A stretch of 64,000 nucleotides of DNA. It comes from Lacrimispora sphenoides (GTDB lineage Bacteria; Bacillota; Clostridia; Lachnospirales; Lachnospiraceae). Of this stretch, positions 1 through 64,000 are shown piece after piece. The notes beneath the pieces were generated by a model. The model ran no database searches. It was not told the DNA's origin and worked only from the letters and a program-made list of their open reading frames with translations. The stretch's first letter is position 1, and each line of letters starts with the position of its first letter. Location of the stretch: the NCBI RefSeq assembly GCF_900105215.1, contig NZ_FOIP01000002.1, positions 1,860,001-1,924,000 on the forward strand, written 5' to 3'. The position numbers were made by a program, and so were the translations under genes.

Positions 1-192
1 GGATGTGGTCACACCATTTTCCACGATCCAGCCTTTTTCTATTAATTCCGATGTCAGAGATGAAACCGTACTCGGCGAAAGCCCTATAATCTCGGATAAT
101 TCTATACGGGAAACCGTTTCCTTTTCTAAAATTACATTCATGATCAATCGCAAATTTTCCCGTTTCATGTCCTGTAAACCGCTTTTTTTCAT
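1..192 (-). CDS. ROK-type transcriptional regulator, N-terminal fragment (runs off left edge)
   Basis: The first 64 codons of a minus-strand gene cut by the window edge. They encode a helix-turn-helix of the kind found at the N-terminus of ROK-family (NagC/XylR-like) sugar repressors: a basic start, then SRIELSEIIGLSPSTVSSL at about residues 31-49, then a short wing. The start ATG is at 192-190, with AAGGAAGG about 11 nt upstream. The sugar-kinase-like C-terminal domain would lie outside, so ROK rather than MarR is an inference. It is transcribed away from the diguanylate cyclase gene. Confidence 0.6.
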   Translation of the reverse strand, partial: MKKSGLQDMKRENLRLIMNVILEKETVSRIELSEIIGLSPSTVSSLTSELIEKGWIVENGVTTS

Positions 193-493
193 ATTTGTAC
201 AACGCCTTCCTTCTTTTTTCGGTCTCCGAAATAAGTTCTGTTTTAAAAATATATCATTTGTAACAAATTGTCAATGGAATCTTACCTATCTCTTTTATTT
301 TGAGCAATGTGCACGATTTTATTTTTTCGAATTTGTCAAAATCCTACAATACTTTGTGGCCATCAGCCGAATTTCATCTATTTCAAAATGTTTTCTATAT
401 TTATATCTTTTTGTGCATTTTTTGACAACATGCTTCATATATTCTATATAAGGCCTATTTCTATTTTCATAGCACTTATGGGAGAAAGTGAAA
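193..493. other. Divergent intergenic region, no gene seen
   Basis: A+T-rich spacer of about 300 bp between the ROK-type gene (minus) and the diguanylate cyclase gene (plus). It must carry both promoters. I see no RNA gene or clear operator in it. Confidence 0.5.
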
Positions 494-2137
494 ATGAACG
501 GAGAAACTTTTTTAGACCGCATTCCTTGCGGCATACTGAAGCTTAAAACTTATGAAGATCTTACCATTCTTTACTCCAATCAGGCGATTAAAGCATTATT
601 TCAAGAGCCTGCTTCGCTTCAGGACATGGTATGTGAATCAGAATATCCGGAGCTGCTTGCGGAAATTCGCAGCCACCTGACAGGCGAAGCAGCCAGTTTT
701 GAACTGGAATTCAAAGCAAAAATACAAAAAAGCTGTATCTGGTGTTCCTTACAATTGAATTATATCCCTGAGGAGGAACTATTGTACTGTGCAATCTTCG
801 ATATCACATGTATGAAAAAATTCCAGGAACACTTACGGATCCGTGAAGAACAATACCGGCTGGCAAGCCGGCATTCCGGCTGCCTTGTAAGCATCTATGA
901 CATCCCTTCCAGAACCCTTTCCCCCTCGCCAGAATTTTCCAGAACTTTCCCCTTTCCCTACACCAAGCCGCTCTCCCCTGAATTCCTTATCGAAAACGGC
1001 ATTGTGCACAAGGAAAGCGTCACCGACTTTCTGGAATTTTATGATGACATGGAAAAGGGGATACCCGAGGGAAAGTGCATCACACGCTTAAAAATATGTT
1101 CCGGAGATTATCATTGGTTTTCTTCGCAATACTCACTGGTGTGTACTGAGGAGCAAAAACCTCTCAGGGGAATCATATCCTACCAGGATATTACGGATCA
1201 ATATGAAAAAGAACTGGCTTATCAAAAGTGGATGGAATACATGCGCGAACAGAAAAAGGACTGTATCGGCTATTACGAATATAATTTAAAATTCGACTTA
1301 TTTGAAGAAATCATTGGAGAAATGACTCAGACCATGCCGGATTATGTCTCAAATTCTTTTTCCAGCATTATGACCTACATAGCAGAGAATCACATTTTTG
1401 AAGAAGACCGGGAGATGTTTCTAAAATTCTTCAATAAAAACCAATTGCTCTACCACTACTATCGTGGGAACCGGTCCTTACGGCTGGAACACCGGCGTAT
1501 ACGCCCTGATTCCACCGTCTACTGGGGGCTTGGCATGGTGCAGATTGTTTCCGATCCTTATACCGATACGATTAAGGCATTTATTCTCATTAAGGATATT
1601 GATACATCCAAACGGGAAGCCCTGAATCTTCAGGAACTTTCCAAACAGGATTCCCTTACCGGTTTGCTAAACAGGGCAACTGCCATACATGCAATCCGCA
1701 ATACATTAAAAAACAGCCAGGGGCATCACATCCTTATTATGCTGGATATTGACCGTTTCAAGCAACTGAATGATAATTACGGCCATCAGTTCGGGGATAA
1801 GGCCCTCCACCGCGCCGCTTCAAGACTTAAATCCGCTTTAAGGCGTGATGACATCTTTGGACGGCTGGGAGGCGATGAGTTCATCATATTATTAAAGGAT
1901 GTGGCTTATAGCATGGATTTGTACGCTCGTCTCGAAAATTTATGCAGTCTCATTGGCAGCGCTCTGGAACCGGAAGCACATATTTCCGGAAGTCTGGGAA
2001 CAGCCGCATACCCGGAAGATGGAACTATATTTGAGGAATTATATGAAAAGGCCGACATTGCTCTTTATCACGCAAAGAAACACGGCCGCAGCCAGTATGC
2101 GGTTTATGAACCTGGCATGAGCATGGCAAAATTATAA
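494..2137 (+). CDS. PAS-domain diguanylate cyclase (GGDEF)
   Basis: Predicted to condense two GTP into cyclic di-GMP. The 547-residue protein has no obvious membrane segment. Its N-terminal 370 residues look like successive PAS/PAC-type sensor modules (for example around 105-235 and 250-375). The C-terminal GGDEF domain spans about 380-540. The GGDEF motif is intact at residues 459-463, and RRDD (RxxD) sits exactly five residues before it, so the product-inhibition I-site is also present. No EAL or HD-GYP domain is attached. The ATG at 494 is preferred over GTG 488 because GGGAGAAA at 480-487 is correctly spaced for it. The ligand is unknown. Confidence 0.9.
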   Translation: MNGETFLDRIPCGILKLKTYEDLTILYSNQAIKALFQEPASLQDMVCESEYPELLAEIRSHLTGEAASFELEFKAKIQKSCIWCSLQLNYIPEEELLYCAIFDITCMKKFQEHLRIREEQYRLASRHSGCLVSIYDIPSRTLSPSPEFSRTFPFPYTKPLSPEFLIENGIVHKESVTDFLEFYDDMEKGIPEGKCITRLKICSGDYHWFSSQYSLVCTEEQKPLRGIISYQDITDQYEKELAYQKWMEYMREQKKDCIGYYEYNLKFDLFEEIIGEMTQTMPDYVSNSFSSIMTYIAENHIFEEDREMFLKFFNKNQLLYHYYRGNRSLRLEHRRIRPDSTVYWGLGMVQIVSDPYTDTIKAFILIKDIDTSKREALNLQELSKQDSLTGLLNRATAIHAIRNTLKNSQGHHILIMLDIDRFKQLNDNYGHQFGDKALHRAASRLKSALRRDDIFGRLGGDEFIILLKDVAYSMDLYARLENLCSLIGSALEPEAHISGSLGTAAYPEDGTIFEELYEKADIALYHAKKHGRSQYAVYEPGMSMAKL

Positions 2138-2144
2138 ACGTTAA

Positions 2145-2182
2145 GGGTGCTGCAGATCACAATTATTGATCTAGCAGCACCC
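2145..2182 (+). terminator. Hairpin after the diguanylate cyclase gene
   Basis: A strong stem starts 8 nt after the stop codon: GGGTGCTGC-AGATCA pairs with TGATCT-A-GCAGCACCC around a 7-nt loop. There is no tight T-run after it, so it may act as a 3'-end stabiliser or weak terminator. Confidence 0.5.
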
Positions 2183-2237
2183 TGTTGGATTTAATGACTT
2201 TTTGATACCAGGCAAAAGAATCTTTCCTGAAATCATG

Positions 2238-2272
2238 CAAAAAAATGTCCTGTGGTGAACACCACAGGACAT
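2238..2272 (-). terminator. Intrinsic terminator of tRNA-Leu(CAG), copy 1
   Basis: Perfect 12-bp stem (ATGTCCTGTGGT / ACCACAGGACAT) with a 4-nt loop. On the minus strand it is followed by a run of T. It lies 13 nt beyond the 3' end of the tRNA gene. Confidence 0.85.
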
Positions 2273-2284
2273 TAAGTATAGCTA

Positions 2285-2368
2285 TGCAGAAGAAGGGACT
2301 TGAACCCTCAAGGTATTGCTACCACACGGACCTGAACCGTGCGCGTCTGCCAATTCCGCCACTTCTGC
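2285..2368 (-). tRNA. tRNA-Leu(CAG), copy 1
   Basis: 84-nt class II tRNA with acceptor stem GCAGAAG / CTTCTGC, discriminator A and a long variable arm. The anticodon stem CACGG/CCGTG encloses the loop TTCAGGT, giving anticodon CAG. No CCA is encoded. An identical copy lies at 21140-21223. Confidence 0.95.
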
Positions 2369-2489
2369 GTTTCAATTGTTCGAATTGGTAATTCAATTCG
2401 TACAATTATAATACTATACTTTCAGCAAATAATCAAGTACTTTTTTATTTTCTTTTTCACAAAGCATATTCCAATGAAAATGGCAGTTC

Positions 2490-4361
2490 TTAATATTCCC
2501 TGGTTTTGATAACTGTCTCCGCATCCGACTGATCATACACCTTTTCTTCTGTTATAATCCGAAGAGGCATTTCCTTTCCTGCAACCATATCCCGGATCGC
2601 CTTCATAAGCGGAGGACCTAAAAGCGGACTGCATTCCACCGCACAGTTCAGCTTGCCGTCTATCATTGCCTGAAACGCCTCTTTCGTCGCATCCACGGAA
2701 ACAATCGTTATATCCTTCCCCGGTTTCAATCCATGTGCCTCCAATGCTTTAATCGCTCCAAGGGCCATATCGTCGTTGTGGGAATAGATAATATCCACAT
2801 CCCAGGTGTGACTTTTTATGTATTCCTCGACAACCTGTTTTCCTCCTTCGAAAGTAAAATCACCATAATCCGTATATACAATCTGATACTGGGGATTCTC
2901 CTCTAATATTTCGAAAAAACCTTTCTTTCTCTCTTCCGTAGGCGTCGCCCCTTCACTTCCCTGAAGCTCTAAAATATGAACAATCCCATGCTCCGGTTTT
3001 ACATGTTCCTTTAGCCAGCGCATGGCTCTTCGCCCTTCCTCTAAAAAATCAGCGCCAATATACGTGGTCGTCAAATCATCTCCCGCCTCAATTCTGCGGT
3101 CGGACATTACTACAGGAATATTGGCTTCCTTTGCCTCTTTCAGTACCGCATCCCATCCAGTCTCGACCACAGGAGAAACTACGATTACATCTACCTTCTC
3201 CTTAATAAACCTCCGGATCGCTTCAATCTGCTTGTTTTGAGACTGGTCTGCGCTGTCAAAAAGAAGTTCCATATTAAACTCCCTGGCTGCTTCCTGAATC
3301 GAGCGGGTATTGGCAAGCCTCCACTGGCTCTCCTGCCCCACCTGGGAATATCCTACGGTAATTCTCCTGCCATCGTCGATACTTTCTCTGTCAAGAGCAG
3401 CCAGATACTCACCGGCATTTTTAGGATAGATCGTATGACTTCTTAAAATAACCTGCTTGGGAACACCGCTCTCCTTCCGAAGAATATTAATGGCATATTG
3501 CACAGCCTCTTTCCCACCTGTAGGGCAGGAAATCGTTGCCGCAAGCTTTCCTTTTCTAACCAGGTCTACCCCTTCGTTTTCTCCGGTAAAGCCGTCGCAC
3601 CCGATGACCTTTATCTTCTCGGCAAGGTTCCTGTCTTTTAGTGCCTCATATGCTCCAAAGGCTACTGAATCATTGTTGGCAAATATCAGGGAAACACCTT
3701 TTAGTTCTTCCCGCATGGCAAAAACTGCATCATAGGCCGGATCCTTCATATCATTTTTCAAATCACAGACAGTCTTTTCTATATCAGGATAATCCCTGAT
3801 CACAGAATCAAAACCATCGCTTCGCTCCTCACTCTGAAGGGACCCTGCCGTTGCACGAAGTTCCAGAATCTTCCCCTTTCCGTTTTCAAGCAGCTGGACC
3901 GCACATTCTCCGCCCTGCTTCCCGATTAAATTATTGTCCGGACCGATAAATAAATTATAATCAAAGCCTTCCACGCTTCGGTCCATGACAATTACAGGAA
4001 CTCCCTCCAGATACACATCTCTGACTTTCTTTGTCAGACGGCTGGAATCACAGGGAGAAATGATCAATAGGTCAATGCCAAAATCCAGAAGCCTGTCAAC
4101 ATCCTTTTCCTGCTTCTCCACGCTGGAGGTGGCGTCTGCCGTTACGATCCTGATATTGGGATACTTTCCCGCTTCCTCCTGGATCTCATTTATCAGGGCA
4201 ACCCGCCATGCTTCCCGCATGTTTGCCTGAGAAACACCGATCACATACTCCACATCGCTTTTATAAACCGTCTGGGTAATTGCCCCGTTATATATACGGT
4301 ATCCCAAAAAGACAAATACCGATACCAGTAATACCATTAGTAATTTCGTTCTTTTTTCCAT
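2490..4361 (-). CDS. Membrane-tethered protein with two tandem sugar-binding (Peripla_BP_4) domains
   Basis: 623 residues. One N-terminal membrane segment (about 6-22) and no lipobox, so it is an anchored extracytoplasmic protein. Two type I periplasmic-binding domains follow (about 40-325 and 335-620), each of the size of a complete ribose/galactose-type binding protein. The second closely parallels the binding lipoprotein of the same locus: VGYSQVGQESQW against VGFAQIGQESGW, then VVSPVVETGWD, HNDDMALGAI and CNPLLGP/CSPLLGP-like blocks. Start chosen at ATG 4361: the kinase stop TAA lies one base upstream and AAAGGA is correctly spaced. Last gene of the locus. Inference: it presents sugar to the adjacent YesM-type kinase rather than to the permeases. 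Longer in-frame starts would read back into the kinase gene. Confidence 0.85.
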   Translation of the reverse strand: MEKRTKLLMVLLVSVFVFLGYRIYNGAITQTVYKSDVEYVIGVSQANMREAWRVALINEIQEEAGKYPNIRIVTADATSSVEKQEKDVDRLLDFGIDLLIISPCDSSRLTKKVRDVYLEGVPVIVMDRSVEGFDYNLFIGPDNNLIGKQGGECAVQLLENGKGKILELRATAGSLQSEERSDGFDSVIRDYPDIEKTVCDLKNDMKDPAYDAVFAMREELKGVSLIFANNDSVAFGAYEALKDRNLAEKIKVIGCDGFTGENEGVDLVRKGKLAATISCPTGGKEAVQYAINILRKESGVPKQVILRSHTIYPKNAGEYLAALDRESIDDGRRITVGYSQVGQESQWRLANTRSIQEAAREFNMELLFDSADQSQNKQIEAIRRFIKEKVDVIVVSPVVETGWDAVLKEAKEANIPVVMSDRRIEAGDDLTTTYIGADFLEEGRRAMRWLKEHVKPEHGIVHILELQGSEGATPTEERKKGFFEILEENPQYQIVYTDYGDFTFEGGKQVVEEYIKSHTWDVDIIYSHNDDMALGAIKALEAHGLKPGKDITIVSVDATKEAFQAMIDGKLNCAVECSPLLGPPLMKAIRDMVAGKEMPLRIITEEKVYDQSDAETVIKTREY

Positions 4362-4362
4362 T

Positions 4363-6153
4363 TTATCCTTTTTCAAGATCATTCTGAACTTCTTTCGGAA
4401 TCCGTATGACAATACGCGTCCCCTGCCCCTCTTTGCTTTCCACCAATACCTGAAACTGCTCACCGTACCGGATGCGCAGCCTCTCCTTAATATAAAACAA
4501 ACCAAAGCTTCTGTTTCTGCCGGCTTCTCCCGGTTCATTTAGCAATCTGGATAATTCCCATACCTTTTCTTCTTCCATACCCTTTCCGTCATCCCAGACT
4601 TCCAGGCTCACCCAATCATCTTCCATTCGTCCGGTGATCTTTAAATGCCCGTCTCCGTTTTTCATCTTAACCCCATGGTAAATGGAGTTCTCCACCAGCG
4701 GCTGCAGGATCATTTTCGGTAAAATCACTTTCATGCAGTCTTCTTCTGCCTGAATTTCATACTGTACCTTAGGCCCGTAACGAATTTTCTGTATGTAGAG
4801 ATAATTGGAAATATATCGGATTTCTTCTTCAATGGTAATATAGTCTTTGCCCTTGCTTAAGCTGATTCGAAAAACATTGGTAAGGGCATCCACAAGATGA
4901 ACAATGTCATATGCAGAATGCTCCCTGGCCATCCAGCCTATGGTGTCCAGAGTATTGTATAAGAAATGCGGCTTAAACTGTTCCTGAACTGTCTTTAGCT
5001 GTGCTTTCCGCTTGTTTTCCTGTTCTTTATAAACCTCCTCCATCAGTTCTTGTATTCGCTCAAGCATCTGATTGAACCGACGGCCAAGCTCACTGACCTC
5101 ATCCAGATAATTGCCTTCAAACCGAACGGATAAATTTCCTTTTTCCGTCTCCTTCATTAAGTTGCGGAGCCTGACAATAGGTTTTGTAACCGTTTCTGAA
5201 ATTTTTACCGCTACAATAAATACCGTTAGAATTGTCAAGACCAAAACCCAGCCAAACATAATCAGCATGGTATTGATTCCGCCCATGATTTCACGGTAGG
5301 ATGAGACACTGACAGTTTTCCAGCCAGTATAGGCGGATTTCTGATAGCTGATCTGATACTTTTCCCCATTGGTAACCGCGGTTACAGGTTCTTCTTCATT
5401 CCAAAGCCATTCCGGGCGGATTCGGTAGACAATTTTATTGGTAGGCGCATATACTAAATGATTCTGCTCATCCAGGACGAATACAAATCCATTTTCACCG
5501 ATGTTCGCATCCTGGATGGCGGAGGAAATAATTTCATGCTTTACATCAAACAGCAATACGCCCACTCTCTCCCCTGTCTCCGGGTCTATAACAGCTTTCA
5601 TTACCGAAAATACATCATCAATGCTGTAGGCGGCCTCCGTAACAATATTCCTTCCGGTAACATTACTGATGATCTGCATTTCACCTGGAGATGCCGCTGC
5701 TTTTTCATACCAGACTTCCTTGATAAACGGGTCCCGGGAGATTCTGGACATCCCGGTTCCCACATACATATCATGCTCCGTAGCAAAAAAGATGCCCGCA
5801 ATTTCATCATGAGTTTCCGCCACTGTCTCAAAGCTGTTTTTCAGCGCTGCTTCATACTCTTTCCAGCGGTCATCCTCAGCGGATGGGATCTTATTCAGAT
5901 GCATTGGCTCAATAATCTTGATCAGCATATTCGCAGTCTTTTCAATACTGCTTATGTAGATATCCGTTGTATGCTGGACCTGACCGACCAGCAGGGACGT
6001 ATGCTGGGTCACATTGCGCTCCGCCTCTCTGGTTGAGCTGATAATCCCCAATAAACCCACAAAGCAAAAAGGAATGAGCGCAATAAAAATATGAGAATTG
6101 ATCATTTTATCACGAATTTTCATATCCATGAATCTTTTCTTCCAATATTTCAT
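4363..6153 (-). CDS. YesM-type sensor histidine kinase (Cache-HAMP-HisKA-HATPase)
   Basis: Sensor of a two-component system, 596 residues. A first membrane segment (about 15-35), a Cache-like extracellular domain and a second membrane segment (around residue 300) are followed by a HAMP linker. The His_kinase domain carries FKPHFLYNT with the phospho-acceptor His. The ATPase has N-box ENSIYHG and G-box DDGKGME. Start ATG 6153 has AGGAG 8 nt upstream; ATG 6174 (GGGGA) is a possible alternative. It is followed after one base by the double sugar-binding protein, and the cognate AraC-type regulator is the first gene of the same locus. The likely input is sugar outside the cell. Confidence 0.92.
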   Translation of the reverse strand: MKYWKKRFMDMKIRDKMINSHIFIALIPFCFVGLLGIISSTREAERNVTQHTSLLVGQVQHTTDIYISSIEKTANMLIKIIEPMHLNKIPSAEDDRWKEYEAALKNSFETVAETHDEIAGIFFATEHDMYVGTGMSRISRDPFIKEVWYEKAAASPGEMQIISNVTGRNIVTEAAYSIDDVFSVMKAVIDPETGERVGVLLFDVKHEIISSAIQDANIGENGFVFVLDEQNHLVYAPTNKIVYRIRPEWLWNEEEPVTAVTNGEKYQISYQKSAYTGWKTVSVSSYREIMGGINTMLIMFGWVLVLTILTVFIVAVKISETVTKPIVRLRNLMKETEKGNLSVRFEGNYLDEVSELGRRFNQMLERIQELMEEVYKEQENKRKAQLKTVQEQFKPHFLYNTLDTIGWMAREHSAYDIVHLVDALTNVFRISLSKGKDYITIEEEIRYISNYLYIQKIRYGPKVQYEIQAEEDCMKVILPKMILQPLVENSIYHGVKMKNGDGHLKITGRMEDDWVSLEVWDDGKGMEEEKVWELSRLLNEPGEAGRNRSFGLFYIKERLRIRYGEQFQVLVESKEGQGTRIVIRIPKEVQNDLEKG

Positions 6154-6239
6154 TGCTCTCACTCCTATTTTCATAACATATCCCCTGCTTCATCCAGTAT
6201 ACCGAAGTTAACAGACTCTTACAACTGCATTATGCTTTA

Positions 6240-7250
6240 TTATTCGTTCTTCCCCTTTGATTTTTCTGTGCGGATCGCAATGATTCTCTGGATTACGATA
6301 AAGAAACAAAGAAGCGCCGCAATGGTAACTTTCGTCCACCAGGTATTTAAATTCTGATAGGTAACGATTGTCTGGATAATCCCCTCTATCATGACTCCGA
6401 CTACCGTACCCGCTACAGTTCCTACGCCTCCGGTCAGCAGGGTACCGCCGATTACAGCGGATGAAAGTGCATCCAGTTCAAGACCCAGATTTTGGAGCCC
6501 GAATCCAGCCAGAGTATAAAAACTGAACACGATTCCTCCGAGAGCGGCGCAAAAGCTGCTGATTCCGTATGCCGCAATTTTCGTTCTTGCAACATTTAAT
6601 CCCATGAGGCTTGCGGACGTTTCGCCGCCTCCCAGTGCGTATAAACACCTGCCAAACTTTGTATATCTCAGGGTATAGACCGCAGCCGCAAAAACAATCA
6701 AAAGGATAAATACATAGTAATAAATTTTCCCGTTCCACGCTTTTGCTTCTCCCAGGTGAACCGCCACCTTACCAAGAGCCATGGTCTTAAAAAACGGATC
6801 ACTGATGGGAATGGAGCGTTCACTGATTACAACGCAAAGTCCCCGCATTAAAAACTGGCCTGCCAAAGTCACAATGAACGGCTGAAGCTTAAAATAATGA
6901 ATCAAAGCCCCTTGGGTACAGCCTATGATGATTCCCGCAAGAAGCATCAGAAGGATCACCAGAAATGCCGGAACTCCCCGTTCCAGCAGGTACGCAGAGC
7001 CTACACCGGTAAATGCAATGGTAGAGGCAATGGAGATATCGATCCCTCCGCTTATTAGCACAAAGGTAGCTCCGATTGCCGCTATCATTAAGTATGCGTT
7101 GTCATTAAAGAGGTTTAAAAAGGTTGATAAAGATAAAAAGTTATTGTACTTTACAGAACCAAATAGAAACATCAGGACAAACAGCACAACGGTGATAACC
7201 AGTGAAATATTATTGATCTGAACCTTTTTACTTTTTCCCGTCTGTTCCAT
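6240..7250 (-). CDS. yjfF: Sugar ABC transporter permease, YjfF-like
   Basis: 336-residue integral membrane protein of the BPD_transp_2 (ribose/galactofuranose) family, with about eight to ten hydrophobic helices. The family signature near the N-terminus (GGIDISIAS) and near the C-terminus (LSSAVIGGTLLTGGVG) are visible. Its ATG overlaps the stop of the preceding permease (TGATG), so the two are translationally coupled. By position and family it is the second permease subunit of the YtfQRT-YjfF importer. The sugar (galactofuranose in E. coli) is inferred from the family, not proven here. Confidence 0.88.
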   Translation of the reverse strand: MEQTGKSKKVQINNISLVITVVLFVLMFLFGSVKYNNFLSLSTFLNLFNDNAYLMIAAIGATFVLISGGIDISIASTIAFTGVGSAYLLERGVPAFLVILLMLLAGIIIGCTQGALIHYFKLQPFIVTLAGQFLMRGLCVVISERSIPISDPFFKTMALGKVAVHLGEAKAWNGKIYYYVFILLIVFAAAVYTLRYTKFGRCLYALGGGETSASLMGLNVARTKIAAYGISSFCAALGGIVFSFYTLAGFGLQNLGLELDALSSAVIGGTLLTGGVGTVAGTVVGVMIEGIIQTIVTYQNLNTWWTKVTIAALLCFFIVIQRIIAIRTEKSKGKNE

Positions 7251-8284
7251 CAGTTACCAACCACCTTTCTGTTTATCATTTTGCGCTTGATGACCAGATC
7301 CTTAAACTGTTTTGACTGCGACAGACAGATGATAATAATCAACAATGCCTTTAACACACGGATATAAGCCGCCGGAACTCCCAGTGCCAGTACTGTTGTT
7401 GTGATGCTTTGTACGATCAATGCTCCTATGACGCTGGCTGGAATGGAAAAACGCCCGCCCATTAAGTTGGTTCCTCCTATTGCTACGGCAAGAATGGCAT
7501 CCATTTCAATCCCCAGCCCCGCATTATTGCAGTCCGCGCCTTTAATCCCAGCACTTTCAATTAAACCGGCCACCGCAGCAAAGGCTCCCGAAATTGTATA
7601 GATTGCCAGCAGCATCCGGTCAACCTTAATGCCCACGTACTTTGAGGCAGTCGGATTGCAGCCCACGGATTCCAAAAACAGGCCAAAGGCTGTTCTTCCT
7701 GTAAATAGTACCAGAAAACCCACTAGAAAAAGCACAATAAACAAGGGGAAAGGAATACCGAGAATATAACCTCCATTGATAAAATAATAGGCTTCCGAAG
7801 TAATCGTAACAATCTTTCCCCTGGTAATCAGCTGTGCGATTCCCCTGCCCGCCACCATTAAAATCATGGTGGCTACAATTGGCTGAATCTTTATTTTAGC
7901 CACTAAAAAGCCATTCCAGATGCCGCTGACCGTTCCTGCAAGGATCGCGATAATAATCGCCGCGACAACATTCCCATGGAATGACGGAAAAATATTCCCG
8001 TTGACAATGCTGCAGGCAATGGCTCCGCTGATCGCCATGATAGAGCCTACGGAAATATCGGTTCCGCCCGTTGCCAGTATCATAGTCATGCCGCCAGCCA
8101 GTATCATGAGCTTGCTCCCATTTCTTACAATGTCAATAATACGTCCGTATAAGTGCGCATCCACTATGGATAGTGTAAAAAATTCTCCCTTGCTTACAAT
8201 ACCGTTAAAGAGCAGAATTATCATAAATATGATGAGGGGGCGGAAATACTGTTTTCCTGTCAAACGATTCCAGATTTCTCTCAT
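7250..8284 (-). CDS. ytfT: Sugar ABC transporter permease, YtfT-like
   Basis: 344-residue multi-spanning permease of the BPD_transp_2 family, with GGTDISVGS near residue 75 and AVAIGGTNLMGG toward the C-terminus. It starts inside the ATPase stop codon (ATGA overlap at 8281-8284) and ends in a TGATG overlap with the next permease, so ATPase and both permeases form one coupled unit. Pairs with the YjfF-like subunit as the transmembrane channel for an imported sugar. Confidence 0.88.
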   Translation of the reverse strand: MREIWNRLTGKQYFRPLIIFMIILLFNGIVSKGEFFTLSIVDAHLYGRIIDIVRNGSKLMILAGGMTMILATGGTDISVGSIMAISGAIACSIVNGNIFPSFHGNVVAAIIIAILAGTVSGIWNGFLVAKIKIQPIVATMILMVAGRGIAQLITRGKIVTITSEAYYFINGGYILGIPFPLFIVLFLVGFLVLFTGRTAFGLFLESVGCNPTASKYVGIKVDRMLLAIYTISGAFAAVAGLIESAGIKGADCNNAGLGIEMDAILAVAIGGTNLMGGRFSIPASVIGALIVQSITTTVLALGVPAAYIRVLKALLIIIICLSQSKQFKDLVIKRKMINRKVVGN

Positions 8285-9810
8285 GACACTTCACCTCCAG
8301 CCATAATATGCATAATTGCTTCTTCCGATATTTCTTTTCCGTTTAGCTCTCCTACCTGCTTCATATCACGGAGCACAATCATCCTGGTGCAGCAGCGGAG
8401 CATCTCATCAATCTCCGATGATATGAAGAGCACCGCCATCCCTCTTCCTGCTAGATCCATAACTATTTTCTGTATCTCCGCCTTGGTCCCGATATCGATT
8501 CCCCTGGTTGGTTCATCAAGCATCAGAAATTCCGGATCCGTGGCAAGCCATCTGGCAAGAATTACTTTTTGCTGGTTTCCTCCGCTTAAATTCTTAATTA
8601 ACTGTTCTGCGTCCGGTGTTTTGATCTGAAGCTTTTCAATATATTCCTTCGTAAGCTCCTCCGCTTCTTTCCTTGAAATCTTATGGAAGATGCCCCGTTT
8701 CACCTGAAGGGCAAGAATGATATTTTCCCAGATGGATAGCTCTCCGATAATTCCCTCTGTCTTCCGGTTTTCCGGGCAAAAAGCGATTCCGTTTCGGATT
8801 GCGTCTAAGGGAGAATGGAGGTGAGCCATCTCATTTTTCACCTTTACTTCTCCTTCGCTTACGGGATCTATTCCGAATAAGACCTTGGCTGTCTCCGAAC
8901 GCCCGGAGCCTAAGAGCCCGGAAAAGCCCAGAACCTCTCCCATTTTTACTTGAAGCTCAAACCCCTTAACCGTTCCAGGGCTGCTGACATTGACCAGTTC
9001 AATAAAAGTCTCCTTTTCCTGCCCCTCTGCTTCCTCCGGCCGTTTTGCATTCATGGCTTCCTTAAGCCCTGCATAGTCCTTGCCTATCATTTTTCCCACC
9101 AGTTCTACTCTTGGCAGCTCTTTCGTCAGATAGGTTCCCACATATTTTCCGTTTCGAAGTACGGTGATTCTGTCGGTGACTTCATACACCTGATCCAGAA
9201 AATGTGTAACAAAAACAATTCCCATGCCCTCTTCGCGGAGCTTTCTCATAATTTGAAACAACTTATCGACCTCAGCGGAAGAAAGGCTGCTGGTGGGTTC
9301 ATCCAAGATCAGAACCTTGGCTTCAATATCACTGGCCCTTGCAATGGCCACCATCTGCTGGATCGCTACAGAGTAATGATCCAGATTTTTTGTAACATTT
9401 ATATGTAAATCAAATTTATCCAGCAGTTCACTGGCGTCGGCATTGATTTTTTTCCAATTGATGGTTCCAAACCGGTTTCTCGGTTCCCGCCCAATATAAA
9501 TATTTTCCGCCACGGAAAGATTGGGGCAAAGATTGACTTCCTGGTATACCGTTGAAATTCCTTCGTTTTGCGCTTCCTGTGTGGATCTCGGATTGATCTG
9601 TCTCCCGTCTAACTCAATGACTCCCCGGTCCTTTGCTTCCACTCCGGTCAGCACTTTAATGAGCGTTGATTTTCCCGCACCGTTTTCCCCCAGCAAGGCA
9701 TGTATTTCCCCCCGATTTAAATCAAACTGCACATCAGCCAAAGCAATAACTGCTTTCCCAAATGCCTTGGATATATTTCTCGCTGTCAAAAGCTGATTCC
9801 CAGCACTCAT
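8281..9810 (-). CDS. ytfR: Sugar ABC transporter ATPase, YtfR/MglA type
   Basis: 509 residues with two fused ABC domains, as in RbsA, MglA and YtfR. First domain: Walker A GENGAGKST at 41-49 and Walker B LILDEPTSSL. Second domain: LSGGNQQK signature and LMLDEPTRGIDIG; its Walker A position is degenerate (GLLGSGRSE), as is usual for the second domain of this family. Energises the two permeases from the cytoplasm. ATG 9810 follows a good AGGAGG. Confidence 0.93.
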   Translation of the reverse strand: MSAGNQLLTARNISKAFGKAVIALADVQFDLNRGEIHALLGENGAGKSTLIKVLTGVEAKDRGVIELDGRQINPRSTQEAQNEGISTVYQEVNLCPNLSVAENIYIGREPRNRFGTINWKKINADASELLDKFDLHINVTKNLDHYSVAIQQMVAIARASDIEAKVLILDEPTSSLSSAEVDKLFQIMRKLREEGMGIVFVTHFLDQVYEVTDRITVLRNGKYVGTYLTKELPRVELVGKMIGKDYAGLKEAMNAKRPEEAEGQEKETFIELVNVSSPGTVKGFELQVKMGEVLGFSGLLGSGRSETAKVLFGIDPVSEGEVKVKNEMAHLHSPLDAIRNGIAFCPENRKTEGIIGELSIWENIILALQVKRGIFHKISRKEAEELTKEYIEKLQIKTPDAEQLIKNLSGGNQQKVILARWLATDPEFLMLDEPTRGIDIGTKAEIQKIVMDLAGRGMAVLFISSEIDEMLRCCTRMIVLRDMKQVGELNGKEISEEAIMHIMAGGEVS

Positions 9811-9858
9811 GGCGTTTCCTCCTCGCTTTCCAATTAAGAGGGCATTTCCCCTGATATG

Positions 9859-9902
9859 AAAAGGGTTGCTGCAAAAATAATGATATACTTTTGCAGCAAC
9901 CC
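9859..9902 (-). terminator. Intercistronic hairpin between binding-protein and ATPase genes
   Basis: Perfect 14-bp stem (GGGTTGCTGCAAAA / TTTTGCAGCAACCC) with a 12-nt loop and only four T after it on the minus strand. It lies 6 nt past the stop of the binding-protein gene. Such partial terminators or mRNA stabilisers commonly let a binding protein be made in excess of the membrane subunits. Confidence 0.7.
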
Positions 9903-9908
9903 CGCGGT

Positions 9909-10967
9909 TTAATATTTGCGGTCCGGAAGTACCTTAGCTGCCATATCAGCAGTAAATACGCCATCTACTGATTTCACCCATTTATCAACAGACTGGCCTG
10001 CCTTCAGCTTTGCTGCTGTTTCAAATAAAAGCGGCCCAAGCAGTGGATTACATTCTACGGTACAATTTGCCTCCCCGGCTGCCATTGCTTCAAAGATTCC
10101 GCGGACACCATCGATGGAAACGATCTTGATGTCTTCGCCCGGCTTTAATCCTGCCTCTTTGATTGCCTCGATTGCTCCAAGGGCCATGTCGTCATTGTGC
10201 GCATAAACGCCCTTGATATCCTTATTGGATTTAAGGAAAGACTCCATAACTTCTTTTCCCTGGGCTCTGGTGAAATCACCGGTCTGGGAAGCTACGATCT
10301 CAATCCCCGGATAGCTTGCCTTGATCTCATCATCAAATCCGGTTTTACGGTCCGTTGCTGCGGAAGCGCCTACCGTTCCTTCCAGTTCAACAATTTTTCC
10401 ATTTTCTCCGAGCAGCTTTGCCATTTCCTTTGCGGCCATCTTGCCTTCTTCAATGAAGTCAGAGCCGATAAAGGTTGCGTATAAATCTTCCCCGACATCC
10501 GCTCTCCTGTCCAGAAGAATAATCGGAATCCCCGCTTCTTTCGCCTCAGCAAATACCTGATCCCATCCGGTTTCCACAACCGGTGCAAGACCAATGACAT
10601 CGACCCCCTGCTCAATGAAGTTCTTGATTGCTTTAATCTGATTTTCCTGCTTCTGCTGTGCATCTGCAAAAAGAAGCTCCACCTTATCCCCGTTTTCAGA
10701 TGCATAGGTCTGAATGGAAAGGGTTTCTGCGTCACGCCAGCCGGATTCCTGACCGATCTGGGCAAATCCGACTACCAGCTTTTCTCCTGACGCGTCGGGA
10801 GTTTTGGCCGTGGTTTCCTCTGCCTTTGCTGTGGTCTCAACCTGTGCGGCCGTAGTCTGGGGCGCCGCTGTGGTTGCGGTAGAACTGCTGGCTCCGCTGC
10901 TGCAGGCGGCTAAGGAAACCGCTGCCATGGAAGCACACAGCAACACGCTTAAAATTCTTTTTTTCAT
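9909..10967 (-). CDS. ytfQ: Sugar-binding lipoprotein, YtfQ-like
   Basis: 352-residue extracytoplasmic binding protein for the YtfR/YtfT/YjfF importer. A lipoprotein signal peptide ends in the lipobox LAAC (Cys22), followed by an Ala/Thr-rich linker to about residue 60 and one Peripla_BP_4 domain to the end. Characteristic blocks: QIGQESGWR, LAPVVETGWD, HNDDMALGA and CNPLLGP. ATG 10967 is chosen because AGGAGG lies at the right distance and the signal peptide begins there; the longer open frame upstream has neither. Its closest relative in the window is the second half of the tethered double-domain protein. Confidence 0.92.
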   Translation of the reverse strand: MKKRILSVLLCASMAAVSLAACSSGASSSTATTAAPQTTAAQVETTAKAEETTAKTPDASGEKLVVGFAQIGQESGWRDAETLSIQTYASENGDKVELLFADAQQKQENQIKAIKNFIEQGVDVIGLAPVVETGWDQVFAEAKEAGIPIILLDRRADVGEDLYATFIGSDFIEEGKMAAKEMAKLLGENGKIVELEGTVGASAATDRKTGFDDEIKASYPGIEIVASQTGDFTRAQGKEVMESFLKSNKDIKGVYAHNDDMALGAIEAIKEAGLKPGEDIKIVSIDGVRGIFEAMAAGEANCTVECNPLLGPLLFETAAKLKAGQSVDKWVKSVDGVFTADMAAKVLPDRKY

Positions 10968-11061
10968 TTTAATGATCCTCCTTTTTTGTTTTAACGATAC
11001 GTTTATTATGCCGGAAGGAGGAGGGAAAGTCTTTGCAATAATTTGAGTAAAAGGTATAAAA

Positions 11062-12288
11062 TCATTGCATGGTGGAGGCATGGTTATCATTTCTAATTAG
11101 CCTCCGGTATTCCGCAGGGCTGACCCCTAGGTTCTTTTTAAACACATTGCTGAAATAATGCTGGTTTGCATACCCGGTAAGCTCCGCAATTTCGTAAATT
11201 TTCAATTCGCCGTTATGTAAAAGTTCTATTGCCTTTCGGATCCTGACACTGGTTAAATAATCGATAAAGGTGACTCCCATCTCTTTGCGGAACATCCTGC
11301 TTAAATGGGGAACAGAAAGATTCACATGATCCGCCGCATCCTGAAAGGAAAAATCCTCCCGTGAGAAGTTGTCCTCGATATAGAACTTCACATCCTTAAT
11401 CACAGAGGAACCGGTCTCCAGCTCCTTCAACCGGCTGACTGCCGTTTCATAGGTTTCAGCTAAAGCTCCGTAATCATCTCCGTTCCCCTGTATTACTACA
11501 CTGCGTACCGGCAAACGGGATTCCAGCATTTTACAATAGGTTTCTGATTGCTCCTCTGCAATTTCCTGGGCCACCTTTTTTGAGATCACCACCAGATTTC
11601 CGTGCCTGTCCTGGCAGCTGTTTGGGTTCACAAGCCCCTGAAACATTTCATTTGCAATATTCTCAGCTACAAAAAACAGCAGATCTTCATTCCAGGTGCT
11701 TTTTACGTCTTCCATCTTCTGATATTCCAGGGAAACAACTGTAATTGTAAACGGCTCCGGAAGCAGCAGATTTAAATACTGGGAACGTTCCATGATTTCT
11801 TCTCTTGTATAATGCCCTTCCAAAGCCCTCTGCAAAAAGTTAGAGGCAAGATAAGTGCGGTTTTGTGCCAGCATACTCTTTGCCCAATCAAGATATTTAT
11901 CTTCACTTGCCTCTCTCTGCAATCTCTCCCGGACCCGCTGCATCATCTCATCAAAAGGCCCTTCCATCAGAGGTTTGAGAAGATACTCAAAGACCCCCAA
12001 CTTCAGCGCTTCTCTGGCATATTCAAACCGGTCATAACCAGTGATGATCACCGCCACCGCCCTAGGATTTATTTCTTTTAAGCTTTTAATGAATTGAAGA
12101 CCATTAAGAAATGGCATGTTAATATCTACAAAATAAACATCCGGCGAAATGTCTTTTGCCAGTTCTAAAGCCATCACTCCATCCTCTGCTTCTGCTGCCA
12201 ACTCAAAATCACTGTATTGTCTCAAAAAACTGATAATCCCCCGGCGAATGATATACTCATCATCCGCTACCAGTACTTTATACCCCAT
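11062..12288 (-). CDS. YesN-type response regulator with AraC DNA-binding domain
   Basis: 408 residues. N-terminal receiver with acidic pair D9/D10, phospho-acceptor D55 (VDINMP) and conserved Lys in LLKP near 105. A middle linker of about 170 residues precedes a C-terminal AraC domain with two helix-turn-helices (from about 300), including the AELTGYANQHYFSNVFKK block. ATG 12288 follows AGGAGG. First gene of the sugar-import locus and the expected partner of the YesM-type kinase encoded five genes downstream. It probably activates the transporter promoter when sugar is sensed. Confidence 0.92.
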   Translation of the reverse strand: MGYKVLVADDEYIIRRGIISFLRQYSDFELAAEAEDGVMALELAKDISPDVYFVDINMPFLNGLQFIKSLKEINPRAVAVIITGYDRFEYAREALKLGVFEYLLKPLMEGPFDEMMQRVRERLQREASEDKYLDWAKSMLAQNRTYLASNFLQRALEGHYTREEIMERSQYLNLLLPEPFTITVVSLEYQKMEDVKSTWNEDLLFFVAENIANEMFQGLVNPNSCQDRHGNLVVISKKVAQEIAEEQSETYCKMLESRLPVRSVVIQGNGDDYGALAETYETAVSRLKELETGSSVIKDVKFYIEDNFSREDFSFQDAADHVNLSVPHLSRMFRKEMGVTFIDYLTSVRIRKAIELLHNGELKIYEIAELTGYANQHYFSNVFKKNLGVSPAEYRRLIRNDNHASTMQ

Positions 12289-12631
12289 AGGTACTCCTCC
12301 TGAATTTTATTTGAATCCTATTATAGCATATTTTTTCCTTTGTAACTGTGTTTCTATATGTAAGGAGTATAGTAGGTTCATATACATGACCAAAGATGGT
12401 TTCTATGCAGTTTCCTGGCCTTCCATTGGGAGGAAGACTTCCCTATCATACATTTTCCCTTAATCCTTCTTTTGGTTTTTAACACCATAAGCCGGGGTCT
12501 TAATACCAGTACCCCGGCTCGGATAACTTAATATGATCCAATGATATATAAGGCCCCTTTCATAAACCAAGGGGCGAATGGAAAAGGCGATAAGGAATAT
12601 TATTATCGAGTCCCTTACCGCCTTTTCATTT
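12289..12631. other. Intergenic region with response-regulator promoter and hairpins
   Basis: On the minus strand a TATAAT lies about 30 bp upstream of the response-regulator start, so its promoter is here. Two stems follow: GCCGGGG/CCCCGGC at 12491-12518, and a long one at about 12579-12622 (GGAAAAGGCGATAAGG with CCTTACCGCCTTTTC). The latter sits directly after the stop of the surface-protein gene and is its likely terminator. No open frame of note. Confidence 0.55.
12579..12630 (-). terminator. Probable terminator of the surface-protein gene
   Basis: 15-bp imperfect stem starting a few bases past the TAA at 12632. The T-rich tract is on the plus-strand side, so its strength for the minus strand is uncertain. 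Confidence 0.45.
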
Positions 12632-15600
12632 TTATTTTATTTTTTTAATGCCTAATTGACATAAAACAAACGCAAAGAATGATACCAAGGATAATAACAG
12701 ATAAACGTTCCAGGATACACTGGTGTCGCCTGTTTTCGGTAAACCGTCTATTTCACCTATTTCGTTTATTTCACCTATTTCGTTTACTTCGTTTGTTTCA
12801 CTGTTTCCTTTCGGTATTGACTGGTCATCTACAACAATTTCCTCGATGGTCTCTTCGTTGACACTGTTCCCAGATATAACACCAGGTCCACCGGTATTGT
12901 TACTGCTTCCTACAGGTCCTCGGGAACTGCTGCTACTTCCACTCCCGCTACTACTTCCTCCTCCGCTACTTCCGCCGGATCCGCTGGAATTGCCACCGCT
13001 TCCACTTCCGCCGCTACTTCCGCCGCTGGTTTCACTTCCGCCTCCGGTTTCACTTCCTCCACCAGTTTCGTTTCCTCCACCGATTTCACTTCCTCCGCCA
13101 GTTTCGTTTTCTCCACCAGTTTCACTACCTCCACCAGTTTCGTTTTCTCCGCCGGTTTCGCTTCCTCCGCCGGTTTCGCTTCCTCCGCCGGTTTCGCTTC
13201 CTCCGCCGGTTTCGTTTCCTCCACCGGTTTCACTTCCTCCGCCAGTTTCGTTTCCTCCACCGGTTTCACTTCCTCCACCCGTTTCGTTTCCTCCGCCAGT
13301 TTCACTACCTCCACCAGTTTCGTTTCCTCCGCCGGTTTCACTTCCTCCGCCAATTTCGTTTCCTCCGCCAGTTTCACTTCCTCCGCCGGTTTCGTTTCCT
13401 CCTCCGGTTTCGCTTCCTCCGCCAGTTTCACTTCCTCCACCAGTTTCACTTCCTCCACCAGTTTCGTTTCCTCCGCCGGTTTCGCTTCCTCCGCCGGTTT
13501 CACTACCTCCACCAGTTTCGTTTCCTCCGCCAGTTTCACTTCCTCCACCAGTTTCGTTTCCTCCACCGGTTTCACTTCCTCCACCGGTTTCACTTCCTCC
13601 ACCAGTTTCGTTTCCTCCGCCAGTTTCACTTCCTCCACCAGTTTCGTTTCCTCCACCGGTTTCACTTCCTCCACCAGTTTCGTTTCCTCCACCGGTTTCA
13701 CTTCCTCCGCCAGTTTCGTTTCCTCCTCCGGTTTCACTTCCTCCGCCAGTTTCACTTCCTCCGCCAGTTTCGTTTCCTCCGCCAGTTTCGTTTCCTCCTC
13801 CGGTTTCGTTTCCTCCGCCGGTTTCACTTCCTCCGCCGGTTTCACTTCCTCCGCCGGTTTCGCTTCCTCCGCCGGTTTCGTTTCCTCCACCAGTTTCGCT
13901 TCCTCCACCGGTTTCACTTCCTCCGCCAGTTTCGTTTCCTCCTCCGGTTTCACTTCCGCCTCCGGTTTCCGTTCCTCCGCCAGTTTCAGGTTCCCCACCG
14001 GTTTCATTGCCTCCTTCGGTTTCAGTTTCCTGCCAATCGGGTATACCATTCGGCTCATCTTCATTGCCATTGCCGTTAATATCGTTTTTATCTTTTATAT
14101 CCAACGAATAAACGAGTACTAATTTCCCATCTGGTATGGGATCTTCCTCTATGTCCTCAGGATAGGTAAAGGAAATTTCCCTGCCTTCCAACTGATAGGA
14201 CGAAAGACCGCCTTTATTATCCCATTCATCATTGGTCAAAATATCGTCAAACACGTAGTTTTCTGCATGATATGTCTGGGTTTTAGGTGCAATATAAATG
14301 CCTGCCGAACCGACTTTTTCATATAAGGTAGCTATTTCTATATTCTCTCGCTCACTGACAGGCTGAGGATCCCCAACGGTGCCGTCATAAAGACTATAGA
14401 ATACCTTTACCGTTGAATAAGGCTGCTGATAGTCAGGGATCCCATCCGGATCAGTTCCCGGAATCGCTCCTCGGTTGTCAACAGCATAATAGAGCGTGTG
14501 CGTTCCCAAACCATTCTCAGTATCGCTCATTGTCAGTGTCCAATCAGAAATTGCTGCATTAACCGGTAACTGATTCAGTGTATATTCCCTGTCAAAGATA
14601 TAATGATCTTCTCCGCTTCCTAATTGTATTTCCTTAGCAATTGAATAGTTGTAATCATTGTTCTTCGGACCTGAAACAGGAAATGGTCCGCCAATTTCGG
14701 CCGGGATGCTGCTGACAGATGTACCATCCCAAATTTCGTATAAAACGCTGCCACTTGTCAAAGCAGCTTTTGCCCGTAGTTCCAATACATTAATGTTTTT
14801 TAATGCATTAGTACCTGACAGATTGAAAACATCACCATGACCCTGAGAATAGTTTATAATTTCAGCATTTGCTCCAGATCTTAGAGTTGCTGAGTATTGT
14901 GCTCCATCCAACACCCACTGGTAAGGGGCATCCGGGGAGGTTACGTAGTTGTTTTCAAGGGCCACCTGATTTCCTGGGTTGATATTCCCTGTTATAGATA
15001 CATTATTTTCAGGTAAAGACACCCAGGAACGAATCCCATTTGTTTTTATGTTCAAACTAGCATTGCTGGAGCTCTTGATTACATAAGAGTTTGTGTCGCT
15101 CTTGCTATTGAACAATACAACATTTTGGGGATTTGTAAATGAAATGCTGGGGCTGCTGTCCCGCAAGGTAATCAGGGATTCTGCTTGCGAATTATTCTTG
15201 GCAATAAGGTTTACTTCGGCACCATCTGCAATGCTGATAGTGTTTGCACTGACCATCGAGTTGTTGGCATTGGCAGCTGAATCAGCATAATCCACAACAT
15301 ATGTCCACTTTGCCCCTTCACCGACACGAATTGAGTCCGCCGTAAAATAGGCAGGAAGATTGCTTACATCATTTGTATTAAACTTTTTATCAGCTTTGAT
15401 ATCGAAGACAACACTTGCCTGATCCCCAATAATAAGGCTGCCAAGCTTATAGTAATCGGTAATAAATCCATTGCCGCCGCCTACATGGTGATATTCAAAC
15501 ACAGCATTTTCTCCAACGATAAATGGAGTGGAGTAGGCGGATGTATAGGTACCAATTAAACCGGTTGTATATGTAGATTGCTTTGTTTTTCCCGCCTCAT

Positions 15601-16507
15601 CCTTAATGATAAGAGAAGCGCCGTCTGCTACCTTCACGTAGCTGTCCCCATACCAGTAAATATAGAAGATCGGATCAATATCACCGAGAACACCCCCGCC
15701 GTCTGCCGGAGAGTCCTGTTTGGCGATGGTATTATTACCTTCAAATGTGATAAAATTTGCGGCAATGGTTTCAGAAGCGTGGGTATCCTGCCACAAAGCT
15801 CCATAAGACGCAGAGCCAGATGACGGCAAACTTCCTCCATATCCATCTGAATCTACTCCGCTACCTCCTGATCCATTGCGGTAACTCATCGTTATGTCGC
15901 AGTCTCTAAATAATACCTGCGGTTTATAAACCGGATATATAGCAATATCGCCCATACCCGGTCCTTTGTAAGTAACATGATCAAAGGTAATCTGCACATC
16001 ATTCATGACATTACCGGCCGGAAAATAACAGCCAACCTCACTACTGCCGTACCAAGTAATATCTTTCATCGTAAATGAATTTACCTTGCTCGCGTTAGGA
16101 AAATAAAAATTGCCATTTTCGACAATCGTATGGGGCCACTTAAATATAATCTTATATTGGTTCTGGCCATCGATTACGAAGCTGCCGTTACCACCGGCAT
16201 TTGCTTTATTTCCAACCAAAATCCCTTGCGGTTGTCCAGAAAAACCCGGCTGAGCCGTACTTTGATAATTACTGTTCCAATTACCCTGCGAATTTGTCAT
16301 TCCATACTCTATAACAACATCATCGGCAAGCGTAATTTTCCAGGCATTATTACTGTTAACTGCCTGAATAAAGTCTTTGGCAGTGCTTACCGTAACCTCC
16401 CCAGTCTCCTCTGCAAATATCCTTATCGGGAACATCGCACAGAGCAAAACCATCACCAAAAGCAAGCTGATTATTTTGCTGCTTTTACGGTGTTTCATTG
16501 TTTGCAT
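12632..16507 (-). CDS. LPXTG cell-wall-anchored surface protein with GGG(S/N)ET repeats
   Basis: 1291 residues. Signal peptide to about A32. About 600 residues of beta-rich sequence full of Asn, Asp and Gly follow, reminiscent of right-handed beta-helix or pectate-lyase-like adhesins (fold inferred). Next come two short Ca-binding-like stretches (DPDGIPDYQ, NGIPDWQ near 705 and 815) and about 54 GGG(S/N)ET hexapeptides (832-1160). A Ser/Gly linker leads to LPKTG at 1256-1260, a hydrophobic helix and a positive tail: a complete sortase signal. ATG 16507 follows AGGAGG by 7 nt, and the signal peptide confirms it. No sortase gene is in the window. The repeat tract is probably a flexible wall-spanning stalk. 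Confidence 0.9.
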   Translation of the reverse strand: MQTMKHRKSSKIISLLLVMVLLCAMFPIRIFAEETGEVTVSTAKDFIQAVNSNNAWKITLADDVVIEYGMTNSQGNWNSNYQSTAQPGFSGQPQGILVGNKANAGGNGSFVIDGQNQYKIIFKWPHTIVENGNFYFPNASKVNSFTMKDITWYGSSEVGCYFPAGNVMNDVQITFDHVTYKGPGMGDIAIYPVYKPQVLFRDCDITMSYRNGSGGSGVDSDGYGGSLPSSGSASYGALWQDTHASETIAANFITFEGNNTIAKQDSPADGGGVLGDIDPIFYIYWYGDSYVKVADGASLIIKDEAGKTKQSTYTTGLIGTYTSAYSTPFIVGENAVFEYHHVGGGNGFITDYYKLGSLIIGDQASVVFDIKADKKFNTNDVSNLPAYFTADSIRVGEGAKWTYVVDYADSAANANNSMVSANTISIADGAEVNLIAKNNSQAESLITLRDSSPSISFTNPQNVVLFNSKSDTNSYVIKSSSNASLNIKTNGIRSWVSLPENNVSITGNINPGNQVALENNYVTSPDAPYQWVLDGAQYSATLRSGANAEIINYSQGHGDVFNLSGTNALKNINVLELRAKAALTSGSVLYEIWDGTSVSSIPAEIGGPFPVSGPKNNDYNYSIAKEIQLGSGEDHYIFDREYTLNQLPVNAAISDWTLTMSDTENGLGTHTLYYAVDNRGAIPGTDPDGIPDYQQPYSTVKVFYSLYDGTVGDPQPVSERENIEIATLYEKVGSAGIYIAPKTQTYHAENYVFDDILTNDEWDNKGGLSSYQLEGREISFTYPEDIEEDPIPDGKLVLVYSLDIKDKNDINGNGNEDEPNGIPDWQETETEGGNETGGEPETGGGTETGGGSETGGGNETGGGSETGGGSETGGGNETGGGSETGGGSETGGGSETGGGNETGGGNETGGGNETGGGSETGGGSETGGGNETGGGSETGGGNETGGGSETGGGNETGGGSETGGGNETGGGSETGGGSETGGGNETGGGSETGGGNETGGGSETGGGSETGGGNETGGGSETGGGSETGGGSETGGGNETGGGSETGGGNEIGGGSETGGGNETGGGSETGGGNETGGGSETGGGNETGGGSETGGGNETGGGSETGGGSETGGGSETGGENETGGGSETGGENETGGGSEIGGGNETGGGSETGGGSETSGGSSGGSGSGGNSSGSGGSSGGGSSSGSGSSSSSRGPVGSSNNTGGPGVISGNSVNEETIEEIVVDDQSIPKGNSETNEVNEIGEINEIGEIDGLPKTGDTSVSWNVYLLLSLVSFFAFVLCQLGIKKIK
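13028..14014 (-). repeat. About 54 tandem 18-bp units coding GGG(S/N)ET
   Basis: A minisatellite inside the surface-protein gene. Each unit encodes GGGSET or GGGNET, with rare variants (GGENET, GGGNEI, GGGSEI, GGGTET). Copies differ mainly at third positions, so the array is old enough to have diverged yet still in frame. Unit length is a multiple of three, so copy-number change would alter stalk length without frameshift. Confidence 0.95.
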
Positions 16508-17140
16508 ATGTTTTCCTCCTATTTTTTGATCCCCTTTTATTACTGGATTTGAAGGGCATCCCGTTCTTATTAGTCCCAACCGCTTTTCCGGCGAAAGATG
16601 AAGGTCCTAACTCTTTTCATAATTATTAATCTTTAAAGCTTTCTATTTAGGGATAACATCCCTACTGTAAGATTCATCTTTAAAGTTATAACAGGTACAT
16701 ATAACGCCCCCATAACATCCGTAATATAACAAAATATAATAGGCGTTTTTTATCAAAATGTATTCACTCACGGAACTCTGCGCAGTCTTTAAGATACCGC
16801 CTTTTTTGCTGCATCATCTTTATTATAGAAGCCGCAAACCCTGCTTAATTTCATTACTTCTTCTTCATCTGCTGTATAAGCGCCCCGTTAAGCTGCAAAA
16901 TAATAATCTGAATTGCATAATTTATTGTTATAAGAAATTTTTCCGAAGCCTCCTTTCCAAAAAGTATTAATTTAATTAAACTTTACCTCGGAAGTATAGT
17001 ATAAAAAACTGCATTTATTAAACCCATGTAGTGAATTAGGGTTTTGGTGTATTAAATTTCCCACCAATGGAAGAAAGTACTATTCCTTCTCATACAGGTA
17101 CAAAAAAAATCAACCGATTGTAAATAATCTAAAATCCCCA
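16508..17140. other. Gene-free A+T-rich spacer
   Basis: Holds the promoter and 5' leader of the surface-protein gene on the minus strand, which has several small inverted repeats such as AGGGAT/ATCCCT near 16652-16664. The rest has no convincing open frame or RNA gene. Confidence 0.45.
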
Positions 17141-17171
17141 TTGACTCTTACATTGTGGTATACTCTATACT
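17141..17171 (+). promoter_or_regulatory. MerR-type promoter with 19-bp spacer
   Basis: TTGACT at 17141-17146 and TATACT at 17166-17171 are separated by 19 bp instead of the usual 17. This overlong spacer is the hallmark of promoters untwisted by MerR-family activators. It lies just upstream of the MerR gene, so autoregulation is likely. Confidence 0.75.
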
Positions 17172-17213
17172 GAAGTTGAGCTCAAAAAAACACATATATG
17201 TGAGGAAATAAAA

Positions 17214-18032
17214 ATGCTGAAAATAGGTGATTTTTCAAAATTATCAAGGATTAGTATACGTATGCTTCGGCATTACGATGAGATCGGCCTGTTAGTGCCT
17301 AAAACCACGGATAGTTTTACCGGCTATCGTTACTATGGGGAGGATCAACTGCCGATTGCTGGCAGGATCATAGCCCTCAAGGATATGGGGTTTGGCCTTG
17401 TTCCAATTGGGGAAATCCTGAAGAACTACGATAATCCCCAGGCATTAGCTGATTTTCTGGCAGTGAAGCAGGCTGAGGTTCAGGCGGAAGCCGAAGAAAC
17501 AGGCCGCCGTTTACTGCTCCTTGACACAGCCATCAAACGGCTGAGAAAGGATGAAACCGCTATGAATTACAATGTTACATTAAAAAAACTACCGGAGCGC
17601 AATGTTGCCAGTGTACGAAAGGTGATACCCGCCTACGATCAGGAAGGCATCCTGTGGAACCTTATGATGACAGAAACAGCTCTACTGCAGCTTCAGCAAG
17701 CTGACAATTGCTGCAGCCTTGCAATCTTCCATGACGAGGGATATAAGGATCGCGACGTGGATGTAGAAATTCAAATCACGGTAAAAGGGTGTTATCAAGA
17801 TACTGAACACGTTGTGTTTAAAGCCATGCCTGCGGTGGAGATTGCTTCAGCAACCTATAAGGGCAGCTACGAGCAGCTCAGCGCAGTAAACCATGCGGTG
17901 GCAAATTGGGTAAATGACAATGGTTATGAATTTAATGGAGCTATGTTCTGCATCTATCATGTCAGCCCTGCTCAAACTCAGAACCCTGATGAGTTAGTAA
18001 CCGAGGTTTGCTATCCTGTTAAAAAGAAATAA
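17214..18032 (+). CDS. MerR-family activator with GyrI-like effector domain (BmrR type)
   Basis: 272 residues. N-terminal winged helix-turn-helix (KIGDFSKLSRISIRMLRHYDE), a dimerisation coiled coil to about residue 115, then a GyrI-like ligand domain (about 120-270), as in BmrR-type multidrug sensors. ATG 17214 follows GAGGAAA. No efflux gene is adjacent; the only visible candidate target is its own 19-bp-spacer promoter. The ligand is unknown. The last codons run straight into a terminator. Confidence 0.88.
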   Translation: MLKIGDFSKLSRISIRMLRHYDEIGLLVPKTTDSFTGYRYYGEDQLPIAGRIIALKDMGFGLVPIGEILKNYDNPQALADFLAVKQAEVQAEAEETGRRLLLLDTAIKRLRKDETAMNYNVTLKKLPERNVASVRKVIPAYDQEGILWNLMMTETALLQLQQADNCCSLAIFHDEGYKDRDVDVEIQITVKGCYQDTEHVVFKAMPAVEIASATYKGSYEQLSAVNHAVANWVNDNGYEFNGAMFCIYHVSPAQTQNPDELVTEVCYPVKKK

Positions 18033-18045
18033 TGATTACAGCAGC

Positions 18046-18078
18046 AAAAAACCGTTTGCGATTTGCATACGGTTTTTT
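18046..18078 (+). terminator. Terminator of the MerR gene
   Basis: AAAAACCGT pairs with ACGGTTTTT around a 14-nt loop, followed by T residues, 14 nt past the stop codon. Confidence 0.75.
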
Positions 18079-18296
18079 ACTGCGTAAACACGAAGGCTTA
18101 CATTTTCATTTTTTCTACGTTCTGTTCGTTGTGTACCGGGAAAAGTTTCCAATCTCCTTTCCATGGCAGTACACCGCTATCTTATATCTCATGCAGGCAC
18201 AATCTGGGCCTAATTCAAGTCTTAGCTCTTCCTATAGAAAAACAGTAAATCGATTTTTCTTGCTTAAGGAAATCTGATGAGTCGACCTCCTCAATG

Positions 18297-18716
18297 TTAT
18301 GATTCGTTCACATTTTCATATATAAGATCGCAAATTCGAGTTCCACTTAACATTTCAATCGTTTTATACTGGATAGATTCAAAAATTCGGTGCACCAGAC
18401 ATGACGGTGTAGCATTTCTGCTGCAGTATCCATCCTCTTCCAGACATCGATTGATGCATATACTTCCCTCCATCGCCTCAACAATATCGTATAATGTTAT
18501 CTCTGCAGCATCTTTTGCCAAACGGTATCCTCCCTTTGGGCCTTGTACAGACTCTATGAACCCTAACCGCTTGATTTTTGAGGCAATCTTATTGAAATAG
18601 CTATAGGTCATACCTAATTGCGCTGCTACCTCTTTCGCTGTTGTCACTTGAACACCCTGCTGAGCCATATAAAGGATGATCCGAATCGCATAGTCCGTAG
18701 TAATCTGGAATCTCAT
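18297..18716 (-). CDS. Rrf2-family transcriptional regulator
   Basis: 139 residues. Winged helix-turn-helix of the Rrf2/IscR family (MRFQITTDYAIRIILYMA start, VTTAKEVAAQL recognition region, GPKGGYRLAK wing). A cysteine cluster at about 94-113 (C-x3-C-x6-C-x7-C) is where IscR and NsrR bind Fe-S clusters, so redox or Fe-S sensing is likely. ATG 18716 has GGAG 8 nt upstream; an upstream in-frame start adds 12 residues but has no better site. Its target is not evident: neighbours are a MerR gene and a GHKL sensor gene. Confidence 0.88.
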   Translation of the reverse strand: MRFQITTDYAIRIILYMAQQGVQVTTAKEVAAQLGMTYSYFNKIASKIKRLGFIESVQGPKGGYRLAKDAAEITLYDIVEAMEGSICINRCLEEDGYCSRNATPSCLVHRIFESIQYKTIEMLSGTRICDLIYENVNES

Positions 18717-19060
18717 CGTATTTACTCCAAAATCGAAATTTCGTAATATCAATACTTTACTTTGCGAGTATAATTTGAAACTTGGTTTTTCTGGAAATAT
18801 ATGTACTCAATTTTAGTTTTTATGTATTGAATTTAACAGTTATAAAATAAAAACCATTGATATATCCTTCCCACCATCGACCGGTAATTGAGAACAACAA
18901 AAAAGGAATTAAGAGCATAATAAATGCTATTTTGAGCTAAAAATGTTATTTTATATTTAATCTTTTGCTTCATTTATATAATACGAATTGGAGCAAATGC
19001 TACTTGTTGGACTAATTTCTTCCACCGAACAGAGGTTTTTCTTATGAAAGGAGGTAACCG
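18717..19060. other. Divergent promoter region, no gene seen
   Basis: A+T-rich spacer between the Rrf2 gene (minus) and the GHKL sensor gene (plus). A good AAAGGAGGT sits directly before the sensor start at 19061. No RNA structure recognised. Confidence 0.45.
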
Positions 19061-20449
19061 ATGTCATTTTTATTTCGGCTTGTCGCAGTATGCCTTTTTA
19101 CCGTTTACAGTGTATCTTTTCTTCTTTATCATAGAAGGAATTTTTTGGTGAAGCGAAATCACTTGATATTCTTTCTGGTTTCTGTAGTCATCAATTGCAG
19201 CTTCAGTGCTGCTTGGGGATTGGCCATATCCTCACATTATGGAGCTTTGGCTCTCTTAATGATCGTTCTGCTGGAATTAAAGGTATTGTATCAAATGAAT
19301 CCGATGCAGCTTCTTTTTGAGAGCGGCTATTTTGTCGCAGTTTTATACTGGGGAAGAGGAATTGTATTGCCAGTCTTCGCTCTGATACTGAACCGTAATG
19401 TGCAGTGGGTAAGGCAAGACAAGTTTTATTACTCCATTGCATGGATTCTCTCCTTATGCGTGATACTCGTTTACAATATGCTTTTTCGCCATTTCATCGC
19501 TCCAAAAGCGAAGGTTCAAACGTTCTACCGCAGCAATGAACAGATCCGTTTTGTGGCTGTTTTTCAAGTTTGCCTTCTGGGATATCTGTTGTTTATCAAC
19601 TTGGGGCGGTATTATGGGGCGGATTTGCCCTGGTATAACATGGCCTGCATCATCTCCTGTATCATCTGTTTTGCTGCACAGGGATTGATCGTCAACCGGG
19701 GAATCAGAACCAGTTCCCTTTTGAAATATGAATTACATACAGAATTACAGCAACAGCAGCTCGAGAGACAATTGCGGCATTATAAAGCGTGTCAGAAATA
19801 TACCGAGAGCTTTCGGGCTTTCAAACAGGATTACAATTATATGATAACCTCTGTAAAATCTCTGTTATCCATCGGTGAATATCAGAAAGCGATAAGCTTG
19901 CTCGATACCATTCACGAGATAAATCATAAGCAAGTTCCGGTTCAACATTCCTATTCAAATAATATCCTCCTTGATGCTCTCCTGCAGGATACCGCAGATC
20001 GATGCGAGGAGCAATCCACCCAATTTTCAGCCAATGTCTATCTTCCCATCGGTCATAATATTTCTGAAACCGATATTGTCCGTATGTTTACAAATTTGTT
20101 CAATAATGCAGCAGAGGCTTGTGCAAAAGTCACCTCTGATTCTGATAGATTTATTGCCATCACAAGCAGATATGTTTCCTACAATGGCTGGCTGAAAATC
20201 GAAACAGCAAACTCATTTCATGGTAAAGTACTCATCCGTAATGGAATCCCTGAATCAACAAAGCCTAATCGGGATTTTCATGGACTAGGTTTATCAATCA
20301 TTGATGAAACGGCAACAAAATTAGGTGGTATAATGGTTATAGATGTAGATCAGAAGAAAATGATATTTAGGACAACGCTATTACTGCCTATTAACATACA
20401 ACGATGGAATAAAAAGGAACCCTATATCTGCCCGTCTTCCCCTGCGTAA
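19061..20449 (+). CDS. AgrC-like GHKL sensor protein lacking the phospho-acceptor His
   Basis: 462 residues. About six membrane helices (residues 1-225) precede a cytoplasmic coiled region and a GHKL ATPase domain, as in AgrC/ComD peptide-pheromone kinases. N-box NLFNNAAEAC and G-box HGLGLSII are present. The H-box reads FKQDYNYM where the family has F(R/K)HDYxNH, so the acceptor histidine is Gln. No response regulator or peptide gene is adjacent. It may be a pseudokinase, a remnant, or part of a heterodimer. Start ATG 19061 follows AAAGGAGGT. Confidence 0.8.
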   Translation: MSFLFRLVAVCLFTVYSVSFLLYHRRNFLVKRNHLIFFLVSVVINCSFSAAWGLAISSHYGALALLMIVLLELKVLYQMNPMQLLFESGYFVAVLYWGRGIVLPVFALILNRNVQWVRQDKFYYSIAWILSLCVILVYNMLFRHFIAPKAKVQTFYRSNEQIRFVAVFQVCLLGYLLFINLGRYYGADLPWYNMACIISCIICFAAQGLIVNRGIRTSSLLKYELHTELQQQQLERQLRHYKACQKYTESFRAFKQDYNYMITSVKSLLSIGEYQKAISLLDTIHEINHKQVPVQHSYSNNILLDALLQDTADRCEEQSTQFSANVYLPIGHNISETDIVRMFTNLFNNAAEACAKVTSDSDRFIAITSRYVSYNGWLKIETANSFHGKVLIRNGIPESTKPNRDFHGLGLSIIDETATKLGGIMVIDVDQKKMIFRTTLLLPINIQRWNKKEPYICPSSPA

Positions 20450-20944
20450 AACATGATCGCCAGAAAATTGTGCCAGAACCATTCTCTCAAATGCTGCTGT
20501 TACAAACTACCAGTTCATATGAGCCGTTTGAATACTTAGAGTCCACATCTCGTGGTTCAATAAAAAAAGAGCTCATTCAGAAAGCCAAATTTTAGGCAGT
20601 TGAACAAGCTCAATTGGGGAAAGCGATGCAATGATGAATTCGGACAAGTTATTTATCCATTTACCAACCGGACAAATCACCAGAATTAATATCTAACAAT
20701 TGTATTAATTATCATACACCAAATTTAATCCATATTATTTCCTAACTCCCTAAATGCGATTTATATGTATCGAATTTTGTGTTTTACTGTAAAATGGGGT
20801 TTTTTAATAAATCTTTAACGAAAAAAGCCAGGGATTATCATTAAATCCTCGACTTAAAATTTTATTATTTATTTTTTTAAGGTGCTGCTTTTAAGCGCTA
20901 TTTTATGATCATTTTTTGACGGGTAAATAAATACCAGTGAATCC
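20450..20944. other. Spacer with a possible coding remnant
   Basis: One plus-strand frame (about 20450-20595) reads as protein-like sequence ending in STSRGSIKKELIQKAKF and then a stop, but has no start or ribosome binding site. It could be the tail of a decayed gene; I do not recognise the family. The remainder is A+T-rich and empty. Confidence 0.3.
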
Positions 20945-20982
20945 AAAAAAATAATGTCCTGCGGTTTTCTCCACAGGACATT
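20945..20982 (-). terminator. Terminator of the tRNA-Leu minus-strand pair
   Basis: AATGTCCTG / CAGGACATT stem with a T-rich tail on the minus strand, downstream of tRNA-Leu(AAG). The stem sequence resembles the terminator at 2238-2272. Confidence 0.75.
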
Positions 20983-21003
20983 CTAATCAGGTTTAAATTA
21001 TAA

Positions 21004-21087
21004 TGCGGGAGATGGGACTTGAACCCACACGATCATACAACCACAAGATCCTTAGTCTTGCCTGTCTGCCAATTCCAGCACTCCCGC
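21004..21087 (-). tRNA. tRNA-Leu(AAG), minus-strand copy
   Basis: 84 nt, acceptor GCGGGAG / CTCCCGC, discriminator A, long variable arm. Anticodon stem CAAGA/TCTTG encloses CTAAGGA, so the anticodon is AAG. No encoded CCA. It differs from the plus-strand copy at 21382 by two bases in the variable arm. Confidence 0.93.
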
Positions 21088-21139
21088 ATGTCATATAAAT
21101 ATTGAAAACCACACAGCTATGACAATCTGCATAGTTTCA

Positions 21140-21223
21140 TGCAGAAGAAGGGACTTGAACCCTCAAGGTATTGCTACCACACGGACCTGAACCGTGCGCG
21201 TCTGCCAATTCCGCCACTTCTGC
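21140..21223 (-). tRNA. tRNA-Leu(CAG), copy 2
   Basis: 84 nt, identical to the copy at 2285-2368 and in the same orientation. It lies 52 nt upstream of tRNA-Leu(AAG) on the same strand, so the two are probably co-transcribed. Confidence 0.95.
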
Positions 21224-21340
21224 ATTTCGTTGTTATCTGTCGTAACAACAATAGCTATTATAGTATACATGCTCTTATATGTCAACAACATTTCTCCAAA
21301 TTTTTCAAATATTTTTTTTGTATATATTTTTCAAAAAATA

Positions 21341-21369
21341 TTGACAATTTCACTTTTAAGTGCTAAGAT
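21341..21369 (+). promoter_or_regulatory. Promoter of plus-strand tRNA-Leu(AAG)
   Basis: TTGACA (21341-21346), 17 bp, TAAGAT (21364-21369), with the tRNA 5' end 12 nt downstream. Confidence 0.8.
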
Positions 21370-21381
21370 TATGTTCGTTGT

Positions 21382-21465
21382 GCGGGAGTGCTGGAATTGG
21401 CAGACAGGCAAGACTAAGGATCTTGTGGGTGTATGCTCGTGTGGGTTCAAGTCCCATCTCCCGCA
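21382..21465 (+). tRNA. tRNA-Leu(AAG), plus-strand copy
   Basis: 84 nt, near-identical to the minus-strand copy 300 bp away, so the pair forms a large inverted repeat. Acceptor GCGGGAG / CTCCCGC; anticodon loop CTAAGGA (AAG). Followed by T-rich sequence. Confidence 0.93.
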
Positions 21466-21490
21466 CTTTTTATTATTTATATTTTTCCTA

Positions 21491-21518
21491 TTGACATATT
21501 TCCCTTTTCGGGTATAAT
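21491..21518 (+). promoter_or_regulatory. Promoter of tRNA-Asn
   Basis: Consensus TTGACA and TATAAT separated by 16 bp, 11 nt upstream of the tRNA 5' end. Confidence 0.85.
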
Positions 21519-21529
21519 AAATCATGTAT

Positions 21530-21602
21530 TCCTCGATAGCTCAGTCGGTAGAGCAAACGGCTGTTAACCGTTGGGTCGTAGGTTCAAGTCCTACTCGGGG
21601 AG
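21530..21602 (+). tRNA. tRNA-Asn(GTT)
   Basis: 73 nt, acceptor TCCTCGA / TCGGGGA with discriminator G. Anticodon loop CTGTTAA gives GTT. T-arm GTAGGTTCAAGTCCTAC. No encoded CCA; a T-run follows at once. Confidence 0.95.
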
Positions 21603-21642
21603 TTTTTTATTGCCAGAAAATATAGGGCACATGTGATTATAA

Positions 21643-21682
21643 AACGAAAAAGCGCAGGCATCTTTGTCTGCGCTTTTTCGTT
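21643..21682. terminator. Bidirectional terminator after tRNA-Asn
   Basis: 15-bp stem AACGAAAAAGCGCAG / CTGCGCTTTTTCGTT with A and T tracts on both arms; serves tRNA-Asn (plus) and the permease remnant (minus). Confidence 0.85.
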
Positions 21683-21701
21683 ATCCATTTATATATACGC
21701 T

Positions 21702-21905
21702 CTACTCCACCACTTCTGTCGGCTTTTCAATTTCCATTTTTTCCGGTAGTATGAGATTTAATACAAGGGCCAATACAAATACCACGGCTACACATTTTTC
21801 CGCAAATACATCCTGAATGATTTCCGGGAATATATGAAAAATTTCCGGTATTAAGGTAAATCCAATACCAACACTGAGCGATAACGAAAAAAATATTTTA
21901 GCTTT
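21702..21905 (-). pseudogene. C-terminal remnant of an NCS2-type nucleobase permease
   Basis: About 68 codons resembling the last two helices and tail of xanthine/uracil permeases (VGIGFTLIPEIF, then a hydrophobic helix ending in LNLILPEK). The rest of the roughly 430-residue protein is missing. The upstream end merges with a TAGCCCC/GGGGCTA hairpin (21918-21945), and no ribosome binding site is seen. Family assignment rests on a short stretch. Confidence 0.55.
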
Positions 21906-22114
21906 TCCCCAACACAATAGCCCCAAAGACAAAATCTCGGGGCTAATTTATCGTTAAGATTTTATACTATTTGCTTTTCACCTGTAGGCAATCATATTAC
22001 TAAGTGTACATAACCGTCCTAAAAGATGGCATACAAACGCCTATTGCAGCGCCACATTCCAAATCAGAAACCCTCAGCCTCTTGGAGCACTTTTCTTACT
22101 CTACATTCATTTCA

Positions 22115-22306
22115 TTAACAGTCATCATCACCGCGCCAGCGGGAAGCGCTGTTGCAGCCATCCCGAAAACCTGCGCAGTAAGCTTCTCTTCTTTCCTTTT
22201 CACATTCATCTCTCTCAGTTTCGCAACAACATCTATTTTCACATCCGCAGTTATTGTTGCAACTACGCCTGCAGTTATTATTACAGCCGCCCCAAAAACA
22301 GCCCAT
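22115..22306 (-). CDS. Small cysteine-rich protein, probable late-sporulation (sigma-K) gene
   Basis: 63 residues, 13 of them Cys (about 21%), with MGCFWGGCNNNC at the N-terminus, a CCC triplet, then a charged ECEKERRE stretch. No signal peptide. ATG 22306 has AGAGG 7 nt upstream. The promoter (CACA, 16 bp, CATATAATA) fits sigma-K and is nearly identical to that of the second Cys-rich gene 540 bp away. Inference: a spore-coat or crust component made in the mother cell and cross-linked through disulfides. I know no family by sequence. The overlapping 72-residue frame starting at 22314 lacks these features. Confidence 0.7.
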   Translation of the reverse strand: MGCFWGGCNNNCRRSCNNNCGCENRCCCETERDECEKERREAYCAGFRDGCNSASRWRGDDDC

Positions 22307-22635
22307 ATTTGCACCTCTTTTATTATTTTATATTTTATTATATGGGCCCATTAGAAAAGATGTGAATGCTGCAAAAGATGACTTTGACAACGGCATTCAC
22401 TCAATTATGATATTTATATGTATTTGTTCTAACCCAATTTATAATGGGAAAGAAATGATTAATTGATGATTCTATATTTACTTTTGTGAGCCCGGAATAC
22501 CGAGAGCCCCGCCTTTATCAATTACTATTCTTCATTTTCCTCATTTTCTTCATATTCTATATTTTTCATATTTTTCATATACTTCAAAATCTTCGCGATC
22601 TCTATCTCGCCGGCTGCATTTTCTGCATCCGTCTA
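22307..22635. other. Spacer between the two Cys-rich genes
   Basis: Contains the promoter of the first Cys-rich gene. The minus-strand frames here show short runs of charged codons (for example EYEENEENEE near 22520) but no start or ribosome binding site. Confidence 0.35.
22336..22364 (-). promoter_or_regulatory. Sigma-K-type promoter of Cys-rich gene 1
   Basis: On the minus strand CACA (22364-22361), a 16-bp spacer, then CATATAATA (22344-22336). This matches the B. subtilis sigma-K pattern mACm-N16/17-CATAnnnTA. The -10 is about 30 bp upstream of the ATG. Confidence 0.65.
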
Positions 22636-22845
22636 TTAAAACCTCCAGTAAACTTCTTTAATTACTTGTCTGTTCCATTCGTCATGATCACATTCATGAT
22701 CGCGGTCACAATCACGATCACAGTCACGTTTCCATTCGCTTTCAAGCTCACGTTTGCAATCGCATTCACATTCACGTTTGCATTCGCATTTACGTTCACG
22801 TTTTTATTTCTTAATACATCTACATTTACAATCAAAACTACTCAT
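22636..22845 (-). pseudogene. Second small Cys-rich gene, interrupted by an in-frame TAA
   Basis: From ATG 22845 the frame reads MSSFDCKCRCIKK and then TAA at 22806-22804. It then continues open for 55 codons of the same character: alternating Cys and charged residues (KCECKRECECDCKRE, later DCDRDCDRDHECDHDEW), ending at TAA 22638-22636. In all 70 codons, about 12 Cys. GGGAG lies about 9 nt upstream of the ATG and a sigma-K-type promoter precedes it. The stop sits in an A-rich run, so a point mutation, sequencing error or recoding are all possible. The intact relative is at 22115-22306. Confidence 0.6.
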
Positions 22846-22878
22846 ATACCTATACTCCCATATTGCTGTGTTACAATA

Positions 22879-22907
22879 TATTATATGGGACACATAGACA
22901 AGATGTG
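22879..22907 (-). promoter_or_regulatory. Sigma-K-type promoter of Cys-rich gene 2
   Basis: CACA (22907-22904), 16 bp, CATATAATA (22887-22879) on the minus strand. It shares ACATCTT-x-TCTA and CCCATATAATA with the promoter of gene 1, while the genes' coding parts differ more. Confidence 0.65.
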
Positions 22908-23587
22908 TTAACGCTAAATTTGTGTATAACCACAGGTCTCAGTCCTGTAATAATTTGCATATTTATGTCGTATTTTCAGACATTAACACACAATCCACAA
23001 TTGTTTCCACATTATTGTGGATAAGTGTCGTTTTAAGTAGTCAATCGAATATTCGTAATCTGCTTCGTTATTTGTGGATCAATATGCGTATCCACCGGCT
23101 TGCCGCAAAGCGCATGTTCTAACCAATCGAATATGACGGCTTGAGCATACACCCCCCCACCCATCTGAAAGTGGCTGGATCCACCCTCTTGCTTTGTGAA
23201 CAAAAGATTTTCAAGGGTTGATATTACCTCATTGCAGATCAACCAGGTTTTACGGGCTGTTCCTTTACAAATATTCGTTACCTGTAGCTTTTTTTTTGGG
23301 CTCTGCCCACACCCGACCTCTAGAATTATTAGGAAAAAATCGGGCATATTATAATTACCGACGAAATAAGGAAATAAATGGGCCGGTCAGACAGTTGTGA
23401 TAAACTGTCTGACCGGTTTTCTTTTATAGATATTCATTTAATCGTTCTGGATAAAACAGCATCAACTGGCTGAGTACCAAGTCTCAAATCCGGTACCGCT
23501 GCGCCCATTTCTTTTTAACATTTCGTCTCTCATAATATTTTCTTTCTACAGGTGTCATTTTATCCCTTATTTCTCAAATATAGTTAA
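22908..23587. other. Gene-poor stretch with terminator
   Basis: No gene I can support. A 104-codon minus-strand frame (23033-23347) lacks a ribosome binding site and its product is unrecognised. A strong terminator lies at 23383-23427. An inverted repeat CCACAAT/ATTGTGG is at 22995-23020. Confidence 0.4.
23383..23427 (+). terminator. Strong hairpin with T-run
   Basis: CCGGTCAGACAGTT pairs with AACTGTCTGACCGG around a short loop and is followed by TTTTCTTTT on the plus strand. The gene it would serve on that strand is not identifiable. Confidence 0.8.
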
Positions 23588-24460
23588 TTATGAGAATATT
23601 CGACTTGGTGTATATATATTAACTACAGTTACTCCCGTATTAATAAATTGTGGACCTGTATCAAATCCCCTTAATGCAGCAATTGCCTGAGCCATACCCA
23701 AATAGCCCATTGTAAATGGATTTTGTACCAATGTAGCTTTTATAGTATTATCTCTTATCATTTCCTGAATTATCTCTGTGATATCAAATCCAATACCGAT
23801 AATATTTTTATCATTTTCTCTCAAAGCGTACCCCAGCCCTAACGTAGATCCTTCATTCGTTGAAAAAACACCAACAAGATTGGGATTGTCTCTTATATAT
23901 TTTTCCGTTGCTTGTTTTGCTAACTCTGGGTCACCATTCGTGTATATTGTTTCTAATATTTGATATCTGACAAACAATTTAAAATAATCGCGAAATCCCA
24001 TTTCCCGATTTACAGTCGTTCTGTTTTCAGGAGTTACCCCAATGATTCCTATTGAACCATATGTGACACCAATCTCCTCTAATTCGTAAAACATATTTTC
24101 TCCAGCTATCTTACCAGCTGTATAATTATCTGTAGCTAAGGTTATGACTGCTTCTTCAAACGCTGGTGCATCAACATAAATGATTTTTACACCCTTTGCT
24201 TTCGCTTCTTCAACTGCTCTTGAAATCTTTAAAGGATCACTCGCCGCTAACATTATTGCATCTGCTCCCGCTACTACGGCATTATTAAATATTTGAATTT
24301 GTTTATTTACATCTCTCGTTAAGGGGGCGTCCCATTCATATGTAACACCTAACATAGAAGCCATTTCTCTAGCACCATTATCCATAACCTTCCAAAATTG
24401 ATCACTTTTATCCATGGTTATTAAATAAATTTTATAATTCCCATTTACTATATGGTTCAT
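23588..24460 (-). CDS. Orphan sugar-binding-protein domain without signal peptide
   Basis: 290 residues covering a full Peripla_BP_4 domain (ribose/xylose type): IYLITMDKSDQFWK at the start, GADAIMLAASDP, STNEGSTLGLG and VQNPFTMGYLGM later. Unlike family members there is no signal peptide, lipobox or membrane anchor, and no transporter gene nearby. ATG 24460 has AGGAG 11 nt upstream; a GTG at 24517 would add 19 residues that also lack a leader. Either the export signal was lost or the protein acts in the cytoplasm. A relic of a lost transport or sensor locus is likely. Confidence 0.7.
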   Translation of the reverse strand: MNHIVNGNYKIYLITMDKSDQFWKVMDNGAREMASMLGVTYEWDAPLTRDVNKQIQIFNNAVVAGADAIMLAASDPLKISRAVEEAKAKGVKIIYVDAPAFEEAVITLATDNYTAGKIAGENMFYELEEIGVTYGSIGIIGVTPENRTTVNREMGFRDYFKLFVRYQILETIYTNGDPELAKQATEKYIRDNPNLVGVFSTNEGSTLGLGYALRENDKNIIGIGFDITEIIQEMIRDNTIKATLVQNPFTMGYLGMAQAIAALRGFDTGPQFINTGVTVVNIYTPSRIFS

Positions 24461-25088
24461 TTCTACAACATCTCCTATATTAATAATCAATTTTAGTATT
24501 GGTTCAATTACATTCACACCTGGTGCTGAAATTCAGGCTTTACAACAAGTGTTCTGATATATCACCGACTTGCATAAAGATTATATACTGTTATTAACAT
24601 TCGAATCTATAGCAGAAGGCACTTTAATACTCATATAACCGGCATAACTTACAGATTTGGAAGAATACACGGTTATTCAATTATATGCGAGGGGATTTCG
24701 TAATATTACTTCATTAAATTGAATAATGAGAATAGGAGCGCCCCATTATTCAGTGCCTTACATATGCTTCTAAGTGATTCGCATCCTTATAGTAAAAGAA
24801 TTTTTACTGTTCTTGAAAACGAAAGTTTGCTCCGCCAGCTATCATGATAGAGAGGACGCTTGTGTAGTTGACATAGATATCGTTTAGCCATGACAATATT
24901 TTTCCTTGTACAGTCCGAGCAGATAATCGCCCTTTTCCGTCGGTTCCATCATGTCAGCCTTTCGCCAGGATCCCCCTTCTGATCCACCCCCTACTTACTG
25001 TTTCAAATTAAAATGAGTGTCAACTTGACAAACATAAAATAATAAAGTATATTAGTAATATCTTAAATACTTATTTACGGAGGTATCC
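24461..25088. other. Gene-poor spacer with a short coding remnant
   Basis: On the minus strand about 24889-25000 reads SWRKADMMEPTEKGDYLLG and then ends with a stop after LYKEKYCHG; this looks like the last 35 codons of a lost gene. The rest is A+T-rich and empty up to the ferredoxin ribosome binding site. Confidence 0.3.
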
Positions 25089-25295
25089 ATGAACAAACCA
25101 ATTAAGATTGCCCTCGTCGGCAGGGAATGTGTAGCCTGCGGATGCTGTGTGGTAACCTGCCCCAAAGAAGCCATCAGCATTGATTCGGGGGTTATCGCCC
25201 TGATTGACAGTGAAAAATGTATCGGGTGCGGAAAATGCTCCAGGATATGCCCTGCTGCCGTTATTACTATTGCGGACCGGAGGATTATGGTATGA
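25089..25295 (+). CDS. Ferredoxin-like 2[4Fe-4S] protein
   Basis: 68 residues with two cluster motifs: C-VAC-GC-C-VVTCP (about 14-25) and C-IGC-GKC-SRICP (about 44-55), each the CxxCxxCxxxCP pattern of bacterial ferredoxins. Electron carrier in the cytoplasm. ATG 25089 follows GGAGGT. Its stop overlaps the start of the next gene (ATGA), pointing to a shared redox function with the membrane Fe-S protein. Confidence 0.92.
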   Translation: MNKPIKIALVGRECVACGCCVVTCPKEAISIDSGVIALIDSEKCIGCGKCSRICPAAVITIADRRIMV

Positions 25296-25906
25296 AAAAG
25301 AAATGGTATGATTTTCTCTGGGTCACCGAGCTGCTTTATTTGGTGCTTGGCCTGTTTAATATCCTTTTTGCATGGCTGGGAATGCTGTTTTTTGTGATCC
25401 CGCTGATAATTGCCTTCATGGGCGGTAACAAAACGTATTGCAACCGGTATTGCGGGCGCGGCCAGCTGCTTGGTTTACTTGGAAGCAGGCTGAAGCTTTC
25501 CCGTAACGCGCAGCCGCCCAAATTTCTGCGGAGCCGTTGGTTCCGGTACGGATTTCTCGCCTTTTTTATGACCATGTTCAGCCTGATGCTGATTAATACC
25601 TTTAAGGTCTTTAGCGGTGCTCCGCTGCGGGAAACAGTAACTCTCCTATGGATGTTTAAGCTGCCATGGAAATGGGCCGAGGTCAGTATGGTAGCCCCCT
25701 GGATCGCGCAGTATGCTTTTGGTTTTTTCGGGGTGATGCTGACCTCCACTGTACTGGGCCTTGCTACCATGGTTCTGTTTCGTCCACGATCCTGGTGTGT
25801 ATACTGTCCTATGGGGACAATGACACAGGGGATTTGCCAACTTAAACGAAGAAAGGAGTGTTCCGACTGTGGAAGAACAAGCGAAAAAGATAGCGGAGCT
25901 GCTTAA
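25292..25906 (+). CDS. NapH-like membrane Fe-S protein
   Basis: 204 residues with about four membrane helices. Two cysteine motifs, YCNRYCGRGQ (around 50) and WCVYCPMGTMTQGIC (around 170), match the 4Fe-4S membrane proteins related to NapH/NosR/CcoG. The family moves electrons between a quinone or flavoprotein and a soluble Fe-S partner; here the preceding ferredoxin is the obvious partner. ATG 25292 overlaps the ferredoxin stop and has GGAGGA upstream. Its 3' end overlaps the ArsR gene by 38 bp. Confidence 0.82.
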   Translation: MKKKWYDFLWVTELLYLVLGLFNILFAWLGMLFFVIPLIIAFMGGNKTYCNRYCGRGQLLGLLGSRLKLSRNAQPPKFLRSRWFRYGFLAFFMTMFSLMLINTFKVFSGAPLRETVTLLWMFKLPWKWAEVSMVAPWIAQYAFGFFGVMLTSTVLGLATMVLFRPRSWCVYCPMGTMTQGICQLKRRKECSDCGRTSEKDSGAA

Positions 25907-26153
25907 AATACTGGCTAATGAACATCGTCTGCTGATCCTGTGTGCGCTGATACAGGGGCCACTTACGGTAGGAGAAATCCATAAATTTACTCCAAACATC
26001 ACAGCCTCTGCGCTCTCACAACATCTAAACCAATTGAAAACATCTGGGATACTGGCTTCCGAAAAATTTGGTATGAATGTTGTTTACAGAATTCAGGACC
26101 AGCGCGTAATAGCCCTGATTGGCTCAATTAAAGAGCATTATTGCAGTGAATAA
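25869..26153 (+). CDS. ArsR-family transcriptional regulator
   Basis: 94 residues: one winged helix-turn-helix (KILANEHRLLILCALIQG, then ALSQHLNQLKTSGIL), typical of ArsR/SmtB repressors in length and layout. The canonical alpha3 metal motif ELCVCDL is absent, so metal sensing by that site is unlikely. The start is GTG 25869, with AAGGAG 10 nt upstream. It is the third gene of the ferredoxin operon and probably controls it in response to redox or sulfur cues (inference). Confidence 0.88.
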   Translation: MEEQAKKIAELLKILANEHRLLILCALIQGPLTVGEIHKFTPNITASALSQHLNQLKTSGILASEKFGMNVVYRIQDQRVIALIGSIKEHYCSE

Positions 26154-26512
26154 AAAAAAGTAATCCCAATAATAAAAGCCGTTCTGCTGGTTTACAATCA
26201 AGCGTTTCCGACATTGGCCGGCTTTTGCATTTAGGTGTCGAATTTATGCAATTAACAGGAAGAGGCTTCAATGCCTCTTTCTTGCTTTTCAGAAATTTCC
26301 TCTGGTTTAACCTACCTGGTCTGCTGAAATATTTCGGGTCACTCCCTATGCAGAAAACACACCAAAGATATTTGCTCCGGTTGTCACAGCAATTAACACA
26401 AATTCTATTAGGGTAGCTGTCTATAATCAAGAATCTATCTCCGTAACCATAGGACTTTGGATTCTTTCATATGGAAAATGATCATTTAATTACAAATAAC
26501 AAAGTATGGCGT
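26154..26512. other. Spacer with hairpin and coding remnant
   Basis: AAAAGCCG (26173) and CGGCTTTT (26220) can pair as a long-loop terminator for the ArsR operon. A plus-strand frame at 26311-26481 reads as protein-like sequence (VTPYAENTPKIFAPVVTAI and onward) up to a stop, but has no start; probably a relic. Confidence 0.35.
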
Positions 26513-26860
26513 TCAATTTCTAGGTAGCGGTTTAGTAATACTGTCTTTTAAATGAGGTGGTATTTCATAAGATGCTAGATGCTCATAATTTTGCAATGTG
26601 ACGGTGCCATTTGCATCAACAGTATAGGTGAGTCTATCATATCCAACAGGATTATGAGCGCCTATTTGAGGAAACACACCAATTCTTACAGTCAGGTAAT
26701 TTGAACTTGTGATATCAAGAATTTCATTTTCATAATTGTAGACCTCTAACTCAGAATTAAAATACTGACGATAATATTTGTTAATCGCAGAGGTTATACA
26801 AGGATTTAATAAGGATAAAATTAGTTCATCTTTTAAATTGTTTCTTGATAGGTTATTCAA
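26513..26860 (-). CDS. DUF3888-type protein
   Basis: 115 residues. The layout matches DUF3888: an N-terminal LKDELILSLLNPCITSAINKYY block, a central DITSSNYLTVRIGVFPQIG strand pair, HNPVGYDRLTY, and a short C-terminal extension. Family members usually have a signal peptide; none is visible here, even in the codons upstream. The start appears to be TTG 26860, with GAGGA 10 nt upstream. Function of the family is unknown. Upstream is the 22-bp-spaced direct repeat at 26965-27003. Confidence 0.65.
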   Translation of the reverse strand: MNNLSRNNLKDELILSLLNPCITSAINKYYRQYFNSELEVYNYENEILDITSSNYLTVRIGVFPQIGAHNPVGYDRLTYTVDANGTVTLQNYEHLASYEIPPHLKDSITKPLPRN

Positions 26861-26964
26861 TTTAAAATGTTCCTCATTATAATTAGAATTAATAGTATAT
26901 ATTAGTATAATTTGTTTTTATTACATTACGAAAAAATATTTTTTGCTAAGTTCTAAATGCGCTT

Positions 26965-27003
26965 GTATATTGCGCGTATATCATACGTATATTGCGCGTA
27001 TAT
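26965..27003. repeat. Two direct 17-bp repeats, GTATATTGCGCGTATAT
   Basis: Exact copies at 26965-26981 and 26987-27003, 22 bp apart (two helical turns), each partly palindromic. They lie upstream of the DUF3888 gene and downstream of the rplT terminator, so a paired operator is plausible. Confidence 0.75.
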
Positions 27004-27044
27004 TACGAATCAAAATTTACTCGTTTTCAGGCTCTTGCTGCATC

Positions 27045-27074
27045 AAAAAAAACCCCGTAAACACGAGGTTTCCG
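27045..27074 (-). terminator. Terminator of infC-rpmI-rplT
   Basis: AAACCTCGT / ACGGGGTTT stem with a 4-nt loop and a run of eight T on the minus strand, 17 nt past the rplT stop. Confidence 0.85.
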
Positions 27075-27090
27075 AGGTTTGAATATGCGA

Positions 27091-27447
27091 TTAAGCCACT
27101 TTGGACTTAGCCAGTTCTGCTAATTTTGCGAAGCCTTCTGCATCATTTATTGCCATGTCAGCCAGAACTTTTCTATTTAAATCAACTCCAGCTAACTTTA
27201 AGCCGTGCATAAATACGCTGTAAGATACACCGTTAATACGTGCTGCAGCATTGATACGAGCAATCCATAATTGTCTGAACTGTCTCTTTCTCTCTTTTCT
27301 GCCTGCATAGGAGCTTGTTAATGCTCTCATAACTGACTGCTTTGCTACTCTATACTGTTTGGAACGAGCGCCTCTATAGCCTTTAGCCATCTTTAACACT
27401 CTGTTATGTTTTTTCTTAGCGTTCATACCGCCTTTAATTCTTGCCAT
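27091..27447 (-). CDS. rplT: 50S ribosomal protein L20
   Basis: 118 residues, the full L20 length. The basic N-terminus ([18 protein letters not shown]) and the [20 protein letters not shown] block are diagnostic. It binds 23S rRNA early in 50S assembly and, in Firmicutes, also represses its own operon by binding the L20 leader RNA upstream of infC. Third gene of the infC-rpmI-rplT operon; clear ribosome binding site before ATG 27447. Confidence 0.98.
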
Positions 27448-27476
27448 CGGTTTTTCCTCCTTCTTAACTTAAGATC

Positions 27477-27674
27477 CTATAAATATGGTAAAATCTTCTT
27501 CATTACTTTTGCATTTGTTGCATCGGTAACGATATCTTTTCTAAGATTTCTTTTTCTCTTAGTTGATTTCTTAGTTAAGATGTGAGATTTGTAAGCTTTA
27601 TTTCTTACAAGCTTTCCCGTTCCTGTAACTTTAAAGCGTTTAGCAGCTGATTTACTGGTTTTTAATTTAGGCAT
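27477..27674 (-). CDS. rpmI: 50S ribosomal protein L35
   Basis: 65 residues, very basic, starting [15 protein letters not shown] with [15 protein letters not shown] near residue 31, the normal L35 pattern and length. It lies 29 bp upstream of rplT and 23 bp downstream of infC with its own AGGAGG site. Confidence 0.98.
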
Positions 27675-27697
27675 TGTATTTTCCTCCTTGATAAGTT

Positions 27698-28207
27698 CTA
27701 CTGGCGTTTTGCATTCAAAAATATAATCATGCTTCTTCCTTCCACCTTAGGTGGCTTGTCAATAACAGCGATATCTGCTAACTTCTCAGCGAAGTCATCC
27801 AGAATATATCTTGACTTTGACATATGCGCCATCTCACGACCTCTGAAACGTAAGGTTACCTTAACTTTATCTCCCTTTTCGAGGAACTTCCTTGCGGCGC
27901 TCATCTTCGTGTTTAAATCGTTGGTGTCAATGTTAGGAGATAAACGAACTTCCTTTACTTCGATTACCTTCTGTTTCTTTTTAGCTTCTTTTTCTTTCCT
28001 TGCCAGTTCATAACGATATTTACCATAATCGATAATCTTACAAACCGGTGGTTTTGCAGTCGGAGCAATCTTAACCAAATCCAGTTCTGATTCCTTTGCC
28101 ATCTGCAAAGCATCCCTGGTAGACATGATTCCCAATTTTTCTCCGTTTTCACCAATCAACAGAACTTCCTTATCTCTGATCTGTTCATTAATCATTAAAT
28201 CGCTAAT
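27698..28207 (-). CDS. infC: Translation initiation factor IF-3, ATT start codon
   Basis: 169 residues. The N-terminal domain starts [13 protein letters not shown]; the lysine-rich linker follows near 80-90, and the C-terminal domain has [12 protein letters not shown] and [10 protein letters not shown]. The first ATG (28195) is 19 nt from the ribosome binding site GGAGGTG (28221-28215), too far. The in-frame ATT at 28207 is 7 nt away and adds ISDL. Use of ATT for infC is the known device by which IF-3, which rejects non-canonical starts, limits its own synthesis. Confidence 0.95.
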
Positions 28208-28410
28208 TGTCGTGCACCTCCATTATATAGTGTGTGTTGGCTGGAATCCACATTGCTTGCCCATAGGCATAAAAAAAAGTAGATAGACAAACGCTATCCA
28301 CCACCAAAGTCTCTACACAGTAAACCTATGTACAAAAGGCTATGAACCAGGGACACTTACTCGTGCCGTGGTGAGGCGGATACCTACTTTCCTGTTTGCT
28401 GTTTTCACAA
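28208..28410 (-). ncRNA. L20-type leader RNA with attenuator
   Basis: About 200-nt untranslated leader of the infC operon. It contains complementary segments CCTATG/CATAGG far apart, and a GATAG/CTATC hairpin followed by eight T (about 28299-28270) that can act as premature terminator. Position and operon match the Firmicute ribosomal L20 leader, in which L20 binding favours termination. Exact folds were not computed. Confidence 0.7.
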
Positions 28411-28418
28411 CTCTCATA

Positions 28419-28447
28419 ATATTACTATATATTTATCTTTCTGTCAA
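28419..28447 (-). promoter_or_regulatory. Promoter of infC operon
   Basis: TTGACA (28447-28442), 17 bp, TAATAT (28424-28419) on the minus strand; the start of transcription would be near 28411. Confidence 0.8.
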
Positions 28448-28492
28448 CATATTTTTTAAAACACTGTCCTTTTTTTCCTTTTTAGGTTTATC

Positions 28493-28521
28493 TTGCAACT
28501 TTCTATCGGGAGAGCTACAAT
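28493..28521 (+). promoter_or_regulatory. Promoter of the EamA-type gene
   Basis: TTGCAA (28493-28498), 17 bp, TACAAT (28516-28521), about 40 bp upstream of the start codon. Confidence 0.65.
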
Positions 28522-28562
28522 GGTAGTATGCAATAAAATAAACGAATCAGGAGGCGCTTTTT

Positions 28563-28976
28563 ATGTGGTTTGCTTTCGCTCTTCTTTCCTCCGTTTTTGC
28601 CGCATTCACTTCTATTTTGGCTAAAATGGGAATCGAAGGAGTCAATTCCAATCTGGCTACGGCCATCCGGACAGTTGTTGTGGTACTTTTGGCCTGGTTA
28701 ATCGTTTTTCTCACAGGTGCCCAGACCGGTCTCTCTGAAATCAGCAGGAAAAGCTGGATCTTTCTCATCCTGTCCGGCATTGCTACCGGCCTCTCCTGGA
28801 TTTGCTATTACAAGGCCCTTCAAATTGGAGAAGCTTCCAAGGTAGTTCCCGTAGATAAGCTAAGCATCGTTCTCACTGTGATCCTGGCATTTCTTATTCT
28901 CCATGAACAATTTACTATAAAAAAGCTCATAGGCATCCTTCTGATTACGGCAGGAACCTTTGTTATGATCTTATGA
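28563..28976 (+). CDS. Half-size EamA/DMT-family membrane protein
   Basis: 137 residues with about five membrane helices, equal to a single EamA repeat, whereas most DMT-superfamily exporters carry two. Such half-size members are thought to work as dimers. The segment KVVPVDKLSIVLTVILAFLI near the C-terminus is the usual EamA signature. CAGGAGG precedes ATG 28563. It is monocistronic: own promoter upstream, own terminator downstream. Substrate unknown. Confidence 0.85.
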   Translation: MWFAFALLSSVFAAFTSILAKMGIEGVNSNLATAIRTVVVVLLAWLIVFLTGAQTGLSEISRKSWIFLILSGIATGLSWICYYKALQIGEASKVVPVDKLSIVLTVILAFLILHEQFTIKKLIGILLITAGTFVMIL

Positions 28977-28995
28977 TCCGATCGACTATTTAAAT

Positions 28996-29037
28996 AAGAT
29001 GCGTCAGGAACTTCCTCCCGGCGCATCTTGTTTTTTA
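28996..29037 (+). terminator. Terminator of the EamA-type gene
   Basis: AAGATGCG / CGCATCTT stem with GGGAG-type inner pairing, followed by GTTTTTT. Confidence 0.8.
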
Positions 29038-29042
29038 AATGC

Positions 29043-29357
29043 TTATCTGGTTTTAAAGGTGGAGCATTCGGTATGCTCTGCTGCATTCGCACCGTCCCCT
29101 GCGATTCCAATATGCTCCGCAGAACAGTGGCGGCCTTCATTGTAAACGCAGTTGACAGCTTCGCAGTCCACTTCCAGACGGCTTTCCGGAGTCTTGAATA
29201 AGTTATGGAAAGAACCGTCCTTATTCTCATCAAAGCTTCCACAGCAGGTATCATAGCTGTCCTTTGCCTGGGATCCTTCTACGATAATGGCGGACTTACA
29301 GCAATAATTATCTGAATTATGAAGACAGCTTGTTACATTACAATCTAATTTTGTCAT
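29043..29357 (-). CDS. Protein with two DUF1540 cysteine-rich domains
   Basis: 104 residues with 11 Cys arranged as two related units: LDCNVTSCLHNSDNYCCKSA (from residue 4) and VDCEAVNCVYNEGRHCSAE (from residue 63), each ending with a C-containing F block (CCGSF, CSTF). This is the DUF1540 pattern, common in spore-forming Firmicutes and probably metal-binding. No signal peptide. ATG 29357 has AGGAGG upstream. Function unknown. Confidence 0.85.
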   Translation of the reverse strand: MTKLDCNVTSCLHNSDNYCCKSAIIVEGSQAKDSYDTCCGSFDENKDGSFHNLFKTPESRLEVDCEAVNCVYNEGRHCSAEHIGIAGDGANAAEHTECSTFKTR

Positions 29358-29419
29358 GGCCTATTTCCTCCTGGCATTCTTACCTAAGATAATGTTTCAG
29401 GATTATTATGCACGCAGCG

Positions 29420-29451
29420 GAAGGAAAATATTCTCACGAATATTTTCCTTC
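29420..29451. terminator. Hairpin downstream of thrS
   Basis: Perfect 14-bp stem GAAGGAAAATATTC / GAATATTTTCCTTC with a 4-nt loop, 24 nt past the thrS stop. T-rich on the plus-strand side, so its activity for thrS is uncertain. Confidence 0.6.
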
Positions 29452-29474
29452 TTTTCCTTAAGCCATGATAGATT

Positions 29475-31436
29475 TTATTTTGCTTCTTCTGTTATATTTA
29501 CCTTTTTGATTTCCTTTGTACGGATCTCGCGGCAGATATCATCAATGAAATCGGAAAGCGGACGCTGTCCCTCATCGCCGTTAAAACGGCTGCGGACAGA
29601 TACGACACCTTCTTCCTCCTCTTTCTGACCTACCACCAGCATATATGGAAGCTTTGACAGACGCGCCTCACGGATCTTGTATCCGATCTTTTCCGCACGC
29701 TCATCAACCGTTGCCAGAACGCCGTTATCCTTTAACTGAGCCGCAACTTTTTCTGCGTAATCATGGTATTTTTCAGAGATCGGAAGAACGCGAACCTGCT
29801 CAGGACATAACCATGTCGGGAATGCTCCCTCATATTTTTCAATCAGCCAGGCCAGGGTTCTTTCATAGCAGCCCATGGAAGTTCTGTGGATGATATAAGG
29901 ACGTTTCTTTGTTCCATCCTTATCCACGAAGCTCATATCAAAGCGGTCTGCTAAAAACATATCCAGCTGAATGGTAATCATGGTATCTTCCTTACCATAT
30001 ACGTTCTTTGCCTGAATATCCAGCTTAGGTCCGTAGAACGCCGCTTCTCCGGCAGCTTCCGTATATTCGATTCCGATGTGGTCAAGGATCTTGCGCATCA
30101 TGCCTTCCACTTCATCCCACATCTCCGGTGTGCCCATATAATGATCCGCATTATTTGGATCCCATTTGGACATTTGATACGTTACATCGCCTTCCAGGCC
30201 AAGTGTTGTGAGACAGTATTTTGCCAGATCCACACAGCCCTTAAATTCCTCTTCAATCTGATCAGGACGTACGATTAAGTGACCTTCAGAAATAGTAAAC
30301 TGGCGTACCCGGGTCAGACCGTGCATCTCGCCGGAATCCTCGTTGCGGAACAGAGTAGAGGTTTCGCCGTATCTGCAAGGCAGATCACGGTAAGATTTCT
30401 GGCTCTGTTTGTAAACATAGTATTGGAATGGGCAGGTCATTGGGCGAAGAGCAAATACCTCATCATCTGTTTCCTCATTTCCCAGTACAAACATTCCTTC
30501 CTTATAGTGATCCCAGTGGTCGGAAATGATATATAAATCCTTCTTTGCCATGAGAGGGGTTTTTGTTCTCATATAACCCCGCTTCTCTTCCTCATCCTCG
30601 ATCCATCTCTGTAAGGTCTGGACAATCTTTGCACCCTTGGGCATTAATAGAGGAAGTCCCTGACCGATTACATCAACCGTTGCGAAAATCTCCATGTCAC
30701 GGCCCAGCTTGTTATGATCCCGGTTCTTAATGTTTGCCAGATATTCCAGGTATTCATTTAACTCTTCCTTCTTAGCAAAAGCAGTGCCGTATACACGAGT
30801 CAGCATAGCGTTTTTCTCGCTGCCTCTCCAGTATGCTCCAGAGGAAGAAGTGAGCTTAAATGCCTTAATGGATTTGGTGCTCATAAGGTGGGGTCCTGCG
30901 CAAAGGTCCGTAAACTCTCCCTGACGATAGAAGGAAATTTCCGAATCCTCAGGAAGGTCCTGAATCAGTTCTACCTTATAAGGTTCGCCCTTTTCCTCCA
31001 TAAATTTAACAGCTTCTTCTCTTGGAAGGGTAAAACGCTCGATTTTTGCACCTTCCTTTATGATTTTCTTCATCTCACCTTCGATTTTGTCAAGATCTTC
31101 TCTTGAAAAAGAAGGGATATCAAAATCATAATAGAATCCATTTTCAATGGACGGTCCGATTGCAAGCTTTGCCTGGGGATACAGCCTTTTAACAGCCTGT
31201 GCCAGGATATGGCTTGCTGTATGACGGTAAGCAGAAAGACCTGCAGAATCGCTGACCGTAAGAATGCTTAAACTGCAGTCCCCATCAACCTCGGTCCTCA
31301 AATCCACAACCTTTCCATCCACCTCACCAGCGCAGGCATTTCTAGCCAGGCCTTCGCTTATATCGGAAGCGATGTCAATCACTGACATTGCATGTTCATA
31401 TTCCTTGACTGAGCCGTCTTTTAACGTAATCTTCAT
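29475..31436 (-). CDS. thrS: Threonine-tRNA ligase
   Basis: 653 residues, full length. N-terminal TGS domain (1-60), editing domain with HTASHILAQAV near 77, then the class II catalytic core: motif 2 region with RYGETSTLFRNEDSGEMHGLTRVRQF-type sequence near 365-385, and a C-terminal anticodon-binding domain (from about 540). It charges tRNA-Thr. ATG 31436 has GGAG upstream. Expression is controlled by the T-box leader at 31536-31795. Confidence 0.97.
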   Translation of the reverse strand: MKITLKDGSVKEYEHAMSVIDIASDISEGLARNACAGEVDGKVVDLRTEVDGDCSLSILTVSDSAGLSAYRHTASHILAQAVKRLYPQAKLAIGPSIENGFYYDFDIPSFSREDLDKIEGEMKKIIKEGAKIERFTLPREEAVKFMEEKGEPYKVELIQDLPEDSEISFYRQGEFTDLCAGPHLMSTKSIKAFKLTSSSGAYWRGSEKNAMLTRVYGTAFAKKEELNEYLEYLANIKNRDHNKLGRDMEIFATVDVIGQGLPLLMPKGAKIVQTLQRWIEDEEEKRGYMRTKTPLMAKKDLYIISDHWDHYKEGMFVLGNEETDDEVFALRPMTCPFQYYVYKQSQKSYRDLPCRYGETSTLFRNEDSGEMHGLTRVRQFTISEGHLIVRPDQIEEEFKGCVDLAKYCLTTLGLEGDVTYQMSKWDPNNADHYMGTPEMWDEVEGMMRKILDHIGIEYTEAAGEAAFYGPKLDIQAKNVYGKEDTMITIQLDMFLADRFDMSFVDKDGTKKRPYIIHRTSMGCYERTLAWLIEKYEGAFPTWLCPEQVRVLPISEKYHDYAEKVAAQLKDNGVLATVDERAEKIGYKIREARLSKLPYMLVVGQKEEEEGVVSVRSRFNGDEGQRPLSDFIDDICREIRTKEIKKVNITEEAK

Positions 31437-31535
31437 TTGCCATCAATCTCCTTTACATTTTATTGTTAAATGTTTTGTTTATCAAAAGTGGATTAGCGAG
31501 TAAGCATATCCGTTCGGTGAATCGCTTGTGAAACT

Positions 31536-31795
31536 AAAAAAAGCCCCTTTCTGTATGCTTCCATACAGAAAGGGACGACTCTATTCAAAGAAATCGCGGT
31601 TCCACCCTTACTTGAGTGAACAAATTAAACGTTCAAACCACTTCATATGATGATAACGGAATCACCGTTCCCCATTACGGGACGCTCCAAGCTGGTCTTC
31701 TCATATCATTCCCGTAAGACGCTTTCACCAAACGCGCCTCTCTCTGGCCTTTCCTGATATGATACTGGTCTTGTCAATGCTTTTTCTATATTGCT
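31536..31795 (-). promoter_or_regulatory. T-box leader of thrS
   Basis: The T-box sequence GGTGGAACCGCG is at 31606-31595 on the minus strand. It is followed by a terminator (CCCTTTCTGTATG / CATACAGAAAGGG with a T-run, 31574-31536). Upstream the leader shows stem I features, including a GGTG loop motif and a candidate Thr specifier ACC in the AAGACCAGC stretch (about 31697-31689, tentative). Uncharged tRNA-Thr binding would favour antitermination. Confidence 0.9.
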
Positions 31796-31807
31796 TTATA
31801 GCTTTAG

Positions 31808-31835
31808 ATTATAACACGGTTGTGCCGTTTGTCAA
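31808..31835 (-). promoter_or_regulatory. Promoter of thrS
   Basis: Consensus TTGACA (31835-31830), 16 bp, TATAAT (31813-31808) on the minus strand, just upstream of the T-box leader. Confidence 0.85.
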
Positions 31836-31853
31836 GCGTCATAAAAAATTTTC

Positions 31854-32765
31854 TTATAAAAGAATGATCAAAGCTGCCGTAATTGCAGCTATGCTGATGA
31901 CAATTGACAGGGAATTGATTGCGCTTGCTGTCTCGATATCTCCGTTTAAAGCACCGGTAAAAGCAGGCGCCACTGATGACACAGGGCCAAGAGACACGAT
32001 CACCAGTGCCCGGCGTACATCAAGTCCAAAAGGTGCCAGAAAATAAAACCCAACTGCCATTAAAACCGCAATAATATACCTTACTCCTAATATCCTGAAA
32101 ATGTGGCTCATCTTTTCCTTTTCCATACGGATCTCAAAACCAATGCCAAGCATTAAAAGTGCGAGAAACGCATTGGCTCCCCCTGCGGTATCCGCAATGG
32201 TGACCAAAACAGAAGGCAGCTTTATATTAAGTATGCTTAAAGCAGTCATTATGACATACGCATCAAAAGGAGCCGAGGAAAAAAGATTAAGCACAGCCTT
32301 TTTTAAGGAAGGCTTTTCCTCCTCTCCGATCACCATACTGGCCAGGGTGTAAGTCATTCCGGTACACATAACAGCATTCCCGGCATCAAACAGGCTTGTG
32401 GCTGCAAATCCAACCGGACTCAAAAAGCTCTGTACAAAGGGCATGGTAAAATTTCCAACATTATATCCAGACATGTTGATCATTGCAAAAGCCCTTGTGT
32501 CCTTTGTTCTTCGGGCATACATCACATACCCGGCGGCAACCGTCACACAATTGCACAAAAATCCGATTACACATACAAAAAGAATGGAGTAATCCATGGT
32601 GATCCTGCTGAAATTGGAAACAATGGCTGCAGGAAGGGTAATCTTAATCACGACCCTGGAAATCAGGTAAAAATCCTTTGCCTGAAAAAAACCTGCACGT
32701 TTGAGCAGGTATCCCATAATAATAATTGATACAAATGAAACTGCCTTTATCAGTACCGCTGTCAT
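31854..32765 (-). CDS. AEC-family (auxin efflux carrier-like) permease
   Basis: 303 residues, about ten membrane helices in two halves, matching the AEC (Mem_trans) family, including GYNVGNFTMPF near residue 100 and the C-terminal INSLSIVISIAAIT helix. Bacterial members export or import small carboxylates such as malate; the substrate here is unknown. ATG 32765 with GGGAG 6 nt upstream is preferred over the start 11 codons earlier. It lies 84 bp downstream of ilvE on the same strand, so they may be co-transcribed. Confidence 0.85.
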   Translation of the reverse strand: MTAVLIKAVSFVSIIIMGYLLKRAGFFQAKDFYLISRVVIKITLPAAIVSNFSRITMDYSILFVCVIGFLCNCVTVAAGYVMYARRTKDTRAFAMINMSGYNVGNFTMPFVQSFLSPVGFAATSLFDAGNAVMCTGMTYTLASMVIGEEEKPSLKKAVLNLFSSAPFDAYVIMTALSILNIKLPSVLVTIADTAGGANAFLALLMLGIGFEIRMEKEKMSHIFRILGVRYIIAVLMAVGFYFLAPFGLDVRRALVIVSLGPVSSVAPAFTGALNGDIETASAINSLSIVISIAAITAALIILL

Positions 32766-32849
32766 ATCCGGCTCCCTTAATCTTTCTGTATTCCTCAAAA
32801 CTTCCGGCGGCGCTATAGGATCAGCTCCGCCGGATAAATTCTGTATGAT

Positions 32850-33920
32850 TTATTTTACTTCCACGGACCAGCCCTCTGGCCCTTCAATCATGCCCAGCTG
32901 GATGCCGGTAATGGCATCATAAAGTTTCTGGGTCAATTCTCCGATCTTACCGCCTCCCACAGACATTCTCTCTTCCTCAAACCGAAGCTCACCAACTGGG
33001 GATATAACGGCTGCCGTTCCTGTACCAAAGCATTCTTCCATTGCGCCGGATCTTGCCGCCGCAACCACCTCGTCAACCGAAACCTTCCGTTCTTCAACAG
33101 CCACTCCCCATTTTTTACACAGGGCAATGACGGAATCCCTGGTAACGCCCGGGAGAATGCTTCCGTTTAGCTCCGGGGTGATGACCACGCCGTTGATCTT
33201 AAAGAAGATGTTCATGGCACCTACTTCTTCGATGTATTTCCGGTGAACGCCGTCAAGCCATAACACCTGGGAATAGCCCTCATCATGAGCCTTTACCTGA
33301 GAAGCCAGGGAAGCAACGTAATTCCCCCCTGTCTTAGCTTCACCGATGCCGCCCTTTACCGCTCTCACATATTCATCCTCGATCCATATCTTGACCGGAT
33401 CAAGGCCACTGGCATAATAAGCTCCAACAGGCGATAAGATGATCATGAACTTATAGGTGTTGGAAGGCCTGACCCCCAAGAATGGATCGGTAGCAATTAC
33501 AAAGGGCCTGATATAAAGGGAGGTTCCCGGTTTTGTAGGAATCCAGTCCTGATCCACGTTTACAACTGTTTTTAATCCTTCTAAAAACAGATCTTCCGGA
33601 ATCTCCGGTATGCAAAGCCTTCGGTTGCTTCTGTTGGCACGCTCGATATTCTTATCAGGACGGAACAGCAAGACCCTGCCGTCTTCTGTCTTGTATGCCT
33701 TTAAGCCCTCGAACATCTCCTGTCCGTAATGGAATACCATGGAAGAAGGGTCCAGCTCCAGCTTATGATAAGGCACAATCCTGGGATCATACCAGCCCTT
33801 TCCCTCTTCATAGTCCACCTCAAACATATGATCCGTAAATATGGTTCCAAATGTCAACGGGTTATCATTGCCTGGTTTTTCTTTCGGGCAAGTTGTTTTT
33901 TCGATTCTGATTGTCTGCAT
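32850..33920 (-). CDS. ilvE: Branched-chain-amino-acid aminotransferase
   Basis: 356 residues, fold type IV PLP enzyme of the long (eukaryote-like BCAT) subgroup. It carries MVFHYGQEMFEGLKAY near 60, YIRPFVIATD near 135 and the PLP-lysine block GEAKTGGNY near 195, with LPGVTRDS and CFGTGTAAVISP later. It exchanges the amino group between glutamate and the keto acids of Leu, Ile and Val. ATG 33920 follows AGGAAG. Confidence 0.95.
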   Translation of the reverse strand: MQTIRIEKTTCPKEKPGNDNPLTFGTIFTDHMFEVDYEEGKGWYDPRIVPYHKLELDPSSMVFHYGQEMFEGLKAYKTEDGRVLLFRPDKNIERANRSNRRLCIPEIPEDLFLEGLKTVVNVDQDWIPTKPGTSLYIRPFVIATDPFLGVRPSNTYKFMIILSPVGAYYASGLDPVKIWIEDEYVRAVKGGIGEAKTGGNYVASLASQVKAHDEGYSQVLWLDGVHRKYIEEVGAMNIFFKINGVVITPELNGSILPGVTRDSVIALCKKWGVAVEERKVSVDEVVAAARSGAMEECFGTGTAAVISPVGELRFEEERMSVGGGKIGELTQKLYDAITGIQLGMIEGPEGWSVEVK

Positions 33921-34024
33921 TGATACTCTTCCTTTCCCTTACCGGCATATCTGTCAGTTATTGTAATTTATCTATCATTATCTTCCAAAAAGGGTTGGCT
34001 GTCAAGAATCTAAGGCCTTATTTA

Positions 34025-34933
34025 CTAAACCGAAATGGAATCAAAACCATAACTTTGAGTTATATGACGGGGAAGTTCCATTCTCACCGTCTTCATCGGG
34101 TTTACTGTCTGGCAGATGACAAGGTCCCCGGTCATGGTAAGCAGCATGCCGGCTTCTTCATAATCCATCCCAACCTTTTCCTTCATAAACTCATACAGCT
34201 GTCTGGAAGCCGCCCGCCAGGCCTCCTCCACCTGTTCCCTGGATGCAAGGGTGATAAGCTTATCCTCTGTTTCAATCATTGGATAGGAAACGCAGTTTTT
34301 ATTTCTCACTACGCTCACCCGGACGGTAGCCCGTCCTTGTATTTCCAGACCGCAGTCCTCCACTTCGCCGTCTCCCATGATAGCATGAAAATCTCCCATG
34401 GACAAAAGAGCTCCCTCCACAAATACAGGCAGATATAAGGATGCTCCCTTTTTGATCTGAGTGCAATCCATATTTCCGCCATGGTCCATGGGGGTGATGG
34501 TGGATACTCCCTCGCCTGCCGGTGCCACTCCGATGACGCCGATCATGGGTTTTACCGGGATTTTGACCCGTTCATTGAAATAGGCATATCCTCCCTTTAC
34601 GGGCACCCGCCTTAATACTTTCCGGGGAAATTCCTCCTTTTCGCTTCCGCTGCCAGGCCCTAGCATGACAATACCCACAGGGCCCATTTCAATATCCAGA
34701 ATATCGATCTTAAGCATATCTCCCGGCATCGCTCCCTCAATATAGAGAGGCCCTGTAGCCGGATTCCCTGGCTTTCTTATCACATTTTCAAAGGTCGCCT
34801 CTTCCGGAAGAAACTGGTTTGTAAAACAGTCGTAGGTCTCAAAGGCCACGATTTCTCCTGCCTTGATCCTGCCGCAGGGCGGATTCTCCTTTGCAAGAAC
34901 ATTTGTAATATAATCCCTGGTTATGGTTTTCAT
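34025..34933 (-). CDS. Acetamidase/formamidase family protein
   Basis: 302 residues covering the FmdA_AmdA domain. Typical blocks: GPLYIEGAMPGDMLKIDI (about 81-98), ITPMDHGGNMDCTQIKKG (about 166-183), VEGALLSMGDFHAIMGDGEV with metal-ligand His, and LLTMTGDLVICQTVNP near the C-terminus. It hydrolyses short amides to ammonia and acid, in the cytoplasm. AGGAG precedes ATG 34933. It follows the MATE gene by 15 bp and is likely in one transcript with it. Confidence 0.93.
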   Translation of the reverse strand: MKTITRDYITNVLAKENPPCGRIKAGEIVAFETYDCFTNQFLPEEATFENVIRKPGNPATGPLYIEGAMPGDMLKIDILDIEMGPVGIVMLGPGSGSEKEEFPRKVLRRVPVKGGYAYFNERVKIPVKPMIGVIGVAPAGEGVSTITPMDHGGNMDCTQIKKGASLYLPVFVEGALLSMGDFHAIMGDGEVEDCGLEIQGRATVRVSVVRNKNCVSYPMIETEDKLITLASREQVEEAWRAASRQLYEFMKEKVGMDYEEAGMLLTMTGDLVICQTVNPMKTVRMELPRHITQSYGFDSISV

Positions 34934-34948
34934 ACTTTACTCCTTTTA

Positions 34949-36310
34949 CTATTTTCTTTTTTCACTAAGCTCCGGCCATATGGTCACCAGCATGGTTATA
35001 AAGCAGGCTCCTCCTCCGATGAGATTGGAAACCGGCTCCGCCATAAAGACTCCTGCCGATCCGTTTCCAAGCAAACCCGGAAGGATGAGAATCAGAGGAA
35101 TCACGATCACCACCTTGCGGAAGATGGAGAAAAATACCGCTTTTTTTGCTTTTCCCAGGGCTACAAACACAGATTGGCCGGCAAACTGCAGGGACATGAA
35201 AAAGAAGCCGAAGTAATAGATCCGCATCGCCGGAACACCTGCCTTTAACAGTGCTTCTTCCTGATTGAAAATCCGGATAAAAAACTCCGTAAAGCCATGG
35301 ACCAGCCCCCACATGACTGTGGTATATGCAATGGATACTACTGATGTAAAAATAATTGCCCGTTTTACTCGGTCATATTTTTTTGCTCCGTAATTAAAGC
35401 CCATGACCGGCTGCGCACCATTGGTAATTCCGCTTACAGGCATGGAGATTACCTCCCGGACCGAATTGATGACGGTCATAACTCCCACATACAAATCGCC
35501 GCCATAGCGCTGTAAGGAAGCATTATACATGATCTGCACCAGGCTGTTGGTAATGGACATGGTAAAGCCTGACATTCCAAGGGCAATGATATTTTTCACC
35601 CTGTGTTTTCTCAAACGAAAGCAGGAGGTCTTAAGCTTTAAAATCGCTTTCTTTCCTGTCAGGAATTTAACTATCCAGAGAGCAGAAAGAAACTGAGACA
35701 ATATGGTCGCAAGGGCCGCGCCTCTTACCCCCATGTCCAGACCAAAAATAAATATGGGGTCTAAAATAATATTGGCAACCGCTCCCAAAAGAACCGTTAC
35801 CATTCCCATCGTTCCAAATCCCTGAGAGTTGATAAAACTGTTCATCCCAAGGCCAATCATAACGAAAACATTGCCAAGCAGGTAAATGCTGATGTATTGA
35901 TCCGCATACGGATAAGTTAAATCGCTGGCACCAAACAAATATAGCATGGGCTTTTTTAAAATCAGACCCAAAACGGTAAGCCCCAGGCCAAAAGCCACCA
36001 GAAGGACAAAGGAATTACCCATGATCTTTTCCGCTTCTTTATCATTACCCCGCCCCCTCTCAATGGAGCACAAAGGCGCACCGCCCATGCCGAATAAATT
36101 GGCAAAGGCTATGACTATGGAAATAATGGGAAGGCACAGTCCAAGTCCTGTTAATGCCATGGTCGCATTTTCCGGAAGCCTTCCTATGTAAATTCTGTCA
36201 ACGATGTTGTAAAGCACATTGATCAGCTGAGCCAATGTCATGGGGACGGCCAGCTTTAATATATTTTCCACCACGTTTCCTTTTGAAAAATCATTCTTTG
36301 TATCTGTCAT
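34949..36310 (-). CDS. MATE-family efflux protein
   Basis: 453 residues, twelve predicted helices in two MatE halves. The first begins ILKLAVPMTLAQLINVLYNI and the second FTMSITNSLVQIMYN (around 245). Exports cationic drugs or metabolites using a sodium or proton gradient. Gap of 15 bp to the acetamidase/formamidase gene. A divergent promoter region separates it from the molybdenum-hydroxylase operon. Confidence 0.93.
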   Translation of the reverse strand: MTDTKNDFSKGNVVENILKLAVPMTLAQLINVLYNIVDRIYIGRLPENATMALTGLGLCLPIISIVIAFANLFGMGGAPLCSIERGRGNDKEAEKIMGNSFVLLVAFGLGLTVLGLILKKPMLYLFGASDLTYPYADQYISIYLLGNVFVMIGLGMNSFINSQGFGTMGMVTVLLGAVANIILDPIFIFGLDMGVRGAALATILSQFLSALWIVKFLTGKKAILKLKTSCFRLRKHRVKNIIALGMSGFTMSITNSLVQIMYNASLQRYGGDLYVGVMTVINSVREVISMPVSGITNGAQPVMGFNYGAKKYDRVKRAIIFTSVVSIAYTTVMWGLVHGFTEFFIRIFNQEEALLKAGVPAMRIYYFGFFFMSLQFAGQSVFVALGKAKKAVFFSIFRKVVIVIPLILILPGLLGNGSAGVFMAEPVSNLIGGGACFITMLVTIWPELSEKRK

Positions 36311-36546
36311 TTCAGCATTATCTCCTTACCTGTTTTATCATAACATTATCTTTCTGATTTTGCATCCAGTTTTTCCCCATAAAATCCTGTAACGGCAATA
36401 AATACCATATTAACAGAGTTTCCTATGCTTCAATAAGGCTTATCTTCCATAACAATTCTGTCAAGATCCTTGTTACAAGAACTTGCCCGGCTACCGGCTT
36501 CATGCTATGATTGAAACAGATATATATTTAAGGAGGAGGACCCAAT

Positions 36547-37476
36547 ATGAAAATCAGCCGAATTGGCGGGGTGATTGCAGCCGCCAGCAAAAAAGATGCG
36601 GAACCATTATTGCAGATCGGGACAATCCCCATAATAAAACGTATTGTTATATCCTTTCAACAGGCTGGCATTTTTCCCATTGTAGTCGTAACCGGAGCAG
36701 AGGAGGATGAAGTAAAATACCAGTTATCCAGCTATGGTGTGATCTTTATCCGCAATGAGAACTGCGAGCAGCCAGAGCTTATTGACTCCGTAAAAATAGG
36801 ACTTAAATATTTACTGGGGAAATGTGACCGGATGGTTTTTACACCGGTTAATGTTCCCATGTTCACTCCGGCCACTTTAAATAGCCTGCTGGCCGCCAAC
36901 GGGGATGTTGTAACGCCTTCCTGCAAAGGCAAAGGCGGACATCCCATTATTCTTTCAGAAACAATTGTTCCTGAAATCATTGCTTACTCTGGAAACGGAG
37001 GTTTAAAGGCAGCCATATCTTCTATGTCCGACCGCCGCATCTTTCTACCGGTTGATGACCCCGGAATCTTTATCAGTGTACGGGACTGCCGTCAATTGGA
37101 GGATTACCTGGCGGAGCACAACCGGGCGCTTCTCCATCCAACCGTTCAGTTAAACCTCCAAAAAGAATCCGTTTTCTTTAATACAAGAATCAAACTTCTG
37201 CTGTATCTGATCCTTGACACCCATTCCGTCCGCAGTGCCTGTGACCGCATGGCTTTATCCTACGGGAAAGCATGGGATATGTTAAATAAACTGGAAGAGG
37301 AAACGGGATATCCCATTGCAGAGCGGAGACACGGAGGCAAACGTGGCGGAAACACCACCCTGACTCCTCAGGGCATCCAGTTCTTAAAGACATGGCAGAA
37401 GCTGGAGGATAGTATATTTCAGTTTACACAAAAAGAGTTTTCTTCTCTCTTCCGTGACAGTGGATTGTTCCGGTAA
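36547..37476 (+). CDS. MobA/MocA-like nucleotidyltransferase fused to a ModE-type DNA-binding domain
   Basis: 309 residues. Residues 1-190 form a nucleotidyltransferase-like domain (GGVIAAASKKDAEPLLQIG replaces the usual GxxLAAGxSxRMGxxK loop, so the catalytic loop is degenerate). Residues 205-300 match the ModE/LysR-type winged helix: SVRSACDRMALSYGKAWDML, then AERRHGGKRGGNTTLTPQG. First gene of the molybdenum-hydroxylase operon, with AGGAGG before ATG 36547. Likely a regulator that senses a nucleotide or molybdenum-cofactor intermediate; enzymatic activity is doubtful. Confidence 0.8.
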   Translation: MKISRIGGVIAAASKKDAEPLLQIGTIPIIKRIVISFQQAGIFPIVVVTGAEEDEVKYQLSSYGVIFIRNENCEQPELIDSVKIGLKYLLGKCDRMVFTPVNVPMFTPATLNSLLAANGDVVTPSCKGKGGHPIILSETIVPEIIAYSGNGGLKAAISSMSDRRIFLPVDDPGIFISVRDCRQLEDYLAEHNRALLHPTVQLNLQKESVFFNTRIKLLLYLILDTHSVRSACDRMALSYGKAWDMLNKLEEETGYPIAERRHGGKRGGNTTLTPQGIQFLKTWQKLEDSIFQFTQKEFSSLFRDSGLFR

Positions 37477-37569
37477 AGCGAGTGCTTCCCAGGAAGAATT
37501 TGAAACATACATACCTCCCTTTTATAATGACATTATAAATATAGTGTTGTTATGAAAGGGGGGATTTTT

Positions 37570-38193
37570 TTGCTTGGAGCCAGTTCTGTCTGCGGCCTCA
37601 TACTGGCCGCAGGATTGTCCAGCCGCATGGGGGATTTTAAGCCACTGATGCCGTTTCAGGGAAAAACCCTGATTGAAAGCACCATCGACAGCATGCTGTC
37701 AGCTGGAGTGAAACAGATCGTAATCGTTCTGGGTTACCGGGGGAATGAGATTGAATCAATTCTTCGCCTTCATTATGGAAAAGAAATCATTTACGCCAGC
37801 AATCCTCACTATGAAACTACCGATATGCTGACTTCCATAAAATATGGCGTTCGCTCCATGCCCCATTGCAAAGCATTTTTCCTGCTTCCAGGTGATATGC
37901 CGGTTGTTAAAAAAAACACATTCCTTAAACTTTTAAAAGCCCGGCCAGATGACCGGCCCTCTGTCCTCTTTCCCACTTTGGGAGGATACCGAAAGCACCC
38001 TCCCCTGATTGATTACAGATTCCGTGACATCATACTGAAATTTGAAGGAGAAGGCGGTCTGCGGCAATTATGGAAGCAGCAGGAGAATTCCATCATCCAC
38101 GTACCAGTAGATGATGACGGCGTATGGATGGATCTGGATACCATGGAAGATTATGAAATCTGCATCAGCCGGTTTTGTCCGGCCAAAATATAA
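37570..38193 (+). CDS. MocA-like molybdenum-cofactor nucleotidyltransferase
   Basis: 207 residues with an intact nucleotidyltransferase loop (LILAAGLSSRMGDFKPLMPF) and a later FFLLPGDMPVV acidic motif. MocA/YgfJ-type enzymes attach CMP to molybdopterin to give the dinucleotide cofactor used by xanthine-dehydrogenase-family enzymes, which fits the four subunit genes just downstream. TTG 37570 is preferred because AAGGGGGG is 6 nt upstream; ATG 37552 overlaps that site. Gap to the next gene 17 bp. Confidence 0.85.
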   Translation: MLGASSVCGLILAAGLSSRMGDFKPLMPFQGKTLIESTIDSMLSAGVKQIVIVLGYRGNEIESILRLHYGKEIIYASNPHYETTDMLTSIKYGVRSMPHCKAFFLLPGDMPVVKKNTFLKLLKARPDDRPSVLFPTLGGYRKHPPLIDYRFRDIILKFEGEGGLRQLWKQQENSIIHVPVDDDGVWMDLDTMEDYEICISRFCPAKI

Positions 38194-38210
38194 AAGGAGG
38201 TAATGAAACA

Positions 38211-40337
38211 ATGGAAAACATCAGTCAGCCAGTAGTTAAAAAAGACCATGAGGCAAAGATGGCGGGCCGCTCTGTTTATGTAGGCGATTATGAAAATGAC
38301 GGGGTTCTGGTAGGTAAAATGCTTCGTTCCAAGCTAGCCCGTGCAAAGCTTTCCGCCGTGAACATCCCACCGCTTCCTGACGGCTATTTTTACGTTGATA
38401 AGTTTGATGTTCCCGGTGACAATCATGTAAACATCGTCATGGATGATACGCCTGTTTATGCCCGGGAAACGGTAGAATACATCGGAGAGCCCATTGGAAT
38501 GGTAGTGGGTCCGGAAGAAGCGGTGGTAGACCGTATTCTGACTGAGATCCAGGTTTCCTATGAAGAACTGGAACCTGTTCTGGACCTTGGCAATGCGGAT
38601 ACCGTATTCTTTGACTACGAATATGGCAAAGGGAATATGGAGAAGGCCTTTGCTGAAGCTGATAAGATCTATGAAGAAGAATTTGCCACCGGTTATCAGG
38701 ACCAGACCTATCTGGAAACCCAGGGAATGATGGCGGAACCTGAAAATAATGGAAAAATGTTCATCCACGGCTCTCTCCAATGCGCCTATTACGTACACGG
38801 AGCCGTTATGCGGGCTCTTGGCTGCGGACCGGATCAGGTACATATCAAACAGGATGTGACCGGAGGAGGCTTCGGCGGAAAAGAGGCATTTCCGTCAATC
38901 CTGGGTTGTCAGGTGGCTGTTGCTGCCAAAAAGGCCGGCGCTCCCGTCCGCTGCATCTTTGACCGCCGTGAAGATTTAGAGTTTACCTCCAAACGCCACC
39001 CCTCCCTCTGCAGATATAAAGTTGCCGTCAGGGATGGCAAAGTAACCGCCATGGACATAGATGTAAAATTCAACAGCGGCGCTTACACCACCCTGTCTGC
39101 CGTGGTTCTTCAACGGGGCATTATCTGCTCAAACGGAATCTATAACATTGAGAATCTCCACGTAAGAGGAAGAGCCTTAAAAACTAATACCACTCCCACA
39201 GGAGCCTACCGGGGGTTCGGCGCCCCTCAGACATTTTTTGCAGTTGAAATGATGATGGACCACATTGCAATGGATCTTGGAATCGATAGTCTGGAATTTA
39301 AGGAAAAACACATTGTAAAACAAGGGGATTCCACTTCCACTTCTGGAAAATACCATTTTCCTGTACCCATTCCTTCCATGATCGAAGAAATCGACCAGGC
39401 ATGTGATTACCGCAGAAAGCGCCGGGAATACGCAAAGCCTCAGACCGGACGATACCGCAGGGGAATCGGAATTTCCATGCATTTTCACGGGGCCGGGTTT
39501 ACCGGCTCCGGGGAACGGGACATTATCAAAGCCGTATGCAGACTTCACAAATATCCTGACGGCACGGTGGAGATCCTGGCTTCCAACGGAGAAATCGGTC
39601 AGGGGCTGCGTACCACGTTTCCTAAAATCGTTGCCAGGGAACTAAACCTTCCTCTTGATATGGTTTATTACGATCATCCGGATACGGCCCGGGTTCCGGA
39701 CTCCGGCCCTACCGTTGCCTCCCGTTCCCTTATGGTAGTGGGGGAACTCCTCCGCCGCTGTGCCATTAAGCTGCGCTCACAATGGAAGGACGGAGAAGAT
39801 CAATTGGTGGAAGAACGGTTTAAAGAACCTGATTTTGTCATTCCCTTCTACCTGGATAAATTCCAGGGTGATGCTTATCCTACCTATGCCTGGGGTGTCA
39901 ACGCCGCGGAAGTAGAGGTGGATACCTACACAGGGCTGGCGAAAATCCTTGGAGCTTACGGCAATTTTGACGTAGGCACTCCCATTGACTACAACATTGT
40001 CATGGGACAGATGGAAGGCGGATTCCTTCAGGGGATCGGCTATGCTTCCACCGAATATATGGATTACGACCAGAAAGGAAGAATCCGAAACAATTCCTTC
40101 TCTGACTATTTAATACCCACTTCTGCCGATGTGACGAACTTAACATGTATGCTGCATGTGGAAAAATACCCTGACGGACCTTATGGGGCCAAAGGAGCCG
40201 GAGAACTGCCTCTGGTAGGGATTCCTGCCGCTTATGTGGAAGCTGTGGAACAGGCCCTGGGGCTTGGAATCAAGCTGAATCACGCCCCATTTACAGCAGA
40301 GGATACCATGAAAGTGATTATGAAGGAGGGGTTATAA
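38211..40337 (+). CDS. Xanthine-dehydrogenase-family molybdenum subunit (XdhA-like)
   Basis: 708 residues: aldehyde oxidase/xanthine dehydrogenase a/b hammerhead domain (about 15-125) and two Mo-cofactor-binding domains. Cofactor loops visible: GGGFGGKE (near 225), AYRGFGAPQ (near 335), GQGLRT (near 465) and GAKGAGELPLVG with the catalytic-type Glu near 665. Hydroxylates a purine or other heterocycle using water as oxygen source. AAGGAGG precedes ATG 38211. Its stop overlaps the Fe-S gene, so subunits are made together. Substrate unknown. Confidence 0.9.
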   Translation: MENISQPVVKKDHEAKMAGRSVYVGDYENDGVLVGKMLRSKLARAKLSAVNIPPLPDGYFYVDKFDVPGDNHVNIVMDDTPVYARETVEYIGEPIGMVVGPEEAVVDRILTEIQVSYEELEPVLDLGNADTVFFDYEYGKGNMEKAFAEADKIYEEEFATGYQDQTYLETQGMMAEPENNGKMFIHGSLQCAYYVHGAVMRALGCGPDQVHIKQDVTGGGFGGKEAFPSILGCQVAVAAKKAGAPVRCIFDRREDLEFTSKRHPSLCRYKVAVRDGKVTAMDIDVKFNSGAYTTLSAVVLQRGIICSNGIYNIENLHVRGRALKTNTTPTGAYRGFGAPQTFFAVEMMMDHIAMDLGIDSLEFKEKHIVKQGDSTSTSGKYHFPVPIPSMIEEIDQACDYRRKRREYAKPQTGRYRRGIGISMHFHGAGFTGSGERDIIKAVCRLHKYPDGTVEILASNGEIGQGLRTTFPKIVARELNLPLDMVYYDHPDTARVPDSGPTVASRSLMVVGELLRRCAIKLRSQWKDGEDQLVEERFKEPDFVIPFYLDKFQGDAYPTYAWGVNAAEVEVDTYTGLAKILGAYGNFDVGTPIDYNIVMGQMEGGFLQGIGYASTEYMDYDQKGRIRNNSFSDYLIPTSADVTNLTCMLHVEKYPDGPYGAKGAGELPLVGIPAAYVEAVEQALGLGIKLNHAPFTAEDTMKVIMKEGL

Positions 40338-40810
40338 TGGAAGCAATCAATTTTCTGTTAAATGGAGAGGAAACTGCTTATGACGGAAGCGCGGCAGACC
40401 GTCTTCTGGATGTTTTAAGAGATGCCTTCCGTATGACCAGTGTTAAATGCGGATGCAAAGAAGGAGAATGCGGCGCCTGTTCCGTCCTGATGAACGGAAT
40501 TCTGGTAAACTCCTGCTGTGTTGCTATGGGAGCTGCAGAAGGTGCCAGCATTGTCACTCTGGAAGGATTTCGGGAAACAGAACGGTTTACCGTATTAAAT
40601 AAAGCCTTTTCTGCTACGTCGGCGGTTCAGTGCGGTTTTTGTATTCCGGGAATGGTAATGGCAACCGAAGCTCTTTTGAGCAAGATCCCCAATCCCACAG
40701 ACAGTCAGATAAGGGAAGGACTATCCGGCAACTTATGCCGCTGCACCGGATACAACGCCATTGTAAATGCAATTCATATCGCCGCAAAGGAGGGAAATGG
40801 ATTATGGTAA
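40337..40810 (+). CDS. [2Fe-2S] subunit of the molybdenum hydroxylase (XdhC-like)
   Basis: 157 residues with both clusters of the family: the plant-type motif CGCKEGECGACSV...C (about 39-60) and the C-terminal CGFC...CRCTGY motif (about 98-135). It passes electrons from the Mo site to FAD. It overlaps the Mo-subunit stop codon at its 5' end and the FAD gene by 7 bp at its 3' end. Confidence 0.95.
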   Translation: MEAINFLLNGEETAYDGSAADRLLDVLRDAFRMTSVKCGCKEGECGACSVLMNGILVNSCCVAMGAAEGASIVTLEGFRETERFTVLNKAFSATSAVQCGFCIPGMVMATEALLSKIPNPTDSQIREGLSGNLCRCTGYNAIVNAIHIAAKEGNGLW

Positions 40811-41622
40811 ATGGATACAGACCGGCTTCCTTACAGGAAGCATTGGAGATAAAGAAAACTACCGATGCCGTTCCCTATGCAGGCGGCACAGACCTTATGG
40901 TGGAAAACAGAAAAGAAGTCTCCTATCTTTTCTTAAACGGATTGGATGAATTAAGGCATATCCGGGAGGAAGGGGATTATATTTCCATCGGTTCTTGCGT
41001 TACCTTTACAGAGGCGCTGGAATCCGACCTGATTCACCCGCTTATGAAAGAGGCTGTTGCACAAATTGCTGCACCTGCAATCCGGAACACGGGAACCTTT
41101 GGCGGCAATATCGGAAACGGATCTGCCAAGGCCGATTCCGTGCTGATTCTTTTTGTCTGCGGCGCAAAAATACGTCTAGCCTCTGTCCACGGTCAGCGGA
41201 CCGTAAACATGGAAGACTTTTATCTGGGAAGAAAAAAACTGGACTTGAAGCCAGAGGAACTGATTGTAGAGATACTCCTCCCAAAACGGGGCCTGGATAA
41301 CTATTATTATAAAAAAGTCGGCGGACGAAACGCTCTTGCCATTTCCCGTGTTTCATTCGCAGGTCTTCTGACTGTAGAAAATGGACGGATCCAAGGGATG
41401 GCCGCCGCATTTGGGGCTGTGTCCGATACGGTTCTCCGTTTTCAGGATTTAGAAGCCAAACTATCTGGAAAAACCCTCGAAGAGGCCAGCGAATTAAAAG
41501 AAGAGCTGCTGTCTGCTTACGGGGAGCGCCTGGTATTGACCAGAGGCCGGGTATCTGCTGAATACCGAAAAGCAGTCTGTATGAATCTGCTTAAAGATTT
41601 CTTAGAAGAAAAAGGCATTTAG
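40804..41622 (+). CDS. FAD-binding subunit of the molybdenum hydroxylase (XdhB-like)
   Basis: 272 residues of the CO-dehydrogenase medium-chain (FAD_binding_5) type: YAGGTDLM (about 20-27), NTGTFGGNIGNGSAKADS (about 98-115) for FAD contact, and a CO_deh_flav_C domain from about 165. Start ATG 40804 lies inside the end of the Fe-S gene (ATGGTAA), with AGGAGGG upstream. Completes a three-subunit hydroxylase with the two preceding genes. Confidence 0.93.
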   Translation: MVNGYRPASLQEALEIKKTTDAVPYAGGTDLMVENRKEVSYLFLNGLDELRHIREEGDYISIGSCVTFTEALESDLIHPLMKEAVAQIAAPAIRNTGTFGGNIGNGSAKADSVLILFVCGAKIRLASVHGQRTVNMEDFYLGRKKLDLKPEELIVEILLPKRGLDNYYYKKVGGRNALAISRVSFAGLLTVENGRIQGMAAAFGAVSDTVLRFQDLEAKLSGKTLEEASELKEELLSAYGERLVLTRGRVSAEYRKAVCMNLLKDFLEEKGI

Positions 41623-41639
41623 CCGGAAGGAGTTTACAC

Positions 41640-44204
41640 ATGTACATATTGCACATCAATGGGCAGGACTACGAAACGCCCCACGATAAAAAACTGCTGC
41701 GTTTCTTACGTGATGATCTTCATCTGACAGCTACAAAGGAGGGCTGCAGCGAAGGAGCCTGCGGAACCTGTACGGTTCTTATTGACGGAAAAAAAGTAAA
41801 GGCCTGTGTCCCTAAAATCAGCACGCTGGAGGGGAAAAATATTCTTACCGTGGAAGGAATCGCCCCGGAAGAAATGAAGGTATATGAACACTGCTTTGCA
41901 GAGGCCGGGGCTGTTCAATGCGGCTTCTGTATTCCCGGCATGGTCATTTCTGCCAAAAGTCTTCTGGATACGAATCTCACCCCTACAAGAGTGGAAGTTA
42001 AAAAGGCAATTAAGGGCAATTTATGCCGCTGTACCGGCTATAAAAAGATTGAAGATGCCATTCTTCTGGCGGCTGACTTTTTCAGAGAAAACCTGGAGAT
42101 CCCACAATCTCCTACTGCCCTGCACATGAATGAGCACTTTAAGCGTATTGATGCTGCAGAGAAAGTAAACGGAACAGGAATCTTTGCCGATGATATGTAT
42201 CTGCTTGGCATGCTGTACGCCAAATGCCTGTATTCCAAGTATCCAAGAGCTATGATCAACCGCATCGATGTATCAAAAGCACTGGAGCACCCGGACTGTG
42301 TGGAAATCCTGACAAAAAAGGATGTACCATGCAATAAGATCGGCCACATCAAGCAGGACTGGGATGTTCTTATGGGCGAAGGAGATATCACCCGTTACGT
42401 TGGAAATGCCCTGGCAGTCATTGCAGCGACCCGTGCAGAAGCCCTGGAAGAAATTCTGGCTCTCATTGACGTTGATTATACGGAGCTTCCTGCCATCACC
42501 AGCCCTTATGAGGCTTTGAAGGGAGATGCTCCTCTCATTCATGAAGACGGCAACATCATGAGCCGGGCCAACCTGGTGCGGGGAAATGCAGATGAAGCCA
42601 TTAAAAACTCAAAATATGTAGTAACAAGAAAATACAAAACCTCCTGGCAGGAGCATGGCTTCATGGAACCGGAGTGCTGCGTGGCACTTCCTGAAGGGGA
42701 TGACGGCCTGCTGATTTACACCACCAGCCAGTCCATATATGACGTTCAGAGAGAATGCGCCCAGATGCTGGGCCTTCCAAAGGAAAAGGTTCATTGCCAC
42801 GCACCTTTAGTGGGCGGTGGCTTCGGCGGCAAGGAGGATATGTCTGTACAGCAATATGCTGCCTTAATGGCCTGGTATACCAGGAAACCTGTCAAGATAA
42901 AATACAGCCGTCAGGAATCCTTAAATTACCATGTAAAACGCCATCCCATGGAAATGGAATTCACCACAGCCTGTGATGAAAACGGCCGTCTGACTGCTAT
43001 GAAGGGGGTAATCATTGCTGATACGGGAGCTTATGCTTCTCTGGGCGGCCCAGTGCTCCACCGCGCCTGTACCCATGCAGCCGGTCCATATAACTATCAG
43101 AACATCGATATCTTTGGTATGTCCGTTTATACCAATAACGTGGTTTCCGGCGCTTTCCGGGGATTTGGCGTAACCCAGAGCTGCTTTGCAACGGAAATGA
43201 ATATCAATCTGCTGGCAGAAATGGCCGGACTGGATCCCTGGGAAATCCGCCGGCAGAATGCCATCAAACCAGGTGATGTCCTTCCAAACGGACAGACCGC
43301 TGACCCCAATACCAATATGGAAGCCTGCCTCGATGCTGTAAAGGATATTTATTATTCCAATCCTTACGCCGGAATTGCCTGCGGCTTTAAAAACGCAGGA
43401 ACCGGAATGGGTAAAATGGATATAGGCCGTGTCCTTCTTTCCATTGAGGACGGAAAGGTTCATATCCGAACCTCCGCCTCCTGCATGGGCCAGGGAATCG
43501 GTCAAATGGCTTTAACAGAAATCTGTCATGCATCCGGACTTGATCCTTCCCTTTTTGTTTTTGAAGCGGCAGATACCATAAGGACTCCTAACTCCGGAAC
43601 CTCCACTGCTTCCCGTCAGACGGTTGTTACAGGGGAGGCAGCCCGCAGAGCCGGTGAAAAATTAAAATGTGCCTTAGACAGCGGAAACAGCCTGGCAGAC
43701 TTAGAAGGACACGAATTCTTCGGAGAATATTCTGCTCAAACAGATCCGCTGGGAGCCATCAAGGATAATCCTGTGAGCCACGTATCTTATTCCTACGGAA
43801 CTCAGGTAATTATTTTAAATGAAGAAGGAAAAATCACCAAGGCAGTATCTGCCTTTGACGTGGGAACTCCAGTAAACATTGGGTCCGTGGAAGGCCAGAT
43901 TGAAGGCGGTATGATCATGGGAATCGGTTATGGCGTCACAGAAGAGTTTAAATGTGAAAATGGATATCCTGCCAGCAAATTCGGTACCATCGGATTTATG
44001 AGAGCAGACGAGGCACCTGAACTGGAAGTAATTCTCTGCCAGCCAAAAGAAGAGGATAAACTGCCTTACTCCTTTGGTGCCAAAGGATGCGGGGAATTAT
44101 GCATGATCCCCACCTCTCCCGCCTGTGCTCATGCTTACTACAGGCTGGATGGAGTATTCAGACAGAGCCTGCCGTTAAAAGACACGTACTATAGAAAGAT
44201 ATAA
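41640..44204 (+). CDS. Fused Fe-S/molybdenum subunit, XdhD-like xanthine dehydrogenase family
   Basis: 854 residues. An N-terminal 2Fe-2S region (C36, C41, C44, C56, then CGFC and CRCTGY near 95-132) is fused directly to a hammerhead (about 165-280) and Mo-binding domains with GGGFGGKED, AFRGFGVTQ and GAKGCGELCM. The layout is like E. coli XdhD and the enzymes grouped with selenium-dependent molybdenum hydroxylases. It lacks an FAD domain, so it may share the FAD subunit encoded just upstream (inference). It begins 17 bp after that gene; GGAAGGAG precedes ATG 41640. Confidence 0.9.
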   Translation: MYILHINGQDYETPHDKKLLRFLRDDLHLTATKEGCSEGACGTCTVLIDGKKVKACVPKISTLEGKNILTVEGIAPEEMKVYEHCFAEAGAVQCGFCIPGMVISAKSLLDTNLTPTRVEVKKAIKGNLCRCTGYKKIEDAILLAADFFRENLEIPQSPTALHMNEHFKRIDAAEKVNGTGIFADDMYLLGMLYAKCLYSKYPRAMINRIDVSKALEHPDCVEILTKKDVPCNKIGHIKQDWDVLMGEGDITRYVGNALAVIAATRAEALEEILALIDVDYTELPAITSPYEALKGDAPLIHEDGNIMSRANLVRGNADEAIKNSKYVVTRKYKTSWQEHGFMEPECCVALPEGDDGLLIYTTSQSIYDVQRECAQMLGLPKEKVHCHAPLVGGGFGGKEDMSVQQYAALMAWYTRKPVKIKYSRQESLNYHVKRHPMEMEFTTACDENGRLTAMKGVIIADTGAYASLGGPVLHRACTHAAGPYNYQNIDIFGMSVYTNNVVSGAFRGFGVTQSCFATEMNINLLAEMAGLDPWEIRRQNAIKPGDVLPNGQTADPNTNMEACLDAVKDIYYSNPYAGIACGFKNAGTGMGKMDIGRVLLSIEDGKVHIRTSASCMGQGIGQMALTEICHASGLDPSLFVFEAADTIRTPNSGTSTASRQTVVTGEAARRAGEKLKCALDSGNSLADLEGHEFFGEYSAQTDPLGAIKDNPVSHVSYSYGTQVIILNEEGKITKAVSAFDVGTPVNIGSVEGQIEGGMIMGIGYGVTEEFKCENGYPASKFGTIGFMRADEAPELEVILCQPKEEDKLPYSFGAKGCGELCMIPTSPACAHAYYRLDGVFRQSLPLKDTYYRKI

Positions 44205-44214
44205 TGGAATTCAA

Positions 44215-44261
44215 ATCTCCCCGCTGTTAGAGACAGATGCAGTTTCTCGCAGCGGGGAGAT
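44215..44261. terminator. Bidirectional terminator
   Basis: ATCTCCCCGCTG / CAGCGGGGAGAT, a 12-bp perfect stem between the converging hydroxylase operon and the racemase-fold gene. Confidence 0.75.
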
Positions 44262-44267
44262 CTTTCA

Positions 44268-44972
44268 TTATTGCAGAAGCAGTTTTGCATAAAATGCGGT
44301 CTTATTCTGGTTGACCATGATCTTTGCAGCAGTTTGAAGCTTTTCCTGAGCTTCCTGGCCTGATTTCATGGTTTGAACCGCCGGTTCCATGGAATTGCCT
44401 GCATTTATGTAAGACATGCCACAGGGTATGGTTGTGGTAACCAGCTTGGCCGTTTCATAGCAGTCTCTTAGATATCTTCCAAGATCTTCTCCAGACAGCC
44501 CGTTCGTATTGGCCTGGATGAAGCAGCCGTGTATGGATATGAAACGCAATTTTCTGGCTTCTGCGGCTAATTGAAATAATTCTTCCACCCGAAAGCCAGG
44601 CATTGTTCCATTGTCATAAGCTTCCACTATCACGGAAATTCCTATCACTTCCAGATGTCCCGGTGCAAGATATCCGGCTGCCGCTTCATTGATAAGTTCC
44701 ATCTCTTTCAAACTGGATGCAACGAACTTACATGTCCCAATGACTGCTTTTATGGCTGCCGGCTCTTTATCAAGAGCCGGGAAATAAATGTCGTTCCTGT
44801 CCATTCCGGCCAGAGAGGCCAGATGGACAGATCCGCAGTCTTCCGCCTCCAGAGCCCAGCCCTTCCTTATCAGATACTTCACAGTTTCTGTATTCACTTC
44901 TCCTTTATAGAGATATTGAAAACCGGGAAGCATCTCTAAGACTGATTCGGCCTTTTTCATTCGATCATTCAT
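44268..44972 (-). CDS. Racemase/decarboxylase-fold TIM-barrel protein of unknown function
   Basis: 234 residues. The order of motifs resembles the N-terminal barrel of alanine racemase and ornithine/DAP decarboxylase families: SVHLASLAGMDRNDIYFPA, then KFVASSLKEMELI (like the vDSxxEL strand), ISVIVEAYDNG and ISIHGCFIQANT (like GLHxHxGS). The N-terminal PLP-lysine segment seems to be missing, so activity as a racemase is doubtful. ATG 44972 has AAGGAG 9 nt upstream; ATG 44993 adds seven residues. It lies downstream of fucO on the same strand, beyond a terminator. Confidence 0.55.
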   Translation of the reverse strand: MNDRMKKAESVLEMLPGFQYLYKGEVNTETVKYLIRKGWALEAEDCGSVHLASLAGMDRNDIYFPALDKEPAAIKAVIGTCKFVASSLKEMELINEAAAGYLAPGHLEVIGISVIVEAYDNGTMPGFRVEELFQLAAEARKLRFISIHGCFIQANTNGLSGEDLGRYLRDCYETAKLVTTTIPCGMSYINAGNSMEPAVQTMKSGQEAQEKLQTAAKIMVNQNKTAFYAKLLLQ

Positions 44973-45063
44973 ATGGGTCTTCTCCTTATCCATTTATACT
45001 ACTTTCAGGATAACCGATTCTGATCTTATTTCAAGTTCTTTTTCCATAGATATCGGGGTATAG

Positions 45064-45096
45064 GAAAAACCTCCTGACCAAGGGCCAGGAGGTTTC
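45064..45096 (-). terminator. Terminator of fucO
   Basis: AAACCTCCTG / CAGGAGGTTTTT stem on the minus strand, 7 nt past the fucO stop. Confidence 0.8.
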
Positions 45097-45102
45097 CTTT
45101 GA

Positions 45103-46251
45103 TTACATAAGCGATTTATAGAGTTTAATGATATTTTCCAGACTGGCTTCCCTGGGATTTCCCGGAGCGCATGCATCTGCCGCTGCGGATTCTGCCAGGA
45201 ACTGCACGTCCTCTTCTTTTACAATCTGTGTTAAATCAGCCGGTATCCCTACATCTGCAGACAGCTTTTTGACCGAATCAACCGCTGCTTTGCGGTATTC
45301 TTCCTCCGTCATACTCTCAGTTCCTTCTACGCCCATTGCCCTTGCGATATCACGGTACTTCTCACCGGTTGTTTCGGCGTTGAATTCCATGATGGTAGGA
45401 AGCAGAATGGCGTTTGCCACCCCATGAGGCGTGTCATAAACAGCGCCAAGTGCATGTGCCATGGAATGCACGATACCAAGTCCGCAGTTTGAAAATCCCA
45501 TACCTGTAATGTACTGACCCAATGCCATGCCTTCCCGGCCTTCGGCGGTATTTTCCACGGCTCCTCTTAAACTCTTTCCTATTAATTCAACAGCCTTTAA
45601 ATTGAACATATCTGTGATTGGATTGGCACCCTTTGTAATATAACCTTCGATTGCATGGGTCAAGGCGTCCATGCCTGTAGCGGCAGTCAGGCCCTTTGGC
45701 ATGCTGGCCATCATGTCCGGATCAACGATGGCAACAATGGGAATATCATGAGGATCCACACAGACAAATTTGCGTTTCTTTTCCACATCAGTGATCACGT
45801 AGTTGATGGTAACTTCCGCTGCCGTACCTGCTGTGGTGGGAACGGCGATAATCGGTACGCTTGGTTTTTTAGTGGGAGCCACTCCTTCTAAGCTTCTTAC
45901 ATCTTCATATTCCGGATTTGCAATGATGATGCCGATTGCTTTGGCCGTATCCATGGAAGAGCCGCCGCCGACCGCTATGATATAATCCGCTCCTGACGTT
46001 TTAAATGCCTCTACCCCTGTCTGGACATTTTCGATGGTCGGGTTTGGCTTGATATCTGAATAGATCTCATAATCCATTTCGTTTTCTTCCAGGATCTTTG
46101 TGATCTTTGAGGTTACGTTAAACTTAATTAAGTCGGGATCTGATGCAAGAAATGCCTTTTGAAATCCTCTTCTTTTTACCTCGCCCGGAATCTCTAAAAT
46201 TGCACCGGAGCCGTGATATGATGTTTCGTTTAATACAATCCTGTTTGCCAT
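45103..46251 (-). CDS. fucO: Lactaldehyde reductase (iron-dependent alcohol dehydrogenase)
   Basis: 382 residues, same length as E. coli FucO and close to it throughout: MANRxxLNET start, GADYIIAVGGGSSMDTAKAI for NAD, TTAGTAAEVTINYVITD, MDALTHAIEGYI and GMGFSNCGLGIVHSMAHALG with the metal-ligand His residues. It reduces lactaldehyde to 1,2-propanediol in fucose/rhamnose fermentation, or other short aldehydes. ATG 46251 follows AGGAGA. Divergent from a TetR gene across a region with two palindromes. Confidence 0.93.
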   Translation of the reverse strand: MANRIVLNETSYHGSGAILEIPGEVKRRGFQKAFLASDPDLIKFNVTSKITKILEENEMDYEIYSDIKPNPTIENVQTGVEAFKTSGADYIIAVGGGSSMDTAKAIGIIIANPEYEDVRSLEGVAPTKKPSVPIIAVPTTAGTAAEVTINYVITDVEKKRKFVCVDPHDIPIVAIVDPDMMASMPKGLTAATGMDALTHAIEGYITKGANPITDMFNLKAVELIGKSLRGAVENTAEGREGMALGQYITGMGFSNCGLGIVHSMAHALGAVYDTPHGVANAILLPTIMEFNAETTGEKYRDIARAMGVEGTESMTEEEYRKAAVDSVKKLSADVGIPADLTQIVKEEDVQFLAESAAADACAPGNPREASLENIIKLYKSLM

Positions 46252-46278
46252 GATAACCTCTCCTTCTCCTTAATAAAT

Positions 46279-46363
46279 TGACATGTTATTATGTTATTAT
46301 TTTAACAACATGTAGGCAAAAAATAAAGTTACAATCCGTATACTTTGTAACAATTGTTACAAA
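46279..46363. promoter_or_regulatory. Two palindromic operator candidates between fucO and the TetR gene
   Basis: A perfect 20-bp palindrome TTTGTAACAATTGTTACAAA lies at 46344-46363. A second dyad ACATGTT...AACATGT lies at about 46281-46313. Both are between the divergent genes, where a TetR-type repressor would bind. Confidence 0.7.
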
Positions 46364-46401
46364 AGACACAAACTGTAACTTTTCCTTTATGGCAATCATG
46401 A

Positions 46402-46971
46402 CTAAATCAGGCCTACTTCTGAAAATACCGTTTCCAGCTTGGGCGGCATGGCTTCTGTCAGACTTTCCGCCATCTCGGACGGAGTCTGCTTCATGCCCGA
46501 AAGGACCCATTTCACCGTCATGTATACAGAACCTCTGCAATACATCTCAAGAAGAAACTGGATTTCCTCAGAAAGCATCTCCTGTCTCTTCCTGGTGATG
46601 AGTTCCGTATAAAATCCCATGATCAGTTCAAAATCATGTTCTTTTAAAGAGTTATAATCGTCGGAACGGAACGCCTCCGTAAAGAATACCTTTTCCTTTT
46701 TGATGAATTCGAATTTTTCCTTCAGGCTCTGACGTACGGTTTTGTCAACCCCTATCTGGGCAAAAGATTCCAGCACCAGCTTATCAAAATACCAGTTGAT
46801 CAAATCGTACTTATCCTTAAAATTACGGTAAAAGGTTTGTCTAGTCATCCCACATCCATCCACAATGTTCTGGACCGTAATCTTATCAACGGGCTTGGCT
46901 TTCATGCAATCCTTTATGGAATCAGCCAGACGGTATTTTGTTTTTTCACTTTTCCTTGGATTGTCAGTCAT
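46402..46971 (-). CDS. TetR-family transcriptional regulator
   Basis: 189 residues. N-terminal helix-turn-helix (KITVQNIVDGCGMTRQTFYRNF at about 30-51) followed by an all-helical ligand domain of the type seen in DhaS-like regulators (TetR_C_8). Its end faces fucO, with 150 bp between them, so the two genes run in the same direction, TetR first. It is the obvious candidate to bind the palindromes upstream of fucO. Ligand unknown. Confidence 0.88.
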   Translation of the reverse strand: MTDNPRKSEKTKYRLADSIKDCMKAKPVDKITVQNIVDGCGMTRQTFYRNFKDKYDLINWYFDKLVLESFAQIGVDKTVRQSLKEKFEFIKKEKVFFTEAFRSDDYNSLKEHDFELIMGFYTELITRKRQEMLSEEIQFLLEMYCRGSVYMTVKWVLSGMKQTPSEMAESLTEAMPPKLETVFSEVGLI

Positions 46972-47069
46972 GTTCCGCTCCTGTCCTGTTCATTCTACTT
47001 CATCTATTTTACCATAGGTTCCCAGGTTTGTGAACACTCTCATACTCGGATAGTCTCCTGACTTGCCAA

Positions 47070-47705
47070 TTAAAGCTTTGTAATGTCCATGGTATACACA
47101 GGTCCTCCATACGTATAGTAACTCCTTAAATCCACCTCATGAAGGACTCCGTCAAGCTTAACCACAGCCGGAATATCCCGTTCTATATATTCCAGGCTCA
47201 AGCGGTTTTTGATGCAGTAATTTTCCAGGACAGAGAAAAATTCTTCTTTAGTGCCTGGCTTTTCATTTAAATCAATAACAAGGGTACGTCCTCCCTTTGC
47301 TTTATTCAGTTCATTGGCAGTACGCTTTGCATAAAGGTAATTTAACGCCCATCTCCCAACAAGCACCACAGCATCCGATAAGATCATGTATCTTAAATAA
47401 TCCGGAAGAAATGCAGCAAGAAACAATAAGAGAACTAATAAAATATCAAACCAGTACATAAAAGCCATGCCCCGCAGCCAGCTTAAATCCATTTCAGGCA
47501 GCTGTTTTAAGAGCTGGAGCAGGCAGCCTGCCGCAAGATAAATGAGAAAAAAAAGGCCCAGGCGGTCCATGATAATCTCCAGCCCCTGTCTACCGGAGAA
47601 AAGCCAAAGTCCCATTAAAGCACCTACAAATAAAATCATCCCCAAATCGGCTCCGGAAAACATAATTTCCCAAAAAAGCTCTCTTTTTCCCTCGTTTCTA
47701 TTCAT
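47070..47705 (-). CDS. Membrane protein paired with a LytTR regulator
   Basis: 211 residues: four or five membrane helices within about 15-130, then a soluble C-terminal region of 80 residues (LVIDLNEKPGTKEEFFSVLENYC onward). I do not recognise the family. It overlaps the end of the LytTR gene by 8 bp, so the pair is co-translated; small membrane partners of this kind often inhibit their LytTR regulator. Confidence 0.7.
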   Translation of the reverse strand: MNRNEGKRELFWEIMFSGADLGMILFVGALMGLWLFSGRQGLEIIMDRLGLFFLIYLAAGCLLQLLKQLPEMDLSWLRGMAFMYWFDILLVLLLFLAAFLPDYLRYMILSDAVVLVGRWALNYLYAKRTANELNKAKGGRTLVIDLNEKPGTKEEFFSVLENYCIKNRLSLEYIERDIPAVVKLDGVLHEVDLRSYYTYGGPVYTMDITKL

Positions 47706-48156
47706 AATGCCTCGCCTCCAAAATCCTGTCTTTTACCTCTTTTAAATATTTCCTGGAAATATAAGTCACCTGGGAATTTATCATAGAGACCTTCATAAGC
47801 CCATTGAGCATAGGAGTATAGGTCCTTACCTTATCTATATTCATGATTACAGACTTGGATATCCGGATAAAATTAGACGGAAGAAGCCGCTCCAGTTCGT
47901 AAAGTCTCCTATTTGTCTCATAGGTTTCCTCTTTCGTATGGACCACCTGCTTTTCCTTCACCGTTTCAATCAAATAAATTTCTGGGCTCGGAACCCGGCA
48001 GATTTTCTCTTCCCTATGGCACAAGAGCGTTATCGACCGGAACAAATCCTGTTCTAAATATTCCGCAAGACGGTCCACCGCCTCATCCCGCTTATGGATG
48101 TACAGCTCCGCAGATTCTTCCGCATCATGGCTGACTGTTTTAATATTGACCTTCAT
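47698..48156 (-). CDS. LytTR-family DNA-binding regulator
   Basis: 152 residues. A short N-terminal part (1-50) precedes a LytTR domain (about 55-150): PEIYLIETVKEKQVVHTKEETYETN and LPSNFIRISKSVIMNIDKV are diagnostic. No receiver domain, so it is not a classical response regulator. Start ATG 48156 with AGGAGGAAG upstream; the longer frame has no site. Coupled to the membrane protein downstream, as in LytTR regulatory systems (inference). Confidence 0.88.
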   Translation of the reverse strand: MKVNIKTVSHDAEESAELYIHKRDEAVDRLAEYLEQDLFRSITLLCHREEKICRVPSPEIYLIETVKEKQVVHTKEETYETNRRLYELERLLPSNFIRISKSVIMNIDKVRTYTPMLNGLMKVSMINSQVTYISRKYLKEVKDRILEARHYE

Positions 48157-48251
48157 ACTGCTTCCTCCTGACTGCCAGTTCATCATATCATATTAGAACC
48201 GGTTTTTACAGGGATTATGGGTAAGTGGCCGGTTTTAAACGGTAAGAAGCT

Positions 48252-48306
48252 AAAACAGGGTATTTTGCCGCCGCCTTTACGGCAGACTGCAAAATACCCT
48301 GTTTTT
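48252..48306 (-). terminator. Terminator of nrdD-nrdG
   Basis: 17-bp perfect stem AAAACAGGGTATTTTGC / GCAAAATACCCTGTTTT beginning at the nrdG stop codon. Confidence 0.85.
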
Positions 48307-48824
48307 TATTCCCACAATACAATCTTTCCCATATCAAGGGATTCCTGCACTTTAATGATCCTCTGATTGGATGACCCTTTAAACCGCAGCTTTAAATCCT
48401 TTTTTTCCACTTCAAACTTTCCGTCTACCAGGACATCCAGACAGTCTAAGATCCGCCTTGTCTCTGGAAGCTTTCCGGCCATGTCCCCCAGAATATCCTT
48501 TTCAAAATCATAGCCGGTGTAGCACCAGATCGTCTTTTCCGGAAAACGCTCCTTTACTTTCTCTATCAAAGACAGGATGCCCTTCTGATTTTTGGGATCC
48601 ATAGGCTCTCCCCCCAGCAGGCTTAAGCCTGCGATATAGGGATGGTCTAAATATTCCAGTATCTTTGAGCCGGTTTCCGGACCATATTCCTGGCCGTAAT
48701 GAAAATCCCAGGCTTCGGAATTAAAACACTCCTTACAGCAGTGATTGCATCCGCTGACAAACAAAGACACCCTGACCCCTGGGCCGTTCGCTACATCCGT
48801 AGGCTTTATGGTTGCATAATTCAT
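48306..48824 (-). CDS. nrdG: Anaerobic ribonucleotide reductase activating protein
   Basis: 172 residues, radical-SAM enzyme that installs the glycyl radical on NrdD. The cluster motif CNHCCKEC (CxxxCxxC) is at about 26-33, LLGGEPM near 72 for SAM contact, and WCYTGYDFE near 100. It follows nrdD by 10 bp in one operon. AGGAGG precedes ATG 48824. Confidence 0.96.
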   Translation of the reverse strand: MNYATIKPTDVANGPGVRVSLFVSGCNHCCKECFNSEAWDFHYGQEYGPETGSKILEYLDHPYIAGLSLLGGEPMDPKNQKGILSLIEKVKERFPEKTIWCYTGYDFEKDILGDMAGKLPETRRILDCLDVLVDGKFEVEKKDLKLRFKGSSNQRIIKVQESLDMGKIVLWE

Positions 48825-48834
48825 GGCACACCTC

Positions 48835-50964
48835 CTATAGATGAAGAACCCTGGATTTGATCTCCTTTGTCTTTCCGGTGTTCCAGAAATTCTCTCCCAG
48901 ATAACCGCAGGTTCTTCTGGTCACATTCATCCGCTTCCTATCTTTGTTATGGCACTGAGGGCATTCCCAATCCATATCTTCATTGATGATGATCTCACCG
49001 TCAAAACCGCATTCCTGGCAATAATCTGATTTGGTGTTAAACTCTGCGTACTGGATGTTATCGTAAATGAATTTCACCACTTCTTCCATTGCTTCCAGAT
49101 TGTTCCGCATATTGGGAACCTCCACATAGGAAATGGCTCCGCCGGAGGAAATATTCTGGAACTGGCTTTCAAAGGTGAATTTGCTGAATGCATCAATGGA
49201 TTCCCGCACATCAACGTGATAAGAGTTGGTGTAATAACCCTTGTCCGTCACATCAGGTATGTTTCCAAACCGCTCACGGTCAATTTTGGCAAACCGGTAG
49301 CAGAGAGATTCCGCCGGTGTCCCGTATAAGCCAAAGCCAAGACCGGTCTGCTTTTTCCACTGGTCTACAACCTTCCGCATATAATTCATGACGCGAAGAG
49401 CAAACTCTTCTCCTACCGGATCTGTCTGGCTGACCCCCTTCATAAGCTTTGTTGTCTCATAAAGGCCGATGTATCCCAAAGATATGGTAGAATAGCCATT
49501 TTGAAGGAGCCGGTCGATCGTTTCACCTTTTTTAAGCCTTGCAATGGCGCCGTACTGCCAGTGAATCGGACTTACATCGGAAAGAGTGCCTTCCAGGGAC
49601 TTATGTCTGCACATCAGAGCCTCGTAGCATAGATCCAGACGTTCATCCAAAATCTTCCAGAACGTATCTTCGTCTCCCTTTGCCTGAATACCAATCTGCG
49701 GCAGGTTAAGGCTTACCACTCCCTGATTAAATCTTCCCTCAAACTTGTAATTGCCATTCTCATCCTTCCATGTAGACAGGAAGCTCCGGCAGCCCATGCA
49801 GCTGAATACATTCCCCTCGTAATTTTCCCGCATTTTCTTAGCAGAAATATAATCCGGGTACATGCGTTTAGAAGAGCATTTCACTGCCAGCTTCGTTATG
49901 TAATCATATCTTCCGCCCTTTAAGCAGTTACTCTCATCTAAAACATAAATCAGTTTAGGAAATGCAGGAGTGACATATACGCCTGCTTCGTTCTTGATCC
50001 CCTCAAGCCTCTGGCGGAGTACCTCCTCCACGATCAGGGCATTTTCCTTTAAGTATTCGTCGTTATCATCTAGGCATAGGAACAGAGTTACAAAGGGTGC
50101 CTGTCCGTTGGTTGTCATTAAGGTGTTGATCTGGTACTGAATGGTCTGGACACCGGATTTTAACTCATCTCTCAGACGGATGGCAGCCATCTTTTCCACC
50201 ATCTCAGGAGAAATCGTATCCCCGAATTCTACACGGATCTGCTTATGGAATTTATCATTGCTTTTTCTTAAATATTTTCCCAAATGACGGATATCTACGG
50301 ACTGGCCGCCGTACTGGTTACTGGCAACAGCCGCTATGATCTGGGTCATGACCGTACACGCCACCTGAAAACTCTTAGGACTCTCGATCATTTTTTCATT
50401 CATCACGGTGCCGTTATCCAGCATATCACCGATATTGATCAGACAGCAGTTAAAAATCGGCTGTACGAAATAATCCGCATCGTGGAAGTGAATGGAGCCC
50501 TGGTCATGGGCAAGAGAAATCCTCTCCGGAAGCAGCATTCTTCTGGTTAAGTCTCTGGACACCTCTCCCGCGATGTAATCTCTCTGAGTCGATGCCAGAA
50601 TGGTATTCTTGTTGGAATTTTCCTCTGCCAGTTCCTTGTTCTCATTTTTAATCAGCTTTAAGATAGACTCATCGGTTGTGTTTGCCTTCCGAAGCAGAGC
50701 CCTCTGGTAACGGTAAATGATGTATTTTTTGGAAAGCGTATATTTGTTCTTATTTACCAGACTGCTCTCGATCATGTCCTGAATTGCTTCCACACTGATC
50801 ACGCCTTCGTTATCTCTCTCCACATGATCCAGTATTGTATCAATCATTTCCTCTCCGGCCCGCTCAGAAGCTTCCACCTCTGCATTGGCTTTCCGAATGG
50901 CTGTAATGATTTTATCCCTGTTATATTCCACAATTCTGCCGTCACGTTTTTGAACTTTAATCAT
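48835..50964 (-). CDS. nrdD: Anaerobic ribonucleoside-triphosphate reductase
   Basis: 709 residues. N-terminal ATP-cone (1-90, VQKRDGRIVEYNRDKI), which senses ATP/dATP. Catalytic barrel with CMGCRSFLS. C-terminal zinc site CQEC...CPQC. Glycyl-radical loop RRTCGYLG with the radical Gly near 687. Reduces NTPs to dNTPs without oxygen. ATG 50964 with AAGGTG is preferred to GTG 51015, which would start in the NrdR-box region. Transcription is probably repressed by NrdR, encoded in this window. Confidence 0.96.
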   Translation of the reverse strand: MIKVQKRDGRIVEYNRDKIITAIRKANAEVEASERAGEEMIDTILDHVERDNEGVISVEAIQDMIESSLVNKNKYTLSKKYIIYRYQRALLRKANTTDESILKLIKNENKELAEENSNKNTILASTQRDYIAGEVSRDLTRRMLLPERISLAHDQGSIHFHDADYFVQPIFNCCLINIGDMLDNGTVMNEKMIESPKSFQVACTVMTQIIAAVASNQYGGQSVDIRHLGKYLRKSNDKFHKQIRVEFGDTISPEMVEKMAAIRLRDELKSGVQTIQYQINTLMTTNGQAPFVTLFLCLDDNDEYLKENALIVEEVLRQRLEGIKNEAGVYVTPAFPKLIYVLDESNCLKGGRYDYITKLAVKCSSKRMYPDYISAKKMRENYEGNVFSCMGCRSFLSTWKDENGNYKFEGRFNQGVVSLNLPQIGIQAKGDEDTFWKILDERLDLCYEALMCRHKSLEGTLSDVSPIHWQYGAIARLKKGETIDRLLQNGYSTISLGYIGLYETTKLMKGVSQTDPVGEEFALRVMNYMRKVVDQWKKQTGLGFGLYGTPAESLCYRFAKIDRERFGNIPDVTDKGYYTNSYHVDVRESIDAFSKFTFESQFQNISSGGAISYVEVPNMRNNLEAMEEVVKFIYDNIQYAEFNTKSDYCQECGFDGEIIINEDMDWECPQCHNKDRKRMNVTRRTCGYLGENFWNTGKTKEIKSRVLHL

Positions 50965-51012
50965 CCCTGTCACCTTAACCTCTTCTATATTTTGTATCTC
51001 TAAGTTTTGAAT

Positions 51013-51040
51013 CACTACATATAGTGCCTATCTCATTATA
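51013..51040 (-). promoter_or_regulatory. nrdD promoter with NrdR-box-like palindrome
   Basis: CACTATATGTAGTG at 51026-51013 (minus strand) fits the NrdR-box core, and lies just downstream of a TATAAT at 51040-51035. Repressor bound here would block transcription start. A clear second box at the usual helical spacing was not found. Confidence 0.7.
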
Positions 51041-51078
51041 CACCACAACTAAAAAAAGTAAAGGGTAATTTTTCTTGT

Positions 51079-51699
51079 TTATCGAATGAAATTTGTTCTT
51101 GGGATTTCTTCCCAGGCGGGAAGGCTGATTCCTGCGGCCTTTCCTACCTCAAGACATTTTAAAAGCCATGCCATATTTTTTCCGAGAGCTCTCATGGTGT
51201 GAAGCCCTTCCAAATCCTGTTCCACCTCCTGAGGCGTAAATCCGTGAACCATGTTCCAGTAAGTGGAAGAAACCACCGGCATCTGGGCAATGGTGAAATA
51301 TTTGTTTAAAACATCAAGAGAAGCTGTGGTTCCTGCTCTCCGGGCGGACACAACAGCTGCTCCAGGCTTAAAGGCAAAATCCCTTCCTGCATAAAACAAA
51401 CGGTCCAGGAAGGAAAGCACGGTGCCGTTGGGAGAAGCATAATGAACAGGGGAACCTACGATCAGCCCATCCGCTGTTTCCATTTTATCAAGCACCTGAT
51501 TAACCAAATCATAAGTAAATACGCATCTTCCTGTTTCTGAACACTTCTGGCAGGCAATACATCCATGGACAGACTGGCTCCCTACGTGAAGGATCTCTGT
51601 CTCAATGCCTTCCTCATTCAAGGCCCATTCCACCTCAAGGAGGGCACGGTTGGTACAGCCTCTCTCATGAGGGCTCCCATTTAACATTAGTACTTTCAT
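51079..51699 (-). CDS. Flavodoxin-family NAD(P)H-dependent oxidoreductase
   Basis: 206 residues, FMN_red/flavodoxin_2 fold. FMN loop LNGSPHERGCTNRALLEV at the N-terminus and GLIVGSPVHYASPNG near 83-97. A Cys-rich insertion CIACQKCSETGRC (about 48-60) is typical of the iron-sulfur-flavoprotein-like group. Cytoplasmic reductase; partner unknown. ATG 51699 with AAAGGA upstream; GTG 51702 is an equivalent start. Lies between nrdD and a SNF2 helicase without clear link. Confidence 0.9.
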   Translation of the reverse strand: MKVLMLNGSPHERGCTNRALLEVEWALNEEGIETEILHVGSQSVHGCIACQKCSETGRCVFTYDLVNQVLDKMETADGLIVGSPVHYASPNGTVLSFLDRLFYAGRDFAFKPGAAVVSARRAGTTASLDVLNKYFTIAQMPVVSSTYWNMVHGFTPQEVEQDLEGLHTMRALGKNMAWLLKCLEVGKAAGISLPAWEEIPRTNFIR

Positions 51700-51726
51700 C
51701 ACTTATCCATCCTTTCATTCAATTAA

Positions 51727-54700
51727 CTATATATCCAAAAGCCCCAATAAATCCTCTTTGGTCAGATTACTTAAGGACACGGTTCCCTCTGTTATAATCT
51801 GTTCCGCCAAATCTTTTTTGGATTCCTGAAGCTTTAAAATATTTTCCTCAATCGTCCCCTTTGTGATCAGCTTGAATACGCTCACCTGCTTCTCCTGGCC
51901 GATCCGGTGGGCCCGGTCCGTGGCCTGGTTCTGAGCTGCCACATTCCACCATGGATCAAAGTGTATGACCACATCCGCCGCAGTCAGGTTAAGTCCTGTA
52001 CCGCCTGCCTTTAAGGAAATCAGGAATAAGGGGATCTCATCATCTTTAAAGGAATTTACCATATGGAGCCTATCTTCTTTCGGAGTTGCTCCGGTCAGCA
52101 TATAGTATGGAACCGCCTCTTTTTTCAGCCTTTGACCGATCACATCAAGCATAGAGGTAAACTGGGAAAAGAGCAGGATCTTGTGCCCGCCTTCTACCCC
52201 GTTCCGAACCAGGTCAATGCAGGTTTCCAGCTTTGCAGATGCGCCTCTGTAATTATCATAGCACAAATGAGGATCACAGCAGATCTGACGGAGTCTGGTA
52301 AGAGCCGAAAGGATCTGGATGTTATCCCTTCCCGAACTGCCATCTAAATTTTCAAGCTCCTGCTTTAAGCGGAATGCGTTTGCCGCATACAGCTCTTTTT
52401 GCTCTTTGTCAAAAGCGGAATAAACAATGGTTTCCAGCTTGTCCGGCAATTCTTTCAGCACATCTTTCTTAAGCCGCCTTAAGAGGAAGGGGCCGATCAG
52501 GCGGTGAAGGCTCTCCAGCGCCGGCCGTTCCTGCTCCCTGACAATGGGAAGTTCATATTCTTTTTTAAATTTCCGATAGGAGAAAAGAAATCCCGGCATC
52601 AAGAAATCATAAATGCTCCATAGCTCTGATAAACGGTTTTCAATGGGAGTACCGGTTAAAGCAAACCGGTTTCCTGCCTCAATGCTTTTTACCGCTCTTG
52701 CACTCTGTGTGGATGCATTTTTGATGTACTGGGCCTCATCAATGACCTGAAACCGGAAGAACTTATCCTTATAAAGATCAATATCCCGTTTTAATAAGTC
52801 ATAGGATGTGATCAGCACATCTTCCTCATCCGTATGCATTAACAGCTCTTCCCGCTCTCCTGCCTGGCCGGTGATCGTAGTAACTTTAAGAGAAGGAGCA
52901 AAAATGTGAAATTCATTCTCCCAGTTGTATACCAAGGATGCAGGGCAGACGATAAGGGAAGTCGTATGTTCTTTTTTACCTGCTTCATCAAGGAGCAGGG
53001 CTATGATCTGGATGGTCTTTCCAAGTCCCATATCATCGGCAAGGATTCCGCCAAAGCCATAGCTATCCAACGTCTTAAGCCAGCGGTATCCCGTCTTTTG
53101 ATATCCTCTCAGTACATGGCGCAGAGGCTGGGGGACCTCAAAATCACTGTCCTCCACAGACTTCATTCCCCGAACCACCGCCTTATAGAGCTGGTCCCGG
53201 TAAAGGGTAATGCCGTTTCCTTCTTTTAAAATGCTGTCCAGATAAAGCGCCCTGTATTTGGGTAGGCGGAACGACTTGCCCAGCTTGTCAGGGTCAGCAG
53301 ATAAGCCCTCAATCAGCTTTGCAACCGTCATAAGCCCGTTGTCGTCAAGACTTATAAATTCTCCGCTCTTTAAGCGGTAATACTTCTTTTTCTGGCTATA
53401 TACTTCCAAAAGCCTGCTTAAGTCCTCTCCTGACAGCCCTGCCGTATCCACGTCCAGTTCCAGCCAGTTCCCTACACTCCGGACTCCGATGGATACCTTG
53501 GGAGGAGGAAGAACTTTTAACTTTTTAAAGGATTCGGAAAAATAAACCTCTCCCAACGCCATGAATTCTCTCATCCCGGAAGTGAGTAACCGGTATACCG
53601 CTTCCTCATCATCCCGAATGGCCGGATATTCCGATTCATATTCCTTATATTTAAAGTAGCGGGTTATCAGGCGGCTGATGCGGAACTCTCCCGGCACATC
53701 CCGGCACACGGTGCGGGGCAGGCGCTCATCTTCCACCGGCTGGAAGGAATAGTCCCCATAGGAAAGGGTCGGCTTTAAAATCAGTCCGCCCTGCCCATCG
53801 GAATCAAAGTCAAACCTCGCCTTTAACTCCTCCGGTTTATAAGCTTCCAGATCCAGTTCTTTGGAATCAATGGTGCAGTAGGCAGCAATCCTTTTTAAAA
53901 CCCGTTCATAAAAAAGAGGCATATCCTTGTCATTGATTTCCGTTTCATAAGAAGGTTTAAATCCTTCCATCATCTGCCCCAGAAACACGGAGAGGGCCTC
54001 ACTGCAGGGCTGGTCACAGCAGTATAAGTATTTCATATCTGCAAGATATAAGCGGTGTTCCCCCTCAAAGGTCAAAAGCTCCCGGTCAACAGAAACAAAA
54101 ACTCCATCCCGTCCCTGACGCTTTACCGTAACCTTTAAGTTGGGATTGCGGTCAACGATCATCAGCTGCCGCTTCTGCCCCTTGTAATCCTCAAATTCCA
54201 GGGTCTCTCCCATCATGATTCCAAAGAAACGGTCCCGGTTTGCGCGGCTTAAATTTAAAAACCGCAGAACAGGTTTTGTGGAAAAGGAACTTTTCTGAAA
54301 CTGTTCATAATGCTCACAATATGCATTTACGATCTCCAGTACAAATTCCAGAAGGGGGCGGCTCTCTTTCGCAAAGGCAGAAGGGCTGTGATGAAACGCC
54401 AGATTTTTGCCGTATTCCACATAGGTGCCGTTTTCTACCGCATTTGCAAATGCAGCCAGATCCTTCACCATGTAGAGCCGGTCCTTTCCAAGCTTAAACT
54501 CCAGCTTCACTTCTCTTCGGCTGATGAGGAGGGATAGGGAAAGTTTCACCTGTTCCTCTTCTCCCTCGCTCATGATCCGGGACACCTCCCGGTTGGTATA
54601 TTCCCGGATCATGGCTCTTGCCTGCTGGGAAGTGAGTACAGGCCTTCCAGGGTTTGACTCCTGCTCTTTATACACCTCAAACAGAGCTTTGCAGTGAGGA

Positions 54701-54870
54701 CACATCCCCCGGTAAGAATTTCCCTGGGCACAAGAACAAGAGTAGTCAAAAACCTGACTACCCTTGATATGCAAATTTGCCTTATATTCCTTTCCCTGAT
54801 CCTCCACCAGGGCACTGACACCTGATTCACCCTTCCAGAAGGTATTTGTCGTCAAGTGTGATACTCTCAT
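51727..54870 (-). CDS. SWIM-domain SNF2-family helicase
   Basis: 1047 residues. N-terminal SWIM zinc finger (CSCAQGNSYRGMCPHC at about 45-60), a SNF2-associated bacterial domain (to about 560), then the ATPase: DDMGLGKT (Walker A), DEAQYIKN (Walker B), LTGTPIENRLSELWS, and helicase C with GGTGLNLT and DRAHRIGQ. A DNA-dependent translocase that probably remodels nucleoprotein complexes; bacterial roles are poorly known. GAGGAA precedes ATG 54870. Lies 22 bp downstream of argS. Confidence 0.93.
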   Translation of the reverse strand: MRVSHLTTNTFWKGESGVSALVEDQGKEYKANLHIKGSQVFDYSCSCAQGNSYRGMCPHCKALFEVYKEQESNPGRPVLTSQQARAMIREYTNREVSRIMSEGEEEQVKLSLSLLISRREVKLEFKLGKDRLYMVKDLAAFANAVENGTYVEYGKNLAFHHSPSAFAKESRPLLEFVLEIVNAYCEHYEQFQKSSFSTKPVLRFLNLSRANRDRFFGIMMGETLEFEDYKGQKRQLMIVDRNPNLKVTVKRQGRDGVFVSVDRELLTFEGEHRLYLADMKYLYCCDQPCSEALSVFLGQMMEGFKPSYETEINDKDMPLFYERVLKRIAAYCTIDSKELDLEAYKPEELKARFDFDSDGQGGLILKPTLSYGDYSFQPVEDERLPRTVCRDVPGEFRISRLITRYFKYKEYESEYPAIRDDEEAVYRLLTSGMREFMALGEVYFSESFKKLKVLPPPKVSIGVRSVGNWLELDVDTAGLSGEDLSRLLEVYSQKKKYYRLKSGEFISLDDNGLMTVAKLIEGLSADPDKLGKSFRLPKYRALYLDSILKEGNGITLYRDQLYKAVVRGMKSVEDSDFEVPQPLRHVLRGYQKTGYRWLKTLDSYGFGGILADDMGLGKTIQIIALLLDEAGKKEHTTSLIVCPASLVYNWENEFHIFAPSLKVTTITGQAGEREELLMHTDEEDVLITSYDLLKRDIDLYKDKFFRFQVIDEAQYIKNASTQSARAVKSIEAGNRFALTGTPIENRLSELWSIYDFLMPGFLFSYRKFKKEYELPIVREQERPALESLHRLIGPFLLRRLKKDVLKELPDKLETIVYSAFDKEQKELYAANAFRLKQELENLDGSSGRDNIQILSALTRLRQICCDPHLCYDNYRGASAKLETCIDLVRNGVEGGHKILLFSQFTSMLDVIGQRLKKEAVPYYMLTGATPKEDRLHMVNSFKDDEIPLFLISLKAGGTGLNLTAADVVIHFDPWWNVAAQNQATDRAHRIGQEKQVSVFKLITKGTIEENILKLQESKKDLAEQIITEGTVSLSNLTKEDLLGLLDI

Positions 54871-54892
54871 AGTTCCTCACATCCGTTCACCA

Positions 54893-56662
54893 TTACATTC
54901 GTTCCGGCGCCTCGATTCCCAGTACGCCAATGCATGCATTTAATACATCCTTGGTTAGCCTGATTAAACGAATCCAGGATGCCTGCCGTTTTTTATCCTC
55001 TTCGGATATGATCTTGGTATCATGGTAAAAACGGTTAAAAGCATTGGCAAGTTCATAAATGTACTGGCATATTTTATGGGGCGCAAGCTCCGTAAAGCCT
55101 GTTTCCATGATTTCATTATATCTGGAAAGCTGGAGCATCAAGTCTTTTTCTGCCTCCGATGCAGCTGCAAGAATCTGCTCCTCACCCTGGTATTTATCCT
55201 CAAGGCCCTGGTATTTTGCCAGAATGGACTTTATTCTTACGATCGTATAAAGGATGTAAGGGCCGGTATTCCCCTCAAAGGATACGAAACGGTCCATATC
55301 AAACACATAATCCTTGGATGCCTGATTAGACAGATCCCCATACTTTAAGGCTGCCATTCCCACGATCTTTGATGTTTCCTCCGCCTCTTTCTCAGAAACG
55401 GTACGGTTCTCCATGATCTTTTCATAAGCTGCCTGGCTGATATCAGAAATCAGTGTTTCCAGACGCATAACTCCACCGTCCCTTGTCTTAAATGGCTTAC
55501 CGTCTTTTCCGTTCATGGTTCCAAAGTAAAGATGAGACATCTTTTTATCCTGTGATACAAAGCCTGCCTTTTTCGCCACACGGAACACCTGGACAAAATG
55601 CAGTTCCTGGCGTTTATCCGTAAGATAGATGTACCAGTCAGGCTTTATATCTTTCTCACGTTCAATGATGGTTCCAAGATCAGAAGTAGAATAAAGGGCT
55701 GCACCGTCAGATTTTCTTACAATACAGGGAGGAAGTTCTTTGGTATCCCCCTCTTCTCCAATATCCACAACAAGGGCTCCCTGGCTTTCATAAGCAAGGC
55801 CCTTATCTTCCAGCTCCTTTATTAAACCGGCAATATAGGGTTCCGCATCGCTTTCCCCTTTCCATAGATCAAAGGAAACATTGAGATTTCCGTAATTTTT
55901 CTTTAAATCAGAAACAGATACTTCTATAATATGACGCCAGATGGAACGGTAAGGTTTAAAACCGTTTTGCAGTTTCAAAGTGGCATCATGAGCTCTGGTG
56001 CTGAATTCCTCATCGGATTTGGCTTTTGAACTGGCCGCAGGGTATATCTCTTCCAGCTCACTGATGGTAAAGGGTGCTTCCTTTGGATACTCTCCTTCAT
56101 AGGACTCGTCAAAATAAGGCAGCTCCGGTTTTCTGTCTTTAAGCTCCTCAATGATCAGTCCCATCTGAAGGCCCCAGTCTCCAAGGTGAACATCTCCAAT
56201 GACATGATGTCCAAGGAATCGGCCCATTCTCTTAATACTCTCCCCGATAACCGCGGAACGAAGATGGCCTACGTGCAGAGGCTTTGCAACATTGGCACCG
56301 CCGTAATCCACCACAATTGTCATGGGGTTTTCTGTTCTTTCACAGCCGCACTGTTCTTCGTCAGCCATGCCGTTCATATAGTCTGCCAGATAATCTGAAT
56401 TGAGCTTTAAATTGATAAATCCCGGCATCACTGCATCCACTGCAGCAAATACATGACTGGCGGCAAGCTTTTCCACCACTTCTGATGCTATATCAAACGG
56501 TTTCTTTTTATAAGCCTTGGCTGCTGCCATGGCTCCGTTACACTGGTATTCGCAAAGGTCCGGACGATTAGATAAGGTTACCTTTGCATAAGCCTCATCG
56601 TATCCGCAGTTCGCAAATGCTGCCTTCATCTCTGCTGTAATCAAATCAAGAATCTTCTTCAT
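54893..56662 (-). CDS. argS: Arginine-tRNA ligase
   Basis: 589 residues. N-terminal tRNA-recognition domain (1-110), class I catalytic core with HVGHLRSAVIG (HIGH motif, near 135), YIYLTDKRQELHF, and a C-terminal DALR anticodon domain (from about 475, including FNRFYHDTKI). It charges tRNA-Arg. As in many ArgRS a canonical KMSKS loop is not evident. ATG 56662 has GGAG upstream. No T-box seen in its leader. Confidence 0.97.
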   Translation of the reverse strand: MKKILDLITAEMKAAFANCGYDEAYAKVTLSNRPDLCEYQCNGAMAAAKAYKKKPFDIASEVVEKLAASHVFAAVDAVMPGFINLKLNSDYLADYMNGMADEEQCGCERTENPMTIVVDYGGANVAKPLHVGHLRSAVIGESIKRMGRFLGHHVIGDVHLGDWGLQMGLIIEELKDRKPELPYFDESYEGEYPKEAPFTISELEEIYPAASSKAKSDEEFSTRAHDATLKLQNGFKPYRSIWRHIIEVSVSDLKKNYGNLNVSFDLWKGESDAEPYIAGLIKELEDKGLAYESQGALVVDIGEEGDTKELPPCIVRKSDGAALYSTSDLGTIIEREKDIKPDWYIYLTDKRQELHFVQVFRVAKKAGFVSQDKKMSHLYFGTMNGKDGKPFKTRDGGVMRLETLISDISQAAYEKIMENRTVSEKEAEETSKIVGMAALKYGDLSNQASKDYVFDMDRFVSFEGNTGPYILYTIVRIKSILAKYQGLEDKYQGEEQILAAASEAEKDLMLQLSRYNEIMETGFTELAPHKICQYIYELANAFNRFYHDTKIISEEDKKRQASWIRLIRLTKDVLNACIGVLGIEAPERM

Positions 56663-56952
56663 CAGTTCCTGGTCTCCTTTTTCTATTCCAGATATTTCTA
56701 CGCTAAATATTAATTATATTACAAGTGACCTTAAAAATCAAATTCTTTTCCCTTTTCTTTTCCAAAACTGTACTGCTCCATGATCTTCAGCAACATGGAC
56801 AGGAATAGGTGATCCGGTAATAAAATAAGCGCCTTTTTAAGTTATGAGGATCGCACAATCCTTATCTTTTCCCAAAAAGGTGCTTTCTTTTTATTATTTT
56901 ATCATATTTACCTTCTATGCTTGCAATATTCTCTCTTTGCATTTCCCCGTAT
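56663..56952. other. Leader and spacer upstream of argS
   Basis: A+T-rich, contains the argS promoter region. No T-box sequence, tRNA-like structure or open frame on either strand. Confidence 0.45.
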
Positions 56953-57129
56953 TTAAATATTTTCCCGTATTATTCTGCACGGATTGCCATATGCAATCTG
57001 ATGATCAGGTATATCTTTTGTCACAATGCTCCCTGCACCAATCACAACGTTATTCCCAATGGTTACACCGGGCATAATAATCGCACCGCCTCCAATCCAA
57101 ACATTGTTACCAATGACAACAGGCGTACT
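56953..57129 (-). pseudogene. C-terminal remnant of a hexapeptide-repeat acetyltransferase (Maa/LacA type)
   Basis: 58 open codons with left-handed beta-helix repeats ([19 protein letters not shown], then [19 protein letters not shown]) and the usual end [12 protein letters not shown]. This is the last third of a maltose/galactoside O-acetyltransferase. A stop codon directly precedes it and the first two thirds are absent, so it cannot be functional. Confidence 0.8.
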
Positions 57130-57240
57130 TTAAATCATAAAAACAACGCAGGAATATTAGAACGATCCTTTCTACGTTGTTTTCTCAATATCATACATAA
57201 TTAATAAAAGGACCTTGCAGATCGCCCGGTCCTTTTCCTT

Positions 57241-57798
57241 TTATACTCTGGACAGGTATTCACCTGTACGTGTATCAATCTTAATCTTGTCACCCTGATC
57301 TACAAATAAGGGAACATATACTACCGCACCGGTCTCAACCGTAGCTGGCTTGGTAGCTCCCTGAGCGGTATCACCCTTGAATCCCGGCTCTGTATCTGTA
57401 ATAACCAACTCCACGAATAACGGAGGCTCTACGGAGTATACCTTACCATTATAAGAACATACCTTAACCGTCTCATTCTCTTTTACAAACTTTAACGCAT
57501 CACCGATAATATCTGGAGATAACGCCATCTGCTCATAGGTATTCGTATCCATAAAGTTATGAAGATCTCCATCAGCATACAGATACTGCATGTCAAATCT
57601 ATCGATTCTTGCCTGTGGGAACTTCTCTGTCGGGCGGAATGTGCGCTCGTTAATGCCGCCGTTTAACACATCTTTAATCTTAGTTCTTACGAATGCAGCA
57701 CCCTTTCCAGGTTTTACATGCTGGAACTCCATAATCTGATAAACAGTACCCTCGATCTCCAATGTGATACCGTTTCTAAAATCACCCGCTGATATCAT
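57241..57798 (-). CDS. efp: Translation elongation factor P
   Basis: 185 residues, three beta-barrel domains: KOW-like N-terminal domain with the modification-site loop ([17 protein letters not shown], Lys32 region), OB domain (about 65-125) and C-terminal domain with [22 protein letters not shown]. It rescues ribosomes stalled at polyproline. AGGAGG precedes ATG 57798. About 110 bp downstream of aroQ on the same strand. Confidence 0.98.
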
Positions 57799-57909
57799 AA
57801 ATGATATTCCTCCTTGAATTTCTCTTCTTAACCTTTTATATTCTATACTATAACAAATACATTTTCAACAGTTTTTTACAAATATCTCCCTTTTCTTGAA
57901 TCGGAGCAA

Positions 57910-58338
57910 TTATTTTCCTGTTAAATAATCCATTGCAAGAGCATATCCCTTAAGCCCCAGACCAACTACTTGTCCGGTACAAACAGGCGCCGTCACTGAT
58001 GTATGGCGGAACTCCTCTCTCTTATGGACATTGGATATATGGACTTCAACCTTGGGAATCTCTACGGAACCCAGGGCATCTCTAACGGCATAGCTGTAAT
58101 GGGTAAACGCTCCGGGATTAATGATGATCCCTTCTGTTCCATTGTGATATGCCTCCTGAATTTTATCGATGATTCCACCTTCATAATTACTCTGAAAGAC
58201 TTCCAGCTCATGACCTTCTCTTTGCGCTTTTTCTTCCAGCATGGATACCAGCGCATGATAATCCTCTGTTCCGTATATTCCTTTTTCGCGGATTCCTAAA
58301 AAGTTTAGATTCGGCCCGTTTAATACAAGAATTTTCAT
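57910..58338 (-). CDS. aroQ: 3-dehydroquinate dehydratase, type II
   Basis: 142 residues, the size of the dodecameric type II enzyme. NGPNLNFLGIREKGIYG holds the catalytic Arg and Tyr; EVFQSNYEGGIIDKI, INPGAFTHYS and VEVHISNVHKREEFR complete the active site. It converts 3-dehydroquinate to 3-dehydroshikimate. No other shikimate genes are near. Confidence 0.97.
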   Translation of the reverse strand: MKILVLNGPNLNFLGIREKGIYGTEDYHALVSMLEEKAQREGHELEVFQSNYEGGIIDKIQEAYHNGTEGIIINPGAFTHYSYAVRDALGSVEIPKVEVHISNVHKREEFRHTSVTAPVCTGQVVGLGLKGYALAMDYLTGK

Positions 58339-58487
58339 ATCCTTTTACCACCTTTTCTCCCATGCTTTCCGGGCAAAGCATCTCCAGTATGTCCCGGATC
58401 AGCCAGCTTGTCCGAACCGTCTCATCCTTATTATAACCTGTCAGGCTGTCTTTTACCCGTCAGAAATGTTCTTTCACCTGACACAGT

Positions 58488-58997
58488 TCACTTTTTTCTT
58501 TTCTTATCTCTGTGATAAAAATACAGCACAACTGCTTCTAAATATCTCTTTAAAACAATTTGGATTTCTTCTTTTGGATGAATCGGCCTGACCAGAATGC
58601 TGTAGATTCCGGCTCTTTTGGCTCCATAAACATCGGTAAAAAGCTGATCCCCCACAAAAACCGTATGTTTCGCATCCGTTTTCATGAACTCCATCGCTTT
58701 TTGATAGCCTTTTCTCCAGGGCTTGTTTCCTTTATAAATATAATGAGGGCTGCCCGCAGCCCTGGCAAAGGAAGCCACTCTCGGCTCTTTGTTGTTGGAA
58801 AGGAGGCAGGATTCCATCCCAAGCTTATGCAGATGTAAAAACAATTTCTTAGCTCTTTCATCTGCGGGCGCACCATGGGGCACCAGAGTATTGTCAATAT
58901 CAAAAATCACACCTCTGATCCCACTCTTATATAATTCTTCGAAGGATATGTCGTATGCTGATGCCGCATCTTCATCCGGATAAAATACTTTAAACAT
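58488..58997 (-). CDS. YqeG-family HAD phosphatase
   Basis: 169 residues, HAD superfamily IIIA: motif I FDIDNTL (about 35-41), motif II LLSNN near 74, motif III/IV FVGDQLFTDVYGAKRAG near 120-136. The B. subtilis YqeG relatives dephosphorylate sugar or nucleotide phosphates; substrate not known here. It follows nrdR by 7 bp, so the two are probably one transcript. Confidence 0.9.
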   Translation of the reverse strand: MFKVFYPDEDAASAYDISFEELYKSGIRGVIFDIDNTLVPHGAPADERAKKLFLHLHKLGMESCLLSNNKEPRVASFARAAGSPHYIYKGNKPWRKGYQKAMEFMKTDAKHTVFVGDQLFTDVYGAKRAGIYSILVRPIHPKEEIQIVLKRYLEAVVLYFYHRDKKRKK

Positions 58998-59004
58998 ATA
59001 TCTC

Positions 59005-59457
59005 CTACTTCTTTAACAGTTTTCCTATTTCTTCCATAAAAGTACTCACGTCTTTAAATTCCCTGTATACGGAAGCAAAGCGCACATAAGCAACTTCATC
59101 CACTTCCTGCAGCTTTTTCATGACAAGCTCTCCGATCACCGTACTTTCCACTTCTTTTTCTTCACGGTTGAAAACCTGGGTTTCAATCTCGTCTACCATG
59201 GAATCAATCTGCTGGGATGATACCGGCCGCTTATGGCAGGAATGAAGAATTCCTGATTCTATTTTTGAACGGTCATAAACTTCTCTGGAATTATCCTTCT
59301 TAATAACCATAAGGGGCATGGTCTCAAGCTTTTCATAGGTGGTAAACCTCTTTCCGCACTTCTCGCATTGTCTGCGGCGTCTGATTGAGCTGTTGTCGTC
59401 TGCCGGTCTGGAATCAATGACCTTGGTGTCTGCTTCATTGCAAAATGGACATTTCAC
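59005..59457 (-). CDS. nrdR: Transcriptional repressor NrdR
   Basis: 150 residues, the canonical length. Zinc ribbon CPFC...CEKC (residues 3-34) with RRRRQCEKCGKRFTTYE, then an ATP-cone (about 48-138). It represses ribonucleotide reductase genes when dATP is bound. The start is GTG 59457: AGGAGG is 9 nt upstream and MKCPFC is the conserved N-terminus; the longer frame is not used. A matching box lies upstream of nrdD in the same window. Confidence 0.96.
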   Translation of the reverse strand: MKCPFCNEADTKVIDSRPADDNSSIRRRRQCEKCGKRFTTYEKLETMPLMVIKKDNSREVYDRSKIESGILHSCHKRPVSSQQIDSMVDEIETQVFNREEKEVESTVIGELVMKKLQEVDEVAYVRFASVYREFKDVSTFMEEIGKLLKK

Positions 59458-59560
59458 GTTTCTGGTCCTCCTGTCTACGGACTGTAATTTTAGTGTCACG
59501 AATCGAACTTCGTTTTATATATCATAGCTTACAATCCAAAGAACCGCAAGCCCATCCTCC

Positions 59561-59821
59561 TTATATCCCGCATCTTTCCGTTGCCTTTTCCAAATCCACA
59601 TTTACAAGGATGATGTCCGGGCCCACCTGCCTTATGTCGCAAAAGGGAATGATAAACTCCTTTTCCCTGACTAAAAAGCCGCAAAAGCACCCTGGTCCTG
59701 GTACAATTATGGCTAAAAGGCATCCTGTTTCCATATCAAAATCCACATCACCAACATAACCGAGGCGTCTGCAGTCACAGATATTAATTACCTCTTTTTG
59801 TTTTAGTTCACAAATTCGCAT
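59561..59821 (-). CDS. YlmC/YmxH-family PRC-barrel protein
   Basis: 86 residues, one PRC-barrel-like domain beginning MRICELKQKEVINI, with a CDCRRLGYVGDVDFD block and a hydrophobic GCLLAIIVPGPG segment. This matches the YlmC/YmxH sporulation-associated family of Firmicutes. AAGGAGGTG lies 7 nt before ATG 59821, which decides the start against an earlier ATG. Role unknown. Confidence 0.85.
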   Translation of the reverse strand: MRICELKQKEVINICDCRRLGYVGDVDFDMETGCLLAIIVPGPGCFCGFLVREKEFIIPFCDIRQVGPDIILVNVDLEKATERCGI

Positions 59822-59874
59822 AGGATACACCTCCTTAGTATATTCTATGCGCATACCTCATGCATGACACGGCT

Positions 59875-60699
59875 CTACCATTGATTTTCCTGGTTCCACA
59901 TGGATTCAAAGGAAATTTCCTCACCTCTTCCGGGGGTGTTCCTAGAAAGCCGATCCTTAAGATCAAAATAATATTCTGTCATAGTAGCTTGAATGTAAGG
60001 GATGATCCAGAGAAAGCCAATACCCATGGAACAGTATCCCAGTACTACCATACCGATGAAGCTTATGAAAAGGTAAAAATAGCCTCCCTTATTGCCCTTC
60101 ATCATAGCTGCACTTTCCTTAAGGCTCCCAATTACCCTTAAATCCGGAGATTCGATGAGAAGGTACATGGACTGGGATAAATACAGCATTGTTATGATAT
60201 TTCCAATTAGCAGAAGCAGGTACGTTAGTACCAGCAGTACTATCATGACAGGTATAAAATCAGTGATGACAGCTACAATGAGTACAACAAAGTACGGTAT
60301 CCCCCAGGCAAATCCAATGAAAAGATTTATAAAGTAAAGTCCTAAAAACCTATGGGGCTTGTTCTGAAAAGCAAAGAGTAAGTCAGACAGTTTGGTGGCA
60401 TGACCATTGCATATATCCATATAAATCTTAAGTACTCCTGGTTTTAAAAGACCGTATACAGAGAGAATGATCAGGAGTGAGATATAAACCCCTGCCTTCA
60501 GGATCACATTTCCTGCCGATACGCTGCCGCCATAAAAAAAAGGATCTCTTACCAGTCCCATAGAAAAGGACGTTAAAATATACACCAGGGTTATAGCCAG
60601 AAGAATGGCGTATTCAATAAACTGGATGCCGATACACAAACCGTATCGGCCTTTCAAGGACCGCTTTGCACGGCTTTTAAGTTCTGATGATGAAGTTTT
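59875..60699 (-). CDS. DUF975-family membrane protein
   Basis: About 275 residues with six membrane helices and the family's N-terminal KSRAKRSLKGRYG block, then a glycine-rich helix region and the late FIGMVVLGYCSMGIGFLWIIPY segment. Function of DUF975 is unknown. Its ATG overlaps the stop of the gene upstream (ATGA at 60699-60702), so the two membrane proteins are co-translated. I give the start near the overlap. Confidence 0.82.
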   Translation of the reverse strand, partial: KTSSSELKSRAKRSLKGRYGLCIGIQFIEYAILLAITLVYILTSFSMGLVRDPFFYGGSVSAGNVILKAGVYISLLIILSVYGLLKPGVLKIYMDICNGHATKLSDLLFAFQNKPHRFLGLYFINLFIGFAWGIPYFVVLIVAVITDFIPVMIVLLVLTYLLLLIGNIITMLYLSQSMYLLIESPDLRVIGSLKESAAMMKGNKGGYFYLFISFIGMVVLGYCSMGIGFLWIIPYIQATMTEYYFDLKDRLSRNTPGRGEEISFESMWNQENQW

Positions 60700-61046
60700 C
60701 ATGAAAACACACCTCCCAGCCCCAGGCCACTCATCGCCGCAGTTCCCACAAATACGATTATAACCAATACTACAAGCACAATGGCAATGGATGAAGTAAT
60801 AAGGCCTGCCTTTGCATAGCCTTCAAACCTGTCTTCTGTTCTGGAAAGCAGGGCAAACAGAATTCCAAGGCTTCCGAAAATCAATCCTCCGTAACAGCAG
60901 CAGGAGGTTATAATTCCAAGAATCCCCATGACCAGAGAGGCAAGGGCCATGTTGCTCTGTACCGGACTCTCTGGCTGTTTATATACGGCTCCGCGATCCC
61001 AATCCTGGTTTTCCTGCCAGGAACCATCTTGATTATCCTGATCCAT
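60699..61046 (-). CDS. Small DUF4190-like membrane protein
   Basis: 115 residues: an acidic, Asn/Gln-rich cytoplasmic N-terminus (about 1-40), then two membrane helices (NMALASLVMGILGIITSCC and the final LVVLVIIVFVGTAAM), as in DUF4190 proteins. ATG 61046 follows AGGGAG by 9 nt; longer in-frame starts lack a site. Translationally coupled to the DUF975 gene. Confidence 0.78.
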   Translation of the reverse strand: MDQDNQDGSWQENQDWDRGAVYKQPESPVQSNMALASLVMGILGIITSCCCYGGLIFGSLGILFALLSRTEDRFEGYAKAGLITSSIAIVLVVLVIIVFVGTAAMSGLGLGGVFS

Positions 61047-61413
61047 TTCTATCATCTCCCTTTCTGTCATAATATATAACTTATTCAAATTTGCATGGCA
61101 AGTGAAGATAAAAGGGCTGCTTTTCAGCCTGTTCATCTGATCTTACGAAGCAATTGAGGATAAAAAGCGCATGCTTTTTGCGCCGTCCATCCGATAATCG
61201 AAAGGGCTTTTACTTTCGATTATATGGCAATTATACAATATTTTCCATTATCTGTAAAATTAATATTTTATTTGACGATAAGCCTGCGAATGAAATTCTG
61301 CAAAAACAGTCGCGAATAGGGAGCTTTATCATTCATTAAAAAGAACATTCTCCAGCGGATATCCGTTAAAGAATGTTCTTTTCTCCTGCTAAAAAACCTC
61401 TATCCCTCTTCGT
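61047..61413. other. Spacer with terminator
   Basis: Contains the promoter region of the DUF4190-like gene, a hairpin ATAATCGAAAG/CTTTCGATTAT (61194-61223) and the aldolase terminator at 61335-61382. No gene seen. Confidence 0.5.
61335..61382 (-). terminator. Terminator of the aldolase-dehydratase operon
   Basis: AAAAGAACATTC / GAATGTTCTTTT, 12-bp stem with T-tract on the minus strand. Confidence 0.8.
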
Positions 61414-62310
61414 TCACCGAAGCAATCCCTCTTCCTTAAGAATCTGCTCAAGCCGCCTGGTTTCTCCCTCCGTGGCCTCCTGCATGGGTCGGGCGCAAAC
61501 GGACTTCATGGGTACCCCGCAAAGCGCCATGGCCTTTTTTATAATAGGTACAAATTGCTCTCCCACATCATATACAGCCATAAGCCTGTCAATCTTCATC
61601 TGGTATTCCCGCAGCAGTCCGAAATCCTCCCTCCTGGCCGCCTCAGCAAGAGCAGAGGCTGTCTCCGGCGCAAAATTGGATAACCCGGCGATACAGCCGT
61701 CTCCACCGCTTATCACATTATGGGAGAAGAATTCATCAAATCCTGAATAAACCAGGAATTCAGGAAATTCTCTCTTTACAGTCTGAATCAAAGCTCTGGT
61801 ATGCCCCATGACATCCACGGTGTCCTTAATCCCCACAATATTCTTCCTCCTGCGGGCCAGTTCAAGAACCACCTGAGGCTTTAAGTCATAACCGGTTCTG
61901 GCAGGGAAATTATACAGCAGCAGCGGGCCTTCTATCCTTCCGGCCAGGGTATCATAAAAGTCCAGAACAGCGCTGTCCGGCAGGTTAAAGTAATAGGGAG
62001 AGATGACCATAACTCCATCCGCACCCTGCTCCAGGGCATAGCGGGACAGCTCTACACATTCCTCAAAAACAGTACCGCCGGTCCCTACATAAACCATTAC
62101 CCGATGATCCACGTAAGCAAGGGCCTCCCGGATCATCCGTTTCTTCTCTTCCAGCGGAATGGCAAAGAACTCCCCGATACTTCCAAGAATCAGGATTCCA
62201 TCCATTCCTCCTGCTATAAGATGGTCGTATAACTGCCTATTGGCCTCCATATCCACATGAAAGTCACTTGTAAATGCCGTCACTGCCGGTGTTATATATT
62301 TTGCATTCAT
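61414..62310 (-). CDS. DapA/KdgA-family aldolase
   Basis: 298 residues, TIM-barrel of the dihydrodipicolinate synthase superfamily. The GSIGEF loop (43-48), Tyr133 in LLYNFP and the Schiff-base Lys162 in GIKDT are all present. Its neighbour is a sugar-acid dehydratase, so a 2-keto-3-deoxy-sugar-acid aldolase (KDG or pentonate type, pyruvate-forming) is more likely than lysine biosynthesis. It lies 79 bp downstream of the dehydratase on the same strand. Confidence 0.88.
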   Translation of the reverse strand: MNAKYITPAVTAFTSDFHVDMEANRQLYDHLIAGGMDGILILGSIGEFFAIPLEEKKRMIREALAYVDHRVMVYVGTGGTVFEECVELSRYALEQGADGVMVISPYYFNLPDSAVLDFYDTLAGRIEGPLLLYNFPARTGYDLKPQVVLELARRRKNIVGIKDTVDVMGHTRALIQTVKREFPEFLVYSGFDEFFSHNVISGGDGCIAGLSNFAPETASALAEAARREDFGLLREYQMKIDRLMAVYDVGEQFVPIIKKAMALCGVPMKSVCARPMQEATEGETRRLEQILKEEGLLR

Positions 62311-62389
62311 CTAAACTGCCATCCTCCCTTTCTCATTGAGTACGGTTATCAGATTGGCCTGGATATCTCTTCCCGTACTCCTTCGTCCC

Positions 62390-64000
62390 TTACCCTTCAT
62401 ATCCTGCTCCTTCCATGGCTGAAAGGGCATCCCTGGTGTATCTTGCCAATATCCCTTTCCGCTTCGGTCTGGGAATGATCCCCTCTTTTTTCCTCTCTTC
62501 AAGCACAATCTCAATCTCCTTAAGCGTCCGTTCCTCCCCCTGGATTCCTGTCAGATTCAGGGTCCTGTCCTTCACACTGTAGGAAATGATGTCGCCGTCT
62601 CTTACAAAGGCAAGAGACCCTCCTGCTGCTGCTTCCGGAGACACATGACCGATAGCAGGTCCTCTTGTGGCTCCTGAAAACCTGCCGTCCGTTACCAGGG
62701 CCACACTTCCATTGAGCTCATGATCACAGACAATTGCCTCAGTCGTCATGAGCATTTCCGGCATGCCGCTGCCCCTTGGCCCTTCATAGCGGATCACAAT
62801 GATATCACCTTTGCGGATCTCCTTTTTCACCACTGACTGGTAAGCATCCTCCTCACAGTCAAAGACTCGTGCCCTTCCTTTATGCTCCCACATCTCCCTG
62901 ACACATGCGGCATATTTGATGACTGCTCCCTCGGGTGCCAGATTACCCCTCATAACAGCGATGGAGCCCTTTTCAACGGCTTCACTGACCGGGAAGATAA
63001 CCTGTTCCCGCTTCAGTCCGTAATTGCTCAGATAACCTGCATAACGCTCGTAAAAGCCGTCCTTCTCCAAATCTTCCAGATTTTCTCCCAGCGTCCTGCC
63101 TGTGACTGTCATTACATCAAGATGCAGCAGATCCCTTAGTTCCCGTTCTACCATGGGAATTCCGCCTGCGAACCAGAAGGCTTCTGTCAGATGCTGACCG
63201 CTGGGGGTGATATTTCCGATGTGGGGGATCCGGTGATTGATCTCATCAAATTTTTCCGGTGCGACCAGGAGCCCAAGCTCTCTTGCCAGGGAAGTGAGAT
63301 GAATGACTCCATTGGTAGACCCTCCGATTGCACTATGGATCATGATGGCATTCTCAAATGCTTCCTTTGTCATGATCTGGCTGGGACGGATATCCTTCTC
63401 CGCCAGCTTCATTATGGTTTGGCCTGCCCTGCGCGCCCATGCCAGGATATCCCGCATGGTGGCAGGAATTAACGCAGAGCCTGGCAGCGCCATGCCCAGG
63501 GCTTCCGCCATGCATTGCATGGTACTGGCCGTTCCCAGAAACGTACATGCGCCGGCCGAGGGGCATCCCGTCAGCTTGTAATCCCTTATTTCCTGCGGAG
63601 TAATAGCCCCTTCCCGCTTCTGGCGCAGGGATATGTCTCCTGCCACCAGGGAAGTCGTCATCCCCGGCCCGTTCCTCATGCTCCCGCCAGGTATAAATAT
63701 AGAAGGAATGTCAAGCCGGGCCGCTGCCTTTAATTGGGCAGGTATGGATTTGTCACAGGATGACGCAAGTACCATTCCGTCCCATGGATACACAGAACCG
63801 TGGAGTTCTATCATATCGCAGATAGCCTCTCTGGAGGCCAGTATGTAATTCATTCCATTATGTCCCTGGGCGCAGCCGTCGCAGATATCCGTAGTATGAT
63901 ACCCGGCAGGATACCCGCCTTTTTCAAACACACCGTATTTTACCTGTTCCATGAGCCCCGAAAGATGCACGCTGCCCGGATGGCTGTCCCCATAGGCATC
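62390..64000 (-). CDS. IlvD/Edd-family dehydratase, partial (start beyond right edge)
   Basis: 537 codons up to the window edge. [Fe-S] dehydratase with [45 protein letters not shown] and [11 protein letters not shown]-terminal [21 protein letters not shown]. The third cluster Cys context fits IlvD as well as aldonate dehydratases such as L-arabonate or xylonate dehydratase. With the adjacent aldolase, dehydration of an aldonic acid is the more likely role, but dihydroxy-acid dehydratase is not excluded. N-terminal codons are missing. Confidence 0.88.

Follow-up and report, generated by a model that had tools for sequence, protein, structure and literature searches.

A tandem sugar-binding protein encoded with a YesM-YesN system and a ytfQRT-yjfF-type importer: a conserved and apparently undescribed candidate sensor of Firmicutes and Spirochaetes

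What does a protein with two complete sugar-binding domains do directly behind a sensor kinase gene, in an operon whose importer has a binding protein of its own? The window, meaning the whole stretch of 64,000 nt that was analysed (positions 1,860,001 to 1,924,000 of contig NZ_FOIP01000002.1, assembly GCF_900105215.1, Lacrimispora sphenoides), holds a run of seven genes on the minus strand (2490-12288) in the order yesN, ytfQ, ytfR, ytfT, yjfF, a YesM-type kinase and the double binding protein. The first (11062-12288) encodes a YesN-type response regulator with a receiver and an AraC-type helix-turn-helix domain (Pfam), and the second (9909-10967, start at MKKRILS) the importer's own binding lipoprotein YtfQ, as assigned from its open reading frame (ORF), Pfam and NCBI models. 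Directly 3' of ytfQ on the same strand, a consensus scan picks out an 18-pair hairpin with a T-run (9862-9903), which may lower the expression of the downstream genes relative to ytfQ. The ATPase gene ytfR (8281-9810) and the permease genes ytfT (7250-8284) and yjfF (6240-7250) follow. The top NCBI models for all four importer components are those of the E. coli galactofuranose system, each scoring under its cut-off: 355.2 bits against a curated cut-off of 510 for YtfQ (NCBIfam NF041827), 686.2 against 850 for YtfR, 297.8 against 535 for YtfT and 362.7 against 363, or 0.3 bits short, for YjfF. The kinase (4363-6174) has dCache_1, HAMP, His_kinase and HATPase_c domains in Pfam, and its outer domain returned weak chemoreceptor matches and nothing else when compared with solved structures.

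The kinase stop codon occupies 4365-4363, and a single base (4362) separates it from the double gene (2490-4361), which runs from an ATG at 4361 to a stop at 2490-2492 and encodes 623 aa; an alternative in-frame ATG at 4382, within the kinase gene, makes a longer start possible. Pfam detects two Peripla_BP_4 stretches (288.5 bits together), the remaining matches being overlapping families of the same fold, and these matches and the ORF coordinates agree with the original prediction of two binding domains behind a single N-terminal anchor, one base after the kinase gene. The anchor is a predicted transmembrane segment at about residues 6-25 (4287-4346), the single hydrophobic segment present, and a lipobox scan of the N-terminus found no lipobox cysteine. 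The first domain, D1 (residues 38-316; 3414-4250), is a sensor-type sugar-binding domain whose nearest solved chain, 2x7x, is labelled SENSOR PROTEIN and matches over its full length (1.5e-39). A linker of about 15 residues leads to D2 (residues 334-623; 2493-3362), a YtfQ/GafA-type furanose-binding domain with the GafA/YtfQ proteins 6hyh (1.1e-91) and 2vk2 (1.7e-61) as its nearest solved chains. The expectation that the second domain would be the closer to the transporter's lipoprotein is borne out, D2 sharing 48% identity with the window's YtfQ while the top match of D1 within the genome (by E-value) reaches 26%. Whether the protein is a routine annotated family has a two-part answer: each half falls in annotated families, but the NCBI model search gave the tandem architecture no named family, and the double protein scores 343.8 bits against NF041827 with both halves together, below the cut-off of 510.

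The architecture is sporadic within genomes and broad across lineages. A protein search scored 7,999 candidates, 845 of which passed an E-value of 1e-20, and the best 120 of these 845 homologues each cover at least 94% of the query. Full-length double proteins occur in at least 3 of 391 genomes of the window's class and, in two samples of its family, in at least 3 of 200 and at least 5 of 397 genomes. Counts in the families of a Clostridium-like genome (G366), a Paenibacillus (G714) and a Peribacillus (G713) were at least 8/146, 15/104 and 5/43 genomes, respectively, and the order of a Treponema (G712) holds at least 12 copies in 11 of 146 genomes; these values are lower bounds because only the best first-look candidates of each genome were scored. 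A scan of named genomes gave at least 80 loci, at least 32 of them doubles. The impression that the architecture "seems unusual" therefore fits its sporadic occurrence per genome, as in the window's family and the Paenibacillus family, but not its wide distribution.

A survey of the architecture beside ytfQRT-yjfF and a kinase, as the original prediction had suggested, shows that it recurs: 70 double loci were tallied in Firmicutes and Spirochaetes, 56 of them distinct (D1 identity under 97%). One draft-genome locus with a broken double ORF (L072) is counted among the 70 and not among the 57 distinct double proteins compared below. The 70 loci include a kinase in 66, YesN in 67, ytfQ in 67, ytfR in 64, and ytfT and yjfF in 63 each. 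All four kinase-less loci (L065, L068, L221, L287) run into a contig end, and at L048 no YesN match was found within 2.5 kb before ytfQ, where an unassigned 390-aa ORF sits. At L309 both the kinase ORF and the ytfQ ORF are divided in two, as is the double gene of L072; these are either draft-genome errors or real breaks. Gene order is variable. The window and some Lachnospiraceae have yesN first and the kinase and double gene last, the kinase comes after yjfF in the Clostridium-like family, and at many other loci the kinase, YesN and double genes are adjacent. This trio remains together where the importer lies on the opposite strand (L064, L282) and where the importer is split around it (L054, L061-L063). 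Anchors are likewise recurrent, with prediction assigning a transmembrane segment to 38 of the 57 distinct double proteins and a lipobox to 14, the other 5 not being callable.

Dedicated sensing proteins of this general kind are known. XylFII of the XylFII-LytS system of Clostridium beijerinckii has one binding domain, and D1 finds 5xsj, which we take to be XylFII, as a weak match (2e-8). The closest precedent is CuaDSR of Ruminiclostridium cellulolyticum, in which CuaD is described as a predicted lipoprotein that binds the kinase CuaS in two-hybrid tests, where the transport protein CuaA does not, and CuaR as a regulator of the YesN/AraC kind (PMC10384115). The discussion section of that paper also mentions sugar systems with two binding proteins in C. 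beijerinckii and G. stearothermophilus, and a 2026 survey of Parageobacillus lipoproteins puts forward the same idea for a YesM-YesN locus (PMC13068155). Like XylFII-LytS and CuaDSR, the present systems place a putative sensing binding protein beside a kinase and a regulator that would control an adjacent ABC importer, and the importer has a separate binding protein in the same cluster (ytfQ, 67/70 loci). As in CuaDSR the sensing protein is membrane-anchored (52 of 57 by prediction), but it differs from the single-domain CuaD in having two tandem domains from two families and in its dCache kinase. Among the papers listed by full-text literature searches (in two cases 15 of 23 and 15 of 11,429), titles and abstract beginnings showed no tandem sensor of this kind. 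The double protein is real and conserved, and an apparently undescribed variant of the binding-protein-assisted kinase.

With moderate confidence, the double protein can be read as the sensing binding protein of a three-component system in which D1 faces the kinase and D2 binds a furanose. It would sit outside the membrane on its tether, next to the dCache domain of the YesM-type kinase from the adjacent gene, with D1 as the older, kinase-facing part. D2 would bind a furanose, of the galactofuranose or arabinofuranose class, carried by the neighbouring ytfQRT-yjfF importer; on closing around the sugar it would relay a signal via D1 to the kinase, which would phosphorylate the YesN-type regulator and raise expression of the importer operon. 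The anatomy, gene order, conservation of the module, domain families and pocket conservation come directly from the data; we infer the kinase contact, the identity of the ligand, the direction of the response and the relay from D2 to D1. Counting in favour of this reading are the conservation of the module, kinases that follow D1, the occurrence of D1 alone in the sensor position, the kept pocket of D2, the cohesion of the trio where the importer moves, the evolutionary rates of YtfT and YtfQ, and the precedent of CuaD and CuaS.

The kinase evidence comes from a tree of 76 sequences; this and the other trees in the analysis are "quick" trees without bootstrap. The 50 D1-linked kinases form one starred clade (99) and consist of 35 from fused systems, 9 from single-D1 systems with ytfQ and 6 from single-D1 systems with another importer. 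Outside it fall 5 kinases beside single D2-like proteins, their putative partners, 16 others and 5 further kinases from the same loci, which were kept out of the D1-linked set since a YesN-type gene of its own lies next to each. Judged from this tree, the kinase subfamily follows D1 (50/50) and not D2 (0/5). Rate covariation was computed on sets excluding near-identical proteins, incomplete systems, L070, L309 and odd kinase ORF lengths. Between the kinase outer domain and D1 it was 0.42 with 26 systems, the top of 28 pairs though not surely above D2, and fell to a non-significant 0.10 (p 0.40) with 45. Rate covariation was accordingly dropped as proof of contact between D1 and the kinase, and its fall counts against the preferred reading.

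The rates of the permease speak to a different explanation, in which the double protein is a second, tethered transport protein whose D2 hands sugar to YtfT-YjfF, with the kinase affected via the transporter. D2 has the pocket of YtfQ, and other ABC systems, such as GlnP and OpuA, use tandem binding domains for transport. Unlike proteins of the GlnP type, however, the double protein has no fused permease, being made up of two binding domains and one predicted transmembrane segment. In 45 systems the rate of YtfT covaries with that of YtfQ (0.28) and not with that of D2 (-0.28), a difference of 0.56 (bootstrap 0.16 to 0.91), and does not follow D1 either, which speaks against a plain transport role. 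A separate ytfQ at nearly all loci, and a double gene that remains with the kinase and YesN genes at loci with an importer on the opposite strand, point the same way, and a transport function is highly unlikely. The proposal of a kinase-associated, membrane-tethered sensing binding protein draws support from these rates and from the recurrence of this type of kinase at 66 of the 70 loci.

The ancestry of D2 is old. A clade joining Lachnospiraceae D2 with Lachnospiraceae YtfQ is rejected (p-AU 0.0002), and a recent copy of the window's ytfQ was discarded as its source; the claim that D2 arose from the transporter's binding protein holds to the extent that the two are relatives and fails as a copying event local to the Lachnospiraceae. 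The tree groups D2 apart from the transport YtfQ proteins, and a single clade of 41 fused D2 domains is not rejected (AU p 0.65). On these trees D2 is an ancient, long-diverged relative of YtfQ/GafA, and a single origin of the D1-D2 fusion is compatible with them. D2 resembles the YtfQ/GafA proteins (2vk2, 5ocp, 6hbd, 6hbm, 6hyh) in fold family and in twelve checked pocket positions, and differs from them in its fusion to D1, its tether, its separate tree group and its sub-cut-off score.

Homology with YtfQ and ribose-binding protein, together with background knowledge of these pockets, guided the choice of the twelve positions. For the GafA pocket, PMC10191376 names a Trp, a Phe, Arg38 and Asp111. 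All twelve D2 positions are kept in 57 of 57 distinct fused proteins, the window's included, with alternatives allowed at five (Trp/Phe, Ser/Thr/Ala, Val/Thr/Ile, Phe/Met and Phe/Tyr) and the remaining seven identical throughout. Among the best 120 of the 845 homologues, the window's own protein included, the D2 stacking aromatic is Phe or Tyr in all 120, position 438 is Glu in 7 and position 439 is not Phe in 3. D2-like domains also occur by themselves: of five single D2-like proteins, four (Paenibacillus) fall inside the D2 group in the free tree and one (L174) among YtfQ. These proteins (L096 14555-15601, L109 16620-17678, L112 14701-15810, L115 14560-15606 and L174 10420-11400) have lipobox-like N-termini and lie next to ytfQRT-yjfF, and the YesM-type kinase in their vicinity belongs to another subfamily; they are possibly a one-domain solution to the same task.

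D1 comes from a different, sensor-type family. We take 2x7x to be the sensor domain of BT1754, a Bacteroides hybrid two-component protein; in such hybrids sensor and kinase share one polypeptide, unlike the kinase and binding domains here, which lie on separate genes, with D1 in a separate tethered protein. The periplasmic domain of BT1754 is reported to sense fructose (PMC3404733). With Asp/Glu and Trp/Phe/Tyr allowed at one position each, the twelve pocket positions of D1 are all kept in 20 of the 57 distinct fused proteins, L065, which is without the start of D1, being scored as not kept (it also has Ser230). The seven positions that match the identical seven of D2 are kept in 37, 34, 56, 57, 45, 41 and 57 of the 57. 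Changes differ between lineages, with Gly in place of Asp127 in 23 proteins, Gln in place of Arg53 in 18, Ser in place of Asn230 in 16, Arg in place of Trp52 in 11 and Thr in place of Arg180 in 11. The pocket is kept in the fused D1 of the Clostridium-like family and in most of those from Spirochaetes, and altered in the Lachnospiraceae, Paenibacillus and Bacillus groups, the Paenibacillus group (11/57 proteins) at 5 of 12 positions. In the window, the site that aligns with the stacking aromatic of D2 holds Asp204 (3750-3752), where 47 of the 57 have Trp. The best 120 of the 845 homologues all lack this D1 aromatic (Glu 81, Asp 19, Ala 13, other 7), and keep the other checked D1 positions in 111-120 of them except Asn230 (67).

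Drift of this kind is not full decay. On a tree of 41 proteins the D1 pocket changed 27 times over twelve columns (the whole-domain mean being 9.0 changes per column), and the D2 pocket 8 times (the set used for these counts differs by one position, 278 in place of 105, from that used for kept pockets). Of 20,000 randomly drawn column sets, none had as few changes as either pocket; a gap as large as that between D1 and D2 arose in 31% of random homologous sets. A fully decayed D1 pocket is rejected, since the pocket is far more conserved than random columns and many fused D1 are kept, and D1 may still bind something. The constrained D1 pocket and the 31% figure count against the preferred reading.

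The constraint also bears on the idea with which the analysis began, that of a two-ligand or ratio sensor in which each domain binds a sugar of its own and the kinase responds to their combination or ratio. Besides the constraint on D1 and the fully kept third of its pockets, position 105 is Glu in 12 of 12 D1-type Paenibacillaceae proteins but Asp in 50 of the 57 fused proteins, which might reflect a change of ligand, and the aromatic lost in the window's group has mostly become an acid (Glu or Asp in 100 of the best 120 homologues), which is not random. On the other side, the D1 sensor of a Spirochaete locus (L296), which serves a D1-type importer, also has Asp105; the pocket of the Paenibacillus group is heavily altered; and D2 is absent from 10 of 18 Clostridium-like systems with the same operon in the same order. 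With the pocket kept in every D2 and in 20 of 57 D1, and D2 absent from part of that family, a two-ligand sensor is not favoured and appears unlikely, the constraint on D1 notwithstanding.

The systems without D2 serve as natural experiments. Eighteen genomes of the Clostridium-like family have a strong D1 (over 400 bits; three weaker matches are left out), fused in 8 and single in 10. Both forms have the order YesN, D1 or D1-D2, ytfQ, ytfR, ytfT, yjfF and kinase, complete in 9 of the 10 singles and in 6 of the 8 fused systems, the other three being cut by contig ends, and two genera contain both forms. D1 without D2 at the same operon counts against the preferred reading, which leaves the sugar binder there unaccounted for. 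In Paenibacillaceae, 6 of 6 systems comprise the kinase, YesN and a single D1 in the sensor position. Next to these lie genes for an ATPase, a permease and another protein of the D1 type, which presumably serves the importer as its binding protein, and L296 has the same set. Two genomes (G711, G755) contain a D1-type importer system as well as a double system. Systems of this parallel composition, with the same type of kinase, lie at L226, L227, L251-L254 and L296.

The D1 tree separates the ytfQ-linked domains (42 fused, 10 single) from 20 other singles (support 91, not starred). Fused D1 as one clade is rejected (p-AU 3e-13) and the ten ytfQ-linked singles as one clade are not (p 0.22); the singles nest among the fused domains, which makes at least one loss of D2 in the Clostridium-like family probable. 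The proposition that single-domain D1 is always intact was also rejected: all twelve positions are kept in 21 of 32 singles, comprising 19 of 22 that are not ytfQ-linked and 2 of 10 that are, all ten of the latter Clostridium-like. In ytfQ-linked systems the D1 pocket therefore drifts with or without an attached D2. On an 11-position set, 5 of the 10 Clostridium-like singles and all fused D1 of that family are fully kept.

Three further explanations can be set against these observations. The most plausible of them, held tentatively, is that a receptor was re-aimed by fusion: an older cassette of kinase, regulator and D1, which would still work with D1-type importers in Paenibacillaceae and a Spirochaete, would have joined ytfQRT-yjfF by adding a YtfQ-type domain, after which the D1 site drifted and D1 became a docking adaptor. 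D2 would then supply the new ligand, and the signal would cross one clamshell domain after the other. The greater age of the D1-only cassette is read from a tree with an unclean outgroup. It is distinctly improbable that D1 instead serves as adaptor for a sugar-loaded protein of the YtfQ type, which would dock on it in trans as YtfQ in the single-D1 Clostridium systems and in cis as D2. Single D1 does sit beside ytfQ in the gene order of the fused form, and several such D1 have changed pockets; yet D1 and YtfQ show no covariation in rate (-0.26 over 45 fused systems), and in CuaDSR, the only similar system to have been tested, the kinase is not bound by the transport protein (PMC10384115). Finally, D1 and D2 could bind the same furanose at different affinities, widening the range, such that either suffices and D2 can be lost. 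The probable loss of D2 and the intact 11-position pockets of the fused Clostridium-like D1 fit this scheme, but the single D1 of that family are less well kept (5/10), and D1 pockets are changed in the Lachnospiraceae, Paenibacillus and Bacillus groups; two sites for one sugar are very improbable.

Neighbouring genes gave no clear ligand among the 20 scanned of 113 neighbour ORFs at eleven loci. Near double systems lie a GH43 protein (L061), an FGGY kinase with a ROK protein (L217) and a chemoreceptor (L047), and otherwise housekeeping genes or ORFs of no family. Near D1-type systems are three LacI-type regulators, two zinc dehydrogenases, a MocA-type oxidoreductase, DUF4185 and DUF2961 proteins, a cohesin-domain protein and a permease. 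The chemoreceptor, a methyl-accepting chemotaxis protein of Ruminiclostridium cellobioparum (5115-6842 of L047, plus strand), is encoded between yjfF and the kinase, and the same binding proteins may serve chemotaxis there. In the window, a tRNA-Leu gene (2285-2368) lies immediately behind the double gene, and a GGDEF diguanylate cyclase with a weak PAS match (488-2137, plus strand) is convergent with the operon. Further away, a 1315-aa ORF with a TTG start (12632-16579, minus strand) has a very long Gly-rich repeat (GGGSETGGGNETGGG...), which keeps long ORFs open in other frames (12723-14111, plus; 12910-14070, minus); it matches no Pfam family at 1e-6, and its LPKTGD-like C-terminus is presumably a sortase motif. 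Four tRNA genes (three Leu, one Asn) lie on both strands at 21003-21603, and two nearby genes for xanthine dehydrogenase-type molybdopterin-binding hydroxylases, one with its own 2Fe-2S domain, at 38175-40337 and 41640-44204 (both plus).

The tandem protein and its partners constitute a conserved, putative signalling module of Firmicutes and Spirochaetes, and they offer a natural test of how kinases read binding proteins, as one operon occurs with D1 alone or with D1-D2 inside single genera and one kinase subfamily is found with two importers. Should the sensor have been re-aimed by fusion, it would have been built by plugging one binding protein onto another, and swapping D2 could yield sensors for new sugars, provided that D1 works as a general adaptor.
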